From Synergistaceae bacterium (GTDB lineage: Bacteria; Synergistota; Synergistia; Synergistales; Synergistaceae): DNA of 46,965 nt. The position numbers and the translations under genes are program-made. The DNA is taken from assembly GCA_030533085.1 (NCBI GenBank), contig JAUNJZ010000020.1, positions 1 to 46,965 of the forward strand. The letters are read 5' to 3'. Below the pieces are notes generated by a model that was not told the DNA's origin, did no database searches, and saw nothing but the letters and a program-made list of their open reading frames with translations. Shown here one piece after another: positions 1 through 46,965 of this stretch (its first letter is position 1; every line of letters begins with the position of its first letter).

Positions 1-54
1 CCGAGCGCGTAGTGGACTTTCACCACCTGGTTGTTGACCATGCCGGGCGCACAA

Positions 55-90
55 GAAAAAACCGCCGACGCGTCAGCGTCGGCGGTTTTA
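55..90 (-). terminator. Rho-independent terminator of the first TRAP operon
   Basis: Perfect 11-bp stem (61-71 with 76-86), 4-base loop GTCA, extended by A-T pairs. Read on the minus strand it is followed by a run of T (A-run at 55-60 on the plus strand). It lies just downstream of the minus-strand TRAP permease gene. Confidence 0.85.
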
Positions 91-111
91 GCCTTTGGTA
101 TTTCCGGTCCC

Positions 112-1428
112 TTACCAGGGAACGCCAAGGATGACGTGCGGCAGGAAGAGGACGAGCTTAGGGACATAAGCGGTAACGAGAAGCACCGGTATCCAGCAGA
201 GCGTCATGAATGTGAGCGCCGGCTTCATTATCTCGTTTATGGACGCGCCTCCGACTCGTCCGCTGAGGTACAGGACCGGCGCGGCCGGCGGCGTTATACA
301 GCCGAGAGCTGTGTTGACTCCGACGACGGCGGCGTAATGGACGGGGTTGATGCCCAGCTCCATGATTATCGGCAGCAGGATCGGCGTAGTGAGCACGACG
401 ACGCTGATGTCGTCCATCAACATTCCCATCAGCACGAGGAAGACGTTGATCATGAACATTATGACCCACTTATTCGTCGAGATCGAATAGAAAAGATGCA
501 GCACCTTTCCGGGAAGATCTTCGAGGATGTAGAGCCTTGAGAGCATCGAGACGGAATAGAGCATTACCATGATAACGCCGGTCGTAATGGCGCATTCGAC
601 GACTATCAGGTAAAGGCTTTTCCATGTCAACCCCTTATAGACGAAGAGACCGATCGGTATGCAGTAGAGAACGGCGAGGGCGGAGGCCTCCGTCGTAGTC
701 ATGATGCCGCCGTAGATGCCTCCAAGGACCATGACCGGCATAAAGAGCGCCGGTATGGCGAGACGGCCGCGTTCGTTGAAGAGCTTCAGCCGTTCGGCTC
801 CTGTGCGTTTGGTCGTTACAAAGACCTGCTTATTGTCGCGCAGCATCCAGACGTTGAGAAGGGAGAGGAGTATCGTTGTTACGATTCCTGGCCCTATCGT
901 CGAGAGGAAGCAGGAAAGGACGGATATGCCGCTGATCCAGGCGAAGATGATGAGCGTCGCGTTCGGCGGTATCAGCAGGCCGAGCAGCGAGGCGTTGGCC
1001 ATCAGCGCGCAGGCGTGTCCCATCGGGTAGCCTCCCTGCCTGAAGCGCGGAAACATGATCGCGCCTATGCAGGAAAGCGTGGCGCAGGCCGCGCCGCAAA
1101 TGGAGCCGAATACGGCGCAGGAGATCGTGCCGACGATGCCGAGGCCGCCCTTGATGTGGCCGACGAAGACGTCTACCATATCGATGAGCTTTTCAGCGAT
1201 ACGTCCGCGCTCCATGATTCCGCCGGCGAGGATGAACATCGCGATGGCTATCAGCGAGACGGAATTCATCTGTGTGTAGCCGTAGGGAAGCAGCTGTGTC
1301 GCCTGGTAGCCCGTCATATCCGGGCCGCCGAAGAATATCAGCCAGGCGCAGGAGGCCATGAAGCTGACCGGTACCGGAACGCCGATTATAAGCGCGGCGA
1401 TGAGTATTACAAGCGCAACATAAATCAT
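112..1428 (-). CDS. dctM: TRAP transporter large permease subunit (DctM family)
   Basis: 438-aa, almost wholly hydrophobic protein with the multi-helix layout of the DctM large membrane subunit, which carries the sodium-driven transport path of tripartite ATP-independent periplasmic transporters. Visible family features include the N-terminal VPVPVSFM segment, the KGGLGIVGT stretch near residue 92, the GGIYGGIMTTTEASA segment near residue 237 and the C-terminal GCITPPAAPVLYL segment. The start lies directly after the dctQ stop (shared base), so translation is probably coupled. It is the last gene of dctP-dctQ-dctM. The substrate cannot be read from the sequence; an organic acid is usual for the family. 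Confidence 0.93.
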   Translation of the reverse strand: MIYVALVILIAALIIGVPVPVSFMASCAWLIFFGGPDMTGYQATQLLPYGYTQMNSVSLIAIAMFILAGGIMERGRIAEKLIDMVDVFVGHIKGGLGIVGTISCAVFGSICGAACATLSCIGAIMFPRFRQGGYPMGHACALMANASLLGLLIPPNATLIIFAWISGISVLSCFLSTIGPGIVTTILLSLLNVWMLRDNKQVFVTTKRTGAERLKLFNERGRLAIPALFMPVMVLGGIYGGIMTTTEASALAVLYCIPIGLFVYKGLTWKSLYLIVVECAITTGVIMVMLYSVSMLSRLYILEDLPGKVLHLFYSISTNKWVIMFMINVFLVLMGMLMDDISVVVLTTPILLPIIMELGINPVHYAAVVGVNTALGCITPPAAPVLYLSGRVGGASINEIMKPALTFMTLCWIPVLLVTAYVPKLVLFLPHVILGVPW

Positions 1429-2021
1429 TACTTTTTACCTCCAGAGAAAAGTGCCTGTCCCGCTCTGATCATATCCCACATGAAGTAGTAGGACATGGAC
1501 GCAAGGCCGATGAAGATCGGCAGGTAGGCCGTCCAGAGGGGAATACGCCAGGCGACTGTACGCGGCAGAGCGACTCCTGTTCCCAGCGGGCCGAGGAATC
1601 CGAAGATGAGATAGTCCCAGCCGTATTTAGTGAAAAGCAGGGTAACGCCGAGTGTTACCACAGTCTTGGTAAAAATGAGGAATCTTTTAAGGACGCCCTC
1701 TTTCACGTAAGACTGTACAAGGTCGGCGGAGACGTGCGTTCCGGCGAAGGCTCCGTATCCGGCGCCCATGAAGTAGAGCCAGAAGGCGAAAATCTTTATC
1801 CACTCTTCGTAGCCGTAGAGATCCATTTCAAGGATATAGCGCATTATCGTAGCGGCGCTTATTATCACTGTGAGCAGTATGGACATTGTGAAGCAGATTA
1901 TAGAATAGAAACTGACTGTAATCTTATCGAAGATGCATTTGGGTTTTCTTATGCTGAGGACGACCTCTTCTTCAATTTCGGGCGCTGTCACCTGTCCCGC
2001 TTTTGCTTCTTCATTTGACAT
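1428..2021 (-). CDS. dctQ: TRAP transporter small permease subunit (DctQ family)
   Basis: 197-aa membrane protein with an N-terminal cytoplasmic extension of about 35 residues rich in Glu, then four hydrophobic helices. The YGYEEWIKIFAFWLYFMGA segment (residues about 74-92) is the DctQ signature region in which a charged residue sits before the second helix. DctQ pairs with DctM to form the membrane domain. It is placed between dctP and dctM and its stop overlaps the dctM start. A GGAG-type ribosome site precedes the ATG (CTCC on the plus strand at about 2031-2034). Confidence 0.9.
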   Translation of the reverse strand: MSNEEAKAGQVTAPEIEEEVVLSIRKPKCIFDKITVSFYSIICFTMSILLTVIISAATIMRYILEMDLYGYEEWIKIFAFWLYFMGAGYGAFAGTHVSADLVQSYVKEGVLKRFLIFTKTVVTLGVTLLFTKYGWDYLIFGFLGPLGTGVALPRTVAWRIPLWTAYLPIFIGLASMSYYFMWDMIRAGQALFSGGKK

Positions 2022-2051
2022 ATATTGAACTCCTTTCAGAGACGGAAAAGA

Positions 2052-2076
2052 CCCGAGGGGAGAAATTCCCCTCAGG
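2052..2076 (-). terminator. Hairpin between dctP and dctQ (attenuator-like)
   Basis: Stem GAGGGGA (2055-2061) with TCCCCTC (2067-2073), loop of 5, extended by two further pairs outside one mismatch. On the minus strand it is followed by TCTTTTCC. Such stem-loops after the binding-protein gene often let dctP be expressed more than the membrane subunits. That role is inference here. Confidence 0.45.
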
Positions 2077-2130
2077 CTTTCCCGTTAAAGCATCATTAGC
2101 GTCAGCCGTGAATGCTTTTGTCTTGTAAAT

Positions 2131-3132
2131 TTAGATATTGCCGAGATTCTTCCTGAATTCGTCCATCAGCTCTTTGCCGGCTCCGGCTTTGCCGATTTCT
2201 TCCCAGGAGGTCATGCAGGCTTCCTTGATGGGTCTCAGCTGCTCTTCTGTGTATCTGAAGACCTTGATGCCCTTCTTTTCCATAAGCTGCATGTACATCT
2301 CGTCTTCGGCCTTCGCGTTGTCTATCGACAGCATCGTGTACTTCCTGGCAACGTCCAGAACGACCTTCTGGTCTTCCGGGGTGAGCTTCTGCCACGACTT
2401 GTCGCTTATCATGTAGCCGAGGTATTCCATTGAATAGTTCGTCGCGTACCAGTACTTGATTACGTCGCCGAGGATGGTGTAGGCGGCAGCTGTCGGGTAG
2501 CCGTCAGCCGCGTCGCAGACGCCGGTCTGCATTGACTGATAGACGTCGGGATAGGGGATGGTGATGGGGCGGTAGCCCATGGCTTTCGCGCCGGCCGTGT
2601 AGCAGACCATGTTCGGAACGCGTGTGAGAAGTCCCTGGTCAACCTTCGGGTTGAGGGGATCCTTCGCCGGCTTCGCGGAGGCGATGCCGATGAATCCTTC
2701 GATGTAAGATCCGATGAGGCGGACGCCGAGCGGATTAAGGAACTCGTTCAGCTTCTTGGGAAGCCACGCATCCGGGTCAAAGGCCTTTTTGGCCGCGTCG
2801 TAGCCGGTCACATAGCCGTTGGCGTAAAGTATCTCGAGGCGGGGATCAAAGTCCGTTGCGACAGACATACAGGCCATATCGACCGTACCGCGGATCATTT
2901 CTTCCATAACGAGCGTATAGTTGCCGAGCTGGCTGGCGGGATAGACCTTCACATCAACGCGGCCCTTTGTCCCCTCGTTGATCTCTTTCGCCATAGCTTC
3001 CATCGACTTTGTCGCCGCGTGGTCAGGGGGCGACTGGCCGGCGAAGCGCAGAACTACCGGTGCTGCCGTAGCCGGGCCCACCGTAGCTACCAACAGGAAC
3101 ATTACCGCAAACATAAGTGCCAATTTCTTCAC
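2131..3132 (-). CDS. dctP: TRAP transporter substrate-binding protein (DctP family)
   Basis: 333-aa periplasmic binding protein. Residues 1-24 form a signal peptide (two Lys, hydrophobic core, ATAA cleavage site). The mature part has the DctP pattern: VVLRFAGQSPPDH at the start, a GRVDVKVYPASQLG segment near 55-68, and a YPDVYQSMQTGVCDAADG segment near 200, the region that includes the Arg/Gln carboxylate-binding site in relatives. The start codon is GTG, preceded by AGGGAG at a good distance. Different from the second DctP in this window at 38656, so a different substrate is expected. Substrate unknown. Confidence 0.92.
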   Translation of the reverse strand: MKKLALMFAVMFLLVATVGPATAAPVVLRFAGQSPPDHAATKSMEAMAKEINEGTKGRVDVKVYPASQLGNYTLVMEEMIRGTVDMACMSVATDFDPRLEILYANGYVTGYDAAKKAFDPDAWLPKKLNEFLNPLGVRLIGSYIEGFIGIASAKPAKDPLNPKVDQGLLTRVPNMVCYTAGAKAMGYRPITIPYPDVYQSMQTGVCDAADGYPTAAAYTILGDVIKYWYATNYSMEYLGYMISDKSWQKLTPEDQKVVLDVARKYTMLSIDNAKAEDEMYMQLMEKKGIKVFRYTEEQLRPIKEACMTSWEEIGKAGAGKELMDEFRKNLGNI

Positions 3133-3242
3133 GAAAAACTCTCCCTTCAGAATTGAGTTTCCTAGAACTCCCGTTTCTCTTACTGCAAAGTAAAACGCTG
3201 CCTTAACGGACTAATGTAGCTGTACAACGGCCCTCCTTCCTC

Positions 3243-3263
3243 TACACAGTTCCACAATGTGTA
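3243..3263. promoter_or_regulatory. Inverted repeat, possible operator in the TRAP leader
   Basis: TACACA (3243-3248) and TGTGTA (3258-3263) separated by 9 bases. It sits about 30 bases downstream of the predicted transcription start of the TRAP operon, a position where a repressor would block elongation. No regulator gene is adjacent. Confidence 0.35.
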
Positions 3264-3295
3264 AAATGGTAAAGAAAATAAATTACCGTGAGATT

Positions 3296-3324
3296 AAATT
3301 ACAACAAACCTTCCGTTTAGTCAA
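3296..3324 (-). promoter_or_regulatory. Sigma-70-type promoter of dctP-dctQ-dctM
   Basis: On the minus strand, -35 TTGACT (3324-3319) and -10 TAATTT (3301-3296) are separated by exactly 17 bases. This gives a leader of about 155 bases before the dctP GTG. Confidence 0.6.
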
Positions 3325-3649
3325 TCTTTTTTACACATCGGCGCGGCGTTTTCTAACTTCACCCCGTGCTCCGCGATATTCGGCGTAACATTAGTTACGC
3401 AGGGCGGCAAGAGGCGAGGTAAGCTTAAAGCCTTCTTTCCTTAATTACATTGTCATGGTACGAAAAATACAGGCAACAGGTCAATTATCAGTAAAGGTCA
3501 AACTTCACTCGGCGCCCTTCCGCCATCCACGGCCCCGCCCGCTGCTCTCTCTGAACGGCGATAAAAAAGGCCCTTCTTGATATATCAGACAGACAAAACC
3601 CCCTTTCTTTTTCAATAATATGAATTAAAATTTATTTTTAGTTTCAACA
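3325..3649. other. Intergenic region without recognised gene
   Basis: About 325 bases between the TRAP promoter and the 3' end of the chrA pair. I see no coding frame. It holds one perfect 7-bp inverted repeat, GCGTAAC-ATTA-GTTACGC (3383-3400), just upstream of the TRAP -35, possibly a second regulator site. The stretch next to the chrA stop (about 3603-3646) is very AT-rich. Confidence 0.4.
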
Positions 3650-4186
3650 TCATGACAGGAAAACCGTTCCAAATATTCCGAATATTATCAGCATTGCCGC
3701 AGGATACTCTTTGAAAAAGCGGCAATATTTTATCAGCGCCAGCCCTGCTGCGAAAAGCGCCGCCGCCGCGACTCCGTTGCGGAGCGTTGAGGTAAGGGGG
3801 GAGAATATCGAAAGAGTCAGCAGTCCGGCAACGACCGGGCGCAGCATCAGCTTGAAGGCTTTGCTTCTTTCAGGGCTCACCCGTTTCAGAGCGAAAAGGA
3901 TGAGCGAAAGCGCCGCTATCGGCGCGCAGATCAGCGCCAGCGTGGAGAAGAGCGCTCCCAAAAAGCCAGCCTGCTGATAGCCGGCGAAGGTGGCGGCGTT
4001 TATCGCGACAGGCCCAGGCGTCACCTGCGATATGGCTACCATCTGGTTGAACTGCTCCGCCGTCATCCAGCCGTTTTTTATCACAAGCTGGTATTCTATC
4101 AGCGGCAGCGTGGAGAGACCGCCTCCGAACGCCGTTATGCCGACCTGCATGAAGGCCCATATAAGCTGCAGCAGCTTCGCCGTCAT
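3650..4186 (-). CDS. Chromate transporter family protein, second half-size subunit
   Basis: 178-aa membrane protein of the CHR (ChrA) family. The N-terminal FMQVGITAFGGGLSTLPLIE segment and the ISQVTPGPVAINAATFAGY segment are the conserved CHR hallmarks (glycine-rich segment, then the PGP motif). Full ChrA proteins are duplicated and about 400 aa; short-chain CHR proteins work as pairs, which fits the partner that overlaps it by 4 bases. Actual substrates of short-chain pairs are poorly known, so chromate efflux is only the family label. Confidence 0.85.
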   Translation of the reverse strand: MTAKLLQLIWAFMQVGITAFGGGLSTLPLIEYQLVIKNGWMTAEQFNQMVAISQVTPGPVAINAATFAGYQQAGFLGALFSTLALICAPIAALSLILFALKRVSPERSKAFKLMLRPVVAGLLTLSIFSPLTSTLRNGVAAAALFAAGLALIKYCRFFKEYPAAMLIIFGIFGTVFLS

Positions 4187-4716
4187 TTCGCCGTCACTCT
4201 CTCATGGAAATATTGCAGCGCGATGACTCCTGCCATAGCGGCCAGCGGGTGAATATGAAGCGCTCCTATCAGCGATATCACCAGAGCGAAGGGGACGATA
4301 TTCCACCATTTGCCCAGCAGGGCGCTCTTTACATTATCAGTTATTACAAGTGCGATGATGGCGCTGGTTCCGGCCAGAACGCCGCGGAAAAAACCGGCTA
4401 CGGCTGGAGTATCTGAATATTTTATGATGAATGGCGAAAGGAAAAGTATTATAAGAAAGGGAGGGAGTATCGCGCCGGCTACGGCGGTAACGGCCCCTGT
4501 CGTTCCCCTGTAGTGGCGTCCCATCAGCCATGCTATCGATACTGCCATAGGCCCCGGCATCGAGGCTGCGAGGCTCACCATGTCGGCAAACAGCTCCGGG
4601 TCGATGTCGCGCCGCTTCTCCTCCTCCAGCTGAACAAGACCGAGGATCACAATGCCGCCTCCGAAGGTGACGCCGCTGATTTTAAAGAAGAATAAAAACA
4701 ATTCCCATAAACTCAT
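4183..4716 (-). CDS. Chromate transporter family protein, first half-size subunit
   Basis: 177-aa CHR-family membrane protein: FFFKISGVTFGGGIVILGL near the N-terminus and SLAASMPGPMAVSIAWLMG near residues 49-67. It is the upstream member of a two-gene unit, and its stop overlaps the start of the second gene by 4 bases (ATGA), a sign of translational coupling. The two halves are homologous but clearly diverged, as expected for antiparallel heterodimer partners. Confidence 0.85.
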   Translation of the reverse strand: MSLWELFLFFFKISGVTFGGGIVILGLVQLEEEKRRDIDPELFADMVSLAASMPGPMAVSIAWLMGRHYRGTTGAVTAVAGAILPPFLIILFLSPFIIKYSDTPAVAGFFRGVLAGTSAIIALVITDNVKSALLGKWWNIVPFALVISLIGALHIHPLAAMAGVIALQYFHERVTAK

Positions 4717-4940
4717 ATTTCAAACCCCAAACCCTTTTATAGAGTTATTATATATCATAACAGAAAAAATGCGCTATTTTACAGGCCTTTTAACGTAAAA
4801 TTTGATATATCAGAATCGGCTCAAGGACAGTTTCAGAAAAAAGGAGCCTTATCTCCACCTTTTCACCGACGCGGCCTACGTCCTTCTCTGTAGTAAAATT
4901 TATTCCGTTGGAAGCCTGAATAATGAAAGGAGCATTCTCA

Positions 4941-5663
4941 ATGAAAATAAATAAAAAGCTAGCGGCCTTCACAGCAGCAGCAGCGCTGCTCTCAGCGAGC
5001 GCCGCATTTGCCTCCCCAGGAGAGTACGCGGCGGCTGAAAGGATAGGAACGGCTCTGATGGAAGAGCTTACGCCGGAAAGCATATCCGTAACCGTAGCGC
5101 CGGGGGGAGACGTCGCCTGGATTGACTGCGCCGGAGCAAGCATGTCGGGCATAAGGATAGAAAGTCTGCGGCTTGAGGCCGAGCTGAAGGAGCTGCCGCG
5201 CGGCGAAGAGGAGGGGGCGGAGCTGATGAAAATGATCTCCGGCTCTCGCGGCGAGATGACGCTGCTCGAAAGGGACGTGAACGCTTATTTTGCCGGAGAG
5301 CGCGAAATACGCGGCTTTACAGGGCTGAAATTTGATTTTACTCCAAAGGGCTACAGCGCGGAGGGAAATTTCGAGGCCGACCTGTCGATAGTGACAATAA
5401 ATCTGGCTCTGAACGCGCAGGGGCGCTTGGGGCTTAGGGAGGACGGGGTCTATCTCGAGGACACCGTGATATACGCCGAAGGGCTGCGCCAGCCGGAGGC
5501 CGTAACAAGTCTCGTAACAGACAGGGTCAACCCTCTGCTCTCCTTTGACAAAATACCCTTTCCGGTGGAATTTACAAAGCTGACGATGAGCGACGGCGAC
5601 CTGCTTCTTACCGGCTCGCCCGGCCGCAGCGGGCAAGGGGAAAGGTGGAGCTGGAAGAGATAA
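4941..5663 (+). CDS. Exported LmeA/DUF2993-like lipid-binding protein
   Basis: 240-aa protein with a clean signal peptide (residues 1-23, ending SAAFA). The mature part is a beta-rich domain whose long alternating strands (for example IRIESLRLEAELKEL, FTPKGYSAEGNFEADLS, GLREDGVYLEDTVIYAEGL) and the C-terminal NPLLSFDKIPFPVEFTKLTM segment match the LmeA-like DUF2993 family. That family binds phospholipid in the periplasm and in actinobacteria affects lipoglycan synthesis. I chose ATG 4941 over 4923 because AAAGGAG sits 8 bases before it and the signal peptide starts cleanly there. Single gene, closed by its own terminator. Exact role unknown. Confidence 0.7.
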   Translation: MKINKKLAAFTAAAALLSASAAFASPGEYAAAERIGTALMEELTPESISVTVAPGGDVAWIDCAGASMSGIRIESLRLEAELKELPRGEEEGAELMKMISGSRGEMTLLERDVNAYFAGEREIRGFTGLKFDFTPKGYSAEGNFEADLSIVTINLALNAQGRLGLREDGVYLEDTVIYAEGLRQPEAVTSLVTDRVNPLLSFDKIPFPVEFTKLTMSDGDLLLTGSPGRSGQGERWSWKR

Positions 5664-5689
5664 CGGCTGACAATAAAATGCCGACGGTT

Positions 5690-5738
5690 AAAAATATCCG
5701 CCTCTTGCGAGCGTAAAATTGCGGAGGCGGATATTTTT
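5690..5738 (+). terminator. Terminator after the LmeA-like gene
   Basis: 15-bp perfect stem, 5690-5704 with 5724-5738, ending in TTTTT. The A-run on the left arm means it could also act on the opposite strand. Confidence 0.85.
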
Positions 5739-6313
5739 AATTGCTTCTCTTTTAAAATCAGTTATGGTCAAATATTATTAACACATTTTTATCTGCTTAT
5801 CAGCCAAAACAACAACAGAATTTCTTCCGGTTTTCTGAATTTTACCAGCTTACACACAATTTTTATCCACATAATGTCAATAACTCTTTCACTTTTTTAC
5901 CAAATCCGTTGTCGTAGGCTTTTTTTCAGATATACGAAGAAGCAATGTAGAATTTCAGTAATTATATTTATATAAAACAACAACATATAATATATACATT
6001 ATTCACAGTTTTTACATTCGTAAATCACTTGTGTATAAGACGAAATTTACCAGCAAAAAGAGCATCGTCAGCTATCATCAAATTTTCTGATTTCATGATT
6101 TTTTATTCCGCTCCCGCTGACCGTCTGCGTTTTTCCATCTGTAGATATTTTTGTGATTTGCACTGTGTATATGTGTATAAGTTTTGTGAATTTCTCTAAA
6201 AAAATTTTCTTACTCTATTGACTCCCTCCTCCGTTTATGCCTCGCTGAAAAAAGCCTCCGAAAAATTATATGAACGTCCCCCATAAAAAATATTTTTGTC
6301 TTCGCGGGATTCA
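5739..6313. other. Putative origin region upstream of dnaA (oriC, left part)
   Basis: About 575 bases without genes and very AT-rich. DnaA-box-like 9-mers: TTATCCACA at 5863-5871 (plus, perfect), TTATTCACA at 5999-6007 (plus), TTATACACA at 6030-6038 and 6172-6180 (both minus). Between 5940 and 6000 lies a nearly pure A/T stretch (ATATAATATATACATTATT-like), a candidate unwinding element. Placement next to dnaA is the usual bacterial arrangement. A GC-skew switch was not computed. Confidence 0.6.
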
Positions 6314-6322
6314 TGATAGAAT
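6314..6322 (+). promoter_or_regulatory. Extended -10 promoter of dnaA
   Basis: TGA-TAGAAT at 6314-6322 is an extended -10 element with no strong -35 (TTGTCT lies upstream with only 15 bases between). Expected start of transcription is near 6329, about 40 bases before the dnaA ATG. Confidence 0.4.
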
Positions 6323-6369
6323 TACAGAAAGAAGAATGTCTCTTTATATCTTCTTTTGGAGTGACCTGA

Positions 6370-7704
6370 ATGTCAAACGATCTGGATATTATCTGGAAGG
6401 AATATTACAAATACTGCATCGAAAAAATGGGCGGGGAAGACAAGACGGCTGAAATGTATCTACAGACCTGTATGCCTCTCTCGCTCGACGACGGCACGCT
6501 CTCGCTCGACGTGGCCACGCCGTTCGCGCTGGAACAGATAAAATCCAGATATCTGAAACGAATGAAGGAGCTGCTGCTTGAGACTGGCTTCGCCTCAGAT
6601 ATATCTCTTTCCGTCTCCGCCGAGGCGCAGCCTTCGAGAGTCGCGGAGCCGCGCCCAAAGGAGGAGCCGAAAGCGGCGGTAAGACATAACGGACTTAATC
6701 CGAACTATGTATTTTCCTCTTTCGTCGTCGGAAAATCAAACCGCCTGCCTCACGCGGCAAGCCTTGCCGTGGCAGAGTCGCCGGGAAATACCTATAATCC
6801 GTTCTTTATCTGGGGAAAGGTCGGACTTGGCAAAACGCACCTTATGCACGCAATAGGCCACCATATCTCTGAAACGAATCCAGAGACGAAGATGCTTTAT
6901 GTCAGCGCGGAAAAATTCACAAACGATCTGATAACCGCGATTAGGAACAACACGAATCAGGAATTTCGCGCGCGCTACCGCGAGCTCGACGTGCTGATGA
7001 TAGACGACGTGCAGTTCATCGCCGGCAAGGAGCAGACTCAGGAGGAATTTTTCTGGACCTTCAACACGCTGCATGACGCAAAAAAGCAGATAATAATCAG
7101 CGCCGACCGGCCTCCGAAGGATATAGAGGGAATAGCAGACCGTCTTGTGTCGCGCTTTGAGTGGGGGCTTGTAACGGACATACAGCCGCCGGATCTTGAG
7201 ACGCGAGTCGCCATCCTGCAAAAAAAGGCAGAGATGAAAAACTATATGAACATTCCCGAAGAGGTTATTATGTTCATAGCACAGAATATTCCCAGCAACA
7301 TACGCGAACTTGAGGGGTCGCTGAACAGAATAGTCGCCTGCTCCGACCTGAATCATGAGCCTATAAACATAGAAAACGCATCGGTATGGCTCAAGGATCT
7401 TATAAAAGAGCGTCCGAACGGCGACGTCAGCATCGGGCTTATCCAGCAGCTGTCAGCCGAAGCCTTTGGACTGACTGTGGAGGAGCTGCTTTCAAAAAAG
7501 AGAACGGCCGACCTCGCGCTCGCGCGTCAGGTGGCAATGTACGTGGCGCGCAACAGAACCAGCGAGCCGCTTATACAGATAGCCTATGCCTTCAACAAAA
7601 AAGATCACACCGTAGTTATTCACGCCTGTAAAAAGATAACGGAGCTGGTCAAAAGCGACCTCAGAATACGCTCTTTTGTGGATAACATTGTGAATAAGCT
7701 ATGA
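6370..7704 (+). CDS. dnaA: Chromosomal replication initiator protein DnaA
   Basis: 444 aa, normal family length. Domain I covers residues 1-80, followed by a short linker. The AAA+ core starts at NPNYVFSSFVVG (about 110) with Walker A GKVGLGKT (149-156) and Walker B DVLMIDD (207-213). The C-terminal DNA-binding domain carries the DnaA signature (LARQVAMYVARN ... KKDHTVVIHACKKI). It binds DnaA boxes and opens oriC. GGAG lies shortly before the ATG. Boxes both upstream and in the dnaA-dnaN gap suggest a bipartite origin and autoregulation. Confidence 0.98.
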   Translation: MSNDLDIIWKEYYKYCIEKMGGEDKTAEMYLQTCMPLSLDDGTLSLDVATPFALEQIKSRYLKRMKELLLETGFASDISLSVSAEAQPSRVAEPRPKEEPKAAVRHNGLNPNYVFSSFVVGKSNRLPHAASLAVAESPGNTYNPFFIWGKVGLGKTHLMHAIGHHISETNPETKMLYVSAEKFTNDLITAIRNNTNQEFRARYRELDVLMIDDVQFIAGKEQTQEEFFWTFNTLHDAKKQIIISADRPPKDIEGIADRLVSRFEWGLVTDIQPPDLETRVAILQKKAEMKNYMNIPEEVIMFIAQNIPSNIRELEGSLNRIVACSDLNHEPINIENASVWLKDLIKERPNGDVSIGLIQQLSAEAFGLTVEELLSKKRTADLALARQVAMYVARNRTSEPLIQIAYAFNKKDHTVVIHACKKITELVKSDLRIRSFVDNIVNKL

Positions 7705-7934
7705 TTTTTTGCTGAAATTTCGTGGATTTTTTTGTGGGCAGTTTTTTTATGAGGCTTTTTCACAAAGAAGCTGTGGATAATGTGTATAATTTTATAGACT
7801 GACCGGATTCTTTTCCACAGCTGAAAATTGCGTCAGAAGCGGCTGAATTGCATATTTCCACATTTTCACAGCCTCTACTACGACGATTACGGTTTTAAAT
7901 ATAAATAAGGAGTATTACTTAGGAGGGCTAACCT
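7705..7934. other. dnaA-dnaN intergenic region with DnaA boxes
   Basis: 230 bases. Two head-to-tail boxes abut: TTATCCACA (7772-7780, minus, perfect) and TTATACACA (7781-7789, minus). A near-box TTTTCCACA lies at 7811-7819 (plus). A second origin half or an autoregulatory site for dnaN is likely. It also carries the ribosome site of dnaN, AGGAGGG at 7921. Confidence 0.55.
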
Positions 7935-9098
7935 GTGAAGCTTACTATCAACAAAAAACTGTTCCTCAACAGCTGGGGTCTCACCGAAAGAAGCGCCTCG
8001 TCCGCAGGATCCGTAAGCATTCTTTCATCCATACTGGTAAAAGCGGATTTTGATTCTGTTACTTTTCACGCGACGGATATAAAGACTTCTATCATCTGCC
8101 GCGCGGCCGGAGTGACGGTCGTTGAACCGGGAGAGGCCGTTTTTCCCGTAAAAATGGTGAGCGATCTTTTCAAAAAAACCCCGGGCGAAGAGTTCTCTCT
8201 CGACATAAAAGATGGCAGAGTAACCTTGAAGGCGGGCAGAAGCAAATATAACTTCTCCACCTACCCGGTGCGCGAGTTTCCGGCGCTTCCCTCCTCAGAC
8301 AGCGCCGATGTATTCTGCGCGATATCGGCCGCAGAGCTTGCGAGGGCGCTTGACGAGGGGACGCTTGCCGCTTCGTCAGGCGAGGAATTTCCGCTCTACC
8401 TTTCGTCGGCGAATCTGCTGATATCGGGCGAAAAGCTCAGCGTCGTATCGACCGATACGCGCCGTCTCGCCCTCTCGTCGGCGGCCGTAAGCGGCGGGGC
8501 GGACGGACAGGCGGCGCTGCTTCCCATGAAGGGGGTAAAGGAGCTGCAGCGCATATTGGCCTCTCTCAGCCCTGAAACGGAGGTATCGGTGCTCTTTGAC
8601 AGCGCACAGTTCTATTTCAAGACTGATTCTCTCGAATTTACCGTGCGCCGCGTAGAATCCAAGTTCCCGCCTTACGAAAAGATTTTGCCGAAAAGCAGCA
8701 CGCTGACGGTCGTTACGGACAGGGGCGAGCTTATTTCAGCCCTCGAGCGCGTCGACGTCATAGTGCGCGACTTTAACCGTATGGTCGTGCTGGACGTCGT
8801 CCCGGACTCGACGGTAATACTTCGCGGCAAAGCCCCTGATTTCGGTCAGGCCAGGGAAGAGGTTGCCGCCGAGGCGCAGGGGGAAGGGCTGCGCATCGCG
8901 GTCAATTCAAAATTCTTCCTTGAGGCGCTGAAGGTGCTGCGCGACCCGGAGGTAATGCTTTCCTTCAACGGACAGTCCGGACACATGTCGGTCAAACGAA
9001 GCGAAGGAGAGGACTTCCTATGTCTCATAGCTCCAATAAATCTTTCCGAAGACGAGCTTAAAATGTTTGATTCCGAGCCTGGAACGGATGGGATTTAA
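7935..9098 (+). CDS. dnaN: DNA polymerase III beta subunit (sliding clamp)
   Basis: 387 aa. Three repeated clamp domains: N-terminal MKLTINKKLFLNSWGLTERS with GRSKYNFSTYPVREFP (about 96-111), a middle domain with VVSTDTRRLALS (about 174-185), and a C-terminal domain ending FLCLIAPI, a variant of the usual C-terminal clamp sequence (family consensus ends near VMPMR). The ring-shaped dimer tethers the replicative polymerase. The GTG start is set by AGGAGGG 7 bases upstream. Its 3' end overlaps the recF start by 11 bases. Confidence 0.96.
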   Translation: MKLTINKKLFLNSWGLTERSASSAGSVSILSSILVKADFDSVTFHATDIKTSIICRAAGVTVVEPGEAVFPVKMVSDLFKKTPGEEFSLDIKDGRVTLKAGRSKYNFSTYPVREFPALPSSDSADVFCAISAAELARALDEGTLAASSGEEFPLYLSSANLLISGEKLSVVSTDTRRLALSSAAVSGGADGQAALLPMKGVKELQRILASLSPETEVSVLFDSAQFYFKTDSLEFTVRRVESKFPPYEKILPKSSTLTVVTDRGELISALERVDVIVRDFNRMVVLDVVPDSTVILRGKAPDFGQAREEVAAEAQGEGLRIAVNSKFFLEALKVLRDPEVMLSFNGQSGHMSVKRSEGEDFLCLIAPINLSEDELKMFDSEPGTDGI

Positions 9099-10152
9099 GC
9101 GGGTAAGATTCAATAATTTCAGAAACCTTGAGTCCCGGGAGATGAGATGGTTCCCGGGGCTTAACTTGCTGACCGGCGAAAACGGCGTCGGTAAGACGAA
9201 TATTCTCGAGGGGATAAATATCATAGCCGGCTGGGGGCCTCTCGACAGGGGGACGAAGGCGCTTTCCATTCCCACCTGGAACAGCGGCTCCTCCGAGGCG
9301 CGCCTTACAGGGGAGCTTGACGGGGATGAGATAATCCGCGTCAAAATAGCGAGCCGCTATACTATCAGACTTGACGACAAAGCCGTTACTGCCTCGGAGC
9401 TTAGATGGAAAATACCGGTCCTGACCTTTCTGCCGGGAGATATGTCCATAGTCGAGGGCTCTTCCGCCTTTCGCCGCAGACTGCTCGATATGCTTCTGGC
9501 TCTGATAGTGCCGCCTTACGCGCAGCGCCTCTCCGAGTACAGACGCGGGATACGGCAAAAGGGGCTTTTCCTCAAGAGGGGAAGTCCTCCGATAATCGCC
9601 GACCGCGCTCTGCTGCCGCTTGCCGCATGGATATGGCGTATGCGCGAGGAGGGGGTGAAGCTGCTTTCATCCTGTATGGAGTCAGTCAGCGAGCTTGCTC
9701 CCGCCGCTATCGGGCTTTCTCTTAAAAGAGGCGGCGCCGGCTTTGAGGAAAGCTGCGAGGACGATTACGCTAGGGCGCTGATTATAAACCGCGAGCGCGA
9801 AAGCGCTGTGAGATTTCCGGTTGTCGGCCCTCACCGCGACGATATAATAATAACGGCTGACGGAAGGCCCGCGGCCGAGGCGCTGAGCCGCGGTCTGAGA
9901 AGACGCGCCGCCATCGCGCTGATGCTGGCCGCCTCTGACGGCGTAAGGAGAAAAATCGGCTCCGACCCTGTTCTGCTGCTGGACGAAGTGACGGCCGAGC
10001 TTGACGTTGCCGGGCGCGAGCTGCTCTTCGACACGCTGGCTAAGAGAAATACGCAGCTCTTCGCCGCAACGGCAGAGCCATTCGCCGGAGATTTCCGCTG
10101 CACCGTTCACCGTATATCCTCCGGAAAAATAGTGGAAAGCTATGAAAAATAA
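9088..10152 (+). CDS. recF: DNA replication and repair protein RecF
   Basis: 354 aa SMC-like ATPase that loads RecA at gaps. MGFKRVRFNNFRNLES matches the usual N-terminus, so I chose ATG 9088 over the upstream TTG at 9067. Walker A is GENGVGKT (about 30-37). GPHRDD lies near 249. Walker B is LLLDEVTAELD near 299. The signature region reads LSRGLRRRAAIALML rather than the common LSQGQQR form, a mild divergence. It overlaps the end of dnaN. Confidence 0.95.
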   Translation: MGFKRVRFNNFRNLESREMRWFPGLNLLTGENGVGKTNILEGINIIAGWGPLDRGTKALSIPTWNSGSSEARLTGELDGDEIIRVKIASRYTIRLDDKAVTASELRWKIPVLTFLPGDMSIVEGSSAFRRRLLDMLLALIVPPYAQRLSEYRRGIRQKGLFLKRGSPPIIADRALLPLAAWIWRMREEGVKLLSSCMESVSELAPAAIGLSLKRGGAGFEESCEDDYARALIINRERESAVRFPVVGPHRDDIIITADGRPAAEALSRGLRRRAAIALMLAASDGVRRKIGSDPVLLLDEVTAELDVAGRELLFDTLAKRNTQLFAATAEPFAGDFRCTVHRISSGKIVESYEK

Positions 10153-10178
10153 AGAAATCAGATACGATTAAGAGAAGC

Positions 10179-12071
10179 GTGACGAAAAATATGATGAATA
10201 TAGCAGATAAATATGACGTTATAACTATAGGCGCCGGACATGCCGGCTGCGAAGCCGCTCTCGCGGCCTCCAGAATGGGGGCGAGGACCCTTCTGCTCTG
10301 CCTTTACCTTGACAGCATTGCCATGATGCCCTGCAATCCTTCGATAGGCGGGCCGGCAAAGGGGCATATAGTCCGCGAGATAGACGCTCTCGGCGGAGAA
10401 TGCGCCGCCGCCGCCGACGCCTCCACTCGGCATCTGAGGTGGCTTAACACTTCAAAGGGCGCGGCTGTCCGCGCGCTGCGCGCCCAATGCAGCCCCCGCC
10501 TCTACAGCGATCATTACAGGAGCGCGCTGCTCAGCGAAAAAAATCTTGACCTTCATCAGGCCGAGGCGGCGGAGCTGCTGATTGAGAAGGGAGAGGTCAA
10601 TGGCGTAAAGATAAAGACGGGACAGAAATTTTATTCCGAATGCGTCATACTCGCGACCGGAACATATCTGGATTCCGTAATACATATAGGTCTCAGCTCG
10701 CACAAATCAGGGCCGCTGGGAATGGTCGCCGCCACAGAATTTTCCCGCAGCCTGCAAAGGGCCGGCCTCGAGATCGGACGGCTGCGCACCGATACGACGC
10801 CGCGTCTGCACTTCGACAGCATAGACTGGGATTCGCTCGACTGCCAGCGGAGCATAGAAGAGCCGCAGGCCTTTTCGAATTTCGGTGAAAAACGGCTGTA
10901 CGGTGGCATGGTCTGCGGCCTGACGCGCACCAACGAGGAAACGCACAGAATAATCAGAAAATATTTTCCGCAGTCGCCTCTCTATACCGGCAGGCTCGGC
11001 ACGGAAGGCCCCAGATATTGCCCCTCGATCGACGACAAGATAATAAAGTTCCCCGAAAAGGATAGTCATCCCATCTTTCTGGAGCCGATAAGCTCAGAGG
11101 GGCGCGAGGTGTACGTGCAGAATTTTTCCACGTCGATGTGCCTTGAAGCGCAGTTTGAAAGCGTCAGGACGATAAAAGGCTGCGAACATGCTCATATACT
11201 ACGCCCCGGCTATGCGATCGAGTATGATTTCATACCGCCGACGCAGCTCTTCCCCTGGCTGGAAAGCAAAGCGGTGAAAAATTTCTTCCTCGCCGGACAG
11301 ATAAACGGAACATCCGGCTACGAAGAGGCGGCCGGGCAAGGGCTTATAGCCGGGATAAACGCCGCGCTTCGCCTGCGCGGAGAGGAGCCGTTCGTACTGG
11401 GGCGGGACGAGTCGTATATAGGCGTGCTGATAGACGACCTTGTTACGAAAGGAACGAAAGAGCCGTACCGTATGCTGACGAGCCGCTGCGAGTACCGCCT
11501 GCTGCTGCGCCACGACAACGCAGCGGACAGACTTTGCGCGAAGGGACGCAGGATAGGGCTGCTGAGCGGCGAAAAGTGGGAAAAATATCTCAAATGCTGC
11601 GAAAGGCTTGAGAGAGAGAGGGAACGTCTCAGCTCCTTTAAAATACATCCGACCGACGAGGTCAACGAAAAGCTCGCGCGCGTAAATTCCTCCGCGCTTT
11701 CTGAGGGGATATGCCTGACAGAGCTTCTCCGCCGTCCGGAGGTGGACTGGGAGACGGCGGCGGAGCTGTGCGGCTCCGAGCTTGAGCCTGAGCTGGGAAG
11801 AAAAATATCCGACGAGCTGAAATATGAAGGCTACATCAGCCGTCAGAGGCGGCAGGTCGATAAATTCCGCCGGATGGAGCTTCTGAAAATACCGCCTCAT
11901 ATCGACTACTCGCGGATAAAAGGGCTGTCGGCAGAGGGGCGCGGAAAGCTTGCGGAAATCCGTCCCGCCACTCTCGGACAGGCGTCGAGAATCCCCGGCG
12001 TTCCTCCGACTGACATTCAGCTGCTGTGGGTAGCGGTGAAGAGCGCCAGAGAAAATAGGGCGGCGGAATGA
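10179..12071 (+). CDS. mnmG: tRNA uridine 5-carboxymethylaminomethyl modification enzyme MnmG (GidA)
   Basis: 630-aa FAD enzyme that, with MnmE, modifies U34 of some tRNAs. FAD-binding GAGHAGCEAALAASRMG lies at residues 18-34, CNPSIGGPAKGH near 50 and NGTSGYEEAAGQGLIAGINA near 375. The C-terminal helical domain begins around IDDLVTKGTKEPYRMLTSR. The GTG at 10179 is used here; ATG codons at 10191 or 10194 would also keep the whole domain, since no strong ribosome site decides. MnmE is not in the window. The stop overlaps the next gene (ATGA). Confidence 0.95.
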   Translation: MTKNMMNIADKYDVITIGAGHAGCEAALAASRMGARTLLLCLYLDSIAMMPCNPSIGGPAKGHIVREIDALGGECAAAADASTRHLRWLNTSKGAAVRALRAQCSPRLYSDHYRSALLSEKNLDLHQAEAAELLIEKGEVNGVKIKTGQKFYSECVILATGTYLDSVIHIGLSSHKSGPLGMVAATEFSRSLQRAGLEIGRLRTDTTPRLHFDSIDWDSLDCQRSIEEPQAFSNFGEKRLYGGMVCGLTRTNEETHRIIRKYFPQSPLYTGRLGTEGPRYCPSIDDKIIKFPEKDSHPIFLEPISSEGREVYVQNFSTSMCLEAQFESVRTIKGCEHAHILRPGYAIEYDFIPPTQLFPWLESKAVKNFFLAGQINGTSGYEEAAGQGLIAGINAALRLRGEEPFVLGRDESYIGVLIDDLVTKGTKEPYRMLTSRCEYRLLLRHDNAADRLCAKGRRIGLLSGEKWEKYLKCCERLERERERLSSFKIHPTDEVNEKLARVNSSALSEGICLTELLRRPEVDWETAAELCGSELEPELGRKISDELKYEGYISRQRRQVDKFRRMELLKIPPHIDYSRIKGLSAEGRGKLAEIRPATLGQASRIPGVPPTDIQLLWVAVKSARENRAAE

Positions 12072-12610
12072 CAAAGGACGGCTTTCGAAGCGCCGGAGAT
12101 ATCGTCAGCGCCGGCACAGGCGGAAAAAAAGAGGGAAAAGGCAGAAAGCTCCTTGAAAACGCGGAAAGATGGGAGCCGCTGCGCCTCTCCCTCCGTCTGG
12201 CGGAGCTGAGCGAAAGATGGGGCGAAGTTGCCGGAAATCCGCTCGCAGGCAAAACTATGCCCTCCGCCTGCGAATATTCCGGCGAAGTGATGAATATATC
12301 CGTCAACGTCTCGGAGCCGGCGCTGCTATCATCGGTGCGCTTCCGCCGCGCGAGGCTTGAAAGGGCCGTCGCCGCCTTCTTCGGAGTGAAAAGAGTCGGC
12401 GTGGAATTCAAAGTTGGAGCCATATCGCGAAAATCTACTGCGAAAGCAGCGCCTCCCGCCTGCGAACGGCGCGCGCCGCTGCTTCTCAGCGACGCGGAGA
12501 TAGAGACGGAAAAAAAATTTTTCAACGACGGCAGCATCTCGGAAGAGCTGGCCTTAAAGTTTGCCAGACTGAAGCTGTCGATAGACAGGCTCTCGCAGAG
12601 GTCGAGATAA
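12068..12610 (+). CDS. DUF721/DciA-like protein
   Basis: 180 aa. The central part (about 35-115) follows the DUF721 pattern: LSERWGEVAGNPLAGKTMP, then EVMNISVNVSEPALLSSVRFRRARLERAVAAFF. This family includes DciA, the loader of the replicative DnaB helicase in most bacteria without DnaC. The basic N-terminus and the C-terminal about 60 residues are not recognisable. It is coupled to mnmG by a 4-base overlap and lies in the dnaA-dnaN-recF locus, which supports a replication role. The domain match is by eye. Confidence 0.7.
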   Translation: MTKDGFRSAGDIVSAGTGGKKEGKGRKLLENAERWEPLRLSLRLAELSERWGEVAGNPLAGKTMPSACEYSGEVMNISVNVSEPALLSSVRFRRARLERAVAAFFGVKRVGVEFKVGAISRKSTAKAAPPACERRAPLLLSDAEIETEKKFFNDGSISEELALKFARLKLSIDRLSQRSR

Positions 12611-12776
12611 GGCTGAAAAAGGACGGGCATATTACCGTTAATCAGCGCTTTGATGCCATTCAAAAAAAATATGTGTATTTTTACCCTTTTATATACAAAT
12701 CGTAGAAAATATGATATTATTACTGCGAGGAAAAGATTAAAAGTATTTTAAATATCTAACAATGGAGGAATAGAAA

Positions 12777-13169
12777 ATGAAAATCGGAGAAGTAATCAGA
12801 GACGGAGACTTTAAGGCAGAGAAGCACGTACCGACAATAGAGGCGCCGGATAAGATTAAAAAGGGAGAAGAAGCGCTCGTCAAGGTTATAGTGGGCAAAG
12901 AGATCAAGCATCCGAATACCCCGCTTCATCATATCCGCTGGATACAGCTCTACTTCAAGCCCGACGACGCGACGCCGGTCATCGACATCGCCAGATTCTG
13001 CTACAACAGCCATAACGACACAATGAACCTCGACAACCCCGGCTGCGCCTCAACCGAGCCGGCAAGCTGCGTAAAATTCACCCCCACGAAGTCCGGCACG
13101 CTGATAGCGGAAAGTTACTGCAACGTCCACGGCCTCTGGGAAGCCTCAAAAAAGCTTGATGTGGAATAA
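12777..13169 (+). CDS. Superoxide reductase, neelaredoxin type (class II)
   Basis: 130 aa, one domain, lacking the N-terminal desulforedoxin Fe(Cys)4 domain of desulfoferrodoxins. The mononuclear iron centre is complete: His17, His45, His51 and His118 as equatorial ligands and Cys115 (in YCNVHG) as axial ligand, with Glu15 in EKH as the mobile sixth ligand. It reduces superoxide to hydrogen peroxide without forming oxygen, typical of anaerobes. GGAGG lies 8 bases before the ATG. Single gene with its own strong terminator. Confidence 0.95.
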   Translation: MKIGEVIRDGDFKAEKHVPTIEAPDKIKKGEEALVKVIVGKEIKHPNTPLHHIRWIQLYFKPDDATPVIDIARFCYNSHNDTMNLDNPGCASTEPASCVKFTPTKSGTLIAESYCNVHGLWEASKKLDVE

Positions 13170-13200
13170 AATCGGCGATTAAGAAAACTCTGAACCGCGA

Positions 13201-13228
13201 CGGCCGCCCAACAGGGCGGCCGTTTTTT
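13201..13228 (+). terminator. Terminator after superoxide reductase
   Basis: Stem CGGCCGCCC (13201-13209) with GGGCGGCCG (13214-13222), loop AACA, followed by TTTTTT. Confidence 0.95.
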
Positions 13229-13284
13229 CGTCCCCGGACGGATAAGCTCGCCGCGCCCTATATTGTGCGGCTATGCGTCAGATA

Positions 13285-13410
13285 TAAATTATCCACAGCC
13301 AAGCTTTTACTTGTCCACAAGTTTTATAAAAAAGAGATATGAAATTTGCGCTGTGTCCTTATAAAAGATGAAATTTACACATAGATATCCACATCTTGTG
13401 TATAATTTTG
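13285..13410. other. Third cluster of DnaA-box-like sites
   Basis: In the gap between superoxide reductase and the cupin gene: TTATCCACA (13289-13297, plus, perfect), TTGTCCACA (13311-13319, plus), ATATCCACA (13385-13393, plus), TTATACACA (13397-13405, minus), with an AT-rich stretch between them. This could be part of a split origin or a DnaA-titrating site. Confidence 0.5.
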
Positions 13411-13450
13411 TAGATAAGCCGGTGGATATTCTCTCTTTTTATCCGGGAAA

Positions 13451-13483
13451 GAGCCGCGCCGGCAGCCTTCGCAGGCGCGGCTC
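13451..13483 (-). terminator. Hairpin after the cupin gene
   Basis: GAGCCGCGCC (13451-13460) pairs with GGCGCGGCTC (13474-13483), 13-base loop. Read on the minus strand it is followed only by TTT, so termination may be partial. Confidence 0.55.
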
Positions 13484-13499
13484 TCTGAGGGCTGACCCT

Positions 13500-13868
13500 C
13501 TAGCTTCTCTTTGCTATCGCTGCGCCGAGCACCAGCGTCTTGCCGCTGTTGTTTTCAATACCGTGCGAGCGTCCCATGCGGCAGAGCATCACATCTCCGG
13601 CATGTACCTGCCTGCTCTCGTTCTCCTCGCAATAGCTTCCCTCTCCTGCCATTACGAAATAGACCTCTTCCGTATCGGCGTGGAGATGGTAGCCGACTGA
13701 GGCGCCCGGCTCCAGTTCGATTCGCGTGGCCATCACGAAGGCCCCGTTCTGATCCGGTATCGTTACCGGAAAGGCCAGAGCCTTTCCCTTGCCGCTGCCT
13801 CCGAGCTTCTCTCTCTGTATTCCGTCGTCCTGATTTTTCAGTATCACAATAAATTTCCCCCTTGGCAT
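13500..13868 (-). CDS. Small cupin-domain protein
   Basis: 122 aa, a single cupin barrel. The first cupin motif reads GASVGYHLHADTEEVYFVMAGEG (about 55-77), with His61, His63 and Glu67-68 as the metal ligands. The second motif, DVMLCRMGRSHGIENNSG, gives the fourth ligand (His99 or thereabouts). Such proteins are often small-molecule binding or isomerase domains, and no substrate can be assigned. It stands alone, opposite in strand to superoxide reductase. Confidence 0.75.
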   Translation of the reverse strand: MPRGKFIVILKNQDDGIQREKLGGSGKGKALAFPVTIPDQNGAFVMATRIELEPGASVGYHLHADTEEVYFVMAGEGSYCEENESRQVHAGDVMLCRMGRSHGIENNSGKTLVLGAAIAKRS

Positions 13869-14108
13869 GATTGTCGAGTTAAATAAACGTCTCTGTCTTC
13901 GATTATATAAAATTAATTTGCTTTGTCCAGTGAAATGAGATAATAAAAAGAGTATTGTTAAATTGACCTTTATTGATTTTTTATGATACTATCCCAGCGG
14001 CTTTCAATAAGCGCCGGCTCGTCCGCGCGGCATACAGGCAGGAGGCTATGCCTGTCTCCTGCCTATCTTTTCTGTTATGGCTTTATGGGTCTTTATTTGA
14101 TTTTTATA
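13869..14108. other. Intergenic region with a 9-bp inverted repeat
   Basis: Upstream of the cupin gene the sequence is AT-rich and should hold its promoter. At 14036-14064, AGGCAGGAG pairs with CTCCTGCCT across an 11-base loop. The T-rich tail is on the plus strand, so it is not an ideal terminator for mntP, whose 3' end it follows on the minus strand. Confidence 0.35.
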
Positions 14109-14669
14109 TTACGCGCTCAGTGCGGAGCAGATTATTTTTCCCGCTATGAGCAGAAGAACACAGCCGCCGAAGATTTCTGATTTTTTGCCGAAACGCTTTC
14201 CAAGTTTTTTCCCTGCCAGCGCTCCGGCAAGCGACAGCGTGAAGGTTATCGCCCCGGCCAGAAGCGCCAGATTCAGAGCTGAGCCGCCTGTGCTCGCCAT
14301 GGAGAAGCCCACGGCCAGCGCGTCGAGCGAGGTTGCGAATGAGAGCGTCGTCACCCCAGAGAAGGTGATAGCCATGCAGCTGCTTGCTTCTTCTCTTACT
14401 GCCTCGACTATCATGCTGACGGCGACCCATATTATCAGCAGCGCCGCTATCCATGGAGTCCATCGGTCGAAGAAGCCTGATATACTTCCGGCAATCCCGC
14501 CGCCGAGCAGCGGCATGAAAAACTGGAAAAAGCCGAAGGCTCCTCCCAGTATCAGCGCCTCTCTGAAACGAAGCCGTTCATGGCATAGCCCGAGGCATAT
14601 CGAAACGGAAAAGGCGTCCATCGCCAGCGAAAGGGCGCTGGCGGCCAGCGCAAGATCCCAGGCGGCCAT
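14109..14669 (-). CDS. mntP: Manganese efflux pump MntP family
   Basis: 186 aa, six hydrophobic helices arranged as two repeats, each with its acidic motif: LAMDAFSVSICLG (about 15-27) and ATSLDALAVGFSMA (about 112-125). These Asp residues are the proposed metal-binding sites of MntP, which exports Mn(II). Its start overlaps the stop of the upstream AI-2E-type permease by one base (TGATG), so the two form an operon. I saw no yybP-ykoY-type riboswitch upstream of the pair. Confidence 0.85.
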   Translation of the reverse strand: MAAWDLALAASALSLAMDAFSVSICLGLCHERLRFREALILGGAFGFFQFFMPLLGGGIAGSISGFFDRWTPWIAALLIIWVAVSMIVEAVREEASSCMAITFSGVTTLSFATSLDALAVGFSMASTGGSALNLALLAGAITFTLSLAGALAGKKLGKRFGKKSEIFGGCVLLLIAGKIICSALSA

Positions 14670-15784
14670 CAGCAGCCCTTCTCTCCGCTTTCAAGCCAGC
14701 GCTTCCTGTAGAGGTCGCAGACCGAGACGAAGAGCACCAGCATCAGCGGCCCGACGAATACGCCGAGGAAGCCCCATTTCATAACACCGCCGAATAGCCC
14801 CAGAACTATCAGCAATGTCGGTATTTCACGCCCCTCGCTTTTTCCTCCGCCGCTGATGAGGAATGGGCGCAGGAGATTGTCTATCGTTCCGACCACGACA
14901 AGCCCCCAGACAAAGAGGATGACCGCATTCTTCATATCGCCGGTCAGCGCCAGATATATTGCGCCCGGAACCCAGATAACGGCGGTTCCGGCGGGGAACA
15001 TGCCGAAGAAAAACATCAGCATGCCGAAGAACACGGGGCTGTTAAGGCCGACAAACCACCAGCCAAGTCCGCCTATCAGCGCCTGTATCGCGACAGTCAG
15101 GATTATCCCGTAAATTATTGAGTTGAGAATGCCGGATATCTGAGTGAAAAAGCTCTCTTTTTCCTCCGGCGTCAGCGGAGTTATGCTCTTTATGTAGTCG
15201 ACGATGCGCTGACCGTCGCGTATAAAGAAGAAGGAGACCATCAGCGTTATCATCGAGTTGATAAGGAAGGAGGAGCCGTGCTCTATAATGTTGGCGGAGA
15301 GCGAGCTCAGGAATTTCGTCGACCACTGAGCGATATTCTGCACCAGCGTCCTGACGGCCTGCGAATCGTCAAGGAAGACGCGGATATTTTCGGCGGCCCA
15401 CGCCGGAGTCCAGGCCGGAAACTCAAGCGCGGCGGGATTATTGGCGTGCTGCTGTATATTGGAGAGAAGCTGCGCGAATATCCGCCCCAATCCGGCGGCT
15501 TCGTTGCCCAGCGTGGAAAGGGCCAATAGAACCGGCACGAAGCAGAGCAGCAGCAGCGCGGCGAGCGTTATTCCGGCGGCGGCGCCGGGAAAACGCCCCT
15601 TCCACATCGACGCCAGAATCAGGCGGTAGAGCGGCATTGAAATGAAGGAAAGCATCCCAGCCCATATTATGGCCGTGATCATCGGCGAGGTTATATCCCA
15701 GGCAAGCAGCGCGAAGATGAAAAAAAACATTATAAACGGAGCGTTACGGCCAAAAAAATTTACGTATCCTCTCTCTGAACACAT
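14669..15784 (-). CDS. AI-2E transporter family permease
   Basis: 371-aa membrane protein of the AI-2E (PerM/YdiK) family. It has two hydrophobic helices at 15-65, a soluble central segment (about 95-150), then a C-terminal block of helices with the family motifs SFFFIRDGQRI, SIIYGIILTVAIQALIGGLGW, FFGMFPAGTAVIWVP and FGGVMKWGFLGVFVGPLML. Members have been linked to autoinducer-2 export, Na+/H+ exchange or other efflux; the substrate cannot be told from sequence. The next gene on the same strand is mntP. Translation begins at an ATG shortly after an AT-rich leader. Confidence 0.82.
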   Translation of the reverse strand: MCSERGYVNFFGRNAPFIMFFFIFALLAWDITSPMITAIIWAGMLSFISMPLYRLILASMWKGRFPGAAAGITLAALLLLCFVPVLLALSTLGNEAAGLGRIFAQLLSNIQQHANNPAALEFPAWTPAWAAENIRVFLDDSQAVRTLVQNIAQWSTKFLSSLSANIIEHGSSFLINSMITLMVSFFFIRDGQRIVDYIKSITPLTPEEKESFFTQISGILNSIIYGIILTVAIQALIGGLGWWFVGLNSPVFFGMLMFFFGMFPAGTAVIWVPGAIYLALTGDMKNAVILFVWGLVVVGTIDNLLRPFLISGGGKSEGREIPTLLIVLGLFGGVMKWGFLGVFVGPLMLVLFVSVCDLYRKRWLESGEKGC

Positions 15785-15803
15785 ATAATTAAGCCCCTCT
15801 CAA

Positions 15804-15812
15804 TGCTATAAT
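15804..15812 (+). promoter_or_regulatory. Extended -10 promoter of ftsZ
   Basis: TGC-TATAAT at 15804-15812 is a perfect extended -10. The -35 region is weak. The predicted leader is about 55 bases. Confidence 0.5.
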
Positions 15813-15873
15813 AATGGCGAAGATAGTATATTATACATCAAGCAGTTAAAGATAAAGGAGGGTGTTTTTCAGT

Positions 15874-17211
15874 ATGCCGGCGGAAGAATTTTATTATCAG
15901 GAGGCGCCAGGGTACCCTTCCCAGGATGAAAACGCTGACGAAGGGCGGCGTAACGAAGCGGAGCCGGCTGCCCGGGAGCTGTTTAAGAAGGCTATAAAGG
16001 TAGTTGCCGTCGGCGGGGGCGGCGGGAACGCCCTTAATCATATAATCTCGCGCGGGATAGAGGGCGTCGATATGCTCGCGGTCAATACAGATCTCCGTTC
16101 GCTGGATATGTCGCTCTGCGAAACGAAGCTGGTGCTCGGAGAGCGGGTTACGAAGGGGCTTGGCGCTGGGGCGCTGCCTGATATCGGAGCAAAGGCGGCG
16201 ATGGAGTCCATTGAGGATATCCGCCGCTACCTTAAAGGGGCGGATATGGTCTACCTGGCGGCCGGAATGGGCGGCGGCACAGGGACTGGGGCGCTTCCGA
16301 TAATCGCGCGCGCGGCGAGAGAGATGGGAATACTTACGGTAGCGGTGGTGACGAGGCCTTTCAGCTTTGAGGGCAAGCGGCGCAGACGCTACGCCGAAGA
16401 GGGGATAGAAAAGCTCATGCCGGAGGTCGACGCGCTCATCGTGGTCCCCAATGACAGGCTGCTCGACCTCTCGCATAAAAACACCCCGCTGTCGCAGAGC
16501 TTTTTGCTTGCCGACGAGATACTCCGTCAGGCGGTTCAGGGAGTTACCGACCTTATCACGCGGCCTGGAATGGTCAACGTGGACTTCGCCGACCTGAAAA
16601 GCGTAATGGCGAATGCCGGACGCTCTGTGATGGGGATAGGCACAGCGAACGGCGAAGACGCTCTTGTGAAGGCCGTAAAAAGCGCGCTTGAAAGCCCGCT
16701 GATGGAATGCTCTATGCAGGGTGCGAAGGGCGTGCTGATGAATATCACCTACAAAGAGGAGCTTCCGCTTTACGAAATCAGCCGCGCCGCGGCGGCGGCC
16801 GAAGATTTCATCTCGGAAGAGGCGCTCTTTATCTGGGGCTGCGTCGAAGACGCGGCGATAGAAAACGACGTTGAAGTGACGCTGGTCGCGGCCGGTTTTG
16901 ACGAGACGGAGGGAACCGCAGTGCATGAAAGCCGCGCCGCCGCGCCGCAAAAAAGCGCGGAAAGAGCGCAGGCGGAAGAGCCGGCGATCTCCGCCGCCCC
17001 ATTGGCTGCTGAAAGGACGGAGCCGCAAAAAGAGCCGGAAAGGCCGCTGTATGAGCGTGAGGTTCATATCCCGGAGTGGCTGCTGGCCGAAGAGCCTGAG
17101 AGCGAACCGGAAAAGCTGGGGCCGACAGTCGGAACGAAGCCCTCTGTCTACGACATTTATGAAAGCCCCGCCTTTGTCCGACGGGGGCGCGTCTTGAAAA
17201 GGCCGCAATAG
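15874..17211 (+). CDS. ftsZ: Cell division protein FtsZ
   Basis: 445 aa tubulin-like GTPase that forms the division ring. GGGGGN near 47-52 opens the Rossmann part; the tubulin signature GGGTGTG is at 133-139; [12 protein letters not shown] follows. A variable linker of about 100 residues, rich in Ala, Glu and Pro, leads to the C-terminal peptide [10 protein letters not shown], the usual docking tail for FtsA or other anchors. ATG 15874 is preferred to GTG 15862, because the latter overlaps the AAAGGAGG ribosome site; the resulting spacing of 12 is long. ftsZ is alone here, without ftsA or other dcw genes. Confidence 0.96.
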
Positions 17212-17252
17212 CGGCGCGCAAGACGCGGTAACTTTTTTCATCGTTATCATAT

Positions 17253-17287
17253 AAACAGGAGCCTCCCGTTGCGGAGGCTCCTGTTTT
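17253..17287 (+). terminator. Terminator after ftsZ
   Basis: 14-bp perfect stem (17253-17266 with 17273-17286), 6-base loop, ending in TTTT. Confidence 0.92.
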
Positions 17288-17348
17288 ATCGCCGGCGCAG
17301 CGGAATCAAAAAATATCTTCCTATAAAGGTCAAAAATAATCAAACGAT

Positions 17349-17357
17349 TTATACACA
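17349..17357 (+). promoter_or_regulatory. Single DnaA-box-like site
   Basis: TTATACACA in the gap between ftsZ and the next gene. Isolated, so its meaning is uncertain. Confidence 0.25.
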
Positions 17358-17412
17358 AATTCACTGTGAAAAGTGTGAAGAAAGACCCCCTTCGGCGCTT
17401 TTTTCGCCGCAA

Positions 17413-17421
17413 TGGTATAAT
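17413..17421 (+). promoter_or_regulatory. Extended -10 promoter
   Basis: TGG-TATAAT at 17413-17421, about 50 bases before the start of the metallopeptidase-fold gene. No convincing -35. Confidence 0.45.
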
Positions 17422-17473
17422 AACGAAGTTTCTTAACGATGAAACAGCGACGCTATAAAACGGAGGAATAAAA

Positions 17474-17974
17474 ATGTCCGCGAAAACAGAGGCAGAATTT
17501 GATTATGAGATATGTACCAAAAAAATCAGGCCGATAGCCGAGGCGCTGATAAAAAAATATGACGAGCTCCATCATATAGACCCCGATAAGATACTTTTCG
17601 TCGTCAACCATAAGAGCGCCGGGAGCAAAAGACAGATGACGCTCGCCAAGACCAGCCGCATTTCGCCCAAGTGGACGGAGCTGCTTTATCAGCTCGGCGC
17701 CTGCTCTTATTTCTATATGATAGAGTTCTACGAGAAGACGACGGCTACGATGGACGAGAGTCAGATTGTGGCGCTTGTCTACCGCGAACTGCGCCGCATC
17801 GGCCCGGAGGGAGAAATATTGACTCCCGACGTTCACGACTGGTGGCAGATCCTGATGGGGCTGGGGCGCAAGTGGTTCTATCCAGACAACAGCTGCCCGA
17901 ATCTGCTTGACGAAAATGTTGACTGGAAAAAGCTGATGGGAAGCTATTACGAGGAGATACAGAGCGGCGAATAG
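17474..17974 (+). CDS. Phage-metallopeptidase-like domain protein without the HExxH site
   Basis: 166 aa. Layout and spacing resemble the putative phage metallopeptidase family (PF18894): an N-terminal FDYEICTKKIRPIAEALIKKY helix, a central FYMIEFYEKTTATMDESQIVALVYREL strand-helix unit, then PDVHDW and a C-terminal GLGRKWF segment. In that family the helix carries HELxH; here it reads R104-E-L-R-R108, so both zinc-binding His are replaced by Arg, and the third ligand region has only His121. If the family call is right, it is a pseudoenzyme. GGAGGAA sits 6-7 bases before the ATG. Single gene. Function unknown. Confidence 0.55.
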   Translation: MSAKTEAEFDYEICTKKIRPIAEALIKKYDELHHIDPDKILFVVNHKSAGSKRQMTLAKTSRISPKWTELLYQLGACSYFYMIEFYEKTTATMDESQIVALVYRELRRIGPEGEILTPDVHDWWQILMGLGRKWFYPDNSCPNLLDENVDWKKLMGSYYEEIQSGE

Positions 17975-18092
17975 CGCCACAAAATTCACAGAAACAGCCC
18001 ACAAAAACGCCATCTTTTTTTCACAATACCTTCATATCCGAGCCGTATACTTTATCTGTCAACATCAATCAAAGATAAAGGCGGTGCGGAAT

Positions 18093-18389
18093 ATGAAGGT
18101 AAAATTTTTCAACGGAAAAACAAAGGCAACGGCGGCGGCTCTGATGGCGCTTATGATCTTTACCGGCTGCGCGCAGGCCGCGCCTCACGCTCACAATAAT
18201 TTTCAACAGCCCCCGCAGCCGCGCCGGGAAGCGCCGGCGCGGCTGCCTCACAGGCCGGAAGAGCATGGGGCGAGGGCTCCCCGACCGGAAGCGAGAAGAG
18301 ATGAGCGCCGCGGCAGCTCCGGCAATAACGGCGTCGCCATGCTGGCAGTCGGCGCTCTGATCGGAGCGGTAGTCGCCGGCTCTAATTAG
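18093..18389 (+). CDS. Small exported proline/arginine-rich protein, possible lipoprotein
   Basis: 98 aa. Signal peptide with IFTGC near residue 26, close to a lipobox, so either a lipoprotein or cleaved at AQA. The middle (about 33-75) is rich in Pro, Arg, His and Glu and looks disordered. The C-terminus GVAMLAVGALIGAVVAGSN is a glycine-zipper-like hydrophobic segment. The architecture matches the protein encoded 200 bases downstream, so the two are probably paralogs or partners. ATG 18093 is taken because it starts the signal peptide. Function unknown. Confidence 0.6.
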   Translation: MKVKFFNGKTKATAAALMALMIFTGCAQAAPHAHNNFQQPPQPRREAPARLPHRPEEHGARAPRPEARRDERRGSSGNNGVAMLAVGALIGAVVAGSN

Positions 18390-18583
18390 CCGCGCTTTCC
18401 GGCGGCCTTTTCACAGCCTTTCTTAACGAGCCGCTGATAATATGCGCCGTTTGCGTCGCAGTCGGTCAGGGCTGCCGCGGGGCGATTTTATCTGCGCCTC
18501 CGCGCAGTTCGCCTGTTTAGCGGCGCATTCAATCGGCGGAAGCGACGTTTACAAACGCAGAGGGGAAAGGAGGTGATTTCGCT
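18390..18583. other. Intergenic region between the two proline-rich genes
   Basis: 194 bases, GC-rich, with several short GCGCC/GGCGC inversions that can fold but no clear T-run terminator. It ends with a near-ideal Shine-Dalgarno sequence, AAAGGAGGTGA (18567-18577), for the next gene. Confidence 0.4.
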
Positions 18584-19063
18584 ATGAAAATCTTTACAAA
18601 AACGGCCGCTGCGCTGACGCTCCTCATTTTTACAGCCGGCGCTGCGGCGGCCGCGCCCCCAGGAGCTCCGGGACATGGGAAGAATTTCCCCGGCGGCCCG
18701 GCTTCTGTCAACGTCAACGCCCCGATGCCTCCGCGCCCCAATCATGGGCCAATGCCCCCGGGGCCGGGGCATCAGGGCGGCCCTGTGCGTCAACCGCGTC
18801 CCAATAACGGGCCGATGCCTCCGGGACAGCCGTGGCAGCGGCATCCCGGCGTTGTAGTGCGCCCTGTCGCCCCGCCTGTTCCAATGCCGCCCCCCGGCGG
18901 CCCGATGCACCATCAGCCGCGCGCCCCCATCTACAACGCGCCGCCGCCCCCTCCCGGCTATCACAGGGATAGGGACGACGGAACCGGAAAGCTGGTTCTC
19001 GGTATAGTAGGAGGGCTGATTCTAGGCGGAATACTGAGCGGCGTCTCCGCCGGCGCGAACTAG
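18584..19063 (+). CDS. Exported proline-rich protein with C-terminal glycine-zipper
   Basis: 159 aa. Signal peptide (about 1-23, ending AAAAA). The mature region up to about 130 is dominated by Pro, Gly, Met, His and Arg, with recurring NHGPMPPG / NNGPMPPG units at about 53-82 and a PPPPPGYHRDRDD stretch. The C-terminus LVLGIVGGLILGGILSGVSAGAN is a glycine-zipper segment that could insert in a membrane. It has the same plan as the upstream 98-aa protein. The very strong Shine-Dalgarno suggests high expression. A surface or outer-membrane role is possible; no family recognised. Confidence 0.65.
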   Translation: MKIFTKTAAALTLLIFTAGAAAAAPPGAPGHGKNFPGGPASVNVNAPMPPRPNHGPMPPGPGHQGGPVRQPRPNNGPMPPGQPWQRHPGVVVRPVAPPVPMPPPGGPMHHQPRAPIYNAPPPPPGYHRDRDDGTGKLVLGIVGGLILGGILSGVSAGAN

Positions 19064-19132
19064 CGCGGAAAATAGCGCTCCGCATGAGGGCGCGGAGCAG
19101 CAGCGCCCGAAATGTAAAAGAGAGTACAGGAA

Positions 19133-19168
19133 AGCGAAGGAGGCCGCCCTAAAGCGGCCTCCTTCGCT
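19133..19168. terminator. Strong hairpin between convergent genes
   Basis: 15-bp perfect stem (19133-19147 with 19154-19168), 6-base loop CCTAAA, without a good T-run. A second weaker hairpin, TCCTCCG/CGGAGGA (19189-19207) followed by TTTT, lies next to it. Together they probably insulate the convergent genes. Confidence 0.65.
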
Positions 19169-19216
19169 GACCTTTGATTTATTATCAGTCCTCCGCGCCG
19201 CGGAGGATTTTCGCTA

Positions 19217-19597
19217 TCAGCTGGAGAGCTTTATTCTTTCATATTCCGGCTTCAGCTCGCTGTTGACGGTAAGGGAGAATATTTCGAGCACCGGCAGCCT
19301 TCGCCAGATTATTTCTTTGCCGCCGCGAAGCGTTACGCGGAGGTCGCTCAGCCCGAGTATCTCGCCGCGCCAGATATCGCAGGAGGCCGAGGCTCCGTCG
19401 GCAAGGGGGGCGTCGAGGCGGTTTGGCGACCATTTTTCCATTCCGGTCTGCGACAGCTCGATCGAGATTATCTCCGCTCCGCTTTTGTTCAGCAGCTCAA
19501 GCGGCTGGCTCCCGCTTGCGCACTCCGCCGCGAAAATGTAGCGGGGCGCTGAAATTATCAATATCATCGCGGCCAATGTCAGCAAGATATTCTTCAT
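19217..19597 (-). CDS. Small exported protein of unknown function
   Basis: 126 aa with a signal peptide (residues 1-23, ending IFA, cut before AECASG). The mature part is a compact beta domain: LLNKSGAEIISIELSQTG, then WSPNRLDAPLADGASASCDI and LRVTLRGGKEIIWRRL. The pattern of a short strand, a Trp-containing turn and a glycine-rich loop resembles small periplasmic proteins with a single Ig-like sandwich, but I cannot name the family. Two Cys (about residues 26 and 73) could form a disulfide. First or only gene of its unit; YigZ lies upstream on the same strand. Confidence 0.55.
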   Translation of the reverse strand: MKNILLTLAAMILIISAPRYIFAAECASGSQPLELLNKSGAEIISIELSQTGMEKWSPNRLDAPLADGASASCDIWRGEILGLSDLRVTLRGGKEIIWRRLPVLEIFSLTVNSELKPEYERIKLSS

Positions 19598-19648
19598 CCC
19601 GTATTGCCGCCTCCCTTCATTTTCTCTCTTTCAGCTTCGTCATCGCTT

Positions 19649-20308
19649 TTAGCTCCATCTTTCGCGCACGAGCGGCGCGTCGTCCCATTGCAGCTCTGTC
19701 AGGAAGGAGCGGCGGCGCATTTCCTCAAGAGGCTCCTCTATCTCTTGTTTCATTGAAAGCGGAACTTCCAGCCGTACCGATACGTCAGCGCCATATTCCA
19801 CTTTCAGCCGGTTTTCGGAGAAGCCCCATTTGCGCAGCGTTCTGTCGAGCGTCTTTGAATAATCGTAGCCGCAGCGCAGCAGCAGGGCGTTGTGGAATTC
19901 CATCTCTACCGCGCCGGCCTCGGCGACTGCGCTCTCCGCCGCCGCCTTGTATGCGTCTATCAGGCCGCGCACGCCGAGCTTTATCCCGCCGAAATAGCGC
20001 GTGACGACAATGAGCGTGTTTGTCAGCTCATGACGTTTGATCACTCCAAGTATCGGCCTTCCCGCCGTTCCTGCCGGTTCTCCGGCGTCGGAGCAGTGTT
20101 CGAGCGCCGTCCCCGCGCCGATTCTGTATCCCCAGCAGTGGTGGTTGGCTTTGGGGAAGCTTTCGGGAAATTTCTTTATTATTTCCGCCGCCTCCTCCGC
20201 GTCGAGCACTGTGCGTATCGAGCCGATGAAGCGGGAGCGCTTTTCGGTAAATTCCGCGTCGCAGTCGCGGCGAGGGGCGCGGAATACGCTCAGTTTACCG
20301 TCGGCCAT
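19649..20308 (-). CDS. yigZ: YigZ / IMPACT family protein
   Basis: 219 aa. The N-terminal UPF0029 domain has KRSRFIGSIRTV (about 23-34), HHCWGYRIG (56-64), CSDAGEPAGTAGRPIL and VVTRYFGGIKLGVRGLIDAYK (about 101-121), the family hallmarks. The C-terminal about 70 residues are the DUF1949 domain. Bacterial members bind nucleic acid or ribosome-linked factors; the precise role is unknown. It overlaps the 3' end of the HIT gene by 19 bases, so the pair is co-expressed. Confidence 0.88.
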   Translation of the reverse strand: MADGKLSVFRAPRRDCDAEFTEKRSRFIGSIRTVLDAEEAAEIIKKFPESFPKANHHCWGYRIGAGTALEHCSDAGEPAGTAGRPILGVIKRHELTNTLIVVTRYFGGIKLGVRGLIDAYKAAAESAVAEAGAVEMEFHNALLLRCGYDYSKTLDRTLRKWGFSENRLKVEYGADVSVRLEVPLSMKQEIEEPLEEMRRRSFLTELQWDDAPLVRERWS

Positions 20309-20793
20309 ATCTCTTTGAGTCTGGCGTAAGTGGATTCAAGCGACTCAGATACGACGCGGACCTCCCCAAGCACCGGCATGAAGTTTGTGTCTCCATTCCA
20401 GCGCGGCACGATATGCATGTGAAGATGCTGGTCTATTCCGGCTCCGGCCACCTTGCCGAGGTTCATTCCTATGTTGTAGCCGTGCGGCTGCATCAACGCG
20501 GTGACGGCGCGGACGCATTTCTGCACGAGCGCCGTCATCTCCGCGAATTCCTCCGCCGAAAGCGAGGTCACGTCCGACGTATGACGGTACGGGACTACCA
20601 TCAGATGTCCTGGGTTGTACGGAAAGGCGTTCATTATCACAAAGCAGTGTTTCCCGCGCTCTATAATAAGACGCTTCTCATCCTCGTCAAGTTTGGGAAA
20701 ATTGCAGAAGATACAGCCCTTTTCCTCTGGGGCGTTGTTGTCGGAATTTGAAAGTATGTACTGCATACGCCATGGAGCGAAAATCCTATCCAT
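20290..20793 (-). CDS. HIT-family nucleotide hydrolase/transferase (Ap4A phosphorylase-like)
   Basis: 167 aa. MDRIFAPWRMQYI at the start and CIFCNFPKL (two Cys that bind zinc in relatives) are typical of the bacterial HIT branch related to Ap4A phosphorylase. NAFPYNPGHLMVVPYRH gives the substrate fold, and QHLHMHIVPRW is the HxHxH catalytic triad, its middle His being the nucleotidyl acceptor. It hydrolyses or phosphorolyses dinucleoside polyphosphates or nucleoside phosphoramidates. ATG 20793 is chosen over one 42 bases upstream, because AAAGGATG precedes it and the family N-terminus begins there. Confidence 0.88.
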   Translation of the reverse strand: MDRIFAPWRMQYILSNSDNNAPEEKGCIFCNFPKLDEDEKRLIIERGKHCFVIMNAFPYNPGHLMVVPYRHTSDVTSLSAEEFAEMTALVQKCVRAVTALMQPHGYNIGMNLGKVAGAGIDQHLHMHIVPRWNGDTNFMPVLGEVRVVSESLESTYARLKEIWPTVN

Positions 20794-20923
20794 CTTTATC
20801 ATCCTTTCCGTTCTGTCCGCGATGTAAAGCGTCATCGGGAACTGTTTATGCCGGAGCCGCGCGGAGGGCTTATCATCTCCGCCGCGCCCGTTGTCAGTAT
20901 AATTATATTTGCTTTTGATGATT

Positions 20924-20952
20924 TTGATGGCGCTTTATTGGAAAAATGATAA
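20924..20952 (+). promoter_or_regulatory. Promoter of the first SYLF gene
   Basis: TTGATG (20924-20929), 17 bases, TGATAA (20947-20952), with TATAAT directly after it (20953-20958). Confidence 0.4.
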
Positions 20953-20990
20953 TATAATAGAGGCAGCTATTGAAAGAGGAGGAAATAAAG

Positions 20991-21692
20991 ATGAAAATCA
21001 GCAGAAAGATTACGATATTCGCGTTGTTCGCGCTTCTGCTTCTCGCCGCGGCTCAGGCAGCCTTCGCGGCGGAAGCGGCTCATGAGAGGCGCATTCGTCT
21101 GGCTACGGAGCTTATCAACAAGATGGCGATAGAGCAGGACGCAGAATCTCTGGCAGACGTCATCAAGTCAGGTAAGGGCGTCGCCATCTTCCCCGCCGTC
21201 ACCAAGGCCGGCCTCGGAATCGGCGGGCAGACGGGGGAAGGGCTTGTTTTACTCCGCCAGCCGAACGGTAAGTGGACGGGACCGGCGTTCATGGGGATAA
21301 GCGGGGCGTCGATAGGCCTTCAGATAGGCGTATCTTCCGTCGGGCTCGTGCTGGTTATAACAAATCAGGAGGGGCTGCACGCCTTCACCGGCGGCAACAG
21401 CTTCAAGCTCGGAGCAGACGTCGGCATCGCGGCGGGGCCGGTGGGACGGGACGCCTCCGCGGCTACGGACGGACGGGCGAAGGCCTCTATTTACAGCTAT
21501 TCCATGTCTAAAGGGCTTTTCGCCGGTATCTCGATAGACGGTTCGGTTATCAACCAGAACCGCGACGCGAACAAGGCCTATTGGGGACACGACATCTCCG
21601 CTGAGAACGCGCTTAAAAAGCCGGCCAACAACAAGAAGATACAGGGGCTGGTGAAGGCGCTCAACGAGCTGGTGAAGAAAGCGCCGAAATAG
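20991..21692 (+). CDS. Exported SYLF-domain (Ysc84-like) lipid-binding protein, copy 1
   Basis: 233 aa. Signal peptide 1-26 ends AAFA. The rest is one SYLF domain: IKSGKGVAIFPAVTKAGLGIGGQTGEGLVLLRQ, then WTGPAFMGISGASIGLQIGVSS, LVLVITNQEGLHAF and FKLGADVGIAAGPVG, ending with YSYSMSKGLFAGISIDGSVI. SYLF proteins bind phosphoinositides and other lipids; bacterial exported ones have no settled role. GAGGAGG 6 bases before ATG 20991 fixes the start. Followed by a terminator and then a close paralog. Confidence 0.85.
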   Translation: MKISRKITIFALFALLLLAAAQAAFAAEAAHERRIRLATELINKMAIEQDAESLADVIKSGKGVAIFPAVTKAGLGIGGQTGEGLVLLRQPNGKWTGPAFMGISGASIGLQIGVSSVGLVLVITNQEGLHAFTGGNSFKLGADVGIAAGPVGRDASAATDGRAKASIYSYSMSKGLFAGISIDGSVINQNRDANKAYWGHDISAENALKKPANNKKIQGLVKALNELVKKAPK

Positions 21693-21733
21693 CGCGAATC
21701 AGGTTCACTAAAAAAAGCATATAACCGGCTGTG

Positions 21734-21760
21734 AGGCGGCGTCGTCATGACGCCGCCTTT
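21734..21760 (+). terminator. Terminator between the SYLF genes
   Basis: 10-bp stem AGGCGGCGTC (21734-21743) with GACGCCGCCT (21749-21758), 5-base loop, then TT. Confidence 0.7.
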
Positions 21761-21886
21761 CGTCTGTTCCGGAACAACAGGCAATATTGCTATCCCTCCG
21801 TATGGTATTTTGCCCTCCACCCGCGGCCGCCTTTGATGTAAAACTTCAAGCAGAGTACGTCAGATAAAAACGGAGGTAATGAAAAG

Positions 21887-22588
21887 ATGAAAAAACTGAT
21901 AGGATTGTTCTGTATTCTGGTGGCGGCCGTCTTTACCGTAGTAGCCGTAGACGCGGCATACGCGGCTGATACGCCGCTCTATGAAAAGAGAATCAATCTG
22001 GCTGTGAAGCTTATCGACGATATGGCGAAACAGAGCGACGCTTCTGCGATGGCGCAGTCCATTAAAGAAAGCAAAGGTGTGGCGATATTCCCCGACGTGG
22101 CAAAGGCCGGTTTCATCATCGGAGCCGAAGAGGGTCAGGGGCTGGTGCTTCTGCGCACGGAGAGCGGCGGCTGGAGCGGCCCGGCATTTATGGGTATAGC
22201 CGGAGCCTCCGTCGGCCTTCAGGCCGGTATTGAATCGCTGGGGCTGGTTCTGGTGATAAACAATGACGAAGGGCTGAAAGCCTTCACCGGCGGCAACAGC
22301 TTCAAGCTCGGAGCCGACATCGGCGTAGCCGCCGGGCCGGTGGGAAGCCAGGTCGGAAACGCCACGACCGCTCCGCTCAAGGCATCGCTCTACAGCTATT
22401 CGCTCGCAAAGGGCGTTTTCGCCGGAATCTCCGTCAACGGTTCGATAATCAATCAGAACAGGGATCTCAACCTCGCCTATTGGGGGAAGGATATGACGGC
22501 GCAGCAGGCGCTGGCTGAGCCTGCGACGAATCAGAAGATCCTGCCGCTGCTTCAGGCGCTTAACAGCCTGATAGAAAAGGCGCGCTAG
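21887..22588 (+). CDS. Exported SYLF-domain (Ysc84-like) lipid-binding protein, copy 2
   Basis: 233 aa, same length and plan as copy 1. Signal peptide 1-26 ends AYA. The SYLF core shares long identical stretches with copy 1, such as FTGGNSFKLGAD, WSGPAFMGI(A/S)GAS and INQNRD, while the N- and C-terminal parts differ more. Tandem duplication is clear. GGAGGT lies before the ATG. Separate transcription is likely because a terminator lies between the copies. Confidence 0.85.
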   Translation: MKKLIGLFCILVAAVFTVVAVDAAYAADTPLYEKRINLAVKLIDDMAKQSDASAMAQSIKESKGVAIFPDVAKAGFIIGAEEGQGLVLLRTESGGWSGPAFMGIAGASVGLQAGIESLGLVLVINNDEGLKAFTGGNSFKLGADIGVAAGPVGSQVGNATTAPLKASLYSYSLAKGVFAGISVNGSIINQNRDLNLAYWGKDMTAQQALAEPATNQKILPLLQALNSLIEKAR

Positions 22589-22648
22589 AGTAACCGAAAG
22601 GCGGCGCCTCGCTGAAAAAACCGCCTTTACAAGCCGTCATGGCAAAGC

Positions 22649-22688
22649 AAATCCCCGACGCCGGATTTTACCTGCGTCGGGGATTTTT
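22649..22688 (+). terminator. Terminator after SYLF copy 2
   Basis: 13-bp perfect stem (22649-22661 with 22674-22686), ending in TTTTT. On the opposite strand it also lies beyond the end of pstB, and may serve both convergent units. Confidence 0.88.
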
Positions 22689-22736
22689 ATAATCTTTTCT
22701 TTGAAAAGACGCCGGCCGGCGGAGACTTACCCCCTC

Positions 22737-23495
22737 CTACAGCAGCGCTTCAAGAAAAGGCTCCGCCTCTCCGCCGTCGGGAAGCGATTCAGCTTCGACG
22801 CGGCTGACGATCCTTCCCTCGCTCATTACAAAAAAGCGCGCCCCAAGCCGCCGCGCCTGCGCGAGGCTGTGAGAGACCATCAGAAGCGGTATCGCGCGGC
22901 GAAGCTCCGCGAGCAGCGCCTCTATCAGCTCCGCCGATTTTTTGTCGAGCGACGCGGTCGGTTCGTCAAGCAGCAGAATATCCGGTTCGAGAGCCAGAGC
23001 GCGGGCAAGACAGATACGCTGCTGCTGACCGCCGGAAAAACTTGCGGCGTGCCTGTTTAAGCGCTCTTTGACCTCATCCCAGAGGCCGACCTCGCGCAGA
23101 CTCTTTTCCATACGTTCCTCCGCCTCAGCGCGCCGGAGGCCGAGCGTCAGCTCCAGCGGCAGCGTTATATTCTTTTTCAGCGAAAGCGGCAGCGGATTGG
23201 GATTTTGAAAAACCATCCCAACGCGCCGCCGTATGGCCGTCAGTTCCGGCGCTCCGCCGCCGTAAATCGATTTCATGCCGCCTTCGATAAAAAGCCGCAC
23301 CTCGCCGCTTCCGCTGTATCCGTGGAAATTTTCGTTCAGCCTGTTGAGCGCGCGAAGCAGCGTCGTCTTTCCTGAGCCGGAGCGGCCGATCAACACGCTT
23401 ATCCCCTCGCGCGGTATATCCGCGCTGATTCCGTGCAGCACCTCCTCATTGTTGAAGGAGACGCGCAGCCCCCTTATTTCCGCACAGTTCTCCAT
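22737..23495 (-). CDS. pstB: Phosphate ABC transporter ATP-binding protein PstB
   Basis: 252 aa ABC ATPase. Walker A GRSGSGKTT (37-45), Q-loop MVFQNPNPLPLS, signature FSGGQQQRICLARALA, Walker B ILLLDEPTASLD, and the H-loop MVSHS. The N-terminal VSFNNEEVLHGISADIP and the NRLNENFHG segment are typical for PstB. It powers high-affinity phosphate uptake with PstA/PstC. Last gene of pstSCAB; starts one base after the pstA stop. No phoU follows, which is unusual but not rare. Confidence 0.9.
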   Translation of the reverse strand: MENCAEIRGLRVSFNNEEVLHGISADIPREGISVLIGRSGSGKTTLLRALNRLNENFHGYSGSGEVRLFIEGGMKSIYGGGAPELTAIRRRVGMVFQNPNPLPLSLKKNITLPLELTLGLRRAEAEERMEKSLREVGLWDEVKERLNRHAASFSGGQQQRICLARALALEPDILLLDEPTASLDKKSAELIEALLAELRRAIPLLMVSHSLAQARRLGARFFVMSEGRIVSRVEAESLPDGGEAEPFLEALL

Positions 23496-24374
23496 TTACC
23501 TTATCCCCTTCCAACGGCGCTCCATGCCCCTTTGACAAAGCCACGCTCCGCCAGTCAGAAAGGCCGAGAGAAGCAATAAAACCAGCGAGGCGCCGAATCC
23601 CCGCAGCAGCTCGCTTTCATCGGCGTATTGCGCGGCGGTGTAATAAATCAAAAAGGGCAGCGCCTCGAACTTAGCGGCCAGCCCTGCCGGCAGTCCAGAA
23701 TTTACAACGACGCCGGTCAGCATAATCACGGCGGTATCCTCAGCCGCGCGCCCCATAGAAAGGATAACGCCGCCCAGAATCCCGCGCGCTGCGGCCGGAA
23801 GCAGCAGACGGCGCAAAATCTGATTTTCCGAAAAACCCAGCGAGGCGCCGGTTAATTCGAGCATCGGCGGCAGGCTCTCCAGCGACGAGCGCGTCGTCAC
23901 GACCAGCGCGGGCATTACGAGCAGCGCGAGGCAGAAGGCGGCGAGCGAGATAGAGGTCGTCGCCTGCGGCGCTATAGTATGGCGAAGCAGCAATATCAGC
24001 ACGAAGCCGAATAAGCCCATGACGATTGAAGGAACGCCGGCAAGCAGGTCTACGGCAAACGAAAGCCGCTCCCTGACGCGCCCCTCCGCAAAACGCGCGA
24101 GATATATCCCGCAGCCGATTCCGGGGAGAGCCGCCAGCAGCATAGTCAGCAGCACGAGACAGAATGTGCCGGCGAAGGCCGGCCATATCCCATCCCAGAC
24201 GGGGCGCAGCCCAAGAATGGCAGCAAGGGGAGGCGTATCGCCGAAGAAGAGCCGGCCGCCGAGTACGGGAAGCCCGCGGCTGATGATGAAAAAATAGAGC
24301 GCCCCGCTGGCTACGGCGACAAAAAGCGCGCCGAAATAGGCGAGAAAGCGGAAGAAGATAAGCCTCCGCCTCAT
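23496..24374 (-). CDS. pstA: Phosphate ABC transporter permease PstA
   Basis: 292 aa, six hydrophobic helices. The binding-protein-dependent transport domain includes GIGCGIYLARF, the LAGVPSIVMGLFGFVLI segment (about 112-128) and the EAA-type loop TGASLGFSENQILRRLLLPAAARGILGG (about 173-200). It overlaps pstC by 4 bases and abuts pstB. The family name is fixed by the flanking pstS, pstC and pstB. Confidence 0.9.
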   Translation of the reverse strand: MRRRLIFFRFLAYFGALFVAVASGALYFFIISRGLPVLGGRLFFGDTPPLAAILGLRPVWDGIWPAFAGTFCLVLLTMLLAALPGIGCGIYLARFAEGRVRERLSFAVDLLAGVPSIVMGLFGFVLILLLRHTIAPQATTSISLAAFCLALLVMPALVVTTRSSLESLPPMLELTGASLGFSENQILRRLLLPAAARGILGGVILSMGRAAEDTAVIMLTGVVVNSGLPAGLAAKFEALPFLIYYTAAQYADESELLRGFGASLVLLLLSAFLTGGAWLCQRGMERRWKGIR

Positions 24375-25213
24375 AGCTTTCCCCTCCGGCGAACCGAGCG
24401 AAAGAGAAGATTCGCGCCGACGCTCAGCGCGAGCAGCAGCCCTCCGGCGACAAAGAGCGAATAATAAGCCGTTCCGCCGACGTCGGAGGAAAGAACAAGG
24501 CCGATATGAGCGGTAAGAGTGCGAATCGCGTCAAGTGGAGAGAGAGGATACTGCACGGCGTTGCCCGCGAGCATAGTCGGGATCATCGTGTCCCCGGCGG
24601 CCCGTCCGAAACCAAGCAGAGCCGCCGCGCGCAGCCACCTGCCGGAGGCAGGCAGAACGACGAATACAAAATGCTCCGAGCGCGAAAAACCCAGCGAGGC
24701 AGCGGTTAAACGGCTTCCCTCCGCAACCTGCGTCACAGCGCCCTCCATGGCCAGCACCATAGTCGGCGTTATAAGAAGGGCGAGCGCCAGCGTTGCCGTG
24801 AGCCAGGAAAAGCCGGAGCCGCCGAGAGCTCCGCGTATGAGCGGCACGAGCAGAAAGACCGAGGCAAAGCCGTAGACAACGGTCGGCGTCGCCGTCATAA
24901 TGCGCAGCAGCGAAGAAAGCAGCGAGGCACTGATTTTTCCGCCAAAGCCATGTATATGGCAGAGGCAGCCGAGCGCGACGATCCAGCCAAGCGCCAGCGC
25001 GGAAAGCGAAAGCGCCGCCGTAGCGGCAATCATCGGCAGAATGCCGAAACGCTGCTCCTCCGGCGCCCATGTCGAGGTGAAGAGCGTCGGGCCGCTCATA
25101 AACAGCCCTTCGACTGCGCAGAATATAATAAAGGCAAAGACCGTGGCAAGCAGCGCCGTCACATAGAGCGCAGAGACGGAAAGCCAGAGCGGCCTCTTTC
25201 TATCGTTTCTCAT
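24371..25213 (-). CDS. pstC: Phosphate ABC transporter permease PstC
   Basis: 280 aa, slightly short for PstC but with all helices. LLRIMTATPTVVYGFASVFLLVPLI (about 105-129) is the PstC/PstA signature region, and the EAA loop reads TAASLGFSRSEHFVFVVLPASGRWLRAA. No clear Shine-Dalgarno precedes the ATG, so its translation may rest on readthrough from upstream. 79 bases separate it from pstS, enough for a small hairpin that could weaken downstream expression. Confidence 0.88.
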   Translation of the reverse strand: MRNDRKRPLWLSVSALYVTALLATVFAFIIFCAVEGLFMSGPTLFTSTWAPEEQRFGILPMIAATAALSLSALALGWIVALGCLCHIHGFGGKISASLLSSLLRIMTATPTVVYGFASVFLLVPLIRGALGGSGFSWLTATLALALLITPTMVLAMEGAVTQVAEGSRLTAASLGFSRSEHFVFVVLPASGRWLRAAALLGFGRAAGDTMIPTMLAGNAVQYPLSPLDAIRTLTAHIGLVLSSDVGGTAYYSLFVAGGLLLALSVGANLLFRSVRRRGKL

Positions 25214-25292
25214 TATTTTTCAGGAAAGGCGGAAGGCTGAAAAGACAGCGAGGCGCTGAAAAAACGCCCATGCTTGCCTCCCGCCGCCCTTT

Positions 25293-26117
25293 TTACTTTT
25301 TCCTTGGAAGCGGTATATATCCGCTGTCCCTGATAATCTGCGCCCCCTCCGGCGTGTAGATATAATCGACGAAAAGGGCGGTCAGCCCCTGCGGCTCGCC
25401 TTTGGTGTTCATGAAAAGGTCGCGGACGATAGTATAACTGCCATTCGCCGCGTTCTCCTGCGTCGCCGTCATTCCGGCCAGCAGGGGAGCTTTGACAGAG
25501 CTGTCGATATGGCCGATGCCGACATAACCGATCGCGCGCGGATCCTTCGCCACCGCCGTTTTCATCGCGCCGTTGGAATTGACGACATTCGTCTTCGCGG
25601 AGACGCTGCCCTTTTTGATTGCCTTGTCAGTGAATACCTCGCGGGTGCCGCTGCCGTCCTCGCGTCCGTAGACGTTGATTTCGCCGTCAGCGCCGCCGAC
25701 CTCTTTCCAGTTGGTGATCTTGCCCGCGTAAATGTCGATAAGCTGTTCAAAAGAAAGCTCCTTCACGCCGTTGGCCGGATTGACGACGACAGCCACGCCG
25801 TCAATGGCGAATGGGAAAGAGACGAGACCGTACTTTTCGATCTCATCTTTTTTCAGCGGGCGGCCGGTATTTCCGATCTCGACCAGCCCTTCGCCGACCT
25901 GCTTGACGCCGACGCCGGAACCGCCGCCGGCTACAGTGATGCGGATATCCGGATTCGCGCTCATGATGCGCTTCGCCGCCTCCCTCATCACGGGAATATG
26001 AGCCGTGCCTCCCGCGATATCTATCTTCCCCTTCTGCCCCTTGAATGAATCAAGCGGCGCGGCGAAAGCCGAGGCCGCGAAGAGGCATATCATAGCCGCT
26101 ATAAGATACTTTTTCAT
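25293..26117 (-). CDS. pstS: Phosphate ABC transporter substrate-binding protein PstS
   Basis: 274 aa. Signal peptide MKKYLIAAMICLFAASAFA. The mature protein carries phosphate-binding loops: GGTAHIPVM near 36, GGGSGVGVKQVGEG near 65, GNTGRPL and GREDGSGTREVFTD (about 148-161), where the SGTR element is the classic PstS phosphate site. ATG 26117 is preferred to GTG 26126, because GGGAG lies 9 bases upstream and the signal peptide starts there. First gene of pstSCAB. Confidence 0.92.
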   Translation of the reverse strand: MKKYLIAAMICLFAASAFAAPLDSFKGQKGKIDIAGGTAHIPVMREAAKRIMSANPDIRITVAGGGSGVGVKQVGEGLVEIGNTGRPLKKDEIEKYGLVSFPFAIDGVAVVVNPANGVKELSFEQLIDIYAGKITNWKEVGGADGEINVYGREDGSGTREVFTDKAIKKGSVSAKTNVVNSNGAMKTAVAKDPRAIGYVGIGHIDSSVKAPLLAGMTATQENAANGSYTIVRDLFMNTKGEPQGLTALFVDYIYTPEGAQIIRDSGYIPLPRKK

Positions 26118-26126
26118 AGAAAACAC

Positions 26127-26397
26127 TCCCTGGTTTTATTATTGTCATTCTGCCGCCAAGATAAAAAACGAACAGACAACCAACGGACGGAGAGAGCCGT
26201 CCTTCTGTCAGCGCGCGGTTAATGCAGGGAATTCTTATCAGAGAGGCGGAAAGAGAGCCCTCTGATTCAAATCTGGCCGGGCGAGGAAAAGAAAGGCCTC
26301 GACTGCCGTATAATGCATCCCGTGCATCTTGTCAGCTCTAAATCAGGTCATCTTTTCCCACCGTCCTTAAAATCGTTATTCTATATTTACTTCAATA
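26127..26397. other. Long leader of pstSCAB, no gene seen
   Basis: About 270 bases between the predicted promoter and pstS. I see short hairpins (CGAGG ... CCTCG near 26282-26301) but no coding frame, and no riboswitch I can recognise. Confidence 0.35.
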
Positions 26398-26425
26398 ATA
26401 TCACACCGAAGCTGCGAAATGTCAA
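26398..26425 (-). promoter_or_regulatory. Promoter of pstSCAB
   Basis: On the minus strand, a perfect -35 TTGACA (26425-26420) with TGATAT (26403-26398) 16 bases away; TATTAT (26400-26395) is an alternative -10. TTTACA lies directly beside TTGACA, a repeated TT.ACA-like pattern that could be a PhoP-type site. That role is inference. Confidence 0.45.
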
Positions 26426-26465
26426 TGTAAAACGCGCTATTGCGACGGAGATTTAGGCGCGGCGA

Positions 26466-26499
26466 CAAAAAAGAGCCTCCCTCGACGAAAGGGAAGCTC
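26466..26499 (-). terminator. Terminator after mscL
   Basis: 10-bp stem (26473-26482 with 26490-26499, one G-U pair), 7-base loop. On the minus strand it is followed by TTTTTT. Confidence 0.85.
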
Positions 26500-26527
26500 C
26501 TGTCATATCGTCCTCGCGTCTTTCAGA

Positions 26528-26968
26528 CTACAGCTCCGAGGTGCAGTGCGGGCAGCGCGTGGCCTTTTCCGCTATCTCCGAGAAACAATAGGGGCAGAGC
26601 CGCGGCGGCTGCTCCGGCGCTGGTATCTCAGGGCGGCGCAGCTGATTCGCGAACTTGATGATCATAAAAATGACCCAGGCCTGAATGATGAAATTGATCA
26701 CGCTGTTGATAAAAAGGCCGTAAGCGATTACAGGGATATTCTGCGCCTGCGCCTCAGCCAGAGTCGCCGCCTGCCCCCCGCCGAGGCTGATAAAGAGATT
26801 TGAAAAATCCATGCCGCCAAGCATCATCCCTATCGGCGGCATCAAAACGTCGTTCACCAGCGAAGTGACGATCTTCCCAAAAGCCGCGCCTATGATAACG
26901 CCCACCGCCATATCCATAACATTGCCGCGCATCGCGAAATCCTTAAATTCTTTGACCCAGCCGCTCAT
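26528..26968 (-). CDS. mscL: Large-conductance mechanosensitive channel MscL with zinc-ribbon tail
   Basis: 146 aa. N-terminal [40 protein letters not shown] is the MscL pore helix with its glycine-rich face; the second helix covers about 82-106. The channel opens under membrane tension on osmotic downshock. After residue 120 a C-terminal zinc ribbon follows: Cys125-x2-Cys128 and Cys139-x2-Cys142. This replaces the usual charged cytoplasmic helix bundle. The start is fixed by the family N-terminus and a GGAGG shortly upstream. Confidence 0.93.
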
Positions 26969-27081
26969 TATAAAAACCTCCCCGTGAAATCCAGTCCAGA
27001 CAAAGCAACCAGCCGTTATAATATCACAGTCCGCCCGAAATTACAGCCGAGAGGCGCAAGTCCAGCAGGCGCAAACATGTG

Positions 27082-27110
27082 AAAAACGGCGGAGGAAAAT
27101 CCCCCGCCGT
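27082..27110 (-). terminator. Terminator after the SSS transporter gene
   Basis: 10-bp stem with one mismatch (27086-27095 with 27101-27110), 5-base loop. On the minus strand it is followed by TTTT. Confidence 0.85.
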
Positions 27111-27131
27111 CCGGTAAGATATGAAGCAGGC

Positions 27132-28799
27132 TTATGCCTGAATCGAATATTTTCTGAATGCCTTGTCTATCATCGTAATGCACAGGTACATGCCGAAGAT
27201 GCCCACGATGATGTAAATCCAGTTGATCCACATGCCGATACCGATGGAAATCAGCAGGCTGCCAGCCGTTCCGAAGATACAGGCCTTGAGTATGCTGTGG
27301 TCTATCTCCAGTCCGTGTTCGTCGAATCCAGGGAGCAGGGCCTTTCTTCCTGTGGTGGCTGTGGCAAGCGACACGCCTACTATGGCGACGAACGAGGCGG
27401 CTACGCCCCAGACTATAGGGAGCGGCAGCTTCATATAAACGCCTATGGAGCAGACAACGCCTCCTGCGACCATACCCGCGATGCATCCGGCGCCGGTGCA
27501 GCGCTTCCAATATAGCGCGCACATGAAGGGGAGGAACATCATTGAAGAGAATGTGCTGTAGCCGACTGCAACGATTGTCAATATGCCCTTGAAGCGCAAA
27601 ACCATCAACGAAGCGGCGACGGCAATCGCAAAGGTGAGAATACGGCAATAAAGAAGCTTTTGCTTTTCCGTCGTCTTGCCCGGCAACGCCGGTTCAACAA
27701 TGTCCACCATCAGACAGAGAACGCAGACTTGGAGATACGAGTCGAGGGTCGATATCGTAGTGGCAAGGATCGCTGCGATAAAGAGGCCGATCAGCCCATG
27801 CGGCAGAACTTCGGATATCAGCGCGAAGAGAACGCCGTCAGTGCTCTTTCCCATCACAGACGGCTCTATCAACATTGCCGCGCCGAGGCCAAGGAAGGTG
27901 ACTATTCCGGCAAAGAGCGTGCAGTATGCGAAACCCAGCATACTTCCTTTGACGGAGGTTTTTTCGTCCTTAGCCGATATGAAACGCTGGACATGCGTCA
28001 CGTCGCAGCAGGAGGCGAGCAGTCCAGAGAGCAGATATCCCAACCACCACATATTGGGGCGGAGCGAGAAAAATTTTGCGGCGTCAAGTGTGCTGTACAT
28101 TGCCGACGGAGTCACGCCATGCATGAATATCATCATGCCGGGGAGGACGATAAAAATCATCGGAGTCATTACCAGCCACTGAAAGACGTCGTTATAGACG
28201 ACGGAGACAAGCCCGCCGATGCTGACATATGTAAAGGATATGATGATCCCGATGACGAGAGCCATCTCATAGGTCATGCCATACTTATTGAACATCAGAT
28301 GCACCAACAGCCCAAGCGCCGCCATCTGGCTGCACAGAATGGAGAGCGCCAGCCAGGCTCCGGCTACGCCGGAAAGCTTTCTCAGCGCCGGCTTCTCAAA
28401 GCGCGCGACAAAGACGTCGCCGATGCTTGATATGTCCAGCACATCAGCGCACTTCCGCAGCTTGCGCGCCATGCCGCAGGCGATGGAAAACCAAGCCCCA
28501 AGACTGTAGCACTGACCGGGTATAAGCGTCCCCGCGCCGTTTACGTAAGCGCCGCCGCTGTATCCGAGCAGAGCGCCGGAGCCTTTCATTGACGCCCCCT
28601 GTGTGCATAGCGTGGCGAATACGCCAAAAGACTTACCCCCTACGAGGAAGTTCTCCGTACCGCTGTCCCCTTTGTTCTTTTTCAGCTCCTTTGACTTTTT
28701 ATAGCTGAAATATATCCCGTTTCCTATCAGGACACAGAAATAGAGAATTAAAACAACTATATCCAATCCGTTGGTCTTCAGGTAATTCATTGCTTCCAT
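27132..28799 (-). CDS. Sodium:solute symporter (SSS family)
   Basis: 555-aa membrane protein with about 13 hydrophobic helices. ENFLVGGKSFGVFATLCTQGAS (about 49-70) is the SSS N-terminal signature, and the ATTISTLDSYLQV segment near 343-355 corresponds to the Na2-site helix 8 (two consecutive hydroxyl residues). Relatives carry proline, pantothenate or small organic amines with sodium. Strong AAGGAGG 9 bases before the ATG. It is last in the group grdE-grdB-araC-sss, so the likely cargo is the substrate of that reductase, such as a glycine derivative or N-methylated amine. The substrate is inference. Confidence 0.85.
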   Translation of the reverse strand: MEAMNYLKTNGLDIVVLILYFCVLIGNGIYFSYKKSKELKKNKGDSGTENFLVGGKSFGVFATLCTQGASMKGSGALLGYSGGAYVNGAGTLIPGQCYSLGAWFSIACGMARKLRKCADVLDISSIGDVFVARFEKPALRKLSGVAGAWLALSILCSQMAALGLLVHLMFNKYGMTYEMALVIGIIISFTYVSIGGLVSVVYNDVFQWLVMTPMIFIVLPGMMIFMHGVTPSAMYSTLDAAKFFSLRPNMWWLGYLLSGLLASCCDVTHVQRFISAKDEKTSVKGSMLGFAYCTLFAGIVTFLGLGAAMLIEPSVMGKSTDGVLFALISEVLPHGLIGLFIAAILATTISTLDSYLQVCVLCLMVDIVEPALPGKTTEKQKLLYCRILTFAIAVAASLMVLRFKGILTIVAVGYSTFSSMMFLPFMCALYWKRCTGAGCIAGMVAGGVVCSIGVYMKLPLPIVWGVAASFVAIVGVSLATATTGRKALLPGFDEHGLEIDHSILKACIFGTAGSLLISIGIGMWINWIYIIVGIFGMYLCITMIDKAFRKYSIQA

Positions 28800-28906
28800 A
28801 ATGTGTCTGCCTCCTTATGGTTAATGTTTTTCAGCGCCTGAGAAATTTGTACGGAAATAATTTCTTTGCGCTGATATGTGAACGAACTGTGCGCCAGCGC
28901 CTTTGC

Positions 28907-29734
28907 CTATTGCCGATGGCTTTCGCGTTTCATGTTCCCGTAGCGTGCCGGATTCACCCCTGTTATTCGTAGAAAGGTCTTTGAAAAATGGCTTTGATCA
29001 GTGAAGCCAAGCTCGTATGTTATCTGTAGCAGCGGCAGCCCCTCAGCCATCATTTCTTTGGCCTTATTCACGCGCAGCTGGTTGATATAGGCGTGAGGCG
29101 AAAGCCCGATTTCCTCTTTGAAAAGGCGCATCAGATAAAAAGGACTGATATGGGCTATCTCCGCCAGAGCCTCAATGTTTGGCGCGGAAGCGTAATTCTC
29201 CTTCAGATACTCTTTTACCGCCAGAATATGCGAGGATTTCACAACCATCCTTGAAAGCACACAGTCAGGCATGTGAGAGAGCAGCCGCTCGGAGCTTCTG
29301 ATTATACCGTCGATGTCCGACTGGGAACCGGCCTCCACACCCCGCTGTATATTGAGGTAATCCTCCCACAGCGCGTGGTCGGAGAAGCAGGATATCGTCG
29401 CAGCCTCCGCCGAGATGTTCTGCCTCAGATCGTCCGAGAGATAATCCTCCTTCACAAAGACGGTTCTGTAGGAGCAACCGCCGACGTTAGAGGAGAAGTT
29501 GAATCCATGCGGCACTTCCGGGCCAAGAAGGAGAAAATCTCCCGGCTTCAGATTCAGCTTGAACTCTCTAAAGGTCATCGGCAAAACGCCGTCCTCTACG
29601 ATACTGATGGTATACCCATGGTGAAGATGGGAGGAGGCTCTGGCCGCGAGCAGATTTTTTGCCGTCAGAAAGTCAATGCCGCGGAGGGCCTTTCTTCTCC
29701 AAAGTTTTCTGACGGCTTTCTCTTTATCGCTCAT
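28907..29734 (-). CDS. AraC-family transcriptional regulator
   Basis: 275 aa. The N-terminal cupin-like effector domain (about 30-140) contains ASSHLHHGYTISIVEDGVLPM and FLLLGPEVPHGFN, the usual AraC sensor fold. The C-terminal double helix-turn-helix (about 170-272) has LAEIAHISPFYLMRLFKEEIGLSPHAYINQLRVNKAKEM and the second motif YELGFTDQSHFSKTFLRITGVNPARY. It lies between grdB and the SSS gene on the same strand, so it probably senses the substrate and activates them. ATG 29734 is better placed behind GGAGGAGG than the upstream ATG at 29740. Confidence 0.88.
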   Translation of the reverse strand: MSDKEKAVRKLWRRKALRGIDFLTAKNLLAARASSHLHHGYTISIVEDGVLPMTFREFKLNLKPGDFLLLGPEVPHGFNFSSNVGGCSYRTVFVKEDYLSDDLRQNISAEAATISCFSDHALWEDYLNIQRGVEAGSQSDIDGIIRSSERLLSHMPDCVLSRMVVKSSHILAVKEYLKENYASAPNIEALAEIAHISPFYLMRLFKEEIGLSPHAYINQLRVNKAKEMMAEGLPLLQITYELGFTDQSHFSKTFLRITGVNPARYGNMKRESHRQ

Positions 29735-29760
29735 CTGCATTCCTCCTCCATTGTTGCAAG

Positions 29761-29794
29761 GCGGCCTGACGGTATATTTCTACCGGCAGGCCGC
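29761..29794 (-). terminator. Strong hairpin between grdB and araC
   Basis: GCGGCCTG (29761-29768) with CAGGCCGC (29787-29794), an inner stem CGGTA/TACCG, and a 6-base loop. No T-run follows on the minus strand, so it may act as an attenuator or RNA-stabilising end rather than a full terminator. Confidence 0.5.
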
Positions 29795-29797
29795 GCG

Positions 29798-31075
29798 TTA
29801 TTTTATTACCTTTTCCAACGCTTCAAGAATTATCTTTTTACGGTCGTTATATTCTTTGTCTCCGTCATTGTCCGGTGTCGCGAGCGGATGAGGGATCGCC
29901 GCCCCGTGTACTACTCTGTTGCTTCCGAAAGTATGGGCGATGGGGTCTATCGCCGTGATATGGGCGCATGGTATCCCCGCGCGCTCAACCTCTTTTGTGA
30001 TTGCTGCGCCGCAGCGTGTGCAGGATCCTCAGGTGGAGACCATAATTGCCGCGTCTACCCCGGCCTTTTTCAGCGATTCGGCAATCCCGCGCCCGAAAGC
30101 CTCTCCGTTAAGCAACGACGCTCCGGTGCCGACCGTGCTGTAGTAATACTCGTGCAGTCCGCCGATGATGCCCTCTTTTTCAAGATCGCGCATAACGTCC
30201 ACCGGTACGATTCGGTTGGGATCCGCGTTGGCGAAACTCGTGTCGTAGCCGCCGTGAATAGTTATAATTTTGCCAGCTTCCAGCCGTTCGCAGCCATTCA
30301 TGTGGTAACGGCCGTACTTTGTGGCTGAAGAACTCTCTATCCTGTCAGGGTTGCCGGCGGGAACGATGCCACCGGTATTAAGCAACGCGACGGTCGCCTT
30401 TGAAAGATCCCGCACGGCCGGAGCGACGGCGACTTTTTCAGGAATCTCCTGTAAATACTCGGAGACAAAGGGTTCTTTGTTTATCTTTTTCAGCAGCATC
30501 TCCACCGCGCGTTTTCCTCCGTCCTCTTCGCGGAAAAAATTCTTTCTGATGTGGCGGTGGAAATAATTTTCTTCGGCGGCGGAAGCTAATTCCTCGCCGC
30601 AGAGCAGCTTTTCCGCCAGCCGAGCCATGTCTTCAAGCGCCGGTTTTATCGCGCGTACTGAATTTCCCGTCTTGACGATATACATTTCGTCGCGGAACAT
30701 ATCGACGGCGGGGCTCTCAAAGTTCATTCCAGCTACGCCGGGTATGCCCAGCGTCTCCTTAGCCCTCCTGATGACATGGCCGCAGGCAAAACCGTATCTT
30801 CCGGCATAAAAAGAAGGGCCGGCAATGACGAGATCAGGTTTATGTTCCTTTAGCGCCTTCGTAAAGCCTTCAAGCACCTCGTCGGTATGTTCGGCGAAAT
30901 AGTTGTCGCCGCATACGCAGGTCAGCGTAATATTCGCGTGGCCGCCAAGCAGCTTTTCCAGCTGTACCCCCGGCCCCATCGCTCCAGCCACGTACTTTGG
31001 CTCAAAATCAGCCTTATCCTCGCCGCCTACTCCCGCGAAAAACTGGTTGATATAGTGAAGTATTCTGTAGCTCAT
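29798..31075 (-). CDS. grdB: GrdB-type selenoprotein, substrate-specific subunit of glycine/sarcosine/betaine reductase component B
   Basis: 425 aa when the in-frame TGA at 30031-30029 (codon 349) is read as selenocysteine. The frame stays open on both sides, from MSYRILHYINQFFAG to the TAA at 29798. The Sec lies in the motif S-T-U-G-S-C-T-R-C-G, the UxxCxxC site of GrdB/GrdF/GrdH. A hairpin, GCTGC-GGC-GCAGC, begins 16 bases after the TGA first base, a plausible bacterial SECIS. Component B attacks the amino-acid carbon and passes a carboxymethyl group to GrdA. AAGGGAGG precedes ATG 31075. Substrate (glycine, sarcosine, betaine or other) not readable. A stop-only reading would cut the protein at 348 aa. 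Confidence 0.9.
29995..30031 (-). promoter_or_regulatory. Sec codon and candidate SECIS hairpin in grdB
   Basis: TGA at 30031-30029 (minus). The stem GCTGC / GCAGC with a GGC apical loop spans 17-29 bases counted from the T of the TGA. Bacterial SECIS elements sit just after the UGA with a GGU/GGC-type loop. Folding was not computed. Confidence 0.5.
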
Positions 31076-31088
31076 CGTCCGACCTCCC

Positions 31089-32396
31089 TTAAATCCAATC
31101 CGCCGAGAGACGGCTGATTCCCGCCTGCGCGCACGAACATGGAATATGGATAAGCTCCGTGTAAAAGTAATCGGGGTTATCCGGGTCATGGTCAATCGTG
31201 GAGCGCACTATCTCCAACGAAGCTTCGTTGCCGATAAAGCTCTCCTGTGTCTTTGGTATCGCGAGAAGCTGGTGCGTATTGCCTACGCTGACCATCGCGT
31301 CACATTCCGGAACCCAGTCGGCCAGTCCCGGGCTCTTTCCTTCGCGTCCGCCCAGCTCGTCCGAGATGATAACGGTCTTAATACCGTAGTCCTCAAGCGC
31401 CTTGACGTTGAGCATTATATCTTCGTCAGGATTGCCGTGCCCTTCTGTCACAAGAATGGCGCCATCCGCTCCGAGCATTTTCGCCAGCTTTGAGGTGAAG
31501 AGGCTGGAGCGGCGCTTTCCGTCCATCGTCATAACCTCATTGTGGATGATCACTCCCAGAAAACGAAGCTTCTTTCCGTGAAGGCGGTAAAACTCTTCAA
31601 TGACCGGGCTGTTCTGAATTTCATACATATATTGCTTGTCCGAACAGACTGTGCAGTGAGCGCCGAGAAAGGTTGTGACCGCGCCGTCGATTACTTCGTT
31701 TGGATGCGCGAGCGTCGGTATCAGCGTCGCCCCGGCCAGCTGACCGTAGAGATGGAAATCTATAATCTCAGGGTTTTGACTCAGCAACTGCATGACATAG
31801 ACAACGCCCGGCAGACTCTCGTCCGCTTCGCCCAGTTCATAAGAAACGACCTCGTCGGCGTTCACATCCGCGCAGCGTTGCGCCAGATAAACGGCCAGCC
31901 GGAAAGAAGCCAGACGGCAAGCTTCGTCTGTCGAAAGAGTCTCTTTACTCAGCAGCTCCGGCTTCACATGCGCGTTAAGTACAATATTAAAGGTCTTTGA
32001 AAATGGCGTATATTCCGCGGCGGGGCCGTTCATATCCACGAGAGCGCCGGTGCGGCATCTGGCCTCTTTGTCGCCGCTCTCCGTGACCAGCACTGCGCAG
32101 CCCTTCAGCGCGAGTGTCGCGCCAGTTCCAGCCTGTTCCATCTTGCCTACGATGCCCGGAAAGATCGAGCCATGCTGAGAAAGTTTGCATCTTGGCTCGA
32201 TGGCCGCCTTTACCGGCAGGATTCTTACCTTCTCCCCGGGACGCGCAATGTGCAGGGAAAAGGATTCAACCGCGTCAAAAGTGCCGCAGGCATCTATGGC
32301 CTCCTCCCTGTTTACATAAAGCACGCCGTCTTTTACCGTGGTTTTTTCGCCCCACATCAGCCCCTTTACGTACAGCTTGTGAAGGTCAAGCTTCAC
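31089..32396 (-). CDS. grdE: GrdE-type proprotein, component B alpha/beta subunits
   Basis: 435 aa. N-terminal VKLDLHKLYVKGLMWGEKT matches GrdE. GrdE-type proproteins cut themselves before a Cys, which becomes the pyruvoyl group of the beta chain. The corresponding site is GAH-CTVCSDKQYM (Cys about 248). In known GrdE the residue before Cys is Asn; here it is His. The C-terminal half ends IHIPCSCAQAGISRL. GTG 32396 is chosen because GGAAGGGAG touches ATG 32405 but is 9 bases from the GTG, and family proteins start at this point. grdB follows 13 bases later. No grdA, grdC, grdD or thioredoxin genes lie in the window. Confidence 0.88.
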   Translation of the reverse strand: MKLDLHKLYVKGLMWGEKTTVKDGVLYVNREEAIDACGTFDAVESFSLHIARPGEKVRILPVKAAIEPRCKLSQHGSIFPGIVGKMEQAGTGATLALKGCAVLVTESGDKEARCRTGALVDMNGPAAEYTPFSKTFNIVLNAHVKPELLSKETLSTDEACRLASFRLAVYLAQRCADVNADEVVSYELGEADESLPGVVYVMQLLSQNPEIIDFHLYGQLAGATLIPTLAHPNEVIDGAVTTFLGAHCTVCSDKQYMYEIQNSPVIEEFYRLHGKKLRFLGVIIHNEVMTMDGKRRSSLFTSKLAKMLGADGAILVTEGHGNPDEDIMLNVKALEDYGIKTVIISDELGGREGKSPGLADWVPECDAMVSVGNTHQLLAIPKTQESFIGNEASLEIVRSTIDHDPDNPDYFYTELIHIPCSCAQAGISRLSADWI

Positions 32397-32405
32397 GACG
32401 ACCAT

Positions 32406-32759
32406 CTCCCTTCCGCAGCCTCTCCGCCACGCCGGCGTCTGGCGAAAAACGCTACCGTAAAAATTATGGGAAAATAATACAGCTTGAGATGGAAATCATC
32501 TTGTAAAAAAATGACAAAAAATACCGTGTTGGTATATGAATAATATTATTGGTTAAAAATCACAAAAACAGACAAATAAATTTTCTCAAGTTATTACCGT
32601 AGTGCCGATAGAGATGCCGTAAAATGGCCTCTTTTATGAATTTTAGTATGTAGGAAGCGACTGGTTAAAATATTTGTTAAAATAAAAAATAACGACGAAT
32701 AAGGAAGCAGCTCGCCGTTGTTTTTTTATGAAGTTTTATAGCCTGTGAAAAAAAGAAGC
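32406..32759. other. Upstream region of grdE, no gene
   Basis: About 350 AT-rich bases. On the minus strand TTGTGA (17 bases) TATTCA is a weak promoter candidate near 32539-32567. ATACC-GTGTT-GGTAT (32521-32535) is an inverted repeat that could bind the AraC-family or another regulator. I found no glycine-riboswitch core. At 32691-32728 an imperfect hairpin with T-rich flanks on both sides may end the gene at 32760. Confidence 0.45.
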
Positions 32760-33116
32760 TTATCTTCCGCAGCCGGTGCAGCCGCCGCAGCTGTCGCTGC
32801 GTGTGCCGGAGCAGCCTTCGGGCTTTGCTTTAGGCTGCGGCTTGTGGTGATGGCAGCCGCCGTCTTCCGTCATCATCTCATATACCGGCAGGTAAACGGA
32901 AAGCAGAGCCTCCACATTCTCGCGGCAGCCGCGCCCAGAGGGATTGCGCAGCGCGCACTCGTTATCGCCGCAGAGCGGCACGGCGGCGGCAACAGCCTCA
33001 AAGCTGCGCGCTCCGTCCATTATCGCGCTCAGAATCGTATTCTTCGTAGTTCCTGTGACCGTACAGACCTTCGCGTCTGCCTTCGCGTCGCGCCAGAGAC
33101 TTTCAAGATCTATCAT
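32760..33116 (-). CDS. Cys-rich small protein, BFD-like [2Fe-2S] domain suspected
   Basis: 118 aa. KVCTVTGTTKNTILSAIMDGARSFEAV (about 17-43) has the helix pattern of BFD-type [2Fe-2S] domains, with Cys18, Cys49, Cys54 and Cys64 in place of the usual C-x-C ... C-x2-C. The middle is a helix (ENVEALLSVYLPVYEMM). The C-terminal tail holds a His-run (GCHHHKP) and a cluster SDSCGGCTGCGR, adding Cys88, 102, 110, 113 and 116. It could carry an iron-sulfur centre or bind metal. The family call is tentative because one of the canonical Cys is missing and the spacing differs. Single gene. Confidence 0.5.
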   Translation of the reverse strand: MIDLESLWRDAKADAKVCTVTGTTKNTILSAIMDGARSFEAVAAAVPLCGDNECALRNPSGRGCRENVEALLSVYLPVYEMMTEDGGCHHHKPQPKAKPEGCSGTRSDSCGGCTGCGR

Positions 33117-33206
33117 TAAAATTCATTCCCTTCACAGATTTTCCATATTATAAATCATAGAGCGCAAGGGCGGCAAAAAGATAATTCTCGCGCCGCCCGC
33201 GCTTAC

Positions 33207-33968
33207 TCAGATATCCTCTGTCAGCGAGCAGATGGGTGCCTTGTCTATCACCTTGAAGCCAAAGTTAATATAAAAAGGCAGCCCCGCCTCCGTCGCCAGC
33301 AGCACAAGCGGCTTACCGCCGCGCGTCAGCTCCACGCACAGTCCCTCCATAAGCCTGCGCGCCAGCCCCTTGCGGCGGTACTCCGGCAGCGTCGCGAAAT
33401 AATAGAGGCCGGCTGCATTCGCCGATTCATGTATCAGCGCCGTTGAAACGAACCTGCCGTCAAGCTCCAGCGCATAGGCGCGGTTCTCAGGCCGGGTCGC
33501 CAGATACGCGCCGAACTCCCGGTAAGATGCCGCATCCGCCCCGCTCTCGCCGCCGAATGCATACCATGCCGCCTCCCCCCATTCCGAAGCCCGCCTATCC
33601 GTAACAGCGGTAAATCCTTCCGGCAGGGAGCCGTGCTGCATATTTTCAAAAGGCAGATACATCATGGTATATATCCTGCGGCGCGCCAGCCCGCTCTCCT
33701 CAAATACCCGCGCGAGGCTGTAAGGCGTATGCGGCAGCCACGGGACGACGAAATCCGCCCTTCGCTCGCTGAAAAAGGCCAGCGCCGCCGCCACGTCGCC
33801 CTGTTTTGCCTCCGCGCCGAAGATCGCGTAATTCTCGCCGGCGTAAGGCTGCCCGCTTGCCGCGGCAAGAGACGGAGGAGCAAACGACAACGTCGCCCCG
33901 CCGGGCGCGCCGCCAAGCATAGCCGCGAAGGAAAAGAAATTTTCGTAAAAAGCCTGCAATCTGTCCAT
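33207..33968 (-). CDS. GNAT-family N-acetyltransferase
   Basis: 253 aa. The C-terminal GNAT domain shows motif A, LYYFATLPEYRRKGLARRLMEGL (RxxGxA binds acetyl-CoA pyrophosphate), then VLLATEAGLPFYINFGFKVIDK, the usual motif B. The N-terminal half (to about 125) is a diverged extra domain, so it may be a double-GNAT protein with one inactive half. Start ATG 33968 is preferred because GAGAGG lies just before it; the longer frame adds 13 residues without support. Acceptor substrate unknown. Confidence 0.78.
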   Translation of the reverse strand: MDRLQAFYENFFSFAAMLGGAPGGATLSFAPPSLAAASGQPYAGENYAIFGAEAKQGDVAAALAFFSERRADFVVPWLPHTPYSLARVFEESGLARRRIYTMMYLPFENMQHGSLPEGFTAVTDRRASEWGEAAWYAFGGESGADAASYREFGAYLATRPENRAYALELDGRFVSTALIHESANAAGLYYFATLPEYRRKGLARRLMEGLCVELTRGGKPLVLLATEAGLPFYINFGFKVIDKAPICSLTEDI

Positions 33969-34178
33969 AAAGGGACCTCTCTTTTTTAATTTTTCATCCT
34001 CTAACAATTAAATAGCCTAAGCTTAAAAACAACAAGCGCGGAATACAGATTCAACGCAAGCCGGCCGCCGGGGAAAACAGTGTACCCTCTCCGCTATCGC
34101 CGATATCCCGCGCCGCGCTCTTATTCTATAATACTGGCATACAACGACCTTTGCAATCTCCGGGGGAGGAGAATAGGA

Positions 34179-34616
34179 ATGAGAGATAAAAAGAAGAGGA
34201 AGCTTACGGAGGGAGACGGCTTTTCCCTTTCGCAGACCGGGCCGCTGGGAATATCGCTCGGCGCGCTGCTGGGAGCGGAAGGCGGGGAAAAGCGGGATAA
34301 GGCCGAGGGCGACGACAAAGCGCCCGAAAAAAGCTTGCCCAAAGCCGAGCCGGAAAAAGAGGCAGCCGAAGCGAAAATATCCAAAGTCTCCCTGCGCCGC
34401 GAGCGCGCGGGGCGCGGAGGCAGGACTGTGACGATAGTGACGCTGCCGCGGGACTATCGCGGCGACCTGACGGCGCTCGCGAAAGAGCTGCGCAAAGCCC
34501 TAGGCTGCGGCTCAGCGATAGAAGACGAAAAGATAGTCCTCCAGGGCGATATCATGGAGCGCGTGGAGGGCTGGTTCGCAAAAAAAGGCGTGACAAGAGT
34601 AACAAAGAGCGGATAA
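34179..34616 (+). CDS. yciH: SUI1/eIF1-like translation factor (YciH family)
   Basis: 145 aa. The first 65 residues are charged and likely disordered (Lys/Glu/Ala rich). The SUI1 domain follows: VSLRRERAGRGGRTVTIVTLPRDYRG, then LTALAKELRKALGCGSAIEDEKIVLQGD and VEGWFAKKGVTRVTK. Bacterial YciH proteins bind the small subunit and affect start-codon fidelity. The start is set by GGGGGAGGAG about 8 bases before the ATG. Single gene, last one before the AT-rich block. Confidence 0.85.
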   Translation: MRDKKKRKLTEGDGFSLSQTGPLGISLGALLGAEGGEKRDKAEGDDKAPEKSLPKAEPEKEAAEAKISKVSLRRERAGRGGRTVTIVTLPRDYRGDLTALAKELRKALGCGSAIEDEKIVLQGDIMERVEGWFAKKGVTRVTKSG

Positions 34617-34640
34617 AAAGAGTTTATTCAGTTTGATTAA

Positions 34641-34731
34641 TATTGACTATAAAAATTTTGCCTGTGATAAGAGTGTCATTATCTCAGAACATTTATGGGG
34701 TGACATTATCACAGACTAATAACAGTCAATA
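34641..34731. repeat. Nested inverted repeat at the edge of the AT-rich block
   Basis: Three arm pairs share nearly one centre: TATTGACT (34641-34648) with AGTCAATA (34724-34731); CTGTGATAA (34662-34670) with TTATCACAG (34706-34714); TGTCA (34674-34678) with TGACA (34701-34705). The whole is about 91 bases. It could be a regulator site, a terminator region or a mobile-element end. Confidence 0.5.
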
Positions 34732-34753
34732 AAGAGATTTTTTTGAGGAGCTA

Positions 34754-34783
34754 TTGACAATTTTATTATACCGATGGTATTAT
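34754..34783 (+). promoter_or_regulatory. Promoter of the GntR gene
   Basis: TTGACA (34754-34759), 18 bases, TATTAT (34778-34783). The inverted repeat TATTATAC-N5-GTATTATG (34764-34784) lies inside it between and over -35 and -10, a position for autorepression. Confidence 0.6.
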
Positions 34784-34784
34784 G
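34764..34784. promoter_or_regulatory. Candidate GntR operator O1
   Basis: TATTATAC (34764-34771), spacer CGATG, GTATTATG (34777-34784). A 21-bp site of the same design, with identical left arm and spacing, recurs in front of the acnX genes. Confidence 0.6.
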
Positions 34785-34837
34785 ATAAAAATTAAATAGA
34801 TTGAAAAGCTGTATAAACTTTAGGAGCTGAAATAAGA

Positions 34838-35497
34838 ATGATCTTAAGTAAAAAAAATGGCTCTGAAAAAAGATCGGTAGAGGCTATCAGATGTATACGA
34901 GAATGGATAGTGAATAATTATTTTAAAGAAGGAGAATTGCTTAGTGAAGTAACTTTGGCAGAAGAATTAAAAATGAGCAGGACTCCTATACGTGAAGCAA
35001 TTACATATTTATGCAACGAAGGGCTCTTGGATACAATACCGGGGCGTGGCGCAGTTGTTGCAAGAATGTCGCAGCAAGATATAGAGGAGATACTAGACCT
35101 GCGGGAGGTGCTTGAGCCGTTAGCTGCTGCAAGTGCTATAAATAGAATTCCTGACAAGGAAATCGAAAACCAGATGAAGCTATGGATACAGGCGAAAGTT
35201 GATGCAGAAAAAGGTATTGAAATATCTGCCGAAAATTTTGCAAAATGGGACACACAGTTACATGGCATGTTAAGAGACTACTGTACAAATGAGCGACTAA
35301 GGGAGTTTTTAAATATTTTAAATATACAGACAGGCATGTTTGTCATTAGATCTTGGGGGACAAAAGCTTTTATTACAGAGACAATCAATCAGCATATCGA
35401 AATTTTGAAAGGATTAAGAGATAGAGACTATAATTTTTTGAAAAGAAGCTTAGTGAACCATATTAGATCTAACATGACATATCATTTGGGTAGATAG
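34838..35497 (+). CDS. GntR-family (FadR/FCD subclass) transcriptional regulator
   Basis: 219 aa. N-terminal winged helix: GELLSEVTLAEELKMSRTPIREAITYLCNEGLLDTIPGRGAVVA (about 32-75), a classic GntR DNA-binding domain. The C-terminal FCD helical domain begins with EEILDLREVLEPLAAASAI; His142 (TQLHGML), His172-like and His205-region residues are typical metal or acid ligands in this class. FCD effectors are usually organic acids. It heads the hut/acnX block on the same strand. AT-rich codon use matches the downstream genes and not the 5' half of the window. Confidence 0.9.
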   Translation: MILSKKNGSEKRSVEAIRCIREWIVNNYFKEGELLSEVTLAEELKMSRTPIREAITYLCNEGLLDTIPGRGAVVARMSQQDIEEILDLREVLEPLAAASAINRIPDKEIENQMKLWIQAKVDAEKGIEISAENFAKWDTQLHGMLRDYCTNERLREFLNILNIQTGMFVIRSWGTKAFITETINQHIEILKGLRDRDYNFLKRSLVNHIRSNMTYHLGR

Positions 35498-35556
35498 AAA
35501 ACATATATAGTCATATGTAAGCTGCTAGTCAAAAAGAGAGTTATTTGTACATTTAT

Positions 35557-35577
35557 TATTATACAGATTGTATAATA
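35557..35577. promoter_or_regulatory. Candidate GntR operator O2 and promoter region of the acnX operon
   Basis: TATTATAC (35557-35564), spacer AGATT, GTATAATA (35570-35577). It is a perfect palindrome extended to 9-bp arms (35556-35564 / 35570-35578). The TATAAT at 35571-35576 would be the -10; TTGTAC (35545-35550) is a poor -35 with 20 bases between. Same layout as O1. Confidence 0.6.
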
Positions 35578-35598
35578 AAAAATTGGGGAGGGATATTT

Positions 35599-36813
35599 GT
35601 GTTTCTTACGGAAAAACAACAGGATATGTTAGCAGGGAAGTATGGTGAGGCTGTTGCATATTCTATGAAGATTCAGGTTGGCATGGGAAGAATATTTAAT
35701 GCGACTCGGATGGTAGTACCCGGTAGGGTGCATGTAGCGATGGGGGGTTGTATGGCAGATTATTGGTTTGCTAATAAGATGCTTAATTTAGGAGGTAAAT
35801 GCGTTATATCGCCAACCACTAACCCCAGCATGGATTTTTGCTACCTTAATAAGCATCTTGCAAAGATACCAGATGATTGGGAGGATATTGTCCGGAAAAC
35901 AAATGACGCTTATACAAAACTTGGGGCGACTATGACGCTGAGTTGTACGCCATATCTGCAGCAAAATGTTCCTGCCTTTGGCGAGATTCTTGCTTTTTCT
36001 GAATCAAGCGCAACACCATACGTTAATTCGGTATATGGGGCAAGATCCAACAGAGAATCGTCACAGAGCGCACTATGCGCGGCGATTACCGGGCTTGTTC
36101 CTGAATACGGATTATTGCTTGAAGAGAACAGAAAGGCTGAAATCCTTGTAGAGGTGCAGGCAGATTTAAATGATGATTTTGATTATCAACTCCTTGGTTG
36201 GAGTTACCCACTTAAATATAATGGGCCGGAGATTCCTGTCTTTTCAGGTATTGAAAAACGCCCTAACCCTGAAGGTTTTATGAATTTTGGCGCACAGTTG
36301 AATACGTCGGGAGCCGTTGCAATGTATCATATTGAAGGAATCACCCCGGAGGCTCCGGATCTTAAAACCGCATTAAACGGCAAAGAGCCGAAATCTCGGG
36401 TCGTCATTACGAATAAAGATTTTGACGATGTAAAGAATAAGATTTGCGGAGAGCCTGGCAAAATCGACTTCGCGCTGTTTGGATGTCCACACTGGAGTCT
36501 TAGTCAGATTGCCGACGTCTGCAAAATTTTAAACGGGAGAAAGTTTGTGGTTGATGTCTGGATTCTTACAAGCTTTATGACGAAGGAATTGGCTGCGAGA
36601 ATGGGATACCAGAAAATTATCAACGAAGCGGGCGGACATATCTTAGCTGATACCTGCGTAGATGAACCGTGCTGGTGGCCGTATTATGGTAAAACAGGAG
36701 TTTCTGATTCACCTAAATGTATGTATTACGACACAATGAGGGATATGAAATTCAAACTTAGATCACTTAAAGACTCGATTGAAGCTGCCATTGCCGGGGA
36801 GGTAAAAAGATGA
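35599..36813 (+). CDS. Aconitase X catalytic subunit (AcnX large, DUF521)
   Basis: 404 aa. Family motifs: N-terminal LTEKQQDMLAGKYGEAV, SPTTNPSMDF (about 71-80), LSCTPYLQQNVPAFGEILAFSESSA (114-138), VYGARSNRESSQSA (145-158), FGCPHWSLSQ (294-303), and ADTCVDEPCWWP (350-361). Cys116, Cys296 and Cys353 are the likely cluster ligands. Characterised AcnX enzymes dehydrate cis-3-hydroxy-L-proline, or mevalonate 5-phosphate in archaea. The context here, a LarA homolog and hut genes, suggests a different hydroxy-acid. The start is GTG, set by GGGGAGGG 6 bases upstream. The stop overlaps the small-subunit ATG by 4 bases. Confidence 0.9.
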   Translation: MFLTEKQQDMLAGKYGEAVAYSMKIQVGMGRIFNATRMVVPGRVHVAMGGCMADYWFANKMLNLGGKCVISPTTNPSMDFCYLNKHLAKIPDDWEDIVRKTNDAYTKLGATMTLSCTPYLQQNVPAFGEILAFSESSATPYVNSVYGARSNRESSQSALCAAITGLVPEYGLLLEENRKAEILVEVQADLNDDFDYQLLGWSYPLKYNGPEIPVFSGIEKRPNPEGFMNFGAQLNTSGAVAMYHIEGITPEAPDLKTALNGKEPKSRVVITNKDFDDVKNKICGEPGKIDFALFGCPHWSLSQIADVCKILNGRKFVVDVWILTSFMTKELAARMGYQKIINEAGGHILADTCVDEPCWWPYYGKTGVSDSPKCMYYDTMRDMKFKLRSLKDSIEAAIAGEVKR

Positions 36814-37226
36814 GTAAAAAAATTTACAAATGCCAACCATTGTACGAGGGAAATGCTTCAGGGAAAGCTTTAATAAGCGAAGATGCTGTTTGTTTTCATC
36901 TTGTAGACCCGCAGACAGGTTGTGTCGTGGAAAAAGGGCACAAACTTTATGGAAAACCTATGGAGGGCACTGTATTGGTTGCACATTCGGGCAAAGGGAG
37001 TTCTATTGTTCAGATGGCAGGTCTTTATGAAATAGTGTGTACTCAAAAAGCCCCGGCTGCGGTCATTGTAAGATACATAGATCCCGTGCTGGCTACAGCA
37101 TTGCTTATTATGGAAGTTCCGTCTGTGTTTGACGTGGAAGAATCGTTTTATGAAGAAATCAAGGAAGGACAAACAATCAGGCTCTCTTCAGAAAGCGGAA
37201 CTATGACGATAACGGTAGAGGATTAA
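36810..37226 (+). CDS. Aconitase X swivel subunit (AcnX small, DUF126)
   Basis: 138 aa, beta-rich swivel domain. GKGSSIVQMAGLYEIV (about 56-71) with the conserved Ser pair, then PAAVIVRYIDPVLATALLIMEVPSVFDVEE, match the DUF126 fold that closes over the active site of the large subunit. In many organisms both halves are fused; here they are split and overlap by ATGA, so a heterodimer is expected. Confidence 0.88.
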   Translation: MSKKIYKCQPLYEGNASGKALISEDAVCFHLVDPQTGCVVEKGHKLYGKPMEGTVLVAHSGKGSSIVQMAGLYEIVCTQKAPAAVIVRYIDPVLATALLIMEVPSVFDVEESFYEEIKEGQTIRLSSESGTMTITVED

Positions 37227-37241
37227 AGAGGAGTTAGGAGA

Positions 37242-38540
37242 ATGCGACTAGATATTCCTTTTGGTGAGATAAAGCATTCATTTAATCTACCGGATAAAAA
37301 TCTTCTTTTTATAGATCAGGTAGAAGACGTTAATGAAATCCAGGATCTACGGCAAGCGATCTTTGACATGCTGGATAAGCCTATTGGCACTCCTCCGTTA
37401 AGGAGTCTCACCAAGGAAAAGCAAAATATTGTTATTCTGATAGAAGACAATACAAGACATACCCCGCTTAAACAGATACTTCCTGTATTGTTGGAATATT
37501 TAGCGTATTGCAATGTTCCGGACCGGAATATTAGCTTTTTAACCGCGCCTGGTACACATCGCATTATGAGTGTTCATGAAATTATAGAAAAGGTAGGAGA
37601 AGATATATACAACCGTTTTAGAATATATCAGCATGATGTGACAAAGCCGGACGAATTGTACGATGAAGGCTATGTCGAAGCTGGTGGTTACAGAATTCCA
37701 ATTCAAGTAAATAAAAAGGCAGTAGATGCTGACTTGCTGATGGGTATCGGTGAAATAGTTCCTCATTCAGACGCCGGATATTCTGCGGGGGCTAAAATAG
37801 TTCAGCCTGGAGTTTGTGGTTATGCGACAACAGCCGCTACGCATGTCCTTGCGGCGCTTCAGGATAGATTTCCAATAGGTGTTGCTGATAACCTTTGTAG
37901 GTCAGGAATTGAAAAGGTTGCGGAAAAAGTCGGACTTTCATTTATTTTGAATATTGTTAAAAATCAACAAGGAAAAGTTTGTGGGGTTTTTGCGGGAGAT
38001 TTTATAAAAGCGCACCGTAAGGGATGTTATATGGCGGAAAAGGTTTATAGTATTCCTATTCCAATGTTGGCAGATGTTGTTGTGGTAAGTTCTTGGCCGT
38101 GTGATATCGACTACTGGCAGGCTGGGAAGGCGCTTATTGCTGCCGCAACCGCCACAAAGCCTGGAGGAATCATCATATTTGCTACGCCATGTCCCGAGAG
38201 AATAGCTCATAATCATCCAAAATTAAATCAGTGGCTGAAAATGTCCCTGGCCCAAGCAATAAACAGGGCAAAAGAAATTTCGCCGGAAAATGTTGACGCG
38301 GACCTAGTCAGTGCCGACATAGCAATAGCTAATGCTCGTGTCAGAGAAAACGCTGATGTATATGTTATTTCTGATGGATTGACCGAAGAAGATATTGATG
38401 TATTGGGCTTCAGACGTTTTTTAAGTGTTCAGGAAGCGTTAGACGAAGCATTGCGGAGGATACCGGGCGCAACGATTGGCATCTTGAGAAAAGGCGGCAT
38501 CGCGTTCCCTGTCGTGAAAACACAAAATGCTAATGTTTGA
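37242..38540 (+). CDS. LarA-family nickel-pincer racemase/epimerase
   Basis: 432 aa, DUF2088 plus C-terminal domain. Motifs follow LarA: DNTRHTP near 69, GTHR with His106, VPHSDAGYSAGAKIVQPG with His175 and Lys185, and TTAATH with His201. These equal the catalytic His108/His174 and the cofactor-linked Lys184/His200 of lactate racemase, almost at the same positions, so the active site looks intact. LarA homologs racemise or epimerise various 2-hydroxy acids. The needed cofactor genes (larB, larC, larE) are not in the window. It follows acnX by 15 bases with TTAGGAG. Confidence 0.85.
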   Translation: MRLDIPFGEIKHSFNLPDKNLLFIDQVEDVNEIQDLRQAIFDMLDKPIGTPPLRSLTKEKQNIVILIEDNTRHTPLKQILPVLLEYLAYCNVPDRNISFLTAPGTHRIMSVHEIIEKVGEDIYNRFRIYQHDVTKPDELYDEGYVEAGGYRIPIQVNKKAVDADLLMGIGEIVPHSDAGYSAGAKIVQPGVCGYATTAATHVLAALQDRFPIGVADNLCRSGIEKVAEKVGLSFILNIVKNQQGKVCGVFAGDFIKAHRKGCYMAEKVYSIPIPMLADVVVVSSWPCDIDYWQAGKALIAAATATKPGGIIIFATPCPERIAHNHPKLNQWLKMSLAQAINRAKEISPENVDADLVSADIAIANARVRENADVYVISDGLTEEDIDVLGFRRFLSVQEALDEALRRIPGATIGILRKGGIAFPVVKTQNANV

Positions 38541-38557
38541 AGAAGGAAAAGGAGTGG

Positions 38558-38656
38558 ATGCGTGGAGTAGAAAACCAGAATGTAGTTTTGAATGATGCGG
38601 GATGTTCACCAGTTCAAATGCACCAAAGGCTGTGGTATTTTAGGAGGGGTATATAG
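38558..38656 (+). CDS. Possible 32-aa leader ORF coupled to dctP
   Basis: ATG at 38558 to TAG at 38654-38656. GGAG precedes the ATG but only three or so bases away. The last base of its stop is the first base of the dctP GTG, so ribosomes could reinitiate. The peptide (starts MRGVENQNVV) has no recognised motif. It may be chance. Confidence 0.25.
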   Translation: MRGVENQNVVLNDAGCSPVQMHQRLWYFRRGI

Positions 38657-39663
38657 TGAAAAAAACAAAGAGTTTTATTTCTTGTGCTACTTTAACGTTA
38701 GCGTTAATGGTTTTGCTCTCAGCTTCGGCGATGGCAGCGGAAACGTATGTTATAAGAGTAGCAAGCATACAGCCGGAAACTCACCCGGATCTTGCTCTTA
38801 TAAAAACAGTGTTTGAACCGTACGTAGAAGAGCACTCAAATGGCAGAATTAAAGTTGAAATTTACGCAAATGCTCAAATGGGTGGGGATCGTGAATATAT
38901 TGAGGGGATTCAACTTGGTACGCTTCAATGGGCCGCTACAACAACATCCGTTTTAGGAAATTTTGAACCAGGATTTAATGTGGTCGAAATGCCATACTTG
39001 TTTACATCACGAGAAGCGGCGTTCAAAGCATTGGATGGCAAATTGGGTAAAGAGTTGGATAAACGTCTCCCTAAACTTGGCATGATAAATTTAGGGTATA
39101 TAGAGAATGGTTTCAGGCATGTTACTAACAATAAAAGGCCCATTAATTCAGCAATGGATCTCAAAGGCTTAAAAATTCGCACAATGGAAGTGCCTGCCCA
39201 TATATCATTCTTTAAAAGACTTGGCGCAAACCCGACTCCGATGAATTTTGGAGAACTATATACGGCGTTGCAGCAGGGTACTGTTGATGGACAGGAAAAC
39301 CCACTTGTTCTCATTAGTGACTGCAAATTAAATGAAGTTCAGAAATATTGTTCGCTAACGGGACATATTTTTTCAGTATGTGTAAACATGTTCAGTAAAA
39401 AATTCTACGATAGTTTGCCTGATGACCTGAAGAAGGTTATTGACGAAGCTGCGGCACGCTATGTAGCTGAACATCGCATGGCTATGGAGCGGGGAGAAAT
39501 AGAGGTCAGACAGGCGCTTGAAAAGCAGGGGATGAAAATTAATGATCTGCTTGATAAAGATAAAAAAGCCTTTGTAGAGGCTGGGGTCGCGACGCTTAAT
39601 GAGTATAGCGACAAGATAGGCAACGACATTGTAGAACTCGCTAAGAGTTATATAAATAATTAA
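38656..39663 (+). CDS. dctP: TRAP transporter substrate-binding protein (DctP family), hut-linked
   Basis: 335 aa. Signal peptide about 1-27 (ends AMAAE). The mature part shows the DctP pattern: VIRVASIQPETHPD, GRIKVEIYANAQMGGDREYIEGIQLG (about 62-87), LKGLKIRTMEVPAHI, where the Arg (about residue 170) binds the ligand carboxylate, and NFGELYTALQQGTVDGQENP. GTG start behind TAGGAGGGG. It is separated from its membrane partners (44905-46683) by four catabolic genes, so the transporter and enzymes are co-transcribed. Likely ligand: the carboxylic acid degraded by the block. Confidence 0.92.
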   Translation: MKKTKSFISCATLTLALMVLLSASAMAAETYVIRVASIQPETHPDLALIKTVFEPYVEEHSNGRIKVEIYANAQMGGDREYIEGIQLGTLQWAATTTSVLGNFEPGFNVVEMPYLFTSREAAFKALDGKLGKELDKRLPKLGMINLGYIENGFRHVTNNKRPINSAMDLKGLKIRTMEVPAHISFFKRLGANPTPMNFGELYTALQQGTVDGQENPLVLISDCKLNEVQKYCSLTGHIFSVCVNMFSKKFYDSLPDDLKKVIDEAAARYVAEHRMAMERGEIEVRQALEKQGMKINDLLDKDKKAFVEAGVATLNEYSDKIGNDIVELAKSYINN

Positions 39664-39788
39664 AATGACATCGGGGTATATGACGCATGATCTGCGATTA
39701 TGACACACGTTGCGATAGCCGTGAACTTAAGATGTAGAGATTGTTTCATATACCCGTTGTCAAATATATTTAAAGGGCGGAAGGACTT

Positions 39789-40760
39789 ATGGAGAAGTTA
39801 AATCAGGCAATAACGGGTATCTGTTCCTTTGGAAAATATCCTATATGTTTAGATATTGATAATATCAACGCAAATTTTGCGATTCTTGGAGCCCCATACG
39901 ATTCCAGCGTTGGTTTCATGCCGGGAAGCAGACTTGGGCCTCGTCGTATAAGAGAAGCGTCAACGCAATATGGCAGGGGGAACTCCGGTTTCTATAATTA
40001 CGAAACAAATGAACAGTTGCTTGAGTCGCCTGGTATTGTTGACTGTGGCGACGCTGATATTCAGGCGGGACAGCATGAGTTTTCACATAAAAACATAGAA
40101 ATGTCTGTAAGAAAAATATTGAGACGAGGTGTAATCCCTGTGATACTTGGGGGAGATCATTCCGTTACAATCGCTGTTGGCAGAGCTCTGGAAGAGCTTA
40201 AGGGCAAAGTTAGCATAGTACAATTTGACTGCCATCTTGACTTTTCTGATCACATAGGAGATTTTTACGAAAGTCCCGGGAGTCCCATGCGTAGGCTTTC
40301 TGAAATGAACCATATAGACAAAATAACACAGATAGGGATCAGAGGGATGGGGTCAAGCAAACGAACAGATTTTGATGACGCTCGCACGTACGGTACCTTG
40401 ATAACTTCAAAGGAAGTACACAGCTTAGGTGCCGTTGAAGTTGCTGCACTGATTCCTGAAAGTGAAAAGTATTACATAACTATTGATATAGACGGTTTTG
40501 ATATGTCTATAGCGCCGGGAACTTGCGCTCCATACCCAGGCGGCCTGCTTTTTGATGAGGTAATAGATATCATTTCAGAAATTTGTAAAAAAGGAGACAT
40601 TGTGGGGTTTGACCTTGTTGAGGTTGCACCGCAAATTGACCCGTCGGGTATTACAGCAAGGCTTGGCGCCTTGGTTGTTATTAACACTATAGCCCAGATA
40701 CTTAAATATAAAAGAATTCGTTTGCAGTCGTCTGGAGGTTATTCCTATGGAGAACGTTAA
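39789..40760 (+). CDS. hutG: Arginase-superfamily hydrolase, formiminoglutamase-like (copy 1)
   Basis: 323 aa. All metal ligands of the ureohydrolase fold are present: His124 in GGDHS, Asp147-Cys-His149-Leu-Asp151, and Asp233/Asp235 in IDIDGFD, followed by APGTCAPYPGG. Within a hut cluster the expected role is hydrolysis of N-formiminoglutamate to glutamate and formamide. The ureohydrolase family also includes agmatinase and guanidino-acid hydrolases, so the substrate is an inference. It overlaps copy 2 by 14 bases and shares most of its sequence with it, for example PRRIREASTQYGRG. Confidence 0.82.
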   Translation: MEKLNQAITGICSFGKYPICLDIDNINANFAILGAPYDSSVGFMPGSRLGPRRIREASTQYGRGNSGFYNYETNEQLLESPGIVDCGDADIQAGQHEFSHKNIEMSVRKILRRGVIPVILGGDHSVTIAVGRALEELKGKVSIVQFDCHLDFSDHIGDFYESPGSPMRRLSEMNHIDKITQIGIRGMGSSKRTDFDDARTYGTLITSKEVHSLGAVEVAALIPESEKYYITIDIDGFDMSIAPGTCAPYPGGLLFDEVIDIISEICKKGDIVGFDLVEVAPQIDPSGITARLGALVVINTIAQILKYKRIRLQSSGGYSYGER

Positions 40761-41721
40761 TCAGGCTATTACAGGAATTTGTACATTCGGAAAATATCCA
40801 ATATGTACAGACTTGGATAATCTTGATGCCAATTTTGCGGTTATCGGTGTACCATTTGATTCGAATGTGGCGTTTATCCCGGGAAGCAGGCTCGCGCCGC
40901 GACGTATAAGGGAAGCGTCAACGCAATATGGCAGGGGAGAACTTGGTTTCTATAATTACGAAACGGACGAGCAGTTACTTGAATCTCCTAAAATTGTTGA
41001 TTGCGGAGATGTTGATATTTTATCAGGCCAACATAAATATTCATTTACCAGAGTTGAATCTGCCGTGAGAAAGATAATTCAAAAGCATGCCGTCCCTGTT
41101 GTTTTAGGCGGAGATCACTCTATAACGATACCATATGGCTTTGCTCTGTCAGAGATCCATGAAAAGGTAGATATTGTTCAGATTGGCGCTCATTTAGACT
41201 GGACAGATCACGCAGGTTCATTTTATGAGAGTCCCGGTAGCGCAATGCGTAGGCTTTCTGAAATGGATCATATTGGTCATATAACACAAATTGGCATACG
41301 CGGTATGGGATCTAGTTGTAAAAAAGATTTTTATGATGCTATGGCCTATGGTACGGCCTTGATAAGCGCTAAAAGTATTCATAAATTGGAAAGAGAAAAG
41401 GTTCTTGAGAAAATCCCAAATGCAAAAAAATATTGCATGGTTATAGACATAGACGGTTTTGATATTTCAATTGCACCAGGTACAAGCGCGCCTTATCCTG
41501 GCGGAATATCGTTTGATGAGTATGTGGATATAATTATCGGGCTATGCCAAAAGGGCAACGTGGTCGGTATTTGTTTGACAGAGGTAAATCCTCAGTATGA
41601 CCCTAGCGGAATCACTTCTCGTTTGGCGGCGCTGGTATTAATAAACTCAATCGCTCAAATCATAAAATATGAATGTGTGGCTACATTGCAAGAGCAGTCA
41701 GGGGCGAAGGCAAATGGATAA
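40747..41721 (+). CDS. Arginase-superfamily hydrolase, formiminoglutamase-like (copy 2, altered metal site)
   Basis: 324 aa paralog of copy 1 with colinear motifs. GGDHS (His124) and DIDGFD are kept, but the second motif reads Gly147-Ala-His-Leu-Asp: the first Asp, a bridging manganese ligand in arginases, is replaced by Gly. Either one metal site is lost or it acts as a partner of copy 1. Its ATG lies inside the 3' end of copy 1, which argues for tight stoichiometric co-synthesis. It overlaps hutI by 8 bases. Confidence 0.8.
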   Translation: MENVNQAITGICTFGKYPICTDLDNLDANFAVIGVPFDSNVAFIPGSRLAPRRIREASTQYGRGELGFYNYETDEQLLESPKIVDCGDVDILSGQHKYSFTRVESAVRKIIQKHAVPVVLGGDHSITIPYGFALSEIHEKVDIVQIGAHLDWTDHAGSFYESPGSAMRRLSEMDHIGHITQIGIRGMGSSCKKDFYDAMAYGTALISAKSIHKLEREKVLEKIPNAKKYCMVIDIDGFDISIAPGTSAPYPGGISFDEYVDIIIGLCQKGNVVGICLTEVNPQYDPSGITSRLAALVLINSIAQIIKYECVATLQEQSGAKANG

Positions 41722-42961
41722 TGTAAAGCTCTTTAAATCTGCTAGAATTTTTACCCCTATAGATAGAGGGAAACCGGTTTGTCAAAAGGATTTATCAAAA
41801 ATATCTGTTTTTGAAAATGGAGCGATCTTGGTAAAGAACGGATATATTGAGGCAATAGGCCATTATGATGATGTTATGAAGTCGCCAGCCGCTTCCAATA
41901 TTCAACGCGAGATAAATTGTTCCGGACAATGTGTAATACCGGGGTTTGTAGACCCTCATACGCATGCAAGTTTTATCGGGCTTCGTGAAGAAGAATTTGC
42001 AATGAGGCTTAATCATGCCTCTTATCTTGAAATACATAAAATGGGAGGCGGTATCAAAAACACCGTTCAAAAAGTTAGAAACTCACCAGAAGATGAGCTG
42101 TGTGAGAGTACTGCAAAAAGAGTTTTAAACGCTCTAAAAAGCGGAACCACAACTATGGAGATAAAAAGTGGCTATGGGCTCGCAACGGAACATGAAATAA
42201 AACTTCTCAAGGTAATAAACAAAGTAGGAAAGATTACGCCGCTTGATATAATTCCTACATTTCTTGGGGCTCATGCGGTACCGGAAGAATATAGTAATAG
42301 AGAAAATGACTACGTTGATCTGGTTATCAATGAGATGATACCTTCTATTGCATCGAAAAAACTCGCGCAGTTTTGTGATGTTGCTTGCGATGAAGGCTTT
42401 TTCTCTGTAGAAAATAGTAAAAAAATTCTGACGGCAGCAAGAAAATCAGGTATGGGACTTAAATTACATGGGGACGAACTTGGTGATTTCGGTGCTGCGA
42501 AATTAGCTGCTGAGCTTAAAGTTGATTCTGTCGAACATTTGTTGGCAACTAACGACGAAGGCCTTAGGTCTCTTGCTAATGCAAACGTTTTAGCTGTCCT
42601 TTTGCCAGCGACGGCATTTAGCCTTGGAGTCAGTTATGCGCGAGCAAGAAAAATGATTTCAGAAGGGGTTCCTGTTGCGCTTGCTACAGACTGTAACCCA
42701 GGGTCATGTTATTGCGAATCTATGGCATTTGTGTTTATGCTTGCTGTGCTGGGAATGGGGATGTCTGTAAACGAAGCGCTTAATGCGGCAACGCTGAATT
42801 CTGCCTATGCGATAAAAATGAACAAAAAAGTTGGTAGTTTGGATAAAAACAAACAAGCGGACTTTTTATTATTGGATGGGGAAAGCCCTACTGTAATTCC
42901 CTATCATCTTGGAGGTTCTGTTATCAAAAGCGTTTATAAATTAGGTGAAAAGGTATCATAA
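41714..42961 (+). CDS. hutI: Imidazolonepropionase
   Basis: 415 aa metal-dependent amidohydrolase. PGFVDPHTHASF is the first metal site. MEIKSGYGL, PTFLGAHAVPEEY, LKLHGDELGD, SVEHLL and ATDCNPGSC are the HutI hallmarks in order. It opens the ring of 4-imidazolone-5-propionate to N-formiminoglutamate in histidine degradation. ATG 41714 (GGGGCGAAGG upstream) gives the usual N-terminus; an upstream ATG at 41669 lies within copy 2 of the hydrolase. Best-conserved member of the hut part, so the ring-opening reaction is probably retained. Confidence 0.92.
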   Translation: MDNVKLFKSARIFTPIDRGKPVCQKDLSKISVFENGAILVKNGYIEAIGHYDDVMKSPAASNIQREINCSGQCVIPGFVDPHTHASFIGLREEEFAMRLNHASYLEIHKMGGGIKNTVQKVRNSPEDELCESTAKRVLNALKSGTTTMEIKSGYGLATEHEIKLLKVINKVGKITPLDIIPTFLGAHAVPEEYSNRENDYVDLVINEMIPSIASKKLAQFCDVACDEGFFSVENSKKILTAARKSGMGLKLHGDELGDFGAAKLAAELKVDSVEHLLATNDEGLRSLANANVLAVLLPATAFSLGVSYARARKMISEGVPVALATDCNPGSCYCESMAFVFMLAVLGMGMSVNEALNAATLNSAYAIKMNKKVGSLDKNKQADFLLLDGESPTVIPYHLGGSVIKSVYKLGEKVS

Positions 42962-43034
42962 ATCATAGTGGCACACGTATTCTTGCTAAAAATTTTGCAG
43001 CAATATATAAAATAAAATATAGGAGGCAGTGCAA

Positions 43035-44747
43035 ATGTCAGGAAAAGCAGAGATTCTTCACAACGTGAAAGCACAGACAGGGAATGTTCTCAGATGTAAG
43101 GGCTGGAGACAAGAGACTCTTCTCCGTATGCTGGAGAATAATATGTTCAATGCGGAGCATCAAGAACGTCTGATTATTTATGCAGGTAATGGTAAGTGTG
43201 CGCGTAACTGGGAATCATATCACGCAACCGTGAAGGCTCTTAAAGAGCTGGAAGATGATGAAACGCTGTTGATGCAGTCAGGAATGCCTGTTGCTGTATT
43301 CAAGACGCACAAATATGCCCCATCGGTAGTTATGGCAAATACAAACATTCTCAGAGCCGATTGGCCGACATTCTATGATCTTGAAGCCAAGAACCTTACG
43401 ATGTTTGGCGCTTATACCGCAGGCCCATGGGAATACATTGGAACACAGGGGATCATGCATGGCGGATACGAAACATTGAATGCCGTTGCAATAAAACATT
43501 ATAACGGTTCTCTGAAGAACAGAATATTCCTTACGGCTGGCGCCGGTGGAATGGGAGGAAGCCAGAGCTGGGCAATGAAGATGCATGGCGGCGTTGCCAT
43601 TATTGTTGATGTCGACAGAAAGATCCTTGAAAAACGCGTAAAGCTAGATTATATGGATATCGTTGTTGAAACAATGGACGAAGCAATTTCAATAGCGAAA
43701 GAGTGCGTAGCAAAAAGCGAACCTTTGGCAATAGGAGTCGTAGGTAATGCTGCGGATTGTTTTGAGGAGGCGTACGAGAAAGGGTTCATGCCGGATGTCA
43801 TGAGTGAAATGTGCCCAGATCATGATCCCCTTTTCTATGTTCCATCAGGATACACACCAGAGGCTGCTGCAGAACTTCGCGCAAGAGACCAGAAAGAGTA
43901 TATGGACAAAGCATGGGAGACAATGAAACGTCAGCTTACGATTATGTTGAAATATCTGGATAAAGGAGTCCCCACGTTTGAGTACGGAACAAAATTGCGC
44001 AAAGAATGTAGAGATGCTGGGTATCCTGAATCGGAGGCAATGCGTCTTCCCGCTTTTGTGGCCGATTATATTCGCCCGCTCTTCTGCGAAGGCCGCGGCC
44101 CGTTCCGTTGGGAATGTATTTCTGGCGACCCTGCGGATCTGTCGCGCACAGATGAAATTGCACTTGAGCTCTTTAAAGACGACCCTATTGTAACCCGTTG
44201 GATTAAATTGGCACACGAACATCTCCCCATTGAAGGGCTCCCGGCACGTGTGTGTTATATGGGGTTTGGCGAAAGAAAGGCGTTTGCTCTTGCTGTTAAT
44301 CAGGCGATTAAGAAGGGAGAAATAAAAGGGCCTGTGGCCTTTTCGAGAGATAACCTCGATAGCGGTTCCATAGTTAACCCAACAGATGAATCTGAACGCA
44401 TGAAAGATGGCGGCGATCTTATTTCTGACTGGGTCATGTTAAACGGCCTTATCAACGCAAGCAGTATGTGCGACCTTATCTGTATTAACGCTAACTCCGC
44501 GATGGCGGAAGCCGTTCATACAGGAGTAACACAAATTGCAGACGGTACGGATGAGGCTGATTTCCGCTTAGAAGCGGCAATGACAGTTGATTCCGGAATG
44601 GGGATTGTTCGTCATGCTCAGGCAGGATATGAGACGGCAATAGAAGTTGCGATGGGAAATGGCAAGTTTACAAAAGATAGCATAAAGATTCCGCTTCTTT
44701 GGCAACCGGCGGACAAAGTTACGTTTGGCCCTGAAGAAAACGAATAA
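43035..44747 (+). CDS. hutU: Urocanate hydratase family protein, divergent
   Basis: 570 aa, typical urocanase length. Kept motifs: ARNWESYHATVKALKELEDDETLLMQSG, the NAD-binding AGAGGMGG (169-176), TFEYG, GRGPFRW, ARVCYMGFGER with Cys407, DNLDSGS (439-445), and DGTDEADFR. Lost: the HHGGGVGMG-type loop after SDW, replaced by INANSAMAEAVHTGV (484-498), and the QTSAHDP motif, which reads EMCPDHDP (258-265). Urocanase adds water to urocanate using NAD+ as electrophile. The changed loops may mean another substrate such as a substituted urocanate. AGGAGG 8 bases before ATG 43035 fixes the start. Confidence 0.82.
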   Translation: MSGKAEILHNVKAQTGNVLRCKGWRQETLLRMLENNMFNAEHQERLIIYAGNGKCARNWESYHATVKALKELEDDETLLMQSGMPVAVFKTHKYAPSVVMANTNILRADWPTFYDLEAKNLTMFGAYTAGPWEYIGTQGIMHGGYETLNAVAIKHYNGSLKNRIFLTAGAGGMGGSQSWAMKMHGGVAIIVDVDRKILEKRVKLDYMDIVVETMDEAISIAKECVAKSEPLAIGVVGNAADCFEEAYEKGFMPDVMSEMCPDHDPLFYVPSGYTPEAAAELRARDQKEYMDKAWETMKRQLTIMLKYLDKGVPTFEYGTKLRKECRDAGYPESEAMRLPAFVADYIRPLFCEGRGPFRWECISGDPADLSRTDEIALELFKDDPIVTRWIKLAHEHLPIEGLPARVCYMGFGERKAFALAVNQAIKKGEIKGPVAFSRDNLDSGSIVNPTDESERMKDGGDLISDWVMLNGLINASSMCDLICINANSAMAEAVHTGVTQIADGTDEADFRLEAAMTVDSGMGIVRHAQAGYETAIEVAMGNGKFTKDSIKIPLLWQPADKVTFGPEENE

Positions 44748-44904
44748 TGCTATGTAGTGTCATCTGAGATGGAAAAATTGGGGCTGAGTTTAATTTTCTT
44801 AGCTTTACTCCGCCCTAATTTAGTAAAAGCCATTGGTGGAGCTTGTTTTGGGCAAAAAGCGCGGAAATATCTAATCTGAAAGAATTGCAGAGGAGGCGAA
44901 ACGA
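44748..44904. other. Gap between urocanase and dctQ
   Basis: 157 bases. AAATTGGGG and CCCTAATTT form an imperfect stem (about 44775-44822), possibly reducing expression downstream. No T-run. No coding frame seen. AGGAGG at 44891 serves dctQ. Confidence 0.35.
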
Positions 44905-45408
44905 GTGAAAGTTGTAGCGAGAAAATCATGGAAAATCAAGGAAAAATTTGAAGAATATTTCCTTGTAGGAACATTGTTTTTTAATGTGGTAATAATATTC
45001 CTTCAAGTAGTTATGAGGTATTGCTTTTCGAATTCCTTGACGTGGACCGAAGAGCTTGCCAGATATGTATTCATTTGGCAAGCTTGGATAGGGGCCAGCT
45101 ACGGAGTAAAAAAAATGGGGCATATCCGTGTTGAAGTGTTGGCGGAAAAATTCAAAGGAAAAAATAGAATCTTGTTTGACATTTTAATATATGCCATATG
45201 GCTGGTTTTCATGTGTTTTCTTGCATACACAGGTACGCAGTTGACGCTATATGTTGCTAGCACGGGGCAACTATCGCCTGCAAACCAGATACCTATGGAA
45301 TATGTTGACGTATCGGTTGTTGTTGGAAGCGCGTTAATGATATGGCATTTGTTGAAGAATATTGCCAGTATGATAAAACAATACAAGAAGTATGAATTGG
45401 AGGTGTAA
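44905..45408 (+). CDS. dctQ: TRAP transporter small permease subunit (DctQ family), hut-linked
   Basis: 167 aa with four hydrophobic helices. The SLTWTEELARYVFIWQAWIGASYGVKKMGHIRVEVL segment (about 45-80) is the DctQ signature region with charged residues at the helix start. GTG start with AGGAGG 8 bases upstream. Followed by dctM after three bases. Functions with the binding protein at 38656. Confidence 0.9.
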   Translation: MKVVARKSWKIKEKFEEYFLVGTLFFNVVIIFLQVVMRYCFSNSLTWTEELARYVFIWQAWIGASYGVKKMGHIRVEVLAEKFKGKNRILFDILIYAIWLVFMCFLAYTGTQLTLYVASTGQLSPANQIPMEYVDVSVVVGSALMIWHLLKNIASMIKQYKKYELEV

Positions 45409-45411
45409 TAA

Positions 45412-46683
45412 ATGTCGGCGCTTTTATTATTTGGACTGCTGATGCTCTTTATTTCTTTAAGCGTACCTATTGGTATTACAATTGGCATAGCAACTGCAAT
45501 ATCATTGGTGATGATGACAGATATTACGCCTATGCTGATCGCACAAAAAGCTATTTCAGGTCTGGATTCATTTCCTCTCCTCGCGATACCGTTTTTCATG
45601 CTGGAAGGAGCGCTGATGCTTGAAGGCGGTATATCAAAAAGACTTGTTGCTTTTGCAGAAAGCCTTGTCGGTACGGTCAAGGGAGGCCTGGGGATGGTTA
45701 CAGTCATCGCCTGTATGTTTTTCGCTGCAATATCAGGTTCTGGCCCGGCCACTGTATCTGCTATTGGTTCCTTTATGATTCCTGCAATGGAGAAAAGAAA
45801 ATATGATGTTGGATTTGCTTCTGCTTTAACAGCGTGCGCGGGAAGCATTGGCGTCATAATTCCGCCTAGTATCCCTTTTGTCTTATATGGTGTCGTTGCG
45901 CAGGTATCAATAGGCGATATGTTTATCGCTGGGTTTTTGCCCGGAGTGTTGATCGGCTTAGCTATGATGATCGTTGTTTACTATGTAGCTTGTAAGAACG
46001 GATATGAAGGGCTTTCAGAGAGACCGCCTCTATGGAGTTCTTTTAAAGAAGCCATTTGGGCGATTCTGGTCCCTGTAATAATTCTTGGCGGCATCTATGG
46101 AGGTATCTTTACCCCAACAGAAGCTGCTGTCGTTGGGGTCGTTTACTCATTGATTGTTGGTAAATTTATATACAAGGAGCTCACATTAAAAAAAATATAC
46201 GCATGTTTTGTTGATAGCTCGTTGGTTAATGGCGTTACCATGTTTATGGTGGGACTTTCGATTGCATTTGGGATTTACTTATCATTGGCACAAATTCCAG
46301 TTACCGTTGCAAATGGCCTGAAAGCTATTTCGGATAATGCTATAGTTACATTGATTATCATTAACATTTTTCTGCTAATAGTTGGCTGTTTTGTCGATAA
46401 TATTGCATCAGTTATCATTCTTACGCCGATCTTGCTTCCAATTGTTAAATCATTTGGAATCGACCCGATCCATTTTGGCGTGTTTATGACTGTAAACCTT
46501 GCAATCGGATTTGTCTCTCCGCCATATGGTATTAATCTTTTCGTGGCTTCTGCCATTTCAAAAGTAAAAATGGAAACAATTTGTAAGAATTTAGGCTGGT
46601 TGTTTTTAAGCATGATAGCATGCTTGATTATAATAACATATGTCCCCATGGTATCATTAGGGCTCTTACAATTGTTAAGATAA
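45412..46683 (+). CDS. dctM: TRAP transporter large permease subunit (DctM family), hut-linked
   Basis: 423 aa, mostly hydrophobic. It begins MSALLLFGLLMLFISLSVPIGITIG and carries the DctM motifs VKGGLGMVTVIACMFFAAISGSGPATVSAIGS, IPPSIPFVLYG, GGIYGGIFTPTEAAVVG and, near the C-terminus, IGFVSPPYGINLFVAS. Last gene of the AT-rich operon. No clear terminator immediately follows within 100 bases. Confidence 0.93.
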   Translation: MSALLLFGLLMLFISLSVPIGITIGIATAISLVMMTDITPMLIAQKAISGLDSFPLLAIPFFMLEGALMLEGGISKRLVAFAESLVGTVKGGLGMVTVIACMFFAAISGSGPATVSAIGSFMIPAMEKRKYDVGFASALTACAGSIGVIIPPSIPFVLYGVVAQVSIGDMFIAGFLPGVLIGLAMMIVVYYVACKNGYEGLSERPPLWSSFKEAIWAILVPVIILGGIYGGIFTPTEAAVVGVVYSLIVGKFIYKELTLKKIYACFVDSSLVNGVTMFMVGLSIAFGIYLSLAQIPVTVANGLKAISDNAIVTLIIINIFLLIVGCFVDNIASVIILTPILLPIVKSFGIDPIHFGVFMTVNLAIGFVSPPYGINLFVASAISKVKMETICKNLGWLFLSMIACLIIITYVPMVSLGLLQLLR

Positions 46684-46831
46684 TATTTCCGGATCTCAGG
46701 GGCGACGTTCTTTTCGGTATTTGATAATTCACTGAAAAATTTTGTCAATATTGTCAATATCCGAAGAAAAAGTCCCCCCCTAAAGGTCCTAAGAAAAAGC
46801 CTCCCGACTTTTACGCGAGATAGCGCTAAAA
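46684..46831. other. Non-coding stretch after the TRAP permease
   Basis: Up to the hairpin at 46832 no gene is seen. It contains a homopolymeric CCCCCCC and imperfect direct repeats CCTCCCGACTTTTACG (46800-46815) and CCTCCTGACTTTTGCA (46911-46926), suggesting an insertion-element edge or decayed sequence. Confidence 0.3.
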
Positions 46832-46870
46832 GAGGGCACAAAGCACTTGCATCACTGTGTTTGTGCCCTC
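46832..46870 (-). terminator. Inverted repeat, probable terminator of a minus-strand gene
   Basis: GAGGGCACAAA (46832-46842) with TTTGTGCCCTC (46860-46870), an 11-bp perfect stem extended to 14 bp with one bulged G. On the minus strand it is followed by TTTT, so it suits a gene entering from the right-hand edge. Confidence 0.6.
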
Positions 46871-46964
46871 AGAATTTCCTGTGAAGTTGTAGTTTACGTA
46901 GTCTTCTTATCCTCCTGACTTTTGCAGTTAAGCCCAGGAATCCGCGCTGTAAGCTGTTGCAATC
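46869..46964 (-). CDS. Possible 3' end of a minus-strand gene running off the window
   Basis: 31 codons stay open to a TGA at 46871-46869 within the hairpin arm. The C-terminus ends VRRIRRLRKLQLHRKF and is very basic. It might be a transposase tail, given the repeat-like surroundings, but no motif proves it. Confidence 0.3.
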   Translation of the reverse strand, partial: DCNSLQRGFLGLTAKVRRIRRLRKLQLHRKF

Positions 46965-46965
46965 A

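Follow-up and report, generated by a model that had tools for sequence, protein, structure and literature searches.

The window analysed here is the entire 46,965-nucleotide contig JAUNJZ010000020.1 of a Synergistaceae bacterium (assembly GCA_030533085.1). Positions 34838–46683 hold ten co-directional genes and a GntR regulator gene. All frames are intact, the order and strand from acnX-L to dctM are as the initial annotation described them, and profile HMMs back each family:

34838–35497, + strand: GntR/FCD family regulator (Pfam GntR and FCD)
35599–36813, + strand: AcnX large subunit, GTG start (PF04412, 378 bits)
36810–37226, + strand: AcnX small (swivel) subunit (PF01989, 75 bits)
37242–38540, + strand: LarA-type nickel-pincer 2-hydroxyacid racemase/epimerase (Lar_N, 169 bits)
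38656–39663, + strand: DctP, TRAP solute-binding protein (PF03480, 289 bits)
39789–40760, + strand: ureohydrolase 1 (Arginase family, 233 bits)
40747–41721, + strand: ureohydrolase 2 (Arginase family, 213 bits)
41714–42961, + strand: HutI-type imidazolonepropionase (TIGR01224, about 441.6–441.8 bits, cut-off 298)
43029–44747, + strand: short urocanase-family hydratase of the HutU2 subfamily, a diverged copy (TIGR01228 (hutU), 610 bits, cut-off 375)
44905–45408, + strand: DctQ, TRAP small permease (YiaM-like model, 50.8 bits)
45412–46683, + strand: DctM, TRAP large permease (PF06808, 387 bits)

The GTG start of acnX-L at 35599 is preceded by GGGGAGGGA, and 41714 is a likelier start for hutI than 41669. 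The regulator gene belongs to the operon, and orthologs of it (37–50% identity) lie upstream of AcnX in the Synergistota genomes G187, G017 and G018 and at other loci. An Rfam scan across the window gave no matches.

The absence of a histidine ammonia-lyase gene, noted in the initial annotation, holds for the operon and for the rest of the contig, which stops 282 bases past dctM, but not for the genome. Two HutH-family genes lie on other contigs, one of them within a complete canonical hut set (L181: hutH, long hutU, hutI and ftcD). The operon would therefore encode a second lower pathway.

AcnX, LarA and the transporter

Residues were checked by alignment to solved relatives. Both AcnX subunits are present with the catalytic Ser, Glu and Lys and the Fe–S Cys of the family: the large subunit keeps Glu-Ser-Ser (135–137), Cys 116/296/353 and the Lys/Tyr pair, and the catalytic Ser of the small subunit aligns with Ser62 of TkAcnX-S. 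The residues that hold the C1 carboxylate, C2-H and C3-OH in solved enzymes are also retained. At the position of the Asp that contacts the amine of hydroxyproline (Asp203), the window protein has Ala, as does mevalonate 5-phosphate dehydratase, and assignment as cis-3-hydroxyproline dehydratase (AcnX type I; a fused protein with Asp203 and Trp35) was rejected on this residue and on a score of 211.7 bits against a cut-off of 700. The large subunit carries 26 private substitutions, compared with 0–7 in 12 clade members.

This active site is of the 3-hydroxy-acid dehydratase type, and therefore removal of an alpha-hydroxyl would be new chemistry. We know of no precedent in AcnX for loss of a 2-hydroxyl beside a carboxylate, which counts against a route through imidazolelactate. 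AcnX might instead, like all characterised members, remove a 3-hydroxyl, converting 3-hydroxy-3-(imidazolyl)propionate or a close analogue into a urocanate-type acrylate, with LarA a passenger or acting on another substrate. The retained catalytic residues of beta-hydroxy-acid dehydratases and the Ala shared with mevalonate 5-phosphate dehydratase agree with such a reaction, but strict 2-hydroxyacid enzymes (LarA, LarAH2 or D-2-hydroxyacid dehydrogenase) stand beside AcnX nearly everywhere. To our knowledge there is also no abundant natural source of an acid of this type, a further point against a 3-hydroxy substrate, which we consider unlikely.

LarA has the Lar_N domain, both catalytic His and the Arg, Gln and Lys of its superfamily, and the host genome carries the NPN cofactor genes larE, larB and larC. 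Its best NCBIfam match is LarAH6, at 282 bits below the cut-off of 500. By the pocket residue rules for the LarA family (PMC11770544), its pocket reads S-D-D-I and is without the malate-type Lys, carrying Asp instead, which counts in favour of the pathway proposed below. Assignment as malate racemase (LarAH5/6) is not supported, with 282 versus 500 and 222 versus 462 bits and Ile rather than Lys at the T359 position, and the missing Lys disfavours a malate or other dicarboxylate substrate for LarA–AcnX. The Ser-Asp motif of LarA is identical in LarA–AcnX–TRAP modules that have no hut genes, so neither LarA nor AcnX is visibly imidazole-specific. The closest solved relatives of DctP are 4pdd and 4nq8, whose ligands we take to be D-erythronate and pantoate, both 2-hydroxy acids.

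HutU2, HutI and the ureohydrolases

HutU2 scores as a urocanase-family protein (610 bits against 375), though its NAD and active-site motifs are altered; it scores 625 as S-methyl thiourocanate hydratase (cut-off 880) and 568 as thiourocanate hydratase (cut-off 930). A thiourocanate (ergothioneine) pathway was rejected, as HutU2 falls under both cut-offs and its relatives adjoin FtcD, a neighbour in keeping with a formimino group that carries no substituent. HutU2 is 74–79% identical to 14 relatives and has 51 private substitutions. Reading these as pure neofunctionalisation is weakened, because the canonical HutU of the host has itself diverged somewhat, with 18 private changes where nine relatives have 0–3 and distant G005 has 89, and the enrichment in motifs is modest (14/62 versus 37/337, p 0.014). 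The initial annotation did not mention the divergence of HutU and AcnX in the window.

HutI passes the imidazolonepropionase cut-off and is 54% identical to the host's canonical HutI. The two genes that the initial annotation called hutG-like do belong to the Arginase family, but they are not clearly HutG: they score 134.5 and 121.9 against a hutG cut-off of 229, and agmatinase models score higher (167 for ureohydrolase 1, cut-off 174; closest solved agmatinase, 1wog). Ureohydrolase 1 has every metal ligand (DCHLD, DIDGFD). Ureohydrolase 2, 65% identical to it, has Gly for the first metal-ligand Asp (GAHLD), giving a tandem pair in which one subunit has a broken metal site, as in metformin hydrolase. 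The operon has no FtcD, and the neighbours of the nearest ureohydrolases (G109–G114, G043, G122 and G187) gave no clue to the substrate.

Recurrence in other genomes

The AcnX–LarA–hut neighbourhood, which the initial annotation proposed looking for elsewhere, occurs in four phyla with LarA or D-2-hydroxyacid dehydrogenase present. AcnX lies beside urocanase or other hut genes in Synergistota (G187, G017, G018, G170, G163, G179 and G005), Thermodesulfobacteriota, Bacillota and Actinomycetota, the last three represented by Desulfobacterales, Desulforhopalus, Butyrivibrio, other Lachnospiraceae, Clostridia, Terrilactibacillus and Acidimicrobiaceae. Leaving aside the Synergistota loci known beforehand, hut genes lie within 10 kb of 9 out of 22 AcnX loci (binomial tail 2e-10, assuming 2% of positions near hut). 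About 13 of 16 hut-linked AcnX loci include LarA, the second LarA family LarAH2 or D-2-hydroxyacid dehydrogenase, and a 2-hydroxyacid enzyme also accompanies most AcnX loci that have no hut link.

The initial annotation held that hutH conserved downstream, with AcnX and LarA missing from most relatives, would speak against its proposal, and this pattern is half realised: among 15 Synergistota genomes with the HutU2 type, hutH adjoins HutU2 in 12, and AcnX is within about 20 kb in 8. A special substrate for the HutH of these relatives, suggested by Asp in place of His83, was rejected because the same HutH clade also adjoins canonical long HutU.

The LarA–AcnX–TRAP module occurs apart from hut genes in many genomes, so the AcnX–hut link is strong yet not obligatory. 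One transcript could then serve two functions, with LarA, AcnX and the transporter handling an unrelated hydroxy acid while HutU2, HutI and the ureohydrolases process urocanate that is taken up from outside or comes from HutH acting elsewhere in the cell. The stand-alone modules, the host HutH on other contigs and the frequent pairing of HutU2 with hutH are all in keeping with this. It seems distinctly unlikely, however, given a linkage that repeats across four phyla and involves different branches of AcnX as well as both urocanase types, and AcnX and HutU2 copies that have both diverged from their relatives in the window.

No PF00221 ammonia-lyase was found in 4 of the 11 hut-linked AcnX genomes searched (G005, G197, G198 and G201), all of which carry urocanase; the corresponding figure for other urocanase-bearing Synergistota is 7 of 113 (Fisher p 0.008). 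The four are draft genomes, G005 being 82% complete; the genome with the Butyrivibrio AcnX locus L145 is also among those without ammonia-lyase. G005 has the genes for urocanase, an enoate-reductase-type protein, LarA and AcnX side by side, an arrangement one would expect were AcnX to produce an enoate. Together, the recurrence and these genomes support a predicted ammonia-lyase-free entry at the level of urocanate. The initial annotation's claim of such an entry is thus partly supported, but in this host it would run beside a hutH and a full hut cluster.

The same genomes bear on another possible substrate, a 2,3-dihydroxy acid of the imidazole-glycerate type. LarA would epimerise its C2 and AcnX would form imidazolepyruvate, which transamination would convert to histidine for entry through HutH. 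Both enzymes' chemistry would accommodate this, and IlvD-type dehydratase, aminotransferase or 2-oxoacid oxidoreductase genes lie beside some AcnX modules. With neither an aminotransferase nor hutH in the operon, and no ammonia-lyase in four AcnX–urocanase genomes, we regard it as very unlikely.

Proposed pathway

Histidine breakdown is taught as beginning with ammonia-lyase. We propose, with a probability of roughly 0.58, that the operon encodes an ammonia-lyase-free second entry to the lower histidine pathway, taking an imidazole-type hydroxy acid through LarA, AcnX, HutU2, HutI and the ureohydrolases beside the hutH route. The reactions and their directions are our inference, as are the substrate and the transport specificity. 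The operon's own TRAP transporter would import a hydroxy acid with an imidazole-type ring, LarA would interconvert its C2 epimers, and AcnX would dehydrate the proper epimer to a urocanate-type acrylate, which HutU2, HutI and the ureohydrolase pair would convert to glutamate and a C1-N fragment. Because the LarA or dehydrogenase partners are constant, a 2-hydroxy acid of the imidazolelactate type is favoured, and the most likely substrate for the family is imidazolelactate. In this host a modified imidazole may be the substrate, as suggested by the private changes in AcnX and HutU and by a ureohydrolase pair, one member lacking a metal ligand, in place of FtcD.

More tentatively, and with some doubt, AcnX may be a CoA- and radical-free aryl-lactate dehydratase that removes the 2-hydroxyl of imidazolelactate in partnership with LarA or D-2-hydroxyacid dehydrogenase and acts on other aryl-lactates in oxidoreductase-linked clusters, a general acrylate route in anaerobes. 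A shift here to a ring-modified imidazole hydroxy acid would explain the private AcnX and HutU2 changes and the replacement of FtcD. Some AcnX modules are linked to indolepyruvate-oxidoreductase-like genes, which fits aryl-lactates generally and counts against an imidazole-only reading.

A literature search found, among the best 15 of 101 matches, no work on AcnX together with urocanate or histidine ammonia-lyase, and searches on imidazolelactate racemase/dehydratase and thiourocanate hydratase brought up nothing relevant. If conserved, the LarA–AcnX entry would be a second door into histidine breakdown. Heterodimeric AcnX proteins, which are widespread in bacteria, would then have a function open to testing, as would an orphan LarA group, and the entry would matter for the question of which organisms in guts, rumens and digesters produce or use imidazolelactate, urocanate and imidazole propionate.

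Comparison with known systems

The window AcnX shares its fold family, catalytic residues and two-subunit organisation (as in type II) with characterised AcnX enzymes. It differs in the side-chain loop, which lacks an Asp203 equivalent and reads GGCMAD rather than the SAQDAD or SNQ[DE]AD of relatives, and in its neighbours, which are LarA and hut rather than hydroxyproline or isoprenoid genes. LarA resembles the malate racemase group LarAH6 (PMC7583248, PMC11770544) in best HMM match, catalytic residues and the larE, larB and larC of the genome, but it falls below the family cut-off, has Ser-Asp after the second catalytic His and lacks the Lys that grips the second malate carboxylate. HutU2 scores about equally as hutU and as the S-methyl thiourocanate and thiourocanate hydratases (8q9v, 7ned by NCBIfam), but keeps the Cys of RICWLGYGER that those enzymes lack.

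Metformin hydrolase is a nickel-dependent heteromeric ureohydrolase, alpha2beta4, with inactive beta subunits (PMC11399263). Its tandem genes, one complete and one with a broken metal site, parallel the window pair, but no hypA/hypB adjoins the latter, and the 65% identical pair is apparently a separate duplication. Like the hut pathway (HutH–HutU–HutI–HutG/FtcD), the operon joins a HutU-family enzyme, HutI and a last step of the ureohydrolase family, which would give glutamate. It differs in that its HutU is a member of a divergent subfamily, a tandem pair of ureohydrolases stands where HutG or FtcD would, and AcnX, LarA and a TRAP transporter take the place of HutH.

Results

The hydroxy-acid/hut gene cluster recognised in the initial annotation is real and, with a GntR/FCD regulator added, comprises 11 genes in one direction, with short overlaps between several of them. 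A good ribosome-binding site precedes the start codon of AcnX-L, a GTG at 35599. The window is the entire contig C28, which ends 282 bases after dctM, a stretch that contains a hairpin (GAGGGCACAAA...TTTGTGCCCTC); the region beyond lies outside it.

34838-46683, + strand: operon of 11 co-directional genes (GntR/FCD regulator, AcnX-L, AcnX-S, LarA, DctP, two ureohydrolases, HutI, urocanase-family protein, DctQ, DctM)
112-3132, - strand: second, separate TRAP transporter (DctP, DctQ, DctM), at the opposite end of the contig
6370-12071, + strand: consecutive dnaA, dnaN, recF-like gene and mnmG/gidA
29800-31195 and 31089-32405, - strand: glycine/sarcosine/betaine reductase genes (component B subunit precursor and GrdB)

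Because dnaA to mnmG/gidA stand in a row, the contig likely contains the replication origin region. GrdB is read through an in-frame TGA, a selenocysteine codon (STUGSCTRCG).

HutU2, the short urocanase type found in the operon, occurs in 15 Synergistota genomes of four families at 74-79% identity, commonly beside HutH, HutI, FtcD-C and FtcD-N and often also formate-tetrahydrofolate ligase. AcnX is in its neighbourhood in the window and in genomes G187, G017, G018, G170 and G163, and lies about 20 kb or less away in G138 and G169; in G179 and G005 it adjoins the long canonical urocanase, not HutU2. Scanning the AcnX alignment against 84,980 species genomes gave 25 loci, 22 of them outside the Synergistota set already collected. 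Hut genes lie within 10 kb of AcnX in 9 of these 22 (probability 2e-10, assuming 2% of positions near hut): a Desulfobacterales locus and one in Desulforhopalus singaporensis each contain FtcD, HutU2, HutI, TRAP, AcnX and LarA, and the others are from Lachnospiraceae (2), Butyrivibrio, Clostridia (2), Terrilactibacillus and an Acidimicrobiaceae genome. HutF-like amidohydrolase genes are present at loci L144, L145 and L147, and HutD-like genes at L144 and L145. Hut-linked members are scattered over several places in the AcnX tree; the window copy, whose closest relatives are from Synergistaceae MAGs, falls in a 16-member clade (support 100/99). Elsewhere, AcnX adjoins MIO ammonia-lyase paralogs 31-32% identical to HutH (L110 and L111, in G128 and G137), and in Acidaminobacter and other Bacillota two different AcnX pairs lie close together with TRAP and a LarA-type racemase (L131, L132, L134, L135, L137, L138, L142).

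Four of the 11 hut-linked AcnX genomes (G005; G197, Butyrivibrio; G198, Lachnospiraceae; G201, Clostridia) have urocanase and no PF00221 match anywhere, whereas a HutH match is missing in 7 of 113 other urocanase-bearing Synergistota (Fisher p 0.008). Because genes may be absent from a draft assembly, this supports an ammonia-lyase-free entry without proving it.

The claim that no histidine ammonia-lyase gene is present holds for the operon but not for the host (a draft of 2.63 Mb, 95.5% complete), where a PF00221 search found two, on contigs C15 and C66. C15 bears a complete canonical hut set (L181: HutI, FtcD-N, HutH, long HutU, FtcD-C), its long urocanase being the host's second (PF01175 search) and its HutI 54% identical to that of the window. 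The window operon is therefore a second lower histidine pathway of the cell, not the sole one. The HutH-family gene on C66 (L002/L182) has ACG in place of ASG at the MIO motif; its neighbours are an alanine-racemase-like gene on one side and a LysR-like regulator on the other.

The host probably makes the nickel-pincer cofactor on which LarA depends, since larE, larB and the larC N-terminal part, behind larE-larB, are grouped on C41 (L172); LarC is split in two, with its C-terminal part on C23 (L173). The top model for the window LarA is a malate racemase group, at a score far under the cut-off. By published residue rules (PMC11770544), it has Ser-Asp after the second catalytic His and Ile at the malate Lys position. 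Ser-Asp (once Cys-Asp) also occurs in LarA of stand-alone LarA-AcnX-TRAP modules and so is no mark of imidazole.

Discussion

Comparative genomics gives good support to the idea that AcnX and LarA open a way into the lower histidine pathway. Three points we infer: the substrate, the chemistry of AcnX and what the ureohydrolase pair does. In these genomes AcnX is accompanied by a 2-hydroxy-acid enzyme, which is LarA, a member of a second LarA family (Lar_N) or D-2-hydroxyacid dehydrogenase. One AcnX group, conserved in L045, L046, L048 and L049 and partly in L047 and L050, joins this dehydrogenase, IorA/IorB (indolepyruvate-oxidoreductase-like), an ADP-forming acyl-CoA synthetase, AcnX and the second LarA, probably for aryl-lactate fermentation; several of these clusters add a branched-chain-type ABC transporter. 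An enoate-reductase-type protein lies between urocanase and LarA-AcnX in G005, and AcnX adjoins a fumarate-reductase-type flavoprotein in G098, as expected for an enoate product. These partners and neighbours favour a 2-hydroxy acid, imidazolelactate at the hut-linked loci, on which LarA and AcnX would act to give an enoate feeding the lower histidine pathway.

The AcnX active site speaks against this. In solved AcnX enzymes, it positions the substrate so that C1 is the carboxylate, the proton is taken from C2 and the hydroxyl leaves from C3 (PMC8184944). Alignments show that the residues responsible are retained here, in line with the earlier caution that characterised AcnX enzymes remove a beta-hydroxyl. 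They also show Ala at the Asp203 position, where the hydroxyproline amine is bound; the mevalonate 5-phosphate enzyme has Ala there too. A 3-hydroxy acid thus stays a serious candidate. A 2,3-dihydroxy acid would require transamination and HutH, but HutH is absent from the four lyase-free genomes.

The window HutU2 carries 51 private changes where all 12 compared relatives agree (0-7 in each relative), including QYTA to AYTA, MCPC to MCPD, PTF to PTD and YGG to YAG, in what we take to be NAD or substrate motifs of urocanase. The canonical Arg and HHGGG motif are missing already in the relatives; the aligned stretches of 8q9v and 8q9u match throughout except for this Arg, which is changed to Ala. 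AcnX-L, the longest branch of its immediate group, has 26 private changes against 0-7 in relatives, among them those in the side-chain loop, which reads GGCMAD in place of SAQDAD. FtcD is missing from the operon, with two ureohydrolases in its place. A ring-modified substrate would explain both the divergence and this replacement, but so could relaxed or lineage-wide evolution. Motif enrichment among the HutU2 changes is modest (p 0.014), and some divergence is also seen in the second urocanase of the host.

The two ureohydrolases share 65% identity. Both had been labelled hutG-like, but they are not clearly HutG: agmatinase and guanidinobutyrase are nearer to them, and formimidoylglutamase is more distant. 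At L174 (G122, C2) and L178 (G187, C26), ureohydrolase genes are likewise grouped with formiminotransferase-like and TRAP genes, which may serve to take up an amino acid of the formimidoyl or guanidino type. In the operon pair, the second protein is without the first metal ligand (GAHLD versus DCHLD in the first). Judged by sequence, this pairing resembles metformin hydrolase, which is built from a catalytic and a non-catalytic subunit (PMC11399263).
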